From Candidatus Poribacteria bacterium (GTDB taxonomy: Bacteria > Poribacteria > WGA-4E > WGA-3G): DNA of 41,560 nucleotides. The stretch is taken from positions 1-41,560 of the forward strand of contig VXOP01000359.1 of NCBI GenBank assembly GCA_009839975.1, in the 5' to 3' direction. Below the pieces are notes generated by a model that searched no databases, had not been told where the DNA came from, and saw nothing but the letters and a program-made list of their open reading frames with translations. Below are positions 1-41,560 of the stretch, piece after piece; positions within the stretch are counted from its first letter, which is position 1; each line of letters starts with the position of its first letter. A program made the translations under genes and the position numbers.

Positions 1-5
1 ACATT

Positions 6-140
6 ATGAAACGTACCTATCAACCGCATAGGCGGAAAAGGAAAAATAAACTCGGATTTCGGAAACGGATGTCTACCCGAGATGGCAGGAAGATCCTCGC
101 GCGCCGAAGGGCTAAGGGTAGAAAAGTTCTCAGTGCATAG
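6..140 (+). CDS. rpmH: 50S ribosomal protein L34
   Basis: This 44-residue, very basic protein starts [15 protein letters not shown] and contains [23 protein letters not shown], here read as GFRKRMST followed by [15 protein letters not shown]. That is the signature of L34 over its full usual length. L34 is a structural protein of the large ribosomal subunit and contacts 23S rRNA. The ATG lies five bases inside the window edge, so its ribosome binding site is mostly outside the window. In most bacteria rpmH is followed by rnpA, the RNase P protein gene. Here ispH follows after 23 bases and no rnpA is seen. The identification is secure; the unusual neighbour is a context observation. Confidence 0.97.
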
Positions 141-163
141 AAACGTTTGGGAACAAATCAGAG

Positions 164-1399
164 ATGCCCCGTACTTTTAATATACCACGCTTTTATGAGA
201 GTCCAATTATCTCAACTGTCAAGGCATCGCGGCGGAGTATGGACACACGGAAGCGGGACCTATCACCCTCTGTTTTAGATTTCGGTCCCGTTCGCTTTAA
301 AATCGCGCGCCACTTCGGATTCTGTTATGGCGTTGAAAATGCTGTTGAAATAGCATATCGTGCCCTTGAAGAGAACCCGAACAAGCGAATTTTCCTGCTA
401 TCTGAAATTATTCATAACCCACGCGTCAACGAAAATCTAAGATATAACGGTGTGCAGTTTCTCTCTGATACTGAGGGAAATCCGTTGTTACCTTTTGATG
501 TCTTGGTGCCAGAGGATGTTGTCATTGTTCCCGCTTTTGGCACAACTCTGGAAGTTGAAAAGGAACTTAACGCGCGCGGTGTTACCCTTTCGTCTTACAA
601 TACAACCTGTCCATTTGTTGAAAAGGTATGGAAGCGGAGCCAAGAAATTGGCAAGCAAGATTATACTGTTGTTGTGCATGGTAAGCGATACCACGAGGAG
701 ACACGCGCCACATTTTCTCATGCACAAGCGGAGGCACCCGTTGTTGTTGTTCGGGACCTCGCAGAAGCTAAAGAACTTACCAAAGTAATTCGCGGCGAAG
801 CGGATGCCGACTTCTTCTTTGAAAAGTTTGAAGACAGATATACCGAAGGTTTCCATCCAGATACCCATCTCAAACGCATCGGTGTAGTTAACCAGACCAC
901 AATGCTCGCAACAGAGACGCAAGCCATTGCTGACCTATTACGGCAGGCGATCATCGCAAGGTATGGTGAAGAAAATATAGCAGATCATTTTGCCGACACG
1001 AAAGATACACTCTGCTATGCAACTAAAGAGAATCAAGACGCTACACTTGCGCTTATCGCTGAAGGGGGTGATGTCGCAGTTGTCGTAGGTGGTTATAACT
1101 CATCTAACACGAGTCATCTTGTGGAGCTTTGCGAAGATAGACTGCCAACTTATTTTGTTAGAGATGCGGAGGAAATGCTTAGTCCGAAACGGATACGTCA
1201 TTTATCGCTTGAAACAAAACAGGTGCAAATCACAGAAGATTGGCTGCCGACTCAGCACCCCAATGGGAATCCAATTGACATTGTCTTGACTGCTGGTGCC
1301 TCATGTCCGGATATTCTCCTTGATGAAGTGTTGCGGAGGATTGTTGGGTGGTTTCCCGATACACGTTCTGTGGAGGATGTGCTTGCACCGTATGAGTAG
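164..1399 (+). CDS. ispH: 4-hydroxy-3-methylbut-2-enyl diphosphate reductase, large (cyanobacterial/plant-like) form
   Basis: IspH (LytB) is the last enzyme of the MEP isoprenoid pathway. It reduces HMBPP to IPP and DMAPP with a [4Fe-4S] cluster in the cytoplasm. The three cluster cysteines are visible in FGFCYGVENA (C54), NTTCPFVEKVW (C149) and TLCYATKENQDA (C284). Substrate-binding histidines lie in EIIHNP (about residue 84) and VHGKRYHEE (about 172). GGYNSSNTSHL and TAGASCPD are the late family motifs. At 411 residues it is about 100 longer than the E. coli type and has the insertions of the cyanobacterial and chloroplast form. The N-terminal 35 or so residues before GPVRFKIARH are not conserved, so a start at the internal ATG at 239 (MDTRKRDL) is possible. 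No strong Shine-Dalgarno precedes the ATG at 164. Confidence 0.94.
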   Translation: MPRTFNIPRFYESPIISTVKASRRSMDTRKRDLSPSVLDFGPVRFKIARHFGFCYGVENAVEIAYRALEENPNKRIFLLSEIIHNPRVNENLRYNGVQFLSDTEGNPLLPFDVLVPEDVVIVPAFGTTLEVEKELNARGVTLSSYNTTCPFVEKVWKRSQEIGKQDYTVVVHGKRYHEETRATFSHAQAEAPVVVVRDLAEAKELTKVIRGEADADFFFEKFEDRYTEGFHPDTHLKRIGVVNQTTMLATETQAIADLLRQAIIARYGEENIADHFADTKDTLCYATKENQDATLALIAEGGDVAVVVGGYNSSNTSHLVELCEDRLPTYFVRDAEEMLSPKRIRHLSLETKQVQITEDWLPTQHPNGNPIDIVLTAGASCPDILLDEVLRRIVGWFPDTRSVEDVLAPYE

Positions 1400-1441
1400 A
1401 TGACCAATTTTGTGGTAATATAGTAAAGAGAAAACATATCA

Positions 1442-2092
1442 ATGAATGACCAATATGAATATGTTGGAAAGACGTTCACACCAAAAATTGCACAAGAACT
1501 TATTCAAGAATTATTTGCAGGGCAAACTGTTCAAAAACAGGAAATGATAAGTGCTGTAGATGAAGCGCATATGGAACAAGGAGGGTTACCATCAAGAGCC
1601 CAACATCAACATCCTGTCACGCTGGCACTTGTGAAAATGAAGCAGGCTGGACTTGCAAACAATCCAAGTCAAGGTAATTGGTCAATTTTTTCGACACCCC
1701 AATATGACGAGAATGAGGATGCTGAATATGACGACTTAGAACCAGAAAAAATCATTGGTTCTGGTAAACAATCAGTCTATCTTTACTATTATCCGGCTTA
1801 TCGGCGTTTAGCAGAATCACAAAATGAAGAAGTATGGGCGTGCAAGGTTGGTATGGCTAGAAATGATCTTACTAACAGGGTACTATCACAGACACGTACA
1901 GCACTCCCAGAATATCCGAAGGTCGGACTCGTTATTAAAACAGATGCGTCAAGTTTAATGGAGAAAACAATACAGTATATACTCAGAATACAAGGCAAAC
2001 AAAAGGATGATGCTCCCGGCAGAGAGTGGTTCATTACTTCTCCCAAAGAAGTTGAAAAAATCTATGAATGCATTTTTGGGAATTTACAGTAA
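1442..2092 (+). CDS. Winged-helix/GIY-YIG-like (T5orf172/MUG113 type) domain protein
   Basis: This is a 216-residue soluble protein with two regions. Residues about 10-82 look like a winged helix of the kind seen at the N terminus of Mrr-type restriction proteins (PVTLALVKMKQAGLANNPSQ, then GNWSIF). Residues about 105-212 resemble the GIY-YIG-like T5orf172/MUG113 fold. There, VYLYYYPAYR is followed by WACKVGMARNDLTNRV, a glutamate in SLMEKTIQYIL, and PGREWFITSPKEVEKIY. The arrangement KVGMA, then an arginine, then E174, then GREWF matches known GIY-YIG family members by eye. It probably binds or nicks DNA, but its role is unknown. It stands alone, 42 bases after ispH, with no methylase or restriction subunit beside it. 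The Shine-Dalgarno is weak (AAAGAGAAAAC). Confidence 0.6.
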   Translation: MNDQYEYVGKTFTPKIAQELIQELFAGQTVQKQEMISAVDEAHMEQGGLPSRAQHQHPVTLALVKMKQAGLANNPSQGNWSIFSTPQYDENEDAEYDDLEPEKIIGSGKQSVYLYYYPAYRRLAESQNEEVWACKVGMARNDLTNRVLSQTRTALPEYPKVGLVIKTDASSLMEKTIQYILRIQGKQKDDAPGREWFITSPKEVEKIYECIFGNLQ

Positions 2093-2166
2093 ACTGATTA
2101 TGTATTGTATATGAGATAGTCCTTGCGACTTCTGGACATCACAGAGCATTTTAAAGGAGAATAATT

Positions 2167-2394
2167 ATGTTCATTGTAACCAACGACTTGGAAATTATAA
2201 ACTTCAATCTATACCAAAATTTACATGTTGAAGGGGAAGACCCTGGCGAATGTAAACTTGTCTTAATAGCACTGGATGGCTCCAAACGAGTCATTGCCCA
2301 ATTTGCCGACTTTGAGGATGCGTATAATCTCTTTGCAGACATCCGAGATGCTATTGCAGCGGGAGAGACATGCTATAGTTTAGAGGATTACTAA
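2167..2394 (+). CDS. Small conserved-looking hypothetical protein (75 aa)
   Basis: This is a 75-residue acidic protein that I do not recognise. A strong Shine-Dalgarno (AAAGGAG, 2154-2160) lies just before the ATG, which supports real translation. It starts MFIVTNDLEIINF and continues with an alternating strand-like pattern, then a helix-rich end (FADFEDAYNLFADIRDAIAA). It has no signal peptide or membrane segment. The shape suggests a small alpha/beta cytoplasmic protein. It sits 74 bases after the GIY-YIG protein on the same strand and converges on the dehydrogenase gene. No function can be given. Confidence 0.6.
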   Translation: MFIVTNDLEIINFNLYQNLHVEGEDPGECKLVLIALDGSKRVIAQFADFEDAYNLFADIRDAIAAGETCYSLEDY

Positions 2395-2436
2395 TGAACG
2401 AACGCTATTTCTCTGATCTACACGAACGGATACGTA

Positions 2437-3516
2437 TTATTCAAAAGGATTGTCAGACGTTCTTACCTTAATTGCCGCTGGTGTCAGGGCACCGAGCGGT
2501 TTTTCGCCTTTCAATACCCGTTCAAAATCGTCGACAATCATATCAGCAACCCGTAGGTTTGCGTCCTTTGTCCTGCCAGCAATATGCGGTGTATGCACGA
2601 CATTGTCTCTGTTCCGTAGTTCGTCATCGATTGGCACGGGTTCTCTGTCATAAACATCAAACGCGCCAGCCAGTTCATCTTTGACAATCCTTTCGCGAAG
2701 CGCAGCCATATCAACCGCATGTGCACGGGTGATAATAACAACTAACGCTCCTTTACGTAGATGATAGATACGTTCACGATTTAACAGATGACGCGCAGAT
2801 GGAGTCGGTGGTACAGACACGAACACAATATCTGATCTATCGACGAGTGTGTCCATATCAACACGTTCTACATCCCATTCTTGTAGACTTTCATCAGGGA
2901 CAAAAGGATCATATCCCATCACGGTAGCACCGAATACCCGACACCACTTCGCGATTTTCCCGCCAATCTGTCCACATCCGATAACGCCGATCTGTTTCGT
3001 GCCGAGGTCTCCGTTAACAAAATCGGGGTCATCACAGAATTGGTGTGCCACCGGCAGTTTCCCAGGTCCCCATATTGGGTCGCTCCAATTCCACAACTTT
3101 TCACCTTGTGCCATCTGCATGTGCCACTGCGCTGTCCGCCGAAGTGAAGACAAAGCGAGCCCGAAAGCGCACTCCGCAACAGATTGTGCCCACGCACGGG
3201 TGGATTCAATCACAGGAATACCACGTTCTTGACATTTAGCGTAAGGGATACCGTGTCCGGTGTTATCTGTCATCGTTCCGAGTACTTTGAGTTTCGGCGC
3301 ATTGTCAATACAAGCCTCCGTGAGACTACCACCCCATTGTGATATCCCGATAACCTCACTTAAGTCTACCTGTTCGTGAATAGGGTCTCTGCTGGTGGTA
3401 TTGAGAACGAGCGTTACACCTAACTTCTCAAGCCGTTTTATCATCTGTTCGTGGACGAAGGGCCAAGAACCCTCTAAACCGGGGTTCCGTGTAAATAGAA
3501 ATTCAAATGCTGCCAT
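2437..3516 (-). CDS. D-isomer-specific 2-hydroxyacid dehydrogenase family protein
   Basis: This is a 359-residue NAD(P)-dependent dehydrogenase of the D-2-hydroxyacid family, which interconverts 2-hydroxy and 2-keto acids. The Rossmann motif is GVIGCGQIGGKIAK (about residues 177-190), followed by the acidic cofactor region GYDPF. The catalytic triad positions are present: R264 in VVIITRAHAVD, E292 in DVYDREPVP, and H311 in HTPHIAG. The usual TARG is changed to ITRAH. The start is supported by AGGAGG seven or so bases upstream (GGAGGAATTATTAATG). It lies 17 bases downstream of the GH2 gene on the same strand, so the two are probably one transcript for sugar or uronate breakdown. The substrate cannot be told from sequence. 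Confidence 0.85.
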   Translation of the reverse strand: MAAFEFLFTRNPGLEGSWPFVHEQMIKRLEKLGVTLVLNTTSRDPIHEQVDLSEVIGISQWGGSLTEACIDNAPKLKVLGTMTDNTGHGIPYAKCQERGIPVIESTRAWAQSVAECAFGLALSSLRRTAQWHMQMAQGEKLWNWSDPIWGPGKLPVAHQFCDDPDFVNGDLGTKQIGVIGCGQIGGKIAKWCRVFGATVMGYDPFVPDESLQEWDVERVDMDTLVDRSDIVFVSVPPTPSARHLLNRERIYHLRKGALVVIITRAHAVDMAALRERIVKDELAGAFDVYDREPVPIDDELRNRDNVVHTPHIAGRTKDANLRVADMIVDDFERVLKGEKPLGALTPAAIKVRTSDNPFE

Positions 3517-3533
3517 TTAATAATTCCTCCTGA

Positions 3534-6197
3534 TTATGAAATGAGAATATGCGGTGCTGTCGGATATCTACCACGACGATTGCCGTAGAGTGATAATCCA
3601 CCTCTATTTTCTGCGTTGCCTTTGACTTCATAACGCACGGTGAGTGTATCCGCAGAACCACCGTTCAGACAGATTTCTTTATCTAACGGGACACGACATA
3701 AGTAACCGTAGTTCCCAAGGTTCTGATGAATATAGGTCAGCACACCGCGGGCATCTGCAGGACAGTCAATGAGAGTCAACGTTTCTATCTCTTTACCGTT
3801 GACCGAGATTGTAACATCAGATGGATATTTTTCAGGCTCTGTCTGTCTTGAACCACCATTTGATGATGATGCTTCAAATATAAGCTCCATTTTAGTAATA
3901 TCATCACCGTTGAGTCCTTGCGGTAACTTCATTTGGTATTCAACGTATCCGGCACCTTGTGCTGTAAGAAGTTGTTCTGTTATTTCCGATCCAGCATCCC
4001 ATTTACTGACGTATATGTCTCCCGGTAGATGACGAAGCGGTGTTTCCGTTTCAGAGAAGATCTCAAAATTGATATAATTCCGTGCAACCACTGCACCACT
4101 CTCATCCGATACCCATACATGTAATGTGCCAACGGCATTGTCAATCTCGGGAATAGTGAGTTTTAGTTGGTGAACTTGTTCAACCTGATACTGCGGGAAA
4201 GGAATGTCCTTGTTTCCGCTTACACGTGCCCGCGTTAACTCTCCATCCTGATCGAGCGTATCCAGTTGCCAATGAAGTGTTGTGCCTTCTATCATTTTGT
4301 GTGAGAAATGACTTGCATAGATATCTGCATTTACACTATCACCAGGGGCAACCGTTGTCCCCGGTGGATAGTCAATAGCAATAAAGTCAAGTGTGTTGAT
4401 GTCGTTATAATCGTATCCGAATTCTTTTACTGAACGGTCATAGTTCATAAAACCGTTATGTTCCCACTCAATATCCTGTAGTTCGGTATAGATATATCCA
4501 CAGATTTTCGGGTGTAACCGCAATTCATTTGTCAGATACTTAAAACACCACGCGACATCTTTATCGCCTGCCCCTGCACCAATCCCACCATATTCGCTAT
4601 TGATCAAGGGTGCATCCGATTGGACGTGATCACCGGCATAATTGAACTTTGAACCCGGGTATGTCTGCTCAACCACGTTAGCGATATGATCTTTCGCGTG
4701 TCTGTAATCGTTGATATAGAAATGCCAAGAGTTGATGTCGGTTTCAACGTGGTCATAAAGGCAAGGTGAGTTGTCTTCAATGAGCCGAGTAGGATCGAGT
4801 TTTTTAGCGAAGTGATACATCTCTCGCACCCATTCTTGACACGCCTTGTCTTCTTTGTAACCGCCACCACCGAGTCCCCATGTTTCATTGAAATTACACC
4901 AGGAAATGATGGATGGATGATTGAAATCGCGTTCAATGTTTCCGCGAAGCGTCTGTTCAAATCTTGCTTTTGCTTTATCCGTATAACGTCCAAAGTTCGG
5001 AATGTCGCACATAAAGAGCAGTCCTAATTTGTCTGCCCAGTAGTAGAGTCGTGGTTCATCAACTTTTATGTGGAGACGTAGGAAGTTGAAACCGAATTCT
5101 TTGGCGCGTTCAACATCCGTTTTGATCGCCTCATCGGTGAGGAAAGTGTATACACCTTCTGGGTTAAACGACTGATTGAGTGCACCTAACAGATATATCG
5201 GACGGTTGTTGAGGTAGATGTAGTTATAGTCGCCTCCCGGTGCCTTTTCAATAGAAACTTTCCGCATACCGAAGTAGGTGTAAATCCTATCAACAACAGA
5301 TTCATTAGAGACTAATTTCAGCGTAACATCGTAAAGGTTTGGCGTATCTACATCCCACAGTCGCAGTTTATCTGCTGGGATATTGACGGTGACTTCTGTT
5401 TTTTCTGCTGTAGCAACACTGCCATGCATGCCATCACATTCCCAGTGCAGTTCAGTACCGGGTGCAATTTCACCATCAACTGTAACGTCAAAAGTAGCAG
5501 TACTATTGTCAATGTCCGGGGTGATAAGACACTGCTTGATATAAGTTGCGTTTCTCGGTTCAAGGTAGACTGTCTGCCAAATTCCGCTGGTACGAACATA
5601 CCAACCTATCTGTTTGCCAGCAAGTTGTTCCCCGTGGTCTTGTGCATCGTAGGCACGGATGATAATTGTAGCGGGTTCTCCTGGGGTAAGCGCATCTGTG
5701 ATGTCAAATTCAAACGGCAGATAACCGTTTCCATATCCCCCGATTGTTTTACCGTTGACCCATACAGTTGTTTCCCAATCGACAGCACAGAACTTTAAAA
5801 TTACGCGTTTGTCGTGCCAATTTTCGGGAATGGAGATAGTTCTCCGATACCATCCGATAGTGTGTCGCGGTTCACCACGGTAATTCCCTTCTCGTGAAAG
5901 ACCACCACATGTGATTTCTTCAGGGTTTAGATATGCTTTTGTGCTAAGGTAGTTTTCACTATCAGCGAGGTCTTCTTCTCCCCATGCTGCAAGGCTTTCC
6001 CACGGATATGGCACCCGTATCTGTAGGGGGAAGTCTGTGTTATTTGATGAAAACCATTGCTCTTTTTCGCCGATATCGTCCGGGTCAAACGCAAATTCCC
6101 AGGTGCCGTTTAGGTTTATCCAGTCAATCCCCTCGGATGTCCCCCGTTGAAAGTCGGGTCGAGGATATTCTGGACGTGGTAATTCTATTTTTGTCAC
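3534..6197 (-). CDS. Glycoside hydrolase family 2 protein (beta-galactosidase/beta-glucuronidase-like)
   Basis: This 887-residue enzyme has the GH2 layout. It has a jelly-roll sugar-binding domain at about 25-215 (GIDWINLNGTWEFAFDP, then TVWVNGKTIGGYGNGYLPFE), an Ig-like domain at about 216-315, and a TIM barrel at about 320-620. The acid/base glutamate is E438 in SWCNFNETWG and the nucleophile is E535 in LINSEYGG. C-terminal beta domains follow. No signal peptide is seen, so it is likely cytoplasmic and acts on imported oligosaccharides. The first codon is GTG, with AGGACGG upstream as a plausible ribosome binding site. It is the first gene of a unit with the D-2-hydroxyacid dehydrogenase. 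The family is certain; galactosidase, glucuronidase and mannosidase activities cannot be separated here. Confidence 0.9.
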   Translation of the reverse strand: MTKIELPRPEYPRPDFQRGTSEGIDWINLNGTWEFAFDPDDIGEKEQWFSSNNTDFPLQIRVPYPWESLAAWGEEDLADSENYLSTKAYLNPEEITCGGLSREGNYRGEPRHTIGWYRRTISIPENWHDKRVILKFCAVDWETTVWVNGKTIGGYGNGYLPFEFDITDALTPGEPATIIIRAYDAQDHGEQLAGKQIGWYVRTSGIWQTVYLEPRNATYIKQCLITPDIDNSTATFDVTVDGEIAPGTELHWECDGMHGSVATAEKTEVTVNIPADKLRLWDVDTPNLYDVTLKLVSNESVVDRIYTYFGMRKVSIEKAPGGDYNYIYLNNRPIYLLGALNQSFNPEGVYTFLTDEAIKTDVERAKEFGFNFLRLHIKVDEPRLYYWADKLGLLFMCDIPNFGRYTDKAKARFEQTLRGNIERDFNHPSIISWCNFNETWGLGGGGYKEDKACQEWVREMYHFAKKLDPTRLIEDNSPCLYDHVETDINSWHFYINDYRHAKDHIANVVEQTYPGSKFNYAGDHVQSDAPLINSEYGGIGAGAGDKDVAWCFKYLTNELRLHPKICGYIYTELQDIEWEHNGFMNYDRSVKEFGYDYNDINTLDFIAIDYPPGTTVAPGDSVNADIYASHFSHKMIEGTTLHWQLDTLDQDGELTRARVSGNKDIPFPQYQVEQVHQLKLTIPEIDNAVGTLHVWVSDESGAVVARNYINFEIFSETETPLRHLPGDIYVSKWDAGSEITEQLLTAQGAGYVEYQMKLPQGLNGDDITKMELIFEASSSNGGSRQTEPEKYPSDVTISVNGKEIETLTLIDCPADARGVLTYIHQNLGNYGYLCRVPLDKEICLNGGSADTLTVRYEVKGNAENRGGLSLYGNRRGRYPTAPHILIS

Positions 6198-6242
6198 TAT
6201 CGGTCCGTCCTTATTTTGGCAGTATAATGAGATTAAGATTTT

Positions 6243-6313
6243 AATTCGGTAATATGCGGGCGGGGAAACCCCGCCCCTACGATCACGTATATGGGTTGAA
6301 TTACCGAAATATT
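6243..6313. repeat. MITE-like palindromic element with TTCGGTAAT ends
   Basis: The ends TTCGGTAAT (from 6245) and ATTACCGAAATATTT (about 6300-6313) form an inverted repeat. The centre has a strong GC hairpin, GGGCGGGG-AAA-CCCCGCCC (6258-6276). The same ends occur around a different centre at 41420-41512, so this is a repeat family and not a chance palindrome. No coding capacity is seen. Confidence 0.6.
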
Positions 6314-6507
6314 TATTTGAGCTTCATATCACTGCAGGGTTTTGATTTTATATAATCTGTCTTTCAAATGGTTGTAATGTAACGTCTGGTATTCATTATA
6401 AGCAATACGGTGATTTTATTCAAATTAAAAACTGAACCAAGATTCCCAGGATTTCCAGATTTCCAAGATTTTCCTCATCAGATCGAAGAATTTTGTTTTA
6501 TCAAGCC

Positions 6508-6741
6508 GTAGCACATTTATCCTTGATTGTGCAACGAATCCATTATCCCACCCGATAAAGTGTCTGCTCATCATTTGGCGTAGTCAATCTGTAGCACATT
6601 CATCCCTGATTGTGCAACGAAGCATGTCAACTCCCGCGATAATGTATCTGCTCAGCATTGGGTCTTATCAATGTTGTGTCGAGAGACGCAATGAAGAATG
6701 GTTGATGTGTAAAGAAGCACAATCAAGGATGAATGTGCTAC
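6508..6741. repeat. Cluster of GTAGCACATTCATC...GATTGTGCAACGAA repeats
   Basis: Direct copies lie at 6508-6538 and 6591-6621, with about 83 bases between starts, and an inverted copy lies at 6717-6741. The spacer sequence also recurs: GATAAAGTGTCTGCTC and GATAATGTATCTGCTC are followed by CATTTGGCG or CATTGGG. A further related copy is found in the gap at 15480-15610. The function is unknown; it is a dispersed intergenic repeat. Confidence 0.6.
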
Positions 6742-6809
6742 AGATATATGACGTTGTTTGATTTGCGGAGATGGTAATGATGACTGAAAGTTTTAGAAAA
6801 ATGATAACC

Positions 6810-7117
6810 CTAATTCTGCGTATCTACAGAATCGACTATGGAAGCAAAATCCCAAATGAGTGCTGTCCCATCTTGACTACCCGTTGCGAGTGTTTTCCCA
6901 TCCGGACTGAAGGTAACAATATCAACATTTGCCGTATGACCGTTGAGGGTTCGCTTGTGTTCACCCGTGGCAGCATCCCACAGACGAATGGTTGTGTCCG
7001 AACTGCCAGATGCGAGTGTTTTTCCGTCCGGACTGAACGCTACACACCTGACAGACTCTTTATGTCCTTTAAGTCTTTTCATTTCTTTATTTGCTATAGT
7101 ATCCCATAACCTATTGC
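6810..7117 (-). pseudogene. WD40-repeat protein fragment truncated by an inverted-repeat element
   Basis: The minus strand encodes two clear WD40 blades. The phrases are GHKESVRCVAFSPDGKTLASG with SDTTIRLWDAATG, then GHTANVDIVTFSPDGKTLATG with SQDGTALIWDFAS, ending VDSVDTQN and a stop. A functional propeller needs about seven blades, signal sequences and a start. The reading frame instead runs directly into the 36-bp end of the element at 7118-7258, and no WD40 sequence resumes on the far side. The open frame does continue through the element to an ATG at 7214, but those residues come from the repeat. I read this as the 3' remnant of a larger gene. Confidence 0.75.
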
Positions 7118-7258
7118 CCCAGGCCGGTAGGTGCGATTTCCTAATCGCACCGGATCCTACGCGAATACCTCGGACGAAACAGATTATAGTAACCTCGTTC
7201 ATTGAAAGTTTCATAGGAGGTCCCGGTGCGATTAGGAAATCGCACCTACCGGCCTGGG
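7118..7258. mobile_element. 141-bp MITE-like element with perfect 36-bp terminal inverted repeats
   Basis: Positions 7118-7153 (starting CCCAGGCCGGTAGGTGCGAT) and 7223-7258 are exact reverse complements over 36 bases. Each arm also contains its own palindrome, GGTGCGATT...AATCGCACC. The 69-base centre has no coding capacity for a transposase. The element abuts a broken WD40 gene. Relatives lie at 30984-31097 and 35338-35372. I see no clear target-site duplication. It is best described as a non-autonomous miniature element or a bulky palindromic intergenic repeat. Confidence 0.75.
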
Positions 7259-7410
7259 AAAATCGGTTTTACCCTTTTAATTATTAAATCTTCATTTAGT
7301 TTGTGCCATAGAAACGTGAACCTAAATTCGAAACTGCCCCTGTTTCAATGCGGGTCTTTATTGCTTTTGTCTTTTTAAAATCCCCCAACTCTATTCTATA
7401 AGATATCGCT

Positions 7411-7600
7411 TTTGTTGTCAAATCTGGAAAAAAAATTTATTTGGAGGAGGTTTGTTGTCAAATCAGAAAAAAAAATTAATTTTATGTAGGAATTCTCAAT
7501 AAATTTACGTTAGTCATTTTAAGTGTGTAATTTATTTGGACAGACAGGAATGCTGATAATGGGAGAGTCAGCTTAAAAACACAATTTATTTAGGAGGGGG
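7411..7600 (+). repeat. Duplicated leader sequence upstream of the sigma factor gene
   Basis: TTTGTTGTCAAATC followed by an A-rich tract occurs at 7411 and again at 7451, with a 40-base period. A second phrase, AATTTATTTGGAGGAGG (ending 7450), recurs as AATTTATTTAGGAGGGGG (ending 7600) just before the sigma factor start. The leader therefore contains a spare Shine-Dalgarno copy about 150 bases upstream. The repeats could be promoter or operator copies, or the trace of a local duplication. Confidence 0.5.
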
Positions 7601-7612
7601 AAAGGATGCTGA

Positions 7613-8371
7613 TTGAGAGAAATGGGTTTAGATGATAATAATTTAGATGATGATGAATTACATCGACGATTCGTGGAAACAGGAGAATGCGAGTATACAC
7701 TAAAACTGCTTATGCAAAGGTATGAAAAGTCGGTACGCGCTTGTGTTTTGAAAATTTTGAATGACCCGCGAGATGCTGATGAAGTCACGAATGAAACTTT
7801 CCGCAAAGCATTTATCAATAAAGGAAAGATCAAGTATCCTGACAAACTCGAAGGGTGGTTACATACAATTGCGAAAAATGCTGCATTTGACTACGTGAGA
7901 GGGAGAAAAGATGAGGATGGAATTGAGATTGTCTCTCTTGATGATAAAGATGGTAAAAATATCGCTGCTGCAACATTGTTTGAAGAACAGCAGGTACAGC
8001 AGACTGAGGCGATGCAATATCAATTGAATGGACTATTGAGACTACTATCCGAAAAGGATCAAGAGATCGTAGATTATATAAGGGATGACTTGAGACCGAA
8101 GCAGATTGCAGAAAAAATTGATTTCACGCCATCTGCGGTTCAGAAAAGAAGGGAACGGTTACTTGAATGGTTACGTCCAGTTGCTGACCAATTAGACGAA
8201 CTACTCGATGACCTTCCACCTCAGGATCAGAAAGTCATGGAACGGCATTTAGATGGTCAACCAATTGAAGAGATTAGCAGAAGTTTAGTTATCACTCCGA
8301 CTGATATTGAGACATGTGTCAAACGTGTGATTAGGGAGTGGAAGAAAACCGTTAGGTCAAATACCACATAA
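7613..8371 (+). CDS. ECF-like RNA polymerase sigma factor with an extra C-terminal sigma4-like helix-turn-helix
   Basis: Sigma factors direct RNA polymerase to promoters. Region 2 spans about 31-97: LLMQRYEKSVRACVLKILND, then ADEVTNETFRKAF and LEGWLHTIAKNAAFDYVRGR. Region 4 spans about 140-187: LSEKDQEIVDYIRDDLRPKQ, then IAEKIDFTPSAVQKRRERL. A second, similar segment follows at about 196-246: LPPQDQKVMERHLDGQPIEE, then ISRSLVITPTDIETCVKRV. At 252 residues it is longer than most ECF factors. The frame opens with TTG at 7613; an ATG at 7622 is the alternative. AGGAGGGGG (7592-7600) fits the TTG better. A 9-codon frame, MLIERNGFR, starts at 7606 and overlaps it. No anti-sigma gene is recognised next to it. 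Confidence 0.82.
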   Translation: MREMGLDDNNLDDDELHRRFVETGECEYTLKLLMQRYEKSVRACVLKILNDPRDADEVTNETFRKAFINKGKIKYPDKLEGWLHTIAKNAAFDYVRGRKDEDGIEIVSLDDKDGKNIAAATLFEEQQVQQTEAMQYQLNGLLRLLSEKDQEIVDYIRDDLRPKQIAEKIDFTPSAVQKRRERLLEWLRPVADQLDELLDDLPPQDQKVMERHLDGQPIEEISRSLVITPTDIETCVKRVIREWKKTVRSNTT

Positions 8372-8382
8372 TAGAGGATACT

Positions 8383-8592
8383 ATGCTTCGCTACATATCA
8401 TGCAAAAAACGGATGTCAATAAACGATGATATTATCCTTCAAAAGGGTATGTCTCAAAAGGCACAGAACAAGGTTCAAAGAGATGTGTCGCGAACAAAGT
8501 CTTTTAATTCTTTGGAAAGTCAGTCTGAATCTGTGGCAGATACGTTGGTTCCCACAGAGGAGACAACACCAACAACCGACACAGCAATATGA
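8383..8592 (+). CDS. Small hypothetical protein downstream of the sigma factor (69 aa)
   Basis: This 69-residue frame begins 11 bases after the sigma factor stop, with GAGG just upstream. It is basic at the start (MLRYISCKKRMS) and rich in Ser, Thr and Glu at the end (VPTEETTPTTDTAI). It has no membrane segment, which argues against a classic membrane anti-sigma factor. The tight spacing suggests co-transcription. I do not recognise it, and it may be an unstructured regulator or a non-functional frame. Confidence 0.35.
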   Translation: MLRYISCKKRMSINDDIILQKGMSQKAQNKVQRDVSRTKSFNSLESQSESVADTLVPTEETTPTTDTAI

Positions 8593-8604
8593 CTTGTCTA
8601 CTGT

Positions 8605-8633
8605 TTGACAATAATACGAGAACGTGTTATCAT
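8605..8633 (+). promoter_or_regulatory. Sigma-70 type promoter upstream of the secreted protein gene
   Basis: TTGACA (8605-8610) and TATCAT (8628-8633) are separated by exactly 17 bases. A 10-base inverted repeat, GACAATAATA (8607-8616) and TATTATTGTC (8646-8655), brackets the -10 box and could bind a regulator. The start codon at 8713 lies about 75 bases downstream, leaving a leader. Confidence 0.6.
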
Positions 8634-8712
8634 ATTTGCGTCTCCTATTATTGTCGGCTAAAACAGTGAGAATAATTTAACAGTCTACTGATAATTTAAG
8701 GAGATTTGAAAA

Positions 8713-9537
8713 ATGCGTTTTAAAAACCTAACGATTACGATAACTTTAGGATGTCTTTCTCTTGTAGCATTGGCTGGTTTGGTAATGCTGCCGATTAGCG
8801 ATGGAATATGTTGGGAGGATAATAACTTTGGTAATTCAAAGTACAAATCTTTAACTAATAGTAAAGAAATTGACGTGACCGGTCGGGGTTGGAATCTGAG
8901 TGCATCCCTGGCCGCAACATCTCACAGGGCTTCCGCTTCAGCCACACCATCTATCACAGGACTAAATGATTTTACAGAAACGCATGCATGGATCGGACAT
9001 GTCAATGCTTACGCACAAGCAAATGCATGTACTGTATTTCGATTGAAATGGTGGTCGAATGTATATTACAAAAAGGTCAATATTGAGGCAAAGTCTTTTG
9101 AATCCTCTGGTGATCTTCGTGCTAAAGTCGTTGTCGGATTGCGGGCATGGGGAGAAGGTGAGGTTAAAATCAAATCCGATCCAGATGTAAAATTCTCGCT
9201 GACTGCACCGCTAGACGAATTTATAGGAATAGGATCTGAAATTAACTTTTCTGGGAATATCTATGTACAACTTGATGATGCAGAGTTTATTTACAATGTT
9301 GACTCTCCAGTGGATATTTCAGAAGTGCAGATTGCTGAGGTGTCAAGTGTTTGGGAGGCATATAAAAGTGCTTCGATTAAATCTTTCTGGTTTGGCACAC
9401 AATCCATAGATAACGGAGAACAAGTGGCGGACGAAAGTGACCGTAGGACTTTTAATGATGCCGATGTATATTATGAACCTGGACCGACTGATTATGGATT
9501 TTCTGAACGTTTATTAGGATGGGTATTAATCAGATAA
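8713..9537 (+). CDS. Secreted hypothetical protein (274 aa)
   Basis: The N terminus is a signal peptide: a basic start (MRFKNL), then a hydrophobic core ending near LVMLPISDG. The mature part is rich in alternating polar and hydrophobic residues (GWNLSASLAATSHRASASAT, AKVVVGLRAWGEGEVKIKSD), which suggests beta structure. Aromatic residues cluster at about 110-120 (RLKWWSNVYYKK). A good Shine-Dalgarno (AAGGAG) precedes the ATG. No family is recognised. It follows the sigma factor unit and precedes the oligosaccharyltransferase run on the same strand, and has its own promoter. An envelope role is inferred only from the export signal. Confidence 0.65.
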   Translation: MRFKNLTITITLGCLSLVALAGLVMLPISDGICWEDNNFGNSKYKSLTNSKEIDVTGRGWNLSASLAATSHRASASATPSITGLNDFTETHAWIGHVNAYAQANACTVFRLKWWSNVYYKKVNIEAKSFESSGDLRAKVVVGLRAWGEGEVKIKSDPDVKFSLTAPLDEFIGIGSEINFSGNIYVQLDDAEFIYNVDSPVDISEVQIAEVSSVWEAYKSASIKSFWFGTQSIDNGEQVADESDRRTFNDADVYYEPGPTDYGFSERLLGWVLIR

Positions 9538-9555
9538 TAAATAATCTTATCATTT

Positions 9556-9602
9556 AGGCATCTGCATCACTATGATATACTCACATAAGGTTGCAGATGC
9601 CT
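9556..9602 (+). promoter_or_regulatory. Inverted repeat enclosing an extended -10 box upstream of the STT3 operon
   Basis: AGGCATCTGCA (9556-9566) and TGCAGATGCCT (9592-9602) are perfect 11-base inverted repeats with a 25-base loop. The loop contains TGATATACT (9573-9581), which fits an extended -10 promoter (TGnTATAAT-like). The first gene of the run starts at 9622 behind AAGGAG. The arrangement could be a repressor-bracketed promoter. It could equally be a terminator-like hairpin for the upstream gene, but no T-run follows. Confidence 0.45.
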
Positions 9603-9621
9603 GTAAATAAGGAGTTTTCTA

Positions 9622-11199
9622 ATGGACCGCAGAAAGGTGTTTATGATTTCATCTATTTTAGTAGTGTTTGGAGTAGTTTCTTTTTTCTTACTCAATGCAC
9701 GCCCTGGTTTAGTGCAACGAGTTCTGCCGTTCACACAAGAAAAAGATACAGCACTCTTAGACCTACACCCTCTTGCATCAGATGCTGCTATTAAAGCAAC
9801 ACACACACAGACCGTAGATACATGGGAAGAATGGATTGAGGCAAGGACAGAAGCATGGTTAGGTGTCCAAGTCTTGCACGGTTTTTTAAAAACAGAAGCA
9901 GAAATTGCAGCTAAACGCGCAAAGATTCGAAAACGTGCAGTAGAGAACGCTGAACGGTTCAAACCCTATTTAGACAAGCCACCAACCGTTGGTGGAAAAC
10001 TACCATATCACCTATTGCCTGGGGTAGAATCACCAATATTCCTTCCTCCCAAAAAGTATGAAGGTCCTCAAACAGTAGAAGGACTTACTGAAGCATTTGA
10101 TGCAAAGTATGTGGAACTATACCCTGATGCAAGTGCTTATGACGAGTATTATCCGCGTTCTGAATGGATACAGATGCTCCTTGATAAGGGAATGCTTTTT
10201 GAAAACCGGGATGATTACAACGTAATGCTCAACATCCGGGGATGGATCATTAATGCCGAATCACGTCCGGACTGGTGGGCTGAAGGAGAAGCAGGTGTCA
10301 CACCATCTGATAATTTTGAGACATATAAAAATGCATATATAGACCGTCAGATGTGGCAACAGGAAGTCTATAAACGCGTTACTACAGAAGATCCAACTGC
10401 AGTTGGCGTTCGCTTTTTTGATGATCGTCCTGATAAGTATTTGATAACGAGACCGGATACACTCTACGTTAATAGAGATGGTGCTGGAACAAGGTACTGG
10501 GGAACTGGTCCTAAGGCAAATCTAAACTTAGAACAGCGGCGTTTACTCGTAGAAGAAGGAATTCATCCTGAAGGACTCAATGTTATCTATGTTGATAATG
10601 ATTATAATATTCTATCTGAAAAACCTCCGCCCTTTGATAGGGAAGCACATATTGATTCTTTTATGACAGAAAAACAACGAGAGGAAGCAGAGAAGGAGTT
10701 AGAAACGTTTGGAAAAATAATTGAGTTGAATGAACAAGATTCTTCATTGATGAACCAAGAGGATGAGCATAACAGAATTGATGAAAATGCTGCCGCTGCC
10801 CGTGAAGCAGCTATGGCTGCCCGTGAAGCAGCGAAAACGGAATACGAAAAGTTTGAGAACCGTATGCGGCAACTTGAAGAGTTATCAACAATGTCGGATG
10901 CTGAGATTGAGAAAAAACTTGAACGTCAGTTCCGTAAACAGTTCCTACCAGAGCTTCCGGTAGAGCAGTTAGAACAGATTACACCACAACGTCTTGAACG
11001 TGCATTAGGCACTCTATTTCAATACGGTTATGAAGATGGTATGCGTAGGATACGGGAGGATAACGCGACACTTGCGGATCTGTTAGAGCGACACTTTGGC
11101 AAACGTACTCAATCGCCTGCTTCGGTCCCAAAGAATCCGCCAAGACCCGTGCCACCGAAACCAGTAGAAACAACGGATACATCCCCCGATACGGAATAA
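9622..11199 (+). CDS. Bitopic membrane protein with C-terminal coiled coil (525 aa), first gene of the STT3 run
   Basis: One N-terminal membrane segment is seen at about 8-26 (MISSILVVFGVVSFFLLNA), and the rest is predicted to face the periplasm. Residues about 175-207 carry a YP-x8-L-x2-G-x2-F-x4-DY-x3-L pattern (YYPRSEWIQMLLDKGMLF, then DDYNVMLNIRGWI). The next gene carries the same pattern. Residues about 350-440 are Glu/Ala/Arg-rich with EEAEKELETFG and AAAAREAAMAAREAAKTEYE, typical of a long coiled coil. The end is proline-rich (KNPPRPVPPKPVE). It has no known catalytic motif. It starts behind AAGGAG and ends with TAAATG shared with the next gene, so translation is probably coupled. A scaffold or partner role for the glycosyltransferase is inferred. 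Confidence 0.65.
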   Translation: MDRRKVFMISSILVVFGVVSFFLLNARPGLVQRVLPFTQEKDTALLDLHPLASDAAIKATHTQTVDTWEEWIEARTEAWLGVQVLHGFLKTEAEIAAKRAKIRKRAVENAERFKPYLDKPPTVGGKLPYHLLPGVESPIFLPPKKYEGPQTVEGLTEAFDAKYVELYPDASAYDEYYPRSEWIQMLLDKGMLFENRDDYNVMLNIRGWIINAESRPDWWAEGEAGVTPSDNFETYKNAYIDRQMWQQEVYKRVTTEDPTAVGVRFFDDRPDKYLITRPDTLYVNRDGAGTRYWGTGPKANLNLEQRRLLVEEGIHPEGLNVIYVDNDYNILSEKPPPFDREAHIDSFMTEKQREEAEKELETFGKIIELNEQDSSLMNQEDEHNRIDENAAAAREAAMAAREAAKTEYEKFENRMRQLEELSTMSDAEIEKKLERQFRKQFLPELPVEQLEQITPQRLERALGTLFQYGYEDGMRRIREDNATLADLLERHFGKRTQSPASVPKNPPRPVPPKPVETTDTSPDTE

Positions 11200-11778
11200 A
11201 TGAAAACGTATAGGTATCTGATTATCCTCGTGACCTTCGTTGTTGCTGCCGTGTGTTTCTATCTTTACACCATGCCGTTCTATCAATCTGCACAGAAATC
11301 CGAAGATGCCCGATGGATAACAGAGTGGGATCAACTTGACATCACCACGGTTAGAAGAGACTATCAACCTTACACGGTTGCGGAAATGAATGAATTGTGG
11401 CAAACCCAGTTGTTTGAGAAATATGGGTATTCTGAAGAATTCGTGGGTATGATGCAAAAAATTGACAACGTTTATCCGCAGGATACCTACCTTTCCAAAA
11501 TGCTTGAACTTGGAAGACCGTTCATAGACTTCTCGGACTATGAAACTGCGCTTATAGAGCAACGTCGTTGGTTATATTCAAAGCGATTGTATTGGGATAT
11601 CATGAATACAGAACAGAGGTGTGATTACCTCTTGAATCATGGTTTAGCATGCAACGCTACGTGGGAGGTGTTGGAGGACTCAATTCTAAAGAACGATGTT
11701 GTCAACAGCCTCAATTTTTGGTATTCAAAAGAGATTGATCCGGACCTGAAAGGGTACAGTCAGCAGACTGAAGAATAA
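11200..11778 (+). CDS. Bitopic membrane protein (192 aa), paralogous motif with the upstream gene
   Basis: The protein has an N-terminal membrane segment (about 6-25, YLIILVTFVVAAVCFYLYTM) and a periplasmic part of about 165 residues. Residues about 91-119 read VYPQDTYLSKMLELGRPF then SDYETALIEQRRW. Without gaps this matches the pattern in the preceding protein: YP, L, G, F, DY, L, then R and W. The two probably share a domain. The start abuts the previous stop and its own stop abuts the STT3 start (both TAAATG), so the three genes are almost certainly co-translated. No family is recognised. A structural or regulatory subunit of the oligosaccharyltransferase is a guess from position. Confidence 0.65.
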   Translation: MKTYRYLIILVTFVVAAVCFYLYTMPFYQSAQKSEDARWITEWDQLDITTVRRDYQPYTVAEMNELWQTQLFEKYGYSEEFVGMMQKIDNVYPQDTYLSKMLELGRPFIDFSDYETALIEQRRWLYSKRLYWDIMNTEQRCDYLLNHGLACNATWEVLEDSILKNDVVNSLNFWYSKEIDPDLKGYSQQTEE

Positions 11779-14244
11779 ATGAAATCTTACAAAATCGTAA
11801 AACACGTTGGTGCGGCTGTACTCCTTATATCCCTTTTATTTGTAGGTAGCAAGATCCGTCTACAAGGTATTGCCAATATTCCGACAGATCACTTTGCGTC
11901 TAATGATGCGTTCCTATACTATTCGCAAGCGAAAACGATTGTCGCCGATGGTACTTTACCCGAAGTAGATGATCGGAGATGGGGGCCGACAGGTAGGGAT
12001 TTGAGTAGCACATTCAACGGTTATTCTTACGTAATCGCTTACGCCTATAAGTTTATCAAATTCTTCCTGCCGGGTGTTACACTCTATCAGGTGCTCCTCA
12101 TTGCCCCGACTGTCTGCTTTCTCATCGGCGTAGCGGTGTTATGTACTTTCCTTTATGTCCGTTTTGGGGTTTCTGTCGCAGCAATCGTCGGTATCCTGCT
12201 GATTATCATGCCCGGTGGCATTGATCGCAGCACTGCTGGGTTCAGTGATAGAGATGCGTGGTGCTGGATGCTCGCTACCCTTGCAGTCACAGTATATCTG
12301 TGGAAAGAGAACATAACACGCGCGACCCCACGTTATATCTGTGCGGGACTCTCCGGTGTCTGCGTTTTTGTTGGTGGGTTGAGTTGGGAAGGATTTGGCG
12401 GTTTCGTCCTCATCATTGTCGTCGTAGAACTCTGGCGTTTTCTCACAACAGATACTGAAGAAAACTTGTCAGAATATCTCTTGTGGGTGTTGATGTTCGT
12501 TCCAACGCTTTACCTACTTTCCCCCGTATATCGTAGTGGCAGCAGTTGGACAACACACGTCACTGCTTTTCTGCTGTTGCCTTCACTCGTTATACTTGCT
12601 ATACGAACGTTACGCTATTTTCTCACGCACAAACAGCATGCCGTTTTAAAGGTTATCACCGAGCAGGTTTCAGCGCGTGCTATCTCGCTTGTTTGTTGTG
12701 CGATCTGCATCCTCATAGGCATCGCTTACATTGCATTTCAACGCGATACTTTTGCACACAGTATCTTGCCTCTCAGTGCAGCAGAGATCATGGAAATGGT
12801 GGGTGAACTCCAATCCCCACATGACATTTTCTGGTACGGACGATATGGACACGTTCTGCTTATCGCAAGTCTATGCCTGAGCATAGGCTGCATTAGAATC
12901 TGGGGAAAGAAGGCAATCCCCCTTGCAGCACTGCTCGCTTTTTTCACCACCGCTACATTTCTCAGACAGTATTTATATCATGTCCTATCCCCTGTTATCT
13001 GTGAATACCTGTTCTATGGTGCAGTTGCCTTCACACCTATCGCTGCACTCGGTATTGCTGTACTTCGAACGGAAGACGTTACGCATGAACTGACTTACGT
13101 AGCTTTCGCGTTCTGGTTAATACTCTGGGTGGGACTTGCCCGCGATGCACTACGCTACGATTTCTTTATCGGTGTGCCACTCTCAGTTTTTGCAGCACTC
13201 GGCATACAACACTTCACACTTCTCATGACAAAATATATTCACCAGAGAACACCTAAAAGAGTGTTTGAGAGAATACACACGTTGACAAAACCCGCTATCA
13301 CAATTGCAGCCATTGCACTTATGCTTTTTTTCGAATTGCCAGGGAACAATATGCCTGCCCTGGCACAGAGAGGGTACCAGGCACGGATCTCTCCTGAAGC
13401 TGTTTTTCCCGGTAAAAACACACCCATCGCAAATGCTTGCCACTGGATACAAGAACACTTGTCTGAAGACAATGTCATCGCAGCACCTTGGAGTTTCGGA
13501 CACATGCTCAACGTACTCGGTAGTGTGAAAACAATCATTGACCCAGACCATTTCATCTTACACCGAATACAACTCTATGAAAAGCACGTTTCTAACGCAA
13601 CAACCGAACGCGAAGCATTAGAGTTTCTAAAAACACACAATGTGACACACCTTCTACTGACAGAAGAAGATGTCTTATACACAGCAGCAAAAGACAGACA
13701 CGATGCTGAAAAACACAGCGCGGCACCCAATATGATGCCGCTTATCCCACACACGCAGATAGGGACTCCACACTACCGCATGAGACCCGCATACAAGAAC
13801 AGTGCTATCAACTTTGTGGAGATAGACTTTCATCACACGCCAGCAGACGCGACAGCACACCTCAAAAACGGTAAAACAGTAAAACTTGGATATGTTATCG
13901 CAGATGGCACTCCTCAGACTTCACACGCGGAACAGGATCATGAACACAACACTACACAAAAGAACGGACAGGAAACTACGGAAAAAAACGGCGGAATACT
14001 ACACTTCTTTGATCAAGAAACACATCAAGAAGCCATACATTACCTCTCACCGCAACGTTGGAACAGACTTGCTATCAAATTATTCTTCCGATATCAACAC
14101 AGCGATGCGTTTAGACAGGTATATCCACAGAAACAGACAGCAGATGCTAAATTTAAAATCTGGGAGATACATTATCCACCTGATATAAAAGAAAATACGA
14201 AATACCTGCAAAAGTCTCCACAGAACAAAGATCAACAGAAATGA
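11779..14244 (+). CDS. STT3-like oligosaccharyltransferase (GT-C fold), divergent
   Basis: This is an 821-residue protein with about 11-13 membrane segments in residues 10-520 and a soluble C-terminal part, the layout of STT3/AglB/PglB. These enzymes transfer a lipid-linked glycan to asparagine on exported proteins. The first acidic motif is ASNDAFLYYSQAKTI (D43). The second is STAGFSDRDAW (D157, D159), with the usual AG-x-D-x-D spacing. A SAAEIMEM segment (333-340) sits where the TIXE/SVSE loop is expected. R459 lies in DALRYDFF. The WWDYG region is recognisable (NVIAAPWSFGHMLNVLGSVK, 565-584), but the motif reads PWSFG. A Thr/His/Glu-rich linker lies at about 690-730. It is coupled to the gene before (TAAATG) and the gene after (ATGA). 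It could act on a non-protein acceptor. Confidence 0.78.
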   Translation: MKSYKIVKHVGAAVLLISLLFVGSKIRLQGIANIPTDHFASNDAFLYYSQAKTIVADGTLPEVDDRRWGPTGRDLSSTFNGYSYVIAYAYKFIKFFLPGVTLYQVLLIAPTVCFLIGVAVLCTFLYVRFGVSVAAIVGILLIIMPGGIDRSTAGFSDRDAWCWMLATLAVTVYLWKENITRATPRYICAGLSGVCVFVGGLSWEGFGGFVLIIVVVELWRFLTTDTEENLSEYLLWVLMFVPTLYLLSPVYRSGSSWTTHVTAFLLLPSLVILAIRTLRYFLTHKQHAVLKVITEQVSARAISLVCCAICILIGIAYIAFQRDTFAHSILPLSAAEIMEMVGELQSPHDIFWYGRYGHVLLIASLCLSIGCIRIWGKKAIPLAALLAFFTTATFLRQYLYHVLSPVICEYLFYGAVAFTPIAALGIAVLRTEDVTHELTYVAFAFWLILWVGLARDALRYDFFIGVPLSVFAALGIQHFTLLMTKYIHQRTPKRVFERIHTLTKPAITIAAIALMLFFELPGNNMPALAQRGYQARISPEAVFPGKNTPIANACHWIQEHLSEDNVIAAPWSFGHMLNVLGSVKTIIDPDHFILHRIQLYEKHVSNATTEREALEFLKTHNVTHLLLTEEDVLYTAAKDRHDAEKHSAAPNMMPLIPHTQIGTPHYRMRPAYKNSAINFVEIDFHHTPADATAHLKNGKTVKLGYVIADGTPQTSHAEQDHEHNTTQKNGQETTEKNGGILHFFDQETHQEAIHYLSPQRWNRLAIKLFFRYQHSDAFRQVYPQKQTADAKFKIWEIHYPPDIKENTKYLQKSPQNKDQQK

Positions 14245-14738
14245 TGCGGGTATTCAAACGTTGCTGTCTCATTGCAGTTTTCCTCATCAGTGTACTTGCA
14301 ATCACCAACGTTATACGACAACGGATTGTGATACAAACCCCAGAAAAAATATACATCACACCCAAAATAGAGTCGAAAGAATATGCGAAAAAAAACACAA
14401 AACTCTATCAACACCTAATGCCGGAACCGATTGACCATCAGGAAGTATTCTATAACACTATCATTGAGAATAACATCTTTGCACCCCTCGGATATAAACC
14501 CTCAGTAAGAGCACCCAGTTATAGACTCATCGCGACACAGATACCCTACGGCAGAGAAATTGAAGCGACCGCTATATTACAAGAGACCACAGGACAGAAA
14601 AGGGTACATATCGCTACCATCGGCACAAAAATTGATGGGGAGACAATTATCATGGATATACAAGAAAAACAGGTTATACTCAAAAAAGGAAAACGTCGGA
14701 TTTCGCTGAGGATGAACACAAGCATTTTTTTAAAGTAG
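14241..14738 (+). CDS. Bitopic GspC/PilP-like protein (165 aa)
   Basis: It starts in a 4-base ATGA overlap with the STT3 stop. A membrane segment (about 7-25, CCLIAVFLISVLAITNV) is followed by a linker and then a small beta domain at about 72-160. That domain reads ENNIFAPLGYKP, then YRLIATQIPY, EIEATAIL, IGTKIDGETIIMDIQEKQVI, and ends KKGKRRISLRM. The sequence of an F-G-like start, a self-contained hydrophobic strand, a GD-like turn and a closing V-x-L strand resembles the homology region of GspC and PilP. Those are periplasmic connectors of type II secretion and type IV pili. No other secretion genes are nearby, so it may instead link the glycosyltransferase to envelope partners. The assignment is by pattern only. 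Confidence 0.5.
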   Translation: MMRVFKRCCLIAVFLISVLAITNVIRQRIVIQTPEKIYITPKIESKEYAKKNTKLYQHLMPEPIDHQEVFYNTIIENNIFAPLGYKPSVRAPSYRLIATQIPYGREIEATAILQETTGQKRVHIATIGTKIDGETIIMDIQEKQVILKKGKRRISLRMNTSIFLK

Positions 14739-14748
14739 CAACAACACC

Positions 14749-15366
14749 ATGACAGCAAACATCATTACACTTGCCCGATTATTTCTCACATTTCTCATCA
14801 TCACTTTGTTCGGTAAAAACATCTTCATAGATACAGCGGCAATTGTTACCATTGCTCTAATCTTCATATTAGATGCTGTAGATGGTTATGTGGCTCGGAG
14901 GACGCATACCACATCATTATTCGGTGCAGTGTTCGATATTGCAGCGGATAGGATCATTGAAAATGTGTTTTGGATATACTTTGCAGTCAACGATATTATC
15001 CACTTTTGGATGCCTATCGCCGTGCTCACACGCGGGTTCACCACGGACGCAATACGTAGTTTCGCAATCAGCAATGACAACGCTCCTTTTGAAATGATGA
15101 CAAGAAGGTGGACACGGGCATTAACAAGTTCTCGCATCTCACGTTTCATATCTGGTGCTTCAAAAATGTGTGCTTTCTGTGCGATGGCAGTCCTACGCAT
15201 GCTACAGAGTTATGAACTCTTCCCACAACACTTAGAAACAATTCAGACAGGAACACATATCCTGGCAACAACGGCTGTCGTTATTTGCCTCCTTCGCGGC
15301 GTGCCGGTGCTGATGGATGGTATAACACACATCCAGCCTACACTAAAACACCACATATCTTCTTGA
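14749..15366 (+). CDS. CDP-alcohol phosphatidyltransferase family membrane protein
   Basis: This 205-residue membrane protein carries the full family signature DG-x2-AR-x8-G-x3-D-x3-D, seen as DGYVARR followed by GAVFDIAADR (residues about 44-67). These enzymes join a CDP-linked diacylglycerol or alcohol to a second alcohol using Mg2+. Typical products are phosphatidylglycerol-phosphate, phosphatidylinositol-phosphate or cardiolipin. The short length and position near the N terminus resemble PgsA. Several membrane segments follow. It begins 10 bases after the GspC-like gene and closes the run. The pairing with an oligosaccharyltransferase could mean a dedicated lipid for the glycan carrier or acceptor. 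The substrate is not deducible. Confidence 0.82.
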   Translation: MTANIITLARLFLTFLIITLFGKNIFIDTAAIVTIALIFILDAVDGYVARRTHTTSLFGAVFDIAADRIIENVFWIYFAVNDIIHFWMPIAVLTRGFTTDAIRSFAISNDNAPFEMMTRRWTRALTSSRISRFISGASKMCAFCAMAVLRMLQSYELFPQHLETIQTGTHILATTAVVICLLRGVPVLMDGITHIQPTLKHHISS

Positions 15367-15787
15367 TAGGTGCCACTCTTGGTCGCTTTTACATTTCAAT
15401 TTCTGCCATTGTTTCTTCATTTGGATGTGTAAAGTTTTTGGTATGAAATTGGGTTTCTTTGGACAACAACCATCTTTCGTTGCACCTCTCTGCACAATAT
15501 TGATCAGAATCAATGCTGAGCAGATACTTTATCGCGTGGGTTGACGTGCTTCGTAGCACAATCAAGATGAATGTGCTACGGTTTGATAACGCCAAATGCT
15601 AAGTAGATACTTTAGGTGTGCAAAGTTTTGTCACTTGATGATTCTAAGGTATAAAATTCTCGTCTATATAGGTGTGAGATTAACAATCTCCTTGTTCTTG
15701 ACTTACAGAACACCTGATGGTTGTGAAAATAGACTAAAATTCCCAAAACGCCCTTCAGTGTCTTCCGTGTTCTCCGTCAAGTAGATT
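15367..15787. other. Intergenic gap with dispersed repeat and hairpin
   Basis: No gene is seen here. The segment 15480-15610 is related to the repeat cluster at 6508-6741, in the opposite orientation. It shares AATGCTGAGCAGATACTTTA, CGTAGCACAATCAAGATG and GATAACGCCAAATG. A perfect-armed hairpin, GTAGCACA...TGTGCTAC, lies at 15553-15579. Two convergent genes end on either side. Confidence 0.6.
15553..15579. repeat. GTAGCACA hairpin, member of a dispersed repeat
   Basis: GTAGCACA (15553-15560) pairs with TGTGCTAC (15572-15579) around an 11-base loop. The same 25-27 bases, in either orientation, occur at 6508, 6591 and 6717, where the arms are often extended by GCAACGAA. Confidence 0.55.
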
Positions 15788-18205
15788 TCACGCATTCTGA
15801 ATCAATTTAAACTTATGCGCAGCTTCTTCAACGCCAACAAACCGACTGTATATCGCAACGTGGCTTAACTTACCATCCCAATTTCTACCGCCATTTGCTT
15901 CATCACCGAATAGTAGCGGGTATAGTTCCCAATTGCTAAAGTCCCCCTGAATGCTATTGCCGGAATAGATCAACTTACCATCAACGTAGCAGCAGATGTT
16001 ACCATCAAAATAGCTGACAATAACGTGTGTCGGTTTTCCCTGTTCAATTTTCCAAAACGAGAATTCACCACCTTGTCCGTTTTCACCGGTGCGTGGTGTC
16101 CTGATTCGTATTGTAAAGCGGTTACCATCTTGCCCTAAAGTGAAGTTGCGATGCGTGTGATCCTTTGAAAAAGAGATAATCCGAGCTGGACCACTCTGAT
16201 TCAGATTGTCTGTTGTAATCAAACATTCAATCGAAAGTTGATTGCTTTCCTTGCATGTTGCAAGTAGCGTATCATTCTCATTCTTAACTACGAACGAACC
16301 ACCGGTTAGATCCATCTGTCCATCTTCAGTGAATTTTGCGGCACCACGTGTTTCAAGTTCACTGGAATAGAACGGGTCATAACAGAGAATAATGAGATCA
16401 TCGCGTGAACCGGGAAACTCTGTATGAAGCCTGAAGTCTGCGGGGACCTCTGGTAACACCTGAATTGTAAGTGCTGTTGTTGATGTCGATCCTTCTGCAT
16501 CGGTAATCTGTAACATGGCAGTATACTGTCCCAAGTTTTTATACACGTGTGTGGGATTTGATTCATCAGATGTTGTGCCGTCTCCGAAATCCCAATGTGA
16601 TGTGAAATCACCTGCCGATGAGAACGTAACTGTGAGTGGCGCACTCCCCTGAAGCACATCTGCGGATGCTTTTGCTTCAGGACGCAGCTTTTCTCCCGGT
16701 GTATAAGGTGTAAAACGGTACGCAAAATCGTGATGAGGTGATGTGAACGTATATTCACCAGGTTGTGCTGTGCCAATCGGCAGGATTTTCATGTTCCACG
16801 TATCAACACCATCAATTTTATACGGTTGGTCTCCCTGTAGTTCTACTGTTATCGTTTGCGGAGCGGTTGTGTAAACGAGATAGTATTCTCCCTGTTTAGC
16901 AAGGATATATCGCCCTTTGTCATCTCCTATCGGTTCAAGTGTATCAAACGGAGGTGCATCTACCATAAAGTCTTTGAGAAAAGCTATACGAGGCGGACTG
17001 TCGCCCCGTAGAATGCCACCCTTTGCCCACCAGAGCAAGTCTTCAGGGTGTTTGTATGTCTCTCCGTGTCCGACATAGCACCCCGATGCAGTTCCTGCCC
17101 AGAAGTTTTGAACCATCTGATGAGCGGTGATATTCCCCCATCCTTGTGGAATATTTCCTTCATAGCGACATTCATCATAGATAACAGGTTTGCCGTATTG
17201 GCTGCGATAGCGAATACCTTCTGCCATATTAGAGGTCTGGATACTCGTATGCGTCACCCACGGTTTGCTATGGTCATACCAACGTCTGCAATTGTGAATA
17301 CCGCGAAGCCGTTGGTACGGGTCGTGGTCACGAATTATCTGGAAAAACCGGTCCCAATCCGATTCCTGTTTAGCAGGCATGATGTCATATTCATTAGCGA
17401 GAGACCACCACACATTACGAAAAGCTGCTAAACGTGCAACAGCATAACGGATATAATGATCGTCGTTTTCGGCATTCATATTCTCAAAATCCCACCGGTC
17501 ATAAGTGTGGAAAAGGATAACATCCGCTTCAATGCCAAGGTCCAACAGGTTTTGGACACGTTTCTCAAGGTGCTGCCAGAATTCAGGATTAAATCTTGTG
17601 AAATCCCAATCTTTTAGAGGTTTCCCTTGATATGGATAGTAGACAGGTTCGTTTTTATTATAGGAATAATCTTTAGGAAAAATGCACATCCGCATCTTAT
17701 TGAAGGGTGCCTCAGCAAGCGTTTTGAGTGTCTGTTCCGCCATCGCTTCACCCTGATGTACCCAAGCGTAGCAGGTTGTTCCAAACTGATGATACGGCGT
17801 GCCATCGGCATAACGCAGATAGAAGTCTTTATAAACGTGAACAGGTCCGTGATTTTCTTCGGATGGGATGGTACAGGTAAACTCTCCTGTTTTGCCGTTG
17901 AGTTCTGCCGTGTTACTCTTTGTCGTGTAAGTCCATTCTCCAATCTCATCGGGACTAAATCGGACTTTATATACGCCGTTTCCATCATAAAAACCTTGCG
18001 GTTCAAAACTACGACCCTTCTGTTTAAATTCCGCTGAAAATTCCACATCAATGAAAGGATTTCCTGAATCAGGACCATTCAAACTTAACTCATAAATTCC
18101 CCAACGTTCAACCATAGACCTTTCCTTGTTTTCTTTCAACTGTACCGAAGCCTCCCCAAGAGAAACAATCCATAAGAAAGCAACTATAGGATAAATGTAT
18201 GTCAA
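15788..18205 (-). CDS. DUF5060/DUF4038 glycosidase-like protein with PKD and LamG domains
   Basis: This is an 805-residue exported protein. After a hydrophobic start (about 3-19) comes a DUF5060-type beta domain (30-118, MVERWGIYELSLNGPDSGNP). A DUF4038-like TIM barrel follows (119-420), with the acid/base candidate E272 in WWSLANEYD and the nucleophile candidate E345 in VIYDECRYEG. Next are a small beta domain (425-505), a PKD domain (510-585, WDFGDGTTSDESNPTHVY) and a LamG-like C-terminal domain (590-800, ending WDGKLSHVAIYSRFVGVEEA). The start codon is TTG, supported by GAGGT five bases upstream. The barrel class is related to glycosidases that act on plant or algal polysaccharides. The PKD and LamG parts suggest surface or polysaccharide binding. 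It is a single-gene unit. Confidence 0.83.
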   Translation of the reverse strand: MTYIYPIVAFLWIVSLGEASVQLKENKERSMVERWGIYELSLNGPDSGNPFIDVEFSAEFKQKGRSFEPQGFYDGNGVYKVRFSPDEIGEWTYTTKSNTAELNGKTGEFTCTIPSEENHGPVHVYKDFYLRYADGTPYHQFGTTCYAWVHQGEAMAEQTLKTLAEAPFNKMRMCIFPKDYSYNKNEPVYYPYQGKPLKDWDFTRFNPEFWQHLEKRVQNLLDLGIEADVILFHTYDRWDFENMNAENDDHYIRYAVARLAAFRNVWWSLANEYDIMPAKQESDWDRFFQIIRDHDPYQRLRGIHNCRRWYDHSKPWVTHTSIQTSNMAEGIRYRSQYGKPVIYDECRYEGNIPQGWGNITAHQMVQNFWAGTASGCYVGHGETYKHPEDLLWWAKGGILRGDSPPRIAFLKDFMVDAPPFDTLEPIGDDKGRYILAKQGEYYLVYTTAPQTITVELQGDQPYKIDGVDTWNMKILPIGTAQPGEYTFTSPHHDFAYRFTPYTPGEKLRPEAKASADVLQGSAPLTVTFSSAGDFTSHWDFGDGTTSDESNPTHVYKNLGQYTAMLQITDAEGSTSTTALTIQVLPEVPADFRLHTEFPGSRDDLIILCYDPFYSSELETRGAAKFTEDGQMDLTGGSFVVKNENDTLLATCKESNQLSIECLITTDNLNQSGPARIISFSKDHTHRNFTLGQDGNRFTIRIRTPRTGENGQGGEFSFWKIEQGKPTHVIVSYFDGNICCYVDGKLIYSGNSIQGDFSNWELYPLLFGDEANGGRNWDGKLSHVAIYSRFVGVEEAAHKFKLIQNA

Positions 18206-18431
18206 AACTCACCTCAGTAATTGATGACAGTATAGTTGATTTCAATATGAAAAGTGAGATATTTGATACATCACAGTATACTTCAAAAGCTAGTACCCGT
18301 CAAGTTAACAATGGGACATTAGACCATTTTCTGAACAATCCTGTCCAGAAAATGAACAGAAACCTATCAATATCTCTATCAGAACCCGTAAGAAACATAC
18401 ACTATAGACCTACTCTTTAGATAAACCATTT

Positions 18432-18448
18432 TGGCACAAGAATTGCTA
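18432..18448 (+). promoter_or_regulatory. Sigma-54 (-24/-12) promoter upstream of the lipoprotein/propeller unit
   Basis: TGGCAC-AAGAA-TTGCTA is an exact match to the sigma-54 core TGGCAC-N5-TTGCW. It faces the lipoprotein gene whose ATG is at 18514, about 65 bases away. A second exact match lies before the next propeller gene (21393-21409). Two perfect matches in the same orientation in front of related genes make chance unlikely. Confidence 0.8.
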
Positions 18449-18513
18449 TAGAAGTGCTTAAATAACAAATTCAGAACACAGAACAATTACCCATTCATTT
18501 TGGAGAAGCAAAA

Positions 18514-18906
18514 ATGGCTAAATTAAAGCAACTATATCCTATTCTGATCTGTTTGTTGATGACAGGATGCGCAGCACTTTTTTCTGAGCAAGAGTATGTA
18601 TTAGTTGATCAGAAAGTATCTCAACAACCTGTTTTTTCAGGAGTAGTTTATTCTATACCAGAGCAGGTTAATGTTCGCAAAATTGTGCTACTCGGTAGAG
18701 GAAAGGTACAGAATTTCGATGTATATGTCCGTGATGAAAAAAATAATTGGAAATTCACAAAAGAGGTGCAAAGGGCAATAGAGTTTCCATTTGAGATCTT
18801 TGTCGTTGCGAATACGGATGCTATTAAAATCGCACACCGTTCTGTTACCGGTAAAGGACGTATTGAAACAATTCAACTCTACACGATTGCAGAAAAAGAG
18901 AAGTAA
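18514..18906 (+). CDS. Small lipoprotein (130 aa)
   Basis: A lipoprotein signal peptide is clear: MAKLKQLYPILICLLMTGC, with the lipobox LMTGC placing the modified cysteine at residue 19. The mature part is about 110 residues with alternating strands (VRKIVLLGRGKVQNFDVYVR), which suggests a small beta domain. No family is recognised. GGAG stands nine bases before the ATG. It is the first gene behind a sigma-54 promoter, and the first propeller protein starts 10 bases after its stop, so they are co-transcribed. It may anchor or assist the propeller protein at the envelope. Confidence 0.75.
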   Translation: MAKLKQLYPILICLLMTGCAALFSEQEYVLVDQKVSQQPVFSGVVYSIPEQVNVRKIVLLGRGKVQNFDVYVRDEKNNWKFTKEVQRAIEFPFEIFVVANTDAIKIAHRSVTGKGRIETIQLYTIAEKEK

Positions 18907-18916
18907 GGGAAATGCC

Positions 18917-21250
18917 ATGAATACATGTGCTTTCTGTGTCAGACAAGGTCTGTTGTTTCTTATTGTTTTCATCAGCATTGTAGGGGGACAGTATACTGCA
19001 TTAGCAGTTGAACCTATAGCCACGATTGGACAACCGCAACCTGAAAGGCACGTTTTTCTTTCCAACGATAGGTATTTGCGAGTTGTTCGAACACACATTC
19101 AGATCGTTGACTCCAATTCAGGTGTTGTGGTAGCTGAATTTGCTGATCTAACACAGGACAAATTGTTAGGGATTAGTCCGACTGGCGCACACGTGGCAAT
19201 TCTACACGCTACTGGTGTTGAAGATAAAAGGATGATAAACATTTGGGATGTTAATACACAAAACCTGATTTCTGAGTGGGAAATTGGATCCGGATCACCA
19301 TATATCGCTGCGTTTAGTCCTGTGGACCCGATCTTAGTTATCTCCATTGATAATCAAAAACATCTGTGGAACTGGAAGACAGGTGAATTTCTTGGAACAA
19401 TGATGGGAGAACGAAGAAAATCAGAATTTTGTTCCTACACAGAAAATGGCAGAATTTGCGGCGGCGAATATGAAAATGAAATGGTTTTTACACCTGATGG
19501 CACGTATTTTATGAACGGTTCAAGACGCCCAGATATAGAGGTGTGGAACATTGAAACACAAAAACTGGAAGGACATTTTGAAGGTCATGAAGGAAATTGG
19601 GTTGAAGGGTTGGCGATGAGCCCAGATGGAAAAAGACTCGCATCCTTTGAAGTATCAAATTTAATTTATGTGTGGGATATAGAAACACGACAATTGTTAT
19701 GGAAGATGGTAAATGGAATAGGAAGAGTTACCGATTTAACTTTCAGTCCGGACAGTCAACATCTGTATGTTTCATCAAGAAACGGTAGGTTACGTAAAGT
19801 CGGCAGTAACCCTTATGAAGGGTGGGATGATACAGTTCGCGTCTGGGATGTCAGAACAGGAGAACATATTGATACGTTCAGCACAGAATTTCGTGATATA
19901 GAAGCAATCACACTGTCACCGGATGGGAAAACAATGCTCTTGAATTATCACGATGCAGAGGTAATGTGGGATATTCAAAAGAAGCGAAAGCAAAATGTAT
20001 GGGCGGATTTTATCAAACCCGGAGGGTATCAGGCTGTTGTCGTAAGTCCTGACGGCAAAACTGTAGTTTCTGTATCCGCGCACTGTTTTAAGACTTGGGA
20101 TGTTGCTTCACAACAAATGGGAGTAATAGTTTCCGCAGATGGTCATAGATACCGGAGTGTTGGATTCGCTACTGATAGCAAAACACTTGTTGTTGGCAGA
20201 AATTCTGACCCTTTTCTTGAATTCAGAGACATTCACACGGGAAAACTTGATATGCTTTATCCACATTCGCTTTGGTATGTTGAGAGCATTACCTTCGGCA
20301 CCACTGGAAAATGGTTTGCAGTGTCAGATTCTGGACGTGAACTTGCTATCTTAGACACAAAAAACACGGAAAACCCCCAACCGCTTCATTCACACGTTGA
20401 TCTTGGAGCAGAGCCACGTTTCTATAAATTTGGCTTCAGTGAAAATGACAAATATTTCGCTGCTTATGCCTACACAAGTAACAATGATGACTATAAACGT
20501 TGGATACTACTCTGGGAACGCGAAGGGACAACGTTTGCTTTTAAATACGCATGGGAGGCGTCAGGATTTTACTATCCACCGGAATTTACAACCCAATCAG
20601 ATGGTTCAACACTGTTGGCAGCGGCTGCAGGAGATCTAAAGATTTGGAAACTATCACCATCGCAACCACAGCTCTTATCAACATTGAAAGGATATGGAGA
20701 TTCACCAGTCCTATTCACCGCAGACAATAAATATCTCTTTACTGCCAATGATGAAGCCACTCAACTATGGGATTGGAGGATGGAGACACCGATTGAACAT
20801 TCAACTATTCCAGACTATTTTGCCATTAGTCAAGATGGTGCTGCGCTCCTTGCTTATTCTGATAGTGGGGAAATTCAGGTCTGGAACGGGAAGACGTTAC
20901 TACCTAAACTACCAGTTGAACCCCACGGCAAGAAAATTGCCACACTCGGAGAAGTAAAGCGAAACCAACTCCTACAGAACTTTCCAAACCCATTTAACCC
21001 TGAGACTTGGATACCATTCCAACTTACCGATCGGCGTAATGTTTCAATTCATATCTATACGCCGACAGGCAATTTAGTCCGAACTTTGTCATTAGGCGTG
21101 ATGTCTGCGGGGAATTATACCTCTCAAAGCAAAGCAATCCATTGGGATGGACGCAATAAACATGGAGAATTTGTCAGTAGCGGTATCTATCTGTATACAA
21201 TCAATGCTGGCGAGTTCTCTGCTACACGCAAGATGCTAATACAAAAATAA
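18917..21250 (+). CDS. Secreted beta-propeller (WD40-like) protein 1 with C-terminal FlgD-type module
   Basis: The start is set at the ATG 18917 because a signal peptide follows directly (CVRQGLLFLIVFISIVGGQY). The frame is open upstream to 18791, but those residues overlap the lipoprotein gene and lack export features. The mature protein (777 residues with signal) is made of WD40-like blades ending in phrases such as IEVWNIETQ, VYVWDIETRQL, DDTVRVWDVRTG and IKTWDVAS, with SPDGK before them. The last 93 residues (685-777) are a FlgD-Ig/sorting-like module: LLQNFPNPFNPETWIPFQL, then IYTPTGNLVRTLSLG, SSGIYLYTINAG and FSATRKMLIQK. It lies in tandem with two paralogues. A surface binding or scaffold role is likely. 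Confidence 0.85.
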   Translation: MNTCAFCVRQGLLFLIVFISIVGGQYTALAVEPIATIGQPQPERHVFLSNDRYLRVVRTHIQIVDSNSGVVVAEFADLTQDKLLGISPTGAHVAILHATGVEDKRMINIWDVNTQNLISEWEIGSGSPYIAAFSPVDPILVISIDNQKHLWNWKTGEFLGTMMGERRKSEFCSYTENGRICGGEYENEMVFTPDGTYFMNGSRRPDIEVWNIETQKLEGHFEGHEGNWVEGLAMSPDGKRLASFEVSNLIYVWDIETRQLLWKMVNGIGRVTDLTFSPDSQHLYVSSRNGRLRKVGSNPYEGWDDTVRVWDVRTGEHIDTFSTEFRDIEAITLSPDGKTMLLNYHDAEVMWDIQKKRKQNVWADFIKPGGYQAVVVSPDGKTVVSVSAHCFKTWDVASQQMGVIVSADGHRYRSVGFATDSKTLVVGRNSDPFLEFRDIHTGKLDMLYPHSLWYVESITFGTTGKWFAVSDSGRELAILDTKNTENPQPLHSHVDLGAEPRFYKFGFSENDKYFAAYAYTSNNDDYKRWILLWEREGTTFAFKYAWEASGFYYPPEFTTQSDGSTLLAAAAGDLKIWKLSPSQPQLLSTLKGYGDSPVLFTADNKYLFTANDEATQLWDWRMETPIEHSTIPDYFAISQDGAALLAYSDSGEIQVWNGKTLLPKLPVEPHGKKIATLGEVKRNQLLQNFPNPFNPETWIPFQLTDRRNVSIHIYTPTGNLVRTLSLGVMSAGNYTSQSKAIHWDGRNKHGEFVSSGIYLYTINAGEFSATRKMLIQK
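20969..21247 (+). other. C-terminal FNPETWIPFQL module of propeller protein 1
   Basis: This 93-codon segment recurs at 23417-23695 and 25834-26112. It is far more alike between the three paralogues than the propellers are. Positions 21194-21235 and 23642-23683 are identical over 42 bases, with two differences in the third copy. Related modules at the C termini of exported proteins act as sorting signals in type IX secretion, or fold like FlgD Ig domains. Confidence 0.7.
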
Positions 21251-21392
21251 CCCTGTCTCAGCATTCTCGGTTGGTGCAGCAAATGCACCTGAACGTGCAG
21301 TCGCAAGAACTGCTTGCCCGTCTTTGTGCAGGTTATCCCGGTATGATGCCTTTCAGTTGTTGAATTTCAGTCCGTCTTAACGCCAATCGGCT

Positions 21393-21409
21393 TGGCACGA
21401 ATTTTGCTT
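21393..21409 (+). promoter_or_regulatory. Sigma-54 (-24/-12) promoter upstream of propeller gene 2
   Basis: TGGCAC-GAATT-TTGCTT is an exact sigma-54 core, 34 bases before the ATG at 21443. It means the reading frame that opens at 21393 is promoter rather than coding sequence. The gap 21251-21392 upstream also has a small hairpin, GGTGCA-GCAAA-TGCACC (21273-21289). Confidence 0.8.
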
Positions 21410-21442
21410 TCTATTTTATATGAAATCGCTTGGAGTTTTTTT

Positions 21443-23698
21443 ATGAAGAAATTTGCATCTGTCTTTAATTGGTTTCAAGTTTATGTTGTTTTGATAGGTA
21501 TTGTCTGTGTGCCTGGCATTGCTTTGGCACTTGAACCTATTGCCACCATCGGACAACCGCTTCCAATACAGCACAGTTTTCTGGACAATAATACGATTTT
21601 GCGCGTTGTCCCAACCCATATTCAGGTTGTTGATGCCAATACTGGTGATGTTATGGATGAATTCGGTAATTTGGCATACTGTAGCGATGTTGTGTTTAGT
21701 CCGAATGCCCCATATTTAGCAATTCAATCTTCCAACCGACCAAATTTTGTAGAAATTTGGGATGTCAACACTCGTGAAAAAATATCCGAGTGGGAGATTG
21801 ATGACGAATTTCATATCGCAGCATTTAGTCCGACGCAACCACTCCTTGCTATCTTAATAGACAGAAGGATACATTTATGGAATTGGCAGACTGGACAACA
21901 TATTGACACAACTATAGTTAATCTATACGGTAATGCGTTTGCGTTTGCGCCAGATGGGAAACATCTCGTCGTCGCTTCAAAAGAACCATATATAGAGGTG
22001 TGGAATGTGGAGACAGGCGAACGAGTTGAACATTTTAGAGGACATACAAGCATTTGGTTACGTGGTACGGTTATCAGTCCAGATGGAAATCATATAGCAA
22101 TGTATAATTCAAGAGAGACAGACATTTATGTATGGAATATTGAAACACAAGCACTAATATGGAATACTAAAAGTGGCACTGGAGCGATTAAAGACCTAAC
22201 ATTCAGTCCGGACAGTCAAAGTTTGTATGTTGCTACAAGAACACAAAGATTGAGTAGGTCTGGTCCTAATCCTTGGGAAGGTTGGGACGATAAAGTACGT
22301 GTTTGGGATGTTAAATCAGGACAACAAATTGACGCGTTTAGCACAAAGTTTCATGATTTAAATGGGATAGCATTATCGCCAGATGGTAAAACTGTGTTAA
22401 TGGAATATCCTAATGTTGTGGTGTTATGGGATATAGAGGAGAAGAAACCTATACAGATATGGGAAGATTTTGTCGGTGAATCGTATCCCAGTTCAGTTGA
22501 GCTAAGTCCAGATGGCAAAACTGTCGCAGCAATATCAAGGCAGTTTATAAAAACCTGGGATGTTGCTTCAGAGCAGATGCAGTTAAGTATTTCTGCCGAT
22601 GGATATAGGTTTGAAGATATGGCTATATCTCCAGACAGTAAAAGACTCGCTGTTATCAAGGACCCGTGGGTTGAAATGCGCGACATTCAAACTGGAAAAG
22701 TTGAAACGCAAATTTATCCGCATACCGTTATGTCCATGGAGGATATAACCTTTAGTTCCACTGGAAGATGGCTTACAGTATCTGGCTGGGAAGATCTCGT
22801 TATTTTTGACTTGAACAACCTTGAGAATCCACAGATACTACCCCCTGACGTTGTGCCGGGTTTAAAACCGTATTATGATGAATTAACTTTCAGTGAAAAC
22901 GACGAATTTCTTGCTGCTTCGGTCTGGTCAAATAGCACTCATGACCGTAGTTATTGGATCTATTTGTGGAAACGCGAAGGTGAAACCTTCGTTTTCCAAT
23001 ACGCATGGGAGACGATAGAATTAGATTATCCGCTTGCTTTTCACACCAATGCTAAAGGTTCAATAGTTATAGCAGCTCCCGATTGGAAAGAAATCCAAAT
23101 TTGGGAACTCTTGCCAGAGAAACGTCAAATGTTAACAACCTTAGTAAACAAAGGAGGACCAGTGCGATTTAGTCAAGATGGACGTTACCTCTACTCTCCT
23201 GCCCAGATTTGGGACTGGCAGACAAGTAGACCTATCAAAAATACATCTTACCCAAGATTTGATGACATCAATCAGGATGGCTCTGTTATATTGTCATATA
23301 CAATGTCGGGACAATACCAAGTTTATGATGTAAAACACACACTATCTCTGCTACCTTATGCTGTAGAACCGGAAGACAAGAAGATCGTTATACTCGGGGA
23401 AATAAAGCGGAACCAGCTTCTACAAAACTTTCCAAATCCATTCAACCCCGAAACCTGGATTCCGTTTCAGCTTGCGGACAAGAGCAATGTTACGATTCAG
23501 ATCTATACACCGACTGGCGATTTAGTCAGAACCTTGTCATTAGGTGTGATGGCTGCGGGGAATTATTCATCACAAGCCAAAGCGATCCATTGGGATGGAC
23601 GCAACAATCGGGGTGAACCTGTCAGTAGTGGAATCTATCTCTATACAATCAATGCTGGCGAGTTCTCTGCTACACGCAAGATGTTAATTCGTAAATAG
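21443..23698 (+). CDS. Secreted beta-propeller (WD40-like) protein 2 with C-terminal FlgD-type module
   Basis: The start is placed at ATG 21443. GGAG stands seven bases upstream, and a signal peptide follows (MKKFASVFNWFQVYVVLIG, ending PGIALA). Translation from the upstream in-frame codon would run through the sigma-54 promoter. The 751-residue protein begins its mature part with LEPIATIGQPLPIQHSFLD, very close to paralogue 1. Blades end in VEIWDVNTRE, IEVWNVETGE, DKVRVWDVKSG and IKTWDVASEQ. The C-terminal module starts LLQNFPNPFNPETWIPFQL and ends FSATRKMLIRK. It shares the transcript with paralogue 3, 83 bases downstream. Its ligand is unknown. Confidence 0.85.
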   Translation: MKKFASVFNWFQVYVVLIGIVCVPGIALALEPIATIGQPLPIQHSFLDNNTILRVVPTHIQVVDANTGDVMDEFGNLAYCSDVVFSPNAPYLAIQSSNRPNFVEIWDVNTREKISEWEIDDEFHIAAFSPTQPLLAILIDRRIHLWNWQTGQHIDTTIVNLYGNAFAFAPDGKHLVVASKEPYIEVWNVETGERVEHFRGHTSIWLRGTVISPDGNHIAMYNSRETDIYVWNIETQALIWNTKSGTGAIKDLTFSPDSQSLYVATRTQRLSRSGPNPWEGWDDKVRVWDVKSGQQIDAFSTKFHDLNGIALSPDGKTVLMEYPNVVVLWDIEEKKPIQIWEDFVGESYPSSVELSPDGKTVAAISRQFIKTWDVASEQMQLSISADGYRFEDMAISPDSKRLAVIKDPWVEMRDIQTGKVETQIYPHTVMSMEDITFSSTGRWLTVSGWEDLVIFDLNNLENPQILPPDVVPGLKPYYDELTFSENDEFLAASVWSNSTHDRSYWIYLWKREGETFVFQYAWETIELDYPLAFHTNAKGSIVIAAPDWKEIQIWELLPEKRQMLTTLVNKGGPVRFSQDGRYLYSPAQIWDWQTSRPIKNTSYPRFDDINQDGSVILSYTMSGQYQVYDVKHTLSLLPYAVEPEDKKIVILGEIKRNQLLQNFPNPFNPETWIPFQLADKSNVTIQIYTPTGDLVRTLSLGVMAAGNYSSQAKAIHWDGRNNRGEPVSSGIYLYTINAGEFSATRKMLIRK

Positions 23699-23781
23699 AC
23701 CATATTGCTCAATATAAAGACCTTTGTCAGAACTACAAATTCACATACGATGTGGAATATTAATAATCTGGAGTTTCTGCT

Positions 23782-26115
23782 ATGAAAACACTTACCTTCC
23801 GTATTAAAGAATGCTTGCAAATCTATATCACACTTTTTGGCATTGTTTGCTTACCACAGGTAGCAGTAGCGATTGAACGTATTGCTACGATCGGACATCA
23901 GCGACCGATACAGCATGCTTTCTTGGACAGTAATACGTTTTTTCGCGTTGTCCCAAACCACATCCAAGTTGTTGATGCCAATACTGGTGATGTTAAAGAT
24001 GGATTTGGAAATCTAAGTGAGGATAGCGACGTTGTGTTTAGTCAAAACGCCACACATCTCGCCATTCTGAACTATTCCAATAAAACAAAGAAGACTGACG
24101 TAGAAATTTGGAACACTATTACGCAAGAGAAGATATCTGATTGGGAAACAGAAGCGGATATTGATGCGAACACGGTATTTAGTCCTATTACACCGATATT
24201 GATCAGTTATGACAACAAAGAGATATATTTGTGGAACTGGGAAACAGGTGTGTCACTTGGAAAGATGGTCGGGGCGCGACGACCATTGGAATATTGTTAT
24301 GTAAGCGAAAATCATAGGTCTTGTAGCAGGTCAACTCATAGTAAATCAGTGTTTACAGCGGATGGAAAGTTTCTTATCGTAGCATCACAGCGACCAGATA
24401 TTGAAGTGTGGAATGTGGAAACACGCGAATTGGTTGGACACTTTGAAGGACACACAGGGGACTGGGTTGAGGGGGTGGCGATCAGTCCTGATGGAACACG
24501 ACTCGCGTCCTTTGAGATATCAGATGATGTTTATGTATGGGATATAGAGACACGAGAACTGCTATGGAAGGAGAAAAGTGCCATAAGGAAAATCTTAAAT
24601 GTGACATTTAGTCCAGACAGTCAACGACTGTATGTTGCTTCAGAAACTTATGGTTTAGGTAGATCCGGCGGAACGGCTTGGGAAGGTTGGGATGATAAGG
24701 TTCGCGTGTGGGATGTTCAAACAAGACAACAGTTACAAACGGTAGAAACTGAGTTTCGTAGTTTAGAAGAGATCGCCTTATCACCTGATGGTAAAACGCT
24801 TCTCATGCACTTTCTGGATGGTGTAGTCTTGTGGAATATTGAAGAGAATCGACAAAAAAATGTGTGGACTGATTTTGTTGGTGGTTGGTACAGTAATAGT
24901 ACAATGTTGAGTCCTGATGGGAAAACTGTTGTCTCTGGTTCTGATCATTTTATTAAGATATGGGACGTTGATTCACAGCAGTTGCGACAACTCATTTCCG
25001 CAGAAGATTATATGTTTGGGGGTTTGGCATTCTTACCCGACAGTCAAACATTTGCTGTTAGTAAGAGCCCCTGGGTTGAACTACGCAATATTAAGACAGG
25101 GGAAGTAGAGACTCGTTTTTCGCAATACGTTCCAGGCCTTGAAGGATTCAATTGCAGTCCTTCTGGAAGATGGATTGGCATAGCGAATTATAGAGGAGAA
25201 GTTGTGATTTATGATAGAGAAAATCCTGAGAATAGGCAGGAAGTTCATAAAAGACCTGAAAATGAATCTCCTTATATAGATTTTATTGGATTCAGTGATA
25301 ATGCCGAATATTTTATAGCCACTGGATATAAGCGACACGGACAAGACTCTACACCTTTGATAAAGGTATGGAAACGCGTAGGTAATAGATTCATATATCA
25401 ATACACAGAGACAGGTAAAGCGTTCTGGGGAAATCCTGCATTCACGACGACAGCAGACGGTTCAACAGTATTCGCAGCAGAAGGGAATGAAATAGAAGTC
25501 TGGAAAATTTTGCCAAGAAAGCTTGAACTCTTAACAACGTTGGATGGAGAGGGACCACTGCAATTTAGTCCAGATAGTCGTTATCTTTTTGCCAATGCGG
25601 AAGAACACTTTGAAATATGGGACTGGATGGCAAGCAGACGTATCAAACACTCAACCTCTATTTCTCGGTATGTATCTCTCAGTCAGGATGGTTCTATGCT
25701 GATGTCGCGCGATTATAGCAATACAGATCAATACATGATTTGGGATACAACAGGTTCAATATCTCATTTACCTTACGTTGTTGAACCGAAAGACAGAAAG
25801 ATTGTTACACTCGGAGAAATAAAGCGGAACCGTCTTCTACAAAACTTCCCAAACCCATTCAACCCCGAAACCTGGATCCCGTTTCAGCTCGCGGACAATA
25901 GCAATGTTACGATTCAAATCTATACACCGACAGGCAATTTAGTCAGAACCTTGTCATTAGGAGTGATGCCTGCGGGGACTTATACCTCTCAAAGCAAGGC
26001 AATCCATTGGGACGGACGCAACAATCGGGGTGAACCTGTCAGTAGTGGAATCTATCTCTATACAATCAATGCTGGCGAGTTCTCCGCTACACGCAAAATG
26101 CTCATCATGAAATGA
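23782..26115 (+). CDS. Secreted beta-propeller (WD40-like) protein 3 with C-terminal FlgD-type module
   Basis: This third tandem paralogue has 777 residues and GGAG upstream of the ATG. The signal peptide (CLQIYITLFGIVCLPQVAVA) precedes IERIATIGHQRPIQHAFLD. The blades follow the same order as in paralogues 1 and 2, for example IEVWNVETREL, VYVWDIETREL, DKVRVWDVQTR and IKIWDVDSQQ. As in paralogue 1, an insertion with cysteines follows the third blade (CYVSENHRSCSR here; CSYTENGRICGG there), and paralogue 2 lacks it. The pair may form a disulphide. The C terminus is the shared FNPETWIPFQL module. No own sigma-54 site is seen, so it likely depends on the promoter of paralogue 2. Confidence 0.85.
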   Translation: MKTLTFRIKECLQIYITLFGIVCLPQVAVAIERIATIGHQRPIQHAFLDSNTFFRVVPNHIQVVDANTGDVKDGFGNLSEDSDVVFSQNATHLAILNYSNKTKKTDVEIWNTITQEKISDWETEADIDANTVFSPITPILISYDNKEIYLWNWETGVSLGKMVGARRPLEYCYVSENHRSCSRSTHSKSVFTADGKFLIVASQRPDIEVWNVETRELVGHFEGHTGDWVEGVAISPDGTRLASFEISDDVYVWDIETRELLWKEKSAIRKILNVTFSPDSQRLYVASETYGLGRSGGTAWEGWDDKVRVWDVQTRQQLQTVETEFRSLEEIALSPDGKTLLMHFLDGVVLWNIEENRQKNVWTDFVGGWYSNSTMLSPDGKTVVSGSDHFIKIWDVDSQQLRQLISAEDYMFGGLAFLPDSQTFAVSKSPWVELRNIKTGEVETRFSQYVPGLEGFNCSPSGRWIGIANYRGEVVIYDRENPENRQEVHKRPENESPYIDFIGFSDNAEYFIATGYKRHGQDSTPLIKVWKRVGNRFIYQYTETGKAFWGNPAFTTTADGSTVFAAEGNEIEVWKILPRKLELLTTLDGEGPLQFSPDSRYLFANAEEHFEIWDWMASRRIKHSTSISRYVSLSQDGSMLMSRDYSNTDQYMIWDTTGSISHLPYVVEPKDRKIVTLGEIKRNRLLQNFPNPFNPETWIPFQLADNSNVTIQIYTPTGNLVRTLSLGVMPAGTYTSQSKAIHWDGRNNRGEPVSSGIYLYTINAGEFSATRKMLIMK

Positions 26116-26214
26116 GAACGTCTGATATTGCCCCAGATACAAATAAGTTGACAACCACTTGGGCAAATGTAAAAGTTCGGCAATAAAACAATAGCCTAAC
26201 GAAGATATTCTAAG

Positions 26215-26245
26215 ACGGTGCGGTGAGATAGCCGTACCGTTTTTT
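26215..26245 (+). terminator. Rho-independent terminator after the propeller cluster
   Basis: ACGGTGCGG (26215-26223) pairs with CCGTACCGT (26232-26240) with one G-T pair and an 8-base loop, followed by a run of T. It closes the propeller transcript 100 bases after the stop of paralogue 3. Confidence 0.8.
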
Positions 26246-26246
26246 C

Positions 26247-26275
26247 TTGCACTATCATCCTGATGTTGTTATGAT
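26247..26275 (+). promoter_or_regulatory. Sigma-70 type promoter for the oxidoreductase/SDR unit
   Basis: TTGCAC (26247-26252) and TATGAT (26270-26275) are separated by 17 bases. The site starts right after the terminator and ends 42 bases before the ATG at 26318. The -10 box is strong; the -35 box is weak. Confidence 0.5.
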
Positions 26276-26317
26276 AATTGCAAATAGGAACATATTTGGT
26301 GACCTTCGGAGTGTTGC

Positions 26318-27451
26318 ATGAAAAAATACCGTATAGCAATAATCGGTTTGGGTGGCATGGGTGGACAGCATGCCCAAGCAGTAAAGCTAGAAACGAACTG
26401 TGAACTCATCGCCGGAGCAGAAATCAATTCAGACCGAGCAAAAGCATGGGGAAAACGATTCAATGTAAAGGCAATCTATGATGACTATAAAAAGATGCTT
26501 GATGAACAGGAACCGGATATCGTTATCATCCCAACGCAAGCACCGATGCATCACCCACCAACCATCGCAGCGGCACAACGCGGTATTCACGTCTTTTGTG
26601 AAAAACCGATTACCCTCAACCTTGTTCAAGCGGATGAGATGGTAGAAACGTGCGATAGATATAATGTTAAGTTCTCCATCAATCACATCAAACGCGCCAG
26701 TCTTTACAACCGTTATGTTCTATCGCTTGTTGATAGGGGTGAGATCGGGGATGTTGTCTTGATGAAGGCAACCGATAAAGGGGGGCGTAAGGTGGGTAAT
26801 TCACTGATGGAGATGGGGACACATCTATACGACTGGTTGCGTCTCTTCGGTGGGGATGTTGAGTGGACGCATGCACACCTCACACAGATGGATGGACGCG
26901 AGTCTACCGTAGATGACATCAAACACACACAAGAGGTACACCCGCATGACCGGGATGCTGGACTCGTCCTCGGTGAACGCGGGCACGTTTCTTTTCGCTT
27001 CAAAAACGGTATCCATGCCGATGTGCAGTTCATCGCGCAACCGCAGACCAACGATAACGCCTACGGTATAGACATTATCGGTACCGAAGGCAGAATCGCA
27101 ATCCGAGAAAGCGTTGGCACAACAATGTTTATCCACAAAGGACAACATCAGACACCCACAGAAGTCTGGAAACCTGTACATCTACCGGACGAAGACATTG
27201 ACGAGGATGGGAAACAACGTGATAATGGATCCAGACGGTTGTTCTTACAACGACTCATGGTACGCGATCTCATTGCGGCAATTGAAGAAGATCGAGACCC
27301 TTTCGCTAGCGGTAGAGATGGACGGGATTGCCTTGAAATGATTCATGCAACCTGGGAATCGCAACGACAAAAGCGACGCGTATATATGCCGTTAACATCA
27401 CGCGAACATCCCCTTGAACGATGGAAGAGAGAAGAGGAAAGAAATCCCTAA
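26318..27451 (+). CDS. Gfo/Idh/MocA family oxidoreductase
   Basis: This 377-residue NAD(P)-dependent sugar or inositol oxidoreductase has the N-terminal Rossmann motif IIGLGGMGGQHA (8-19) and the family lysine in HVFCEKPITLN (E95-K96-P97). The second domain has GTHLYDWLRLFGGDVEW, a metal-free substrate-binding sheet region, and later GTEGRIAI. Members oxidise or reduce sugars, inositols and aminosugars in the cytoplasm. CGGAG precedes the ATG. It is the first gene after a terminator and a new promoter, and is followed by an SDR, so the two probably act on related carbohydrate intermediates. The substrate is undetermined. Confidence 0.88.
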   Translation: MKKYRIAIIGLGGMGGQHAQAVKLETNCELIAGAEINSDRAKAWGKRFNVKAIYDDYKKMLDEQEPDIVIIPTQAPMHHPPTIAAAQRGIHVFCEKPITLNLVQADEMVETCDRYNVKFSINHIKRASLYNRYVLSLVDRGEIGDVVLMKATDKGGRKVGNSLMEMGTHLYDWLRLFGGDVEWTHAHLTQMDGRESTVDDIKHTQEVHPHDRDAGLVLGERGHVSFRFKNGIHADVQFIAQPQTNDNAYGIDIIGTEGRIAIRESVGTTMFIHKGQHQTPTEVWKPVHLPDEDIDEDGKQRDNGSRRLFLQRLMVRDLIAAIEEDRDPFASGRDGRDCLEMIHATWESQRQKRRVYMPLTSREHPLERWKREEERNP

Positions 27452-27469
27452 AGTTTATATGGAGGAAAA

Positions 27470-27553
27470 ATGAAAAAACGAAGAACCGTTTTCGATCTTT
27501 CCACAGATGAAATCTGGTCCCAGATAGTAAAGGAGAAACCGAGATGCGTTTGA
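27470..27553 (+). CDS. Possible 27-codon leader peptide overlapping the SDR start
   Basis: GGAGG (27461-27465) stands five bases before an ATG that opens MKKRRTVFDLSTDEIWSQIV and ends after KEKPRCV, 10 bases inside the SDR gene in another frame. The strong ribosome binding site suggests it is translated and may couple SDR translation. It could also be the remnant of a longer gene start. No similarity is recognised. Confidence 0.35.
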   Translation: MKKRRTVFDLSTDEIWSQIVKEKPRCV

Positions 27554-28275
27554 GAGGACGCGTTGCGATTGTAACAGGCGGTGGTGGTGGCATCGGAAAA
27601 GCAACATGCCTTGCATTCGCCAGAGAAGGCGCGGATATTGTCATCCCTGAAGTAAATATAGCCAATGCTGAAGCGGTATCAAAAGAGATAACTGCACTTG
27701 GAAGACGCTGCACCGTCATTGAAACTGATGTCGCTGATGGTCATTCTGTCCGAGAAATGGTGAAGTGCACAATTGACGAATTTGGACGTATTGACATCTT
27801 AGTCAACAACGCCGGTATTTTCAGCTACACCCGCATAGATGCATGCACCGAAACGGAATGGGATAGAATGATGGCTGTCAATCTCAAAGGTCCCTTCCTC
27901 TGTTCACAAGCGGTGATGGAGACGATGAAAACACAGAAATTTGGACGGATTATCAATCTCGGTTCATTGGCGGGACAGGTAGGTGGGTTAGTCGCATCAG
28001 CACCTTATTCCGCATCAAAGGCGGGTGTAATGTGTTTGACAAAATCGTTTGCAAGGGTTTTAGGGGAATATGGAATTACGGTTAACTCTATCGCACCTGG
28101 CATTGCTGCGACCGAGATGGCAAAAAACCATCCAGATATGACAGACCAGATTCCACTCGGACGTGTGGCAGACCCGTCAGAGGTGGCAGATGTTATCCTA
28201 TTTCTTGCATCTGAAGAAGGACAGTATATAACAGGTGCGACACTTGATGTGAATGGCGGTATTCGGATGGGATAG
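27544..28275 (+). CDS. SDR family NAD(P)-dependent oxidoreductase (FabG-like)
   Basis: This is a 243-residue classical short-chain dehydrogenase. The cofactor motif is TGGGGGIG (11-18), NNAG is at 88-91, and the catalytic residues are S141 (INLGSLAG), Y155 and K159 (YSASK). The C-terminal region PGIAATEMAKNHPDM and GQYITGATLDVNGGIRMG are typical of FabG-like members. AAAGGAG sits about eight bases before the ATG. It follows the Gfo/Idh/MocA gene by 92 bases and ends convergent with the DUF1552 gene, 16 bases away. A sugar or polyol dehydrogenase is more likely than fatty acid synthesis, given the neighbour. Confidence 0.88.
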   Translation: MRLRGRVAIVTGGGGGIGKATCLAFAREGADIVIPEVNIANAEAVSKEITALGRRCTVIETDVADGHSVREMVKCTIDEFGRIDILVNNAGIFSYTRIDACTETEWDRMMAVNLKGPFLCSQAVMETMKTQKFGRIINLGSLAGQVGGLVASAPYSASKAGVMCLTKSFARVLGEYGITVNSIAPGIAATEMAKNHPDMTDQIPLGRVADPSEVADVILFLASEEGQYITGATLDVNGGIRMG

Positions 28276-28291
28276 TATCTTTCCACAAAGG

Positions 28292-29641
28292 CTAAGATAA
28301 CCCTTCCAAGATCCCTGTGCTGTCCCCAAGTTGTTTCATATCAATATTCATTCTATTGAGCATTGCCAACCAGAGGTTATTAAGCGGTGTTTCTTTTGGA
28401 TACTGGAGATGACGTCCACTTTTCAGTGTGCCTCCACCTTGACCTGCTAAAATAATAGGTAGGTCGTGGTGGCTGTGCCGGTTACCGTCTGAATTCCCAC
28501 TGCCGTAAAGAATCATAGAATGGTCAAGTAGCGAACCATCCCCTTCAGGTGTAGCGTCAAGTTTCTCAAGCAGATAGGCGAGTTGATGCATGTGAAAAAT
28601 GTTGATCCTATGAATTTTTTCTATCTTTGCTTTGTCCCCACCGTGATGTGATAGATTATGATGTCCTTGCGTAACATTGATGTTTGGATATGTCTTGTTA
28701 CTTCCTTCATTTGCTAACGTAAAGGTCACAATTCGGGTCACATCTGTTTGGAATGCCAGAACAATCAGGTCTAACATAAGGCGGACATGTTCTTCAAAAT
28801 CTGAAGGTATCTTTTCAGGTGCAGCATATTGAATATGTTCAATAGGTGGGAACTTTTCAGCGGATTCAATTCGCTGTTCAATATCGCGTATAGCAGTAAA
28901 ATATTCATCAAGTTTCCGAGCATCATTCCCACTGACTTGTCGGAGAATGTCTTTTGAATCCTCTTTCACAAAATCAAGGATGCTTTTTCGGTCTTCATCA
29001 CGTTGCGTATTTTCAGCGTTAGGTTCGGTAGAGAACAGTCGTTCAAAGGCGAGTTTCGGATTAACCTCTTTGGGCAACGGTTGTGTTGCGGATTTCCACG
29101 CCATTGTTGCTGAATAGACGCAGCTATAACCAGAGTCACAGTTTCCTGCTCTATAACCGGGTTCAATACCTAATTCAAGCGAAGGCAACCGTGTTTGATT
29201 ACCGATATGTGAAGCTGCAGCTTGGTCAACAGAAATTCCCGCATGAATGTCTGTGCCACTTGTTTTACGAGGTTGTGCACCTGTAAGGAACGCTGCCATT
29301 GCCCTGGCATGATCACCACCACCGTCACCGTTTGCCCGAGCTTTGTCAGCCGTTAATCCGCTAAGAACTAAAGTCTTCTCTTTTACATTCGCAAGTGGTT
29401 TTAGGATGTCTGTCAGTTCAAAGTTTGCCCCAATCTGTGTCGGTGTCCAATTCTCCATAATTTTTCCGTTAGGGACATAGAGAAATGCCATCCGATTAGG
29501 GGTTACGTGTCCTGTTGCGCCTTTCGTGGCTGCGGATGCCCAGTTTGTGAGTGGACCCATTGATTCTAACCACGGCAAGGCTATACTAACGCCTAATCCG
29601 CGTAAAAATGTTCTACGTGAAAGTTGAATTTTGGGTTTCAT
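28292..29641 (-). CDS. DUF1552 domain protein with Tat signal
   Basis: This 449-residue protein has an N-terminal Tat motif, SRRTFLRGLGVSIALPWLES, so it is exported folded. Its DUF1552 body has the usual phrases RMAFLYVPNGKIMENWTP, TDVTRIVTFTLANEGSNKTY and DHSMILYGSGNSDGNRHSHH, then DLPIILAGQGGG. DUF1552 proteins are related to the alkaline-phosphatase/DUF1501-like sulfatase fold and are common in Planctomycetes and Poribacteria. They usually pair with DUF1592 proteins, as one does 3.2 kb upstream here on the same strand. The biochemical activity is not established. AAGGAG stands about 13 bases from the ATG, slightly far. Confidence 0.88.
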   Translation of the reverse strand: MKPKIQLSRRTFLRGLGVSIALPWLESMGPLTNWASAATKGATGHVTPNRMAFLYVPNGKIMENWTPTQIGANFELTDILKPLANVKEKTLVLSGLTADKARANGDGGGDHARAMAAFLTGAQPRKTSGTDIHAGISVDQAAASHIGNQTRLPSLELGIEPGYRAGNCDSGYSCVYSATMAWKSATQPLPKEVNPKLAFERLFSTEPNAENTQRDEDRKSILDFVKEDSKDILRQVSGNDARKLDEYFTAIRDIEQRIESAEKFPPIEHIQYAAPEKIPSDFEEHVRLMLDLIVLAFQTDVTRIVTFTLANEGSNKTYPNINVTQGHHNLSHHGGDKAKIEKIHRINIFHMHQLAYLLEKLDATPEGDGSLLDHSMILYGSGNSDGNRHSHHDLPIILAGQGGGTLKSGRHLQYPKETPLNNLWLAMLNRMNIDMKQLGDSTGILEGLS

Positions 29642-29807
29642 TACTCTTGCATTACTCCTTGAATATTCTAATCCTATATAAACAACAGATAATGTTCTGA
29701 CCTAATATTGAATTGATGCTATAAATATATAAATATATAAATAATTGTAACATCAAATCGTAAAAAAAGCAAATCAAACCGTTATTGTAACCATGCGGCA
29801 ATGAAAT

Positions 29808-30857
29808 TTAAAAAAATGGCACGCCTTGTGCTTCAACAAAGACAGAATATAGGGACTGACTCGCAGTCATAAAGAGTCTATTCCTTTTAACGCCACCAAA
29901 ACAGATATTGGAACAGATCTCTGGTAGATGAATCTTGCCGATAAGTTTTCCATCGGGTGCGAAGATATGCACACCATCGTAACCTTCACCGACCCAGCCT
30001 GCACCTGCCCACACATTTCCATCAGTATCGCACCGGAGTCCATCAGCGTTGCCGGGTGCTGTCTCATAAAATACCTCTTTTTTACCTAACCGTTCACCGT
30101 CTATCACATCAAACACCATAATGTTTTTTGGCGAACCGGTATCAGCTACGTAGAGTTTATCGTATTTGGGAGAAAAGCATAACCCGTTCGGTTTTTCAAG
30201 CACATTCGTCATAACAGTTGCTTTACCTGTCTCCGGATTGAGTCTATATACATTTGTTGGCAATTCAAATTCGGCTTTATGTCCTTCATAGTTGAACATA
30301 ATCCCGTATCCTGGATCGGTAAACCAGATATGTCCATCGGGATGCACGACGACATCGTTGGGTGCGTTGAAACGTTTGCCTTCAAAATTGTCAATCAGGA
30401 CAGTAATCGTTCCATCATATTCGGTTCGTGTGACGCGTCGCGTACCGTGTTCACAACTGATAAGTCGACCTTGTCTGTCTCGGGTGTGTCCATTCGTATA
30501 GTTAGACGGTTTCCGATAGACACTCACTTTTCCGGTGGCTTCTTGCCATTTCAGTATACGGTTATTCGGAATATCACTCCACAGGAGATAGCCGCCATCA
30601 CCGAACCAGACGGGTCCCTCGGACCAACGTGCACCTGTCCATAACCTTTCCACGACAGCGTTCCCTATCTTGTATTTGGCAAAACGGTCATCAATAACTT
30701 CAATTGCAGGATCAGGATAACGTTTAATAATTTTACCATCAGGAAATGTGTCTGTCCAACCCGTCAATGTTCCGACTGTTCCTAACAGTGGCAAGGCTGC
30801 ACCAACGCTCAGGTTACGTAAAAAAGTTCGACGTGACAAATGTTTATGGGTATTCAT
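29808..30857 (-). CDS. SMP-30/gluconolactonase-like protein with Tat signal
   Basis: This 349-residue protein is a six-bladed propeller of the SMP-30/gluconolactonase/LRE family, exported by Tat (SRRTFLRNLSVGAALPLLG). Family phrases are WSEGPVWFGDGGYLLWSDIP, NGHTRDRQGRLISCEHGTRR, FNAPNDVVVHPDGHIWFTDP, KPNGLCFSPKYDKLYVADTG and NADGLRCDTDGNVWAGAG. The metal ligands of the family (Glu in the first phrase, Asn in NAPND, Asp in NADGLRCD) are all present. These enzymes hydrolyse sugar lactones with a divalent metal. The ATG at 30857 is preferred because GGAG lies six bases before it; the upstream GTG at 30884 has no such site. It is next to DUF1552 and may belong to the same periplasmic sugar-use system. 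Confidence 0.87.
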   Translation of the reverse strand: MNTHKHLSRRTFLRNLSVGAALPLLGTVGTLTGWTDTFPDGKIIKRYPDPAIEVIDDRFAKYKIGNAVVERLWTGARWSEGPVWFGDGGYLLWSDIPNNRILKWQEATGKVSVYRKPSNYTNGHTRDRQGRLISCEHGTRRVTRTEYDGTITVLIDNFEGKRFNAPNDVVVHPDGHIWFTDPGYGIMFNYEGHKAEFELPTNVYRLNPETGKATVMTNVLEKPNGLCFSPKYDKLYVADTGSPKNIMVFDVIDGERLGKKEVFYETAPGNADGLRCDTDGNVWAGAGWVGEGYDGVHIFAPDGKLIGKIHLPEICSNICFGGVKRNRLFMTASQSLYSVFVEAQGVPFF

Positions 30858-30983
30858 AGCTGTCTCCGATTTTTTTGCGTTCACTATACTATACCTTCGG
30901 TCTTATTGTCAAGGGTTTTATATATATTCATGTTACCACATGATTTATGGTGGATTATGGAATTATTTATACACTATCAATAA

Positions 30984-31097
30984 TTCCCAGGCCGGTAGGG
31001 GCGATATCCTTATCGCACCGGGTGCTAAGCGAAAACCTCTTATGAAACTGTTTAGGGCAAATCCGGTGCGATAAGGATATCGCACCTACCGGGGAAT
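30984..31097. repeat. Palindromic repeat element, relative of 7118-7258
   Basis: The arm 30992-31021 (starting CCGGTAGGGGCGATATCC) and the arm 31063-31092 are reverse complements over 30 bases with one mismatch. The sequence pattern, CCGGTAGGTGCGATNTCC...ATCGCACCGG, and the CCCAGG outer edge match the element at 7118-7258. Flanking sequence from 30946 (TTTATGGTGGATTATGGAAT) to about 31125 is shared with 35301-35420, so the family extends beyond the arms. Confidence 0.7.
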
Positions 31098-31135
31098 GGA
31101 AATGTGTAATTATTTTTATATTTCACCATAATAGA

Positions 31136-31165
31136 TTGACATTCTGCATCTGTTTATGTTATTTT
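31136..31165 (+). promoter_or_regulatory. Possible promoter of the 180-aa lipoprotein gene
   Basis: TTGACA (31136-31141) is followed after 18 bases by TATTTT (31160-31165). The -35 box is perfect and the -10 box weak. The ATG is at 31200. Confidence 0.4.
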
Positions 31166-31199
31166 AGCTCAGTACAATTCTCATATAGCAGGTGAAATA

Positions 31200-31742
31200 A
31201 TGAACATAAAACAGTACATAATCACAACCGTGTTACTTCTCACAGTGAGTTGTATAATAGTCGGATGTGCATCAAAACTCACAGAAGAACAAGCTTTGGC
31301 AGAATCCCAACTCAAAGAGGAACAGGCTATAGCTGAATCCCAAGCTTTGTTGGATGGAATCAAGAATCGTTTTTCAGGAAGTCCAGGTTTTTTAAAAATT
31401 GAATTACCAGTAACAAGGAGAGTTGGAAAGACAAATCAAAGGTTGGTATTACTGAGTCCTAGAGGATCATTAAGATGGCTGCGTGAAGCAGGCTTTAAAA
31501 TTAACATTAACAGTCATGCAGAAACAATGTCTCGAAGAAAAGGAAATATGTATAGTAGGTCATATAGATCACCCGGCAGGACATTTATAAAGGTAGATGA
31601 CCCGCAATACATATACTTCAATAATTCACGCGTAATGATTACTGGAGTTAGATATATAAGAGATCCTCAAGACAGAGAAGAAATACTTTGGATATACGAC
31701 CAATTCAGTAATCCCCGCGTGGTAACTTATGAGCAGTATTGA
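31200..31742 (+). CDS. Lipoprotein of unknown function (180 aa)
   Basis: The lipoprotein signal is MNIKQYIITTVLLLTVSCII followed by VGCASKL, with the lipobox IVGC at about residue 23. A short duplicated helical stretch follows (EEQALAESQLK and EEQAIAESQALL). The rest has strand-like segments (FLKIELPVTRRVG, QRLVLLSPRGSLRWL, TFIKVDDPQYIYFNN). No family is recognised. It is a lone plus-strand gene between minus-strand units, convergent with the HExxH lipoprotein gene and 26 bases from its stop. Confidence 0.65.
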   Translation: MNIKQYIITTVLLLTVSCIIVGCASKLTEEQALAESQLKEEQAIAESQALLDGIKNRFSGSPGFLKIELPVTRRVGKTNQRLVLLSPRGSLRWLREAGFKININSHAETMSRRKGNMYSRSYRSPGRTFIKVDDPQYIYFNNSRVMITGVRYIRDPQDREEILWIYDQFSNPRVVTYEQY

Positions 31743-31768
31743 GTAGAGGCAACGGAAATGAGAGTTCT

Positions 31769-32830
31769 TTACCGACCCGATAACATATCCGGCGAGATAT
31801 AACGATTGCCGTAGGTATGCATGATCCGTTCATGAATGAAGTTATATTTATCCATATTACAGGCACGAAGTTTTTCTGGATATACGAGATAATATGCCAA
31901 ACTATCCGCCATATCCTCATTCGGGTTTTTCTCAAAAGCGTAGTCCGTTACAAATTCTGCCCGCTTTTTATTGGTTGACCACCCATGCTCGCTTCCTTTA
32001 TCTTCATACCAACCCCCAAGCGCAATCCAATCCTCTTTTAGTTGAATCGGAAGAAGATGTGTCCATAAAAAGTGTGATTTTTCATGTGCCAAAATTTTGC
32101 GAATTTCACTGATAGGTGCATTGTCAAGAACAGATTTCTTAAATTCAATAAAACCGTTGCCTGTCCAGGCTTTAGCCGCTGCACCGTCTCCTAAGTCTTC
32201 ATCTCTACTAATGACATACTTTAATTGCGGCATCTTATGGAGTGCTTGTGGAAAATCCTCAAGTATTGCTATAAATATCATTAGGTCTTCGTTATCAATC
32301 GCAGAAAAGGCTTTTGGAGTCCGCTTGTGTGCAGCATAGGCAGGTAACATCACATGCTGTCTAACATCTGAAGACACATCTACAGTAATACCGTACCTTT
32401 CATGCAATATCCGTTTTATCACAGGTCTATTCGTTCCATTTTCTGTGATGAATTGCACGGCAGTTTTAAACAAGCGTTTGTCAGATGATGTCGCAGATTG
32501 AGACCCATCAACCACAAACACATCACTGCTAATTGTAACAGACCGCAACCCAATTTGTGCTTGTATTTTTATATCACTTTTGAAATCTTCATTACTAATT
32601 TTCCATACAGAGGGTTGTTCAGACTTATCGGGTGATATGGATTTGAATATTTTTAGTAGTTTTTGTGCCTGTTCTGTTGTCCATGTAGAATCTAAACGGA
32701 CAAAATAATCCTGTCCGAGCAGAAACTTAGGATCATCATTCCTTGGTTCAAATTGTAGGCTTGAAAGACAGCCAATCTGAAGTGCTACGATCGCAAAGAG
32801 TATGAGACTAATGTTTTTTGTTTTTTTCAT
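31769..32830 (-). CDS. Putative zinc metallopeptidase-like lipoprotein (HExxH)
   Basis: This 353-residue protein has a lipoprotein signal (SLILFAIVALQIGC, Cys at about 21) and an HExxH motif, AHEKSHFLWTH (H249, E250, H253). About 50 residues later, NPNEDMADSLAYYLVYP supplies an acidic third-ligand candidate (E305 or D309). This is the pattern of gluzincin-like peptidases, including the anthrax-lethal-factor-like ATLF fold. The N-terminal half is unrecognised. The ATG overlaps the stop of the DUF1592 gene by four bases (ATGA), so the two are co-translated. The substrate is unknown, and it may be a degenerate or structural member. Confidence 0.6.
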   Translation of the reverse strand: MKKTKNISLILFAIVALQIGCLSSLQFEPRNDDPKFLLGQDYFVRLDSTWTTEQAQKLLKIFKSISPDKSEQPSVWKISNEDFKSDIKIQAQIGLRSVTISSDVFVVDGSQSATSSDKRLFKTAVQFITENGTNRPVIKRILHERYGITVDVSSDVRQHVMLPAYAAHKRTPKAFSAIDNEDLMIFIAILEDFPQALHKMPQLKYVISRDEDLGDGAAAKAWTGNGFIEFKKSVLDNAPISEIRKILAHEKSHFLWTHLLPIQLKEDWIALGGWYEDKGSEHGWSTNKKRAEFVTDYAFEKNPNEDMADSLAYYLVYPEKLRACNMDKYNFIHERIMHTYGNRYISPDMLSGR

Positions 32831-35250
32831 AATGTTCCCTTTTTACCCCGTCGTAATCGAAACGGATCGCTTTTCACAATTTCAGTGATCAATACTGAAA
32901 CCTTATAATCATTTGCTTCAAGGTGTGCTACAATCCGATCCACAGTCGGTTTGTCGTAGTATTCTAACCCTCTCCCTAAAGCATAAATCAACATCTTTTC
33001 TGTTAAGCATTTAGCGAACTGTTTCTTTCTGTTTATAAGAATCTGTTTTAGGTCTGCTATCCCTTGAAATGATGTGCCATCCGGTAGTTGTCCTGCAGTA
33101 TCAATAGCGAGTTCACCATCCTTTTCGCGGAACTTTCCGATGGCATCAAAGTTTTCCATTGCAAATCCAATAGGATCCATCTTCGCATGACAGTTAGCAC
33201 AACCCGGATCATCACGGTGTTGTTCAAGGCGTTCCCGTAAAGTAGTGCCAGTAATCGCTTCATGATCCTCTTCTAATTCAGGGACATCTAGCGGTGGAGG
33301 CGGCGGAGGTGCACCGAGTATCTGCTCAAGCACCCAACGACCCCTTTTGACTGGAGATGTGCGAGTCGGATTTGAAGTTACCGTCAACACACTGGCATGT
33401 GTCAGGATACCACCACGGTTATGGTTTTTTAAAGCAACACGTTGAAATGCCTCGCCTTTAATCGGTTCGCCTTCTGCATTTCTCCAGATACCGTAATGTC
33501 CCGCCAAACGTTGATTGAGAAAAGTATAATCTGCATCAAGTATATCAATGATACTCCGATCTTCACGGATAATTGATTCCAGAAACAGTTCTGTCTCTTT
33601 CAACATAGATACACGCAGTTTATTAGAAAAACTTGGGAAACGTTCAGGATCAGGCGTAACAGTGTCTAACCTCTGAATTTGTAACCATTGCGTGCCAAAG
33701 TTACTTGCTAATTCACTCGCCTTCGGATCTGCTAGCATCCGCTGAACTTGTGCATCAAGCGATTCAGTCAGCTGGTTTTTCTCTGCCAATTCAAGTAACG
33801 TATCATCTGGAATACTGCTCCACAAGAAGAAGGATAGACGTGAAGCAAGATGAAATTCATCTATAGGTTGTGGTTCGTCAGTCTGTGGACGATCATCTAA
33901 CTCCAACCTAAACAGAAACTTCGGTGAGCAAAGAATGACCTTTATGGCTTGCTGAATGCCGGCTTCCCATTTAGCACCACCCGCCTGGACAGATTCAACA
34001 TATTGCGTCAGCTGTTCTACCTCGTTTTCTGTTGGCGGACGACGATATGCCTTGCGCAGTAAACGTGTTAGGACTTCACGGGTCTGGTCTATTTGTGGGA
34101 TGTCTGGTGTGCATGCTAATATTTCCAGATGCGATTTAGGTCTTGTTTCCAAAGGTCCTACCGATGTGATAGAACGTATTTGGAGTTTTGCTTGTGGCTC
34201 ACCCTGTTCAGCTTTCACCGTCGCTATTCCTGCGTTGTCAATATTCTCAATACCGGTAACAAGAAACCGAATTGTTTGAAGTTTCTTGGGATCACGTGAA
34301 GTGATATTAAAGATTTTGAGAATCTTGATTCTATTGTTTGTGGATGTGTCATAACCGACTAAACGTGCAAGTTCAACTTGAGGGGACACATCTTTCAAAT
34401 CTTTACCTTGGATGTATAGCGCGACCTGAACAGGTGTTTCGTTGGCTGTTTCGGCATAAAGCGTAGCACGGAAATATGTTTCTGCGTCGGGTAAGAGTTT
34501 GAGAGGACGCGCAGGTGTAAAAAATGGACCTGATTTCCACTGTTCTGTTGCGTTTGGATCAAGAACACGGTAACGCGCATCAGGAACATCTTTATGCCGC
34601 GGATTAAGATACTTCACGTTAATGTAGTTTGTGGATGGTTTCGGTGGATTCAATATGATAACACGTTTAGCAATCGCTTCCGCAGCCTCAAGGTAACGTT
34701 CCATCAGTAGCGGTGACATCGTTAGAACATCACCGATATTATCAAATCCGTGTCCAACATCGTCTGCGGGGAAGTTTTCGGTAGGATCAAAATCTGCTCC
34801 TAACAGATCGCGAACGCTGTTCTTATATTCAACTCTATTAAGTCTACGAACGGTGATGCGCCCCGGGTCCGGTTTGGCGTGACGACTTGCCTCTTCAATT
34901 GCAGCTTCAACATGCTGGAAAAAAGCCTCCATCTCTTCTGCGGGGGGTTGATCACTCCCCTCTGGTGGCATCTGGTCAGTCCTTAGCATATCTAAAACTC
35001 TCTCTATGACATCGTGATTCTTCAGTAACGCTTCGTTGTCTTCAATGGTATCAAGCGAGAGAGCTGCTTCAGGTTGATCGCCAGAATGGCAACTATAACA
35101 GTACTGTTCTAAGAATAGGACTCCTTCATCAGCAAAGTCTGGTGTGTCTTTTTCACTGAAACCCGATTTTAGCACAACAAACACCATCAGCACTATTAGA
35201 AAAATCGGCAATAATAGGTAGTTGTTGAAGATGACTGATTTTTTACGCAA
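32827..35250 (-). CDS. DUF1592 domain protein with haem-binding CxxCH motifs
   Basis: This is an 807-residue membrane-anchored protein (about 12-28 hydrophobic, LLLPIFLIVLMVFVVL). A cytochrome c-type motif, CYSCH (C51, C54, H55), follows, and another CxxCH is at C684-C687-H688 (CANCH). The order is DUF1587 (RRLNRVEYKNSVRDLLGADF), a ligand-binding-like linker, DUF1595 (RKAYRRPPTENEVEQL), DUF1592 (ASRLSFFLWSSIPDDTLLEL), DUF1588 (GGILTHASVLTVTSNPTRTS) and DUF1585 (the segment after IDTAGQLPDG). This is the full planctomycete-type module set. It starts with TTG behind AAGGAAAG. It normally works with a DUF1552 partner, present at 28292-29641. The periplasmic redox or oxidative role is inferred. 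Confidence 0.88.
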   Translation of the reverse strand: MRKKSVIFNNYLLLPIFLIVLMVFVVLKSGFSEKDTPDFADEGVLFLEQYCYSCHSGDQPEAALSLDTIEDNEALLKNHDVIERVLDMLRTDQMPPEGSDQPPAEEMEAFFQHVEAAIEEASRHAKPDPGRITVRRLNRVEYKNSVRDLLGADFDPTENFPADDVGHGFDNIGDVLTMSPLLMERYLEAAEAIAKRVIILNPPKPSTNYINVKYLNPRHKDVPDARYRVLDPNATEQWKSGPFFTPARPLKLLPDAETYFRATLYAETANETPVQVALYIQGKDLKDVSPQVELARLVGYDTSTNNRIKILKIFNITSRDPKKLQTIRFLVTGIENIDNAGIATVKAEQGEPQAKLQIRSITSVGPLETRPKSHLEILACTPDIPQIDQTREVLTRLLRKAYRRPPTENEVEQLTQYVESVQAGGAKWEAGIQQAIKVILCSPKFLFRLELDDRPQTDEPQPIDEFHLASRLSFFLWSSIPDDTLLELAEKNQLTESLDAQVQRMLADPKASELASNFGTQWLQIQRLDTVTPDPERFPSFSNKLRVSMLKETELFLESIIREDRSIIDILDADYTFLNQRLAGHYGIWRNAEGEPIKGEAFQRVALKNHNRGGILTHASVLTVTSNPTRTSPVKRGRWVLEQILGAPPPPPPLDVPELEEDHEAITGTTLRERLEQHRDDPGCANCHAKMDPIGFAMENFDAIGKFREKDGELAIDTAGQLPDGTSFQGIADLKQILINRKKQFAKCLTEKMLIYALGRGLEYYDKPTVDRIVAHLEANDYKVSVLITEIVKSDPFRLRRGKKGTL

Positions 35251-35337
35251 AATAACTTTCCTTTATTTTTGTTGAAACAGAGAAATTTGGATTGTCGGTA
35301 TTTATGGTAGATTATAGAATTATTTATACATTCTCCA

Positions 35338-35372
35338 AAGGTGCGATAAGGATATCGCACCTGCCGAGGAAT
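35338..35372. repeat. Solo arm of the CCGGTAGGTGCGAT repeat family
   Basis: AAGGTGCGATAAGGATATCG (35338-35357) followed by CACCTGCCGAGGAATG matches the right arm of the element at 31063-31097. The preceding 35301-35336 and the following 35373-35420 resemble the outer flanks of that element, so the left arm and centre have been deleted. Confidence 0.6.
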
Positions 35373-35488
35373 GAAAGTGTATGATTGTATTCAATATTCA
35401 CTATATTTCCCACTATTATATATAATAACGCATAATGCAGCGAAATGTCAAAGAAACTGTCTAACGAGCACTATCAATTTTTATAGTC

Positions 35489-36484
35489 TCAGGCATCTTT
35501 TACAATCAGAAGTTCATGCGATTTCTTGACATGTCCAGTTCCATTTTCAATCCGGTTCTTACCAATCCGGGTTTCGCCTTGTCCTAATGTATACCGCCAT
35601 TTTACCTCAAGAATCCGAAAATCAGCATACCACTGTCGAATCGTTTGGCAATCGTTATACGATAGCACAAAGCCTGCTTTATGTTGATGCAGCAGATCAC
35701 GTAGCAATTCATGGTTAAAACCTTTGTGATGGACAGGAAAATTACGTTGCGGATAGATACCCTTAAACATTTCACCTTCATCAAGATAATACGGAGGGGC
35801 GCAATATAGGAAGTCTTCAGCATGCATCGGCAAAGTGTCCTCAAATGTCCCTTGATGAACAGACACATTAGGACATCTGAAATTACGCACAGTTTGCAAT
35901 GTACGGCTATATCTTTCTGGAGATTCGTAGATTTTTGACATCCATCCGAGAAACCCAGGACCATAAGACAGGTTATGATTAAACCAGTAATGTGCCGCCA
36001 ATTCTAAAGGATCGGATATAAGGGATTCACCATTCCAATGTGCTTTAAGGCGAGTTTTGATCTCCGCGTATTGTGTTTTTGTGGGTTGCCACTGTTCAAG
36101 GTGTTCGGCAAGCGTGCTGCCACGTGAAAGCTGCACCTGCCAATAATTGACAAGTATATCAAAAATATCATAGGCACAGACCTGTATGTCAAGTTCTTTA
36201 GCACACGCAATCTCAACTGCACCTCCTCCCATAAATGGAGACACCAGTTTTTCCAGTCTATCAGGTAGTTGTTCTACTATATATCCAACAGCAAGACTTT
36301 TTCCACCAGCATAACGCAGTGGAAGTCCTCTATAACGTGCATATTTATGCTTACCATTACTTTTAAGTGAATCTAAGAATCTTACGCTTATAGATGTTCC
36401 AAGGAGATCTTGCTGCGTTTCTGCTGCGACTGTGTTTTGTCTTTGCGGTTGCGTCTTAAGAACGGGAGAATAGATTTTAGACAT
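35489..36484 (-). CDS. D12-class DNA adenine methylase, catalytic motif DPPY altered to APPY
   Basis: This 331-residue protein has the N6-adenine methylase layout of the D12 (Dam) class. Motif X/AdoMet binding is LRYAGGKSLAVGYI (56-69), motif I is SPFMGGGAVEIA (82-93), and the target-recognition middle is at about 120-210. The catalytic loop reads FLYCAPPYYL (225-234). Residue 229 is Ala (codon GCC, 35798-35800), where the family has Asp (codon GAC). Loss of that aspartate in the DPPY motif normally abolishes transfer to adenine. It may be an inactive DNA-binding relative, a single-base error, or a real divergent enzyme. There is no restriction gene beside it. The first 40 residues are poorly conserved. 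Confidence 0.78.
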   Translation of the reverse strand: MSKIYSPVLKTQPQRQNTVAAETQQDLLGTSISVRFLDSLKSNGKHKYARYRGLPLRYAGGKSLAVGYIVEQLPDRLEKLVSPFMGGGAVEIACAKELDIQVCAYDIFDILVNYWQVQLSRGSTLAEHLEQWQPTKTQYAEIKTRLKAHWNGESLISDPLELAAHYWFNHNLSYGPGFLGWMSKIYESPERYSRTLQTVRNFRCPNVSVHQGTFEDTLPMHAEDFLYCAPPYYLDEGEMFKGIYPQRNFPVHHKGFNHELLRDLLHQHKAGFVLSYNDCQTIRQWYADFRILEVKWRYTLGQGETRIGKNRIENGTGHVKKSHELLIVKDA

Positions 36485-36536
36485 CGGAATTAATCGTTTT
36501 GGACATTGGGAATTTGATATATTCTGTTAACTTGGG

Positions 36537-37322
36537 TTAATATAATTTTCCTTTGAGTTTGCCCCACGAAGTTGCCAACTTATCATTAGGTGATACAGAA
36601 AGCACACCTTCAATGCCCGCGTTCATCAGGTGCTGAATCTTTTTCTGTGAACGGGCTACATTGGAGATTCTCACCTCATCTATATACCCATCTAAATACG
36701 GGTTAGAACCGCGTCCAAGCCAAACCGATCTATCATTTGGCACGATATCGCCACCAATATTCCGTTCATTGTCCAACTCTCCATCAAGGTACAACTTAGC
36801 ATCACCAGAATTTGCATCGTAAGTACCAGCTATATGTATCCAGGTGTTAAGCGGTAAGGGTTTTTCTCCTATTACAGTTGCACTGACCCAATCACTAGTA
36901 GTAGTCGTCATTCGTAGTATAGATCTTTGATTGCTTCTTGGTCCTATTTTATAGGAACTCTCTTTTGTGACCCCGGTGCCCCCAGCTGATGAATGTGCAT
37001 TCAGATAGACCCACATCTCAATTGTGAGTTGGGTGACAAGATCAAGGCTTTCGCTATCAGGTATATCAACAAAATCTTTTGGCCCGTTTCCTCCAAAAAC
37101 GAGTCCGGATCCAAGTTTCCCATTATCCCATTTCGTACTTGCCATGAGTGTACCATGGTTTTCGTATTCAGATAAATCTTTGACAACATCACCATCACCG
37201 GTCTCAAATGTATACAATAGTACGGTGTTTGCATCTTGTGCATAAATAGACTGTGTTAGGATTAGTGCCATAGATACAACACATATCATCAATATCCCAA
37301 ACCGTAATAAATTAACCTTCAT
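36537..37322 (-). CDS. Secreted LamG/concanavalin A-like lectin domain protein
   Basis: This is a 261-residue protein with a signal peptide (LLRFGILMICVVSMALILTQ, cleaved after SIYAQ) and one LamG-like jelly-roll domain (34-225). Family phrases are LLYTFETGDGDVVKDLSEYE, NHGTL, KLGSGLVFGG, LTIEMWVYLNA, LPLNTWIHIAGTYD, KLYLDGEL and GYIDEVRISNVARS. Such domains bind glycans or calcium-linked surface ligands. AGGAGA stands before the ATG. A short C-terminal extension (GVLSVSPNDKLATSWGKLKG) follows. A carbohydrate-binding role fits the polysaccharide-rich region, but it has no catalytic part. Confidence 0.82.
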   Translation of the reverse strand: MKVNLLRFGILMICVVSMALILTQSIYAQDANTVLLYTFETGDGDVVKDLSEYENHGTLMASTKWDNGKLGSGLVFGGNGPKDFVDIPDSESLDLVTQLTIEMWVYLNAHSSAGGTGVTKESSYKIGPRSNQRSILRMTTTTSDWVSATVIGEKPLPLNTWIHIAGTYDANSGDAKLYLDGELDNERNIGGDIVPNDRSVWLGRGSNPYLDGYIDEVRISNVARSQKKIQHLMNAGIEGVLSVSPNDKLATSWGKLKGKLY

Positions 37323-37433
37323 AATCGTCTCCTAATGCTGTTGCAACTTCAAATTATTGGTCGTGAAAACATAACAAAAATGGTAGAAAGACAGGTACCT
37401 AGACTGTCTAATCCTATTTTTCAGGCAGATCCA

Positions 37434-37556
37434 AATAGTCGGGAATCGGAGTTCCCTCCTACAAGAGACGTCTTTTCTGTAGGAGCGATCTCCGAATCGC
37501 GACTCCTACAAAAAGAGATGTCTTGTAGGAGCGATCTCCGAATCGCGACCTTTGCC
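37434..37556. repeat. GTAGGAGCGATCTCCGAATCGC palindromic repeat cluster
   Basis: TGTAGGAGCGATCTCCGAAT occurs at 37478 and again at 37524, about 46 bases apart. The first copy closes as a hairpin with ACTCCTACA at 37510. A related inverted piece (GGAATCGGAGTTCCCTCCTA) precedes at about 37443. The direct copies share AGAGATGTCTT-like spacers. This is a third palindromic family, in the gap between the LamG gene and rnpB. Confidence 0.6.
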
Positions 37557-37593
37557 CGTAAATTAAGAATAAACACTCTACTAGGTATTGACT

Positions 37594-37936
37594 TGAGTTG
37601 AGAATAAGCCGGATTCTGTATTTGATGATCATTCATCTGGGATCAATGTTGCCATTAACCTCAAGCGGTTACCCGGGGACGAGGCGGGCACACCTTTGAA
37701 TGTCCCCCATTTTACCTTGCTCCAGATGGGGTTTACCGAGCTCCATAAGTCACCTTATGGACTGGTGCGCTTTTACCGCACCGTTTCACCTGTACAACGT
37801 TTTAGCACGTTGTAGTCTACTCTCTGTTGCACTTTCCATAGCGTTACCGCTCCTGGGGGTTACCCAGCATCCTGCCCCGTGGAGTCCGGACTTTCCTCAT
37901 CCTGATTTCAGGACGCGACCATCTACTCAACTCAAG
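37594..37936 (-). ncRNA. rnpB: RNase P RNA, class A
   Basis: The minus strand contains the conserved core of RNase P RNA, which processes tRNA 5' ends. Read on that strand from 37936, TTGAGTTGAGTAGATGG opens helix P1, followed by GAGGAAAGTCCGGACTCCAC. Further in are GCAACAGAGAGTAGAC, GGTGAAACGGTGCGGTAAAA and AACCGCTTGAGG, and the end is AGAATCCGGCTTA then CTCAACTCAA, which pairs with the 5' end. The length of about 343 bases and the P1 pairing agree with class A. The neighbours are a LamG gene and nrdJ, and there is no rnpA nearby. Confidence 0.94.
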
Positions 37937-38026
37937 TGTTCTCTAAGAATACCATATATTGGGTCGGTAGGCAATATAAATTGGCGTGCAGCCCGTTGAC
38001 GTCATCTATTACATATCTCGGACCTC

Positions 38027-38080
38027 CTCAATAAAAATAGGACTTACACAACCATTGACCCAAGTTGTGCAAGTCCTATT
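38027..38080 (-). terminator. Rho-independent terminator of nrdJ
   Basis: On the minus strand, AATAGGACTTGCACAAC (38080-38064) pairs with GTTGTGTAAGTCCTATT (38052-38036), a 17-base stem with one G-T pair, followed by TTTT. It stands about 20 bases after the nrdJ stop. Confidence 0.8.
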
Positions 38081-38100
38081 GGTATCAGTATAGTGAAGGT

Positions 38101-41100
38101 TTAGGAACAGCCGCTCGTTGCCCCGCAATTAGTGCATCGGTAGCAGATACCACTACGTACCATAATTGTTCCACATTCATGACATGGTGGTGCATCTCCG
38201 TGTCGGAGCGTTATAATTTTCTCACGATCTGCCCACGGGTTTGATTCGCCATTGTTCCCGTGTGCCTGGGATTGTGTATCCGCGGGTATCGCCATCTGTT
38301 CATCTAACTCAAGAACTTTAGCAGCCCTTTCTTGTGCTTCTTTCGGGAGAAACTCTTTACCGAGCCATCGGAAAACATAGTCAACAATTGACTTCGCCAT
38401 CGGAATATCCGGATCTTGTGTGAAGCCTGACGGTTCAAACCGAACATGGCTAAACTTATCAACCAATGACTCTAACGGCACGCCATACTGCAATGCCACA
38501 GAGATAAGGATAGCGATAGAATCCATCAGTCCAGCGATCGTTGATCCTTGCTTACTCATCGTAAGGAACACTTCACCCGGAGTGCCATCATCAAAAAAGC
38601 CGACGTGCATATACCCTTCATGCCCACCGACACTGAATTTGTGTGTTCTGGAATCTCGGGTGTCTGCAAGGCGTCTCCTGATGGGTTGTACACTAACTTC
38701 AGTTTCTGTGTCCTGCTGACTACTCGTTGAGAGCGGTTGACTGCCTTTACTGCCATCGCGATAAATCGCGAGACATTTCACGCCAAGTCGCCATGCCTCG
38801 ACATAAAGTTCTTTTATATCATCAACTGTTGCTTCATGAGGAATGTTCACAGTTTTTGAAATTGCACCAGAAATAAATGGCTGTACCGATGCCATCAACT
38901 TAAGCGGTCCCATGTGATGAATAAAACGCGTGCCGTGCTTACCACATTGCACTGCACAATCAAAGATAGGATAATGTTTGGATAATAGATGGGGTGCACC
39001 TTCAACAGTACCAGTACCACAAATAATCTCCTCAGCACCCGCAATCTCACTCGGATTGAAGCCGAGATACGTCAACAGATTAAAATCCTCAGCTGCAGCT
39101 TTATCAGCAGATATGCCTAATCTTTCAAGACACTCTTCTCCAAGGAAACCTGGTGCGAAAGCAAGATTAAGGTCAAACGCACTGGGTAACATCTCCTCAA
39201 CACGCGCAATATCTTCATCTGTAAAACCCTTGTACTTGAGAGATTCAGGATTGATAAAAGGTGTCCCTTCAAGTGTTCCTGTGCCAACGATATGCGTAAC
39301 AATTGCCTCAATATGTTGCGGTATGTAACTCAGTTTTTCCAATGCTTCTCGGACGCTCTGGTTGACAATTTTAATATAACCACCACCTGCTAACTTCTTA
39401 AATTTGACAAGTGCAAATTCCGGCTCAATACCTGTTGTATCGCAGTCCATTAGCAGCGCAATAGTTCCGGTTGGGGCGATCACACTGATCTGTGAATTGC
39501 GGTATCCCCAGATTTCTCCTTTTTCCTTGCAGATGTCCCAATCTTCGCGCGCTGCCTCAAACAATTCTGATGGACATGTCGTCGCATCAATCTTATATGC
39601 AGCATCACGATGCATGTTGATAACACCTAACATTGAATCACGGTTCTTCGCATAACCCGAAAAAGTACCGATACTTTTAGCGATTTCTGCACTCGTCAAG
39701 TAGCCATGTCCACTCAAGATAGCGGTAATAGCACCAGCATGACTGCACGCTTCGGGACTATCATAAGGTATACCTAACCGCATCAACATTGCACCTAAGT
39801 TCGCAAAACCGAGTCCGAGCGGACGGTATTCATGTGAACGTCTCGCTATCTTCGGGGTCGGATATGAAGATAGACTCACGATGATTTCCATCGCTGTGAT
39901 AAATACACGGACAGTTGCTCTAAATCCATCAATGTCAAAAGTGTCATCATCATTGAGAAACTTGACAAGATTGATACTTGCAAGGTTACATGCAGAATCA
40001 TCCAGGAAAAGATATTCACTACACGGATTGCTTGCATAGATACGATCAGTCTTTTTACAGGTATGCCATTTCTGAATTGTATCATCAAATTGCACACCAG
40101 GGTCAGCGCAAGCCCATGCAGCTTCAGCGATTTTTTCCATCAACTCCTTCGCTTGATACTCACCGGAAACTTCACCTGACACGCGATAGGTTGTTTGCCA
40201 AGCCTTGTCTTGTAGGTATGCATCCATAAAGATGTCAGGAATTCGTACCGAGTTATTACTGTTCTGTCCACTGACGGTACCGTAAGCTTCACCATTAAAA
40301 TCAGCAGGATACCCAGCCGCGATAAGTGCCTTCGCCTTCTCCTCTTCCTTCATCTTCCAATCAATATAATCGACAATCTCTGGATGGTCCATATCTAAAA
40401 TGACCATCTTTGCAGCGCGTCGTGTTGTGCCACCAGACTTAATACTGCCTGCCCATCTGTCAAATCCTTCAAGGAATGAAAGGACACCGGAACTTTCGCC
40501 ACCACTAGAGAGGTGTTCACCTTTAGCACGAACCCTACTAAAATTAGACCCTGTTCCACTACCATATTTGAAAAGTCGCACTTCGGCTTTTTGAAGATCA
40601 AGCATAGAATCCAATGAATCGTCTACACTTTGAATAAAACAAGCCGAGTTTTGCGGATATTGATATGCATTTTGCGTTGTGTTTACTTTCTGTTCTTCAC
40701 GATCCCAATAATAGTTACCACCACCACCTTTAATCCCGTATTCGTGAAATAAACCGCAGTTAAACCATACGGGTGAATTAAAAGCACCGCGTTGTGTGAC
40801 AAGAATATGTGTGAGTTCCATTTCAAACGTTTCAGCGTTTTCCTGTGTAGCAAAATACCCGCCGATTTCTTCACCAGCTCGACGAAGTGTGCGTGCAACG
40901 CGAGTAACCAATTCCCGTGCACTGCTCTCTGATTCTACATCAGGAACACCCGCTTTACGAAAATACTTTGAGGCAGCAATATCAGTCGCAAGTTGAGTCC
41001 AGAAAGACGGAACCTCAACCTGGTCCTGTTTAAATATGACGTTACCCTTCTCATTATAGATAGCAGAATCACGAATTTCCCATTCCAGTTCATCAAACGG

Positions 41101-41208
41101 ATGAACCGATTTTTTCGTAAAATAGCGAGCAAAGGTAAGTCCGGTCCCATCACCTTCTTTCAAATTTTGTGCTGCTTTATCAAGGTCTTTGATATTATCA
41201 GCAGACAT
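38101..41208 (-). CDS. nrdJ: Vitamin B12-dependent class II ribonucleotide reductase
   Basis: NrdJ makes deoxyribonucleotides for DNA synthesis using adenosylcobalamin as radical source, with or without oxygen. The 1035-residue protein has the redox and thiyl cysteines in the family order: C190 in NSACFIQSVDDS, C396 in NPCSEYLFLDD and C407 in SACNLASINL. The APTGTIALLMDCDTTG loop is also present. A C-terminal zinc ribbon has the CHECGTIM...CYRCTNCG pattern. AGGAGG (41216-41221) precedes the ATG. No cobalamin riboswitch is recognised upstream. The B12 enzyme, with no class I or III genes seen here, suggests a lineage living under variable oxygen. Confidence 0.95.
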   Translation of the reverse strand: MSADNIKDLDKAAQNLKEGDGTGLTFARYFTKKSVHPFDELEWEIRDSAIYNEKGNVIFKQDQVEVPSFWTQLATDIAASKYFRKAGVPDVESESSARELVTRVARTLRRAGEEIGGYFATQENAETFEMELTHILVTQRGAFNSPVWFNCGLFHEYGIKGGGGNYYWDREEQKVNTTQNAYQYPQNSACFIQSVDDSLDSMLDLQKAEVRLFKYGSGTGSNFSRVRAKGEHLSSGGESSGVLSFLEGFDRWAGSIKSGGTTRRAAKMVILDMDHPEIVDYIDWKMKEEEKAKALIAAGYPADFNGEAYGTVSGQNSNNSVRIPDIFMDAYLQDKAWQTTYRVSGEVSGEYQAKELMEKIAEAAWACADPGVQFDDTIQKWHTCKKTDRIYASNPCSEYLFLDDSACNLASINLVKFLNDDDTFDIDGFRATVRVFITAMEIIVSLSSYPTPKIARRSHEYRPLGLGFANLGAMLMRLGIPYDSPEACSHAGAITAILSGHGYLTSAEIAKSIGTFSGYAKNRDSMLGVINMHRDAAYKIDATTCPSELFEAAREDWDICKEKGEIWGYRNSQISVIAPTGTIALLMDCDTTGIEPEFALVKFKKLAGGGYIKIVNQSVREALEKLSYIPQHIEAIVTHIVGTGTLEGTPFINPESLKYKGFTDEDIARVEEMLPSAFDLNLAFAPGFLGEECLERLGISADKAAAEDFNLLTYLGFNPSEIAGAEEIICGTGTVEGAPHLLSKHYPIFDCAVQCGKHGTRFIHHMGPLKLMASVQPFISGAISKTVNIPHEATVDDIKELYVEAWRLGVKCLAIYRDGSKGSQPLSTSSQQDTETEVSVQPIRRRLADTRDSRTHKFSVGGHEGYMHVGFFDDGTPGEVFLTMSKQGSTIAGLMDSIAILISVALQYGVPLESLVDKFSHVRFEPSGFTQDPDIPMAKSIVDYVFRWLGKEFLPKEAQERAAKVLELDEQMAIPADTQSQAHGNNGESNPWADREKIITLRHGDAPPCHECGTIMVRSGICYRCTNCGATSGCS

Positions 41209-41560
41209 AATTATTCCTCCTAATTTACATTAATAATGCATTGAAAGTATTAACTCTTTTTACAATTTTACTTTTCGTATTTTAGCAGAAATTGTAAAAC
41301 TATTCAATACAAAATTAGTGAAATATTTCAGTTAGAAAGAAAATAAAAATAGATTAAAATGAACGAATTTGCTGAGGCATCTACGTAGACTTAATCAGGG
41401 ATATGAAGTTTAAGGAAATATTTCGGTAATAAAACGGGCAATCAATTGCCCTACTACAAACGATTAGATTGGTAGTAGGGCGTTTCATCGCACGTTCCAA
41501 CATTACCGAATTAATACATTAATCTTCAGTTAGTTTGTGCAGTCCTAGTGGGTAGTGTTC
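41209..41560. other. Upstream region of nrdJ with inverted repeat and palindromic element
   Basis: AT-rich leader sequence includes TTTTACAATTT (41258-41268) and AAATTGTAAAA (41289-41299), an 11-base inverted repeat with a 20-base spacer that could be an operator for nrdJ. Further out, an element with ATATTTCGGTAAT (41418-41430) and ATTACCGAA (41502-41510) ends encloses hairpins (41436-41451; 41448-41457 with 41472-41481). The last 40 bases resemble the stretch at 7285-7307 (AATCTTCAGTTAGTTTGTGC). Confidence 0.6.
41418..41512. repeat. MITE-like palindromic element with TTCGGTAAT ends, second copy
   Basis: The ends match those at 6243-6313, but the centre is different: GGGCAAT-CA-ATTGCCC, and GCCCTACTAC (41448-41457) pairs with GTAGTAGGGC (41472-41481). 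Shared ends with exchanged centres suggest a modular repeat family. Confidence 0.55.

Follow-up and report, generated by a model that had tools for sequence, protein, structure and literature searches.

In the genome of an uncultured poribacterium, a mature secreted protein and most of the membrane protein encoded next to it have been replaced as a unit beside a gene for an STT3-type transferase, while the rest of the operon is unchanged. A poribacterial genome can have up to about two dozen copies of this divergent STT3 gene. A different secreted protein and membrane partner, replaced together, are found beside each STT3 gene; this suggests a new way to modify and display variable secreted proteins. 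Poribacteria are uncultured and live as symbionts of marine sponges. The window analysed here is a stretch of 41,560 nucleotides (contig VXOP01000359.1, assembly GCA_009839975.1) from a draft genome of 4.78 Mb.

The initial annotation placed a candidate glycosylation operon at 9622-15366, and the five stacked genes which it described are borne out by the ORF coordinates and by the reading of the junctions. All five are on the + strand. They encode bitopic protein A (9622-11199; 525 aa), which has an N-terminal TM segment, a sequence that varies to about residue 390 and a conserved C-terminus; bitopic protein B (11200-11778; 192 aa), which has distant similarity to part of A; an STT3-fold transferase (11779-14244; 821 aa); a GspC-HR/PilP-like bitopic protein (14241-14738; 165 aa); and a CDP-alcohol phosphatidyltransferase (14749-15366; 205 aa). 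The junctions comprise two TAAATG sequences, one 4-base ATGA overlap and one 10-base gap. The five genes are real, but the unit does not start with them; it begins upstream at about 7613. An ECF-like sigma factor of 252 aa (7613-8371, + strand; PF04542, PF08281 and TIGR02937) is encoded first, followed by a secreted protein of 274 aa (8713-9537, + strand) with a signal peptide at about residues 1-30 and a hypervariable mature part. The secreted protein is the candidate cargo, and A is its candidate adaptor. The presence of a sigma factor and a hypervariable secreted protein changes the reading of the operon. Homologues of the sigma factor (cluster 1) are also found upstream of STT3 in other loci. 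Promoter and terminator scans gave signal no higher than that of shuffled sequence.

A and B had been said to share a motif. This motif is weak when the two proteins are aligned directly (87 aligned columns), but they are bridged by a 449-aa ORF adjoining another STT3 copy, which matches both A and B (3e-20 and 5e-8). The CDP-alcohol phosphatidyltransferase was correctly named; it matches PF01066 at 7.5e-16 and carries the full D-x2-D-G-x2-A-R-x8-G-x3-D-x3-D motif (DAVDGYVARRTHTTSLFGAVFDIAAD).

If the genes form an operon, their order should be kept in relatives. This is so in the closest relative (locus L039, genome G006), where all five genes occur in matching order; chance stacking is therefore rejected. 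The wider gene set around STT3, however, is not fixed. Between the window and L039, DNA identity falls from 83-97% (7,500 to about 8,700) to about 45% (about 8,800 to 10,790) and then returns to 85-97% (10,800 to about 15,300). The replaced block, as delimited by sliding-window identity (8800-10790), is thus about 2 kb long and comprises the mature cargo and the first 390 or so residues of A, which is three quarters of this 525-aa protein. Protein identities follow the same pattern: 82% for the sigma factor, 73% for the cargo signal peptide, 25% for the mature cargo, 30% for residues 1-390 of A, 86% for residues 391-525, 84-85% for B, 90-91% for STT3, 94% for the GspC-like protein and 95-96% for the CDP-alcohol enzyme. 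Across seven loci, the cargo signal peptide is 60-90% identical and residues 31-274 only 14-60%. The replaced block of the window is nearest to that of a further locus, L040 (60% and 69% identity), the other genes of which are 41-73% identical to those of the window. An assembly chimera is unlikely, since this nearest relative of the block is found in a third, independent metagenome-assembled genome (MAG).

In the same seven loci, divergence of the mature cargo covaries with that of A(1-390) (r=0.87, Mantel p=0.005). The window/L040 pair contributes much to this value; without L040, the correlation is r=0.70 (p=0.03). Cargo and STT3 divergence show no correlation (r about 0.05-0.07). In three other cargo/adaptor families, cargo-adaptor covariation is 0.98, 0.85 and 0.91, but STT3 correlates too (0.60-0.90), which supports co-inheritance in these families more than independent exchange. 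Blocks of this kind are found in other pairs of loci too. L112 and L114, for example, share 96% of STT3 DNA, but the likeness of their adaptors ends about 90 residues in, and outside the last 80 or so residues their cargos are 14-42% identical. Replacement is common without being universal, as certain other pairs (L101/L105, for instance) resemble each other along their whole length. WD40 genes were also considered as adaptors; they were dropped because c15 secreted proteins do not covary with their WD40 neighbours. Protein A has matches elsewhere in its own genome: two of the contigs concerned (C261 and C208) were read and have no cargo cassette, and a third (C117) is short and ends inside an A-like ORF.

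The STT3-like identity proposed for the 821-aa protein is confirmed by several kinds of comparison. On its own, the sequence matches the NCBIfam model archaeo_STT3 (TIGR04154) at E=1e-11, far below cut-off, and a single-sequence Pfam search gave no STT3 match. PF02516 (STT3) is found in 17 of the 48 family members, and no other Pfam family is found in them. The family profile also picks up STT3 of known structure from yeast and mammals (about 1e-6), with the WWDYG region aligned. The AlphaFold2 model (pLDDT 83, pTM 0.85) lies inside the STT3 fold, and its top 22 PDB matches in Foldseek are oligosaccharyltransferase (OST) STT3, AglB, PglB and DPY19; a search of viral structures with STT3 gave no confident match. 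The enzyme resembles STT3, AglB and PglB in fold, 13-TM-type layout, C-terminal periplasmic domain, both DXD motifs and the external-loop-5 Glu. It is unlike them in that its family is multicopy with replaceable neighbours, has a Poribacteria-specific C-terminal tail, and has a degenerate WWDYG pocket in every copy.

In OSTs, the DXD motifs and the TIXE/SVSE Glu make up the metal site, and WWDYG forms the Ser/Thr pocket which reads Asn-X-Ser/Thr (PMC8342417). The window's enzyme (+ strand) retains D43, the first external-loop Asp (DXD-1; 11905-11907), D157-R158-D159, the second DXD (12247-12255), and E343, the TIXE-type Glu in external loop 5 (12805-12807); none of these five residues varies among the 48 family copies. 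The WWDYG equivalent is PWSFG (13486-13500, + strand). No copy has kept the first Trp of this motif, and 42 of the 48 have lost the Asp; the second Trp is retained in 45 and the Gly in all. Several class-level Poribacteria STT3 copies retain WWDYG, and others are partly degenerate. In an unrooted tree, the window's family forms one fully supported clade, no member of which has WWDYG. Neither Asn-X-Ser/Thr nor Asn-X-Cys nor the extended bacterial sequon departs far from expectation in the cargo-like, adaptor and HR proteins, and a sequon-based reading is thus not supported. The enzyme has the active site of an OST, yet a defining feature of sequon reading is lacking. The initial annotation had envisaged Asn-linked glycosylation; the degenerate pocket in every copy and the lack of Asn-X-Ser/Thr enrichment in the candidate secreted proteins leave that part of it unsupported.

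The 165-aa protein had been described as GspC/PilP-like, and this assignment stands. It has a weak sequence match to GspC_delta (1e-4), and its model consists of a TM helix and a six-stranded domain; the best structural matches are PilP, LspC and GspC-HR, with probabilities of 0.93-1.00 and weak E-values of 0.03-0.25. By sequence, the HR family had no match in the PDB. Like GspC and PilP, the protein has an inner-membrane helix and an HR/PilP-like domain. Unlike GspC, it stops directly after the HR domain, without a C-terminal PDZ or coiled-coil, and HR genes of this kind are many-copy and are found outside the type II secretion (T2SS) operon, beside cargo and adaptor genes. GspC-HR is the part which binds the secretin N0 domain (PMC3169554). 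A T2SS-like gene set is present in the window's own genome; no HR gene adjoins the gspK-pilM-pilN/O-secretin operons of the complete genomes G010 and G024.

HR genes are found in 60 of 60 genomes examined. One copy, often near a glgC-like gene, occurs also in genomes without STT3. Among 36 genomes of the window's family, those with more STT3 matches tend to have more HR copies (Spearman 0.70). Secreted, bitopic and HR genes are also grouped at places where no STT3 gene was seen nearby (L240, L241, L251 and L252, and contigs C282, C309 and C62 of the window's own genome), although C282 and C62 are cut by contig ends and may have an STT3 gene there. The HR proteins thus seem to belong to a broader export module, and the STT3 cassettes to be one form of it. 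These groups, and the fact that just about one STT3 gene in three has a GspC-like gene nearby, indicate that the link between STT3 and type II secretion is not obligatory.

The surroundings of STT3 genes were compared by taking 80 further loci and clustering their genes; ORF calls in relatives are mechanical, and two of the loci overlap. Four kinds of gene recur downstream. Within five genes of 88 STT3 genes there are 28 GspC-like genes, 19 genes for AglJ-like family 2 glycosyltransferases (GT2), 16 methyltransferase genes and 15 CDP-alcohol genes. Upstream, ECF-like sigma genes are found, along with genes for small secreted proteins and for bitopic proteins whose extracytoplasmic parts are long. 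The window's own genome has five STT3 genes. Across the phylum, the family is present in 59 of 85 genomes (by count, 50 of the 59 genomes in the window's own family); among the matches listed, all 79 related loci from named genomes are Candidatus Poribacteria MAGs, in agreement with the lineage named in the initial annotation.

As the initial annotation noted, the window contains no gene for assembly of a glycan donor, but candidates are found elsewhere in the genome. Two of the other STT3 copies have an AglJ-like polyprenyl-phosphate hexosyltransferase directly downstream, and there are two PglC/WbaP-type initiating transferases. The GT2 enzymes adjoining other STT3 copies are nearest to AglJ (6e-45) and to archaeal dolichyl-phosphate hexosyltransferases (4e-31). 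They differ from the AglJ type in scoring below the family cut-offs, and GT2 is absent from the window's own operon.

We consider that the cassette modifies and exports a dedicated, replaceable cargo by means of an STT3-type transferase, a cognate adaptor and a GspC-HR link to type II secretion; this reading has somewhat less than an even chance of being correct, and its acceptor chemistry and secretion route are what we infer. The sigma factor would drive the operon, and Sec would carry the cargo across the inner membrane. A may bind its own cargo through its variable part, as covariation in a few loci suggests, with the conserved C-terminus docking on B and STT3. STT3 would then move a polyprenyl-linked sugar or glycan onto the cargo, and the adaptor, not an Asn-X-Ser/Thr sequon, would determine where. 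The GspC-HR protein would link the product to the secretin and the type II secretion machinery encoded in the genome, and the cell would acquire a repertoire of surface or secreted proteins that are variable and modified. An adaptor of this kind accounts at once for how the enzyme could do without sequon reading, for the front of A changing with the cargo, and for the rear of A remaining constant.

Several other explanations have to be weighed against this one. A conventional N-oligosaccharyltransferase would modify many envelope proteins at Asn-X-Ser/Thr, with the neighbouring secreted gene encoding at most one of its substrates. The complete STT3 fold, the intact metal site, the TIXE-type motif, and the initiating transferases and AglJ-like enzymes in the genome would all suit such an enzyme. 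It is nevertheless unlikely, given that WWDYG is degenerate in 48 of 48 copies and that the co-encoded proteins have no sequon enrichment; moreover, a genome has many paralogues whose secreted neighbours differ from copy to copy, although a single general enzyme would be enough. The locus also resembles polymorphic toxin-immunity loci, in which case the cargo would be an antagonistic effector and A its cognate immunity protein, anchored in the membrane; modification and export of the effector would fall to STT3 and the HR protein. The likeness extends to a conserved leader, a hypervariable body, a partner gene that diverges and is exchanged with the cargo, many loci per genome (some of them decayed), and small Cys-rich secreted proteins in other loci. 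However, no toxin domain was recognised in the window's cargo or in the tested cargo representatives, A retains a conserved C-terminus tied to the transferase operon, unlike a free-standing immunity protein, and an unsystematic look found no arrays of orphan immunity genes. We regard an antagonistic role as improbable.

An anchoring function is suggested by analogy with GPI and archaeosortase systems. STT3 and the CDP-alcohol phosphotransferase might together attach a glycolipid or a phospho-alcohol lipid to the cargo. The CDP-alcohol gene is directly downstream of STT3, has an intact motif and is found in 15 neighbourhoods; members of family c6 have weak similarity to lipid synthases of archaeal sorting systems; and the nearest STT3 model is archaeosortase-associated. 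As in archaeosortase and exosortase systems, a membrane enzyme is accompanied by dedicated exported proteins. Anchoring is distinctly improbable even so: most STT3 neighbourhoods lack a CDP-alcohol gene, the model matches are far below cut-offs, and no sortase gene was seen in the window's cassette. It is also quite unlikely that two independent modules simply lie side by side, with the cargo, adaptor and GspC-HR genes forming a secretion module and STT3 acting on something else. Secreted/bitopic/HR groups without STT3 nearby would fit that arrangement, as would the mixed genes at the 3' end and the range of 0 to 24 STT3 matches per genome among close relatives, several of them with internal stops (split genes are counted more than once, and copy numbers in draft MAGs are approximate). 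Against this, the junctions between the A, B, STT3 and HR genes range from 0 bases to a 4-base overlap, the C-terminus of A is conserved beside STT3, and HR copy number tracks STT3 matches.

Bacterial OSTs are best known as general enzymes which read a short sequon. The folds of the STT3 enzyme and of the HR protein are known ones; to our knowledge, however, no described system combines an STT3-fold enzyme, an HR protein, a cargo and an adaptor, and a literature search found no paper pairing Poribacteria with STT3 or oligosaccharyltransferase. We tentatively propose an undescribed class of variable-protein systems, in which each sequon-free STT3-type transferase would be steered to its own hypervariable secreted protein by a cognate adaptor exchanged along with the cargo, and GspC-HR connectors of their own would join these cassettes to a single type II secretion machine; a symbiont would thus have a bank of modified, interchangeable surface or secreted proteins. 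Adaptor-directed, sequon-free reading would, if proven, constitute a new kind of system. A family that combines intact catalysis, a degenerate sequon pocket, up to about two dozen copies per genome and co-replaced cargo/adaptor pairs would make it testable whether a partner protein, instead of a sequon, can give an OST its acceptor specificity, and how a sponge symbiont diversifies what its host is shown. OSTs that follow new acceptor rules might also be obtained from it.

Several of the secreted families co-encoded with STT3 are rich in Cys and Gly. In one of the secreted families, c21, the N-terminus and a C-terminal Cys/Ser/Gly motif are conserved, and the middle is variable.

Between the window and the related locus L041, the terminal CDP-alcohol transferase of the STT3 operon (14749-15366) is 87% identical, whereas STT3 itself reaches just 65%; this discrepancy suggests that the 3' end of the operon was exchanged separately. 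L041 also encodes a 135-residue transmembrane protein (MLRYI...NDDVILQ), and a 69-residue ORF behind the sigma gene of the window (8383-8592, on its 3' side) resembles the middle of it. The ORF is possibly a truncated anti-sigma-like gene.

GspC/PilP-like bitopic (GspC-HR) proteins also occur with no STT3 nearby: L240 and L241, both on contig C2 of genome G035, carry recurring sets in which a bitopic protein of family c13 is accompanied by a GspC-HR protein and a small secreted one. At L056 (10757-13048), a C39-peptidase-like domain and DUF1573 are fused in one protein immediately 5' of an STT3 copy. Contig C62 of the window's own genome has an ORF of similar appearance 3' of a GspC-HR gene (L225, 1957-3387). 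The small secreted proteins of family c21 (L064, L069, L070, L076, L077, L080, L099 and L106) vary in the middle but are conserved at the N-terminus and in a C-terminal motif of the SGSCDSGSC type, where the protein may be modified or sorted.

At 5298342-5301984 of genome G010 (L234), two neighbouring secretin genes of about 1000 residues stand in a single type II secretion operon. Three large WD40-type beta-propeller proteins follow one another at 18791-26115 in the window, two of them with FlgD-Ig-like C-termini; WD40 genes are frequent around the STT3 loci of relatives. Planctomycete-type genes occur within 29808-35250 of the window, namely an SMP-30/gluconolactonase-like gene (29808-30884) and one for a DUF1592/1588/1585/1587 cytochrome-associated protein (32827-35250).
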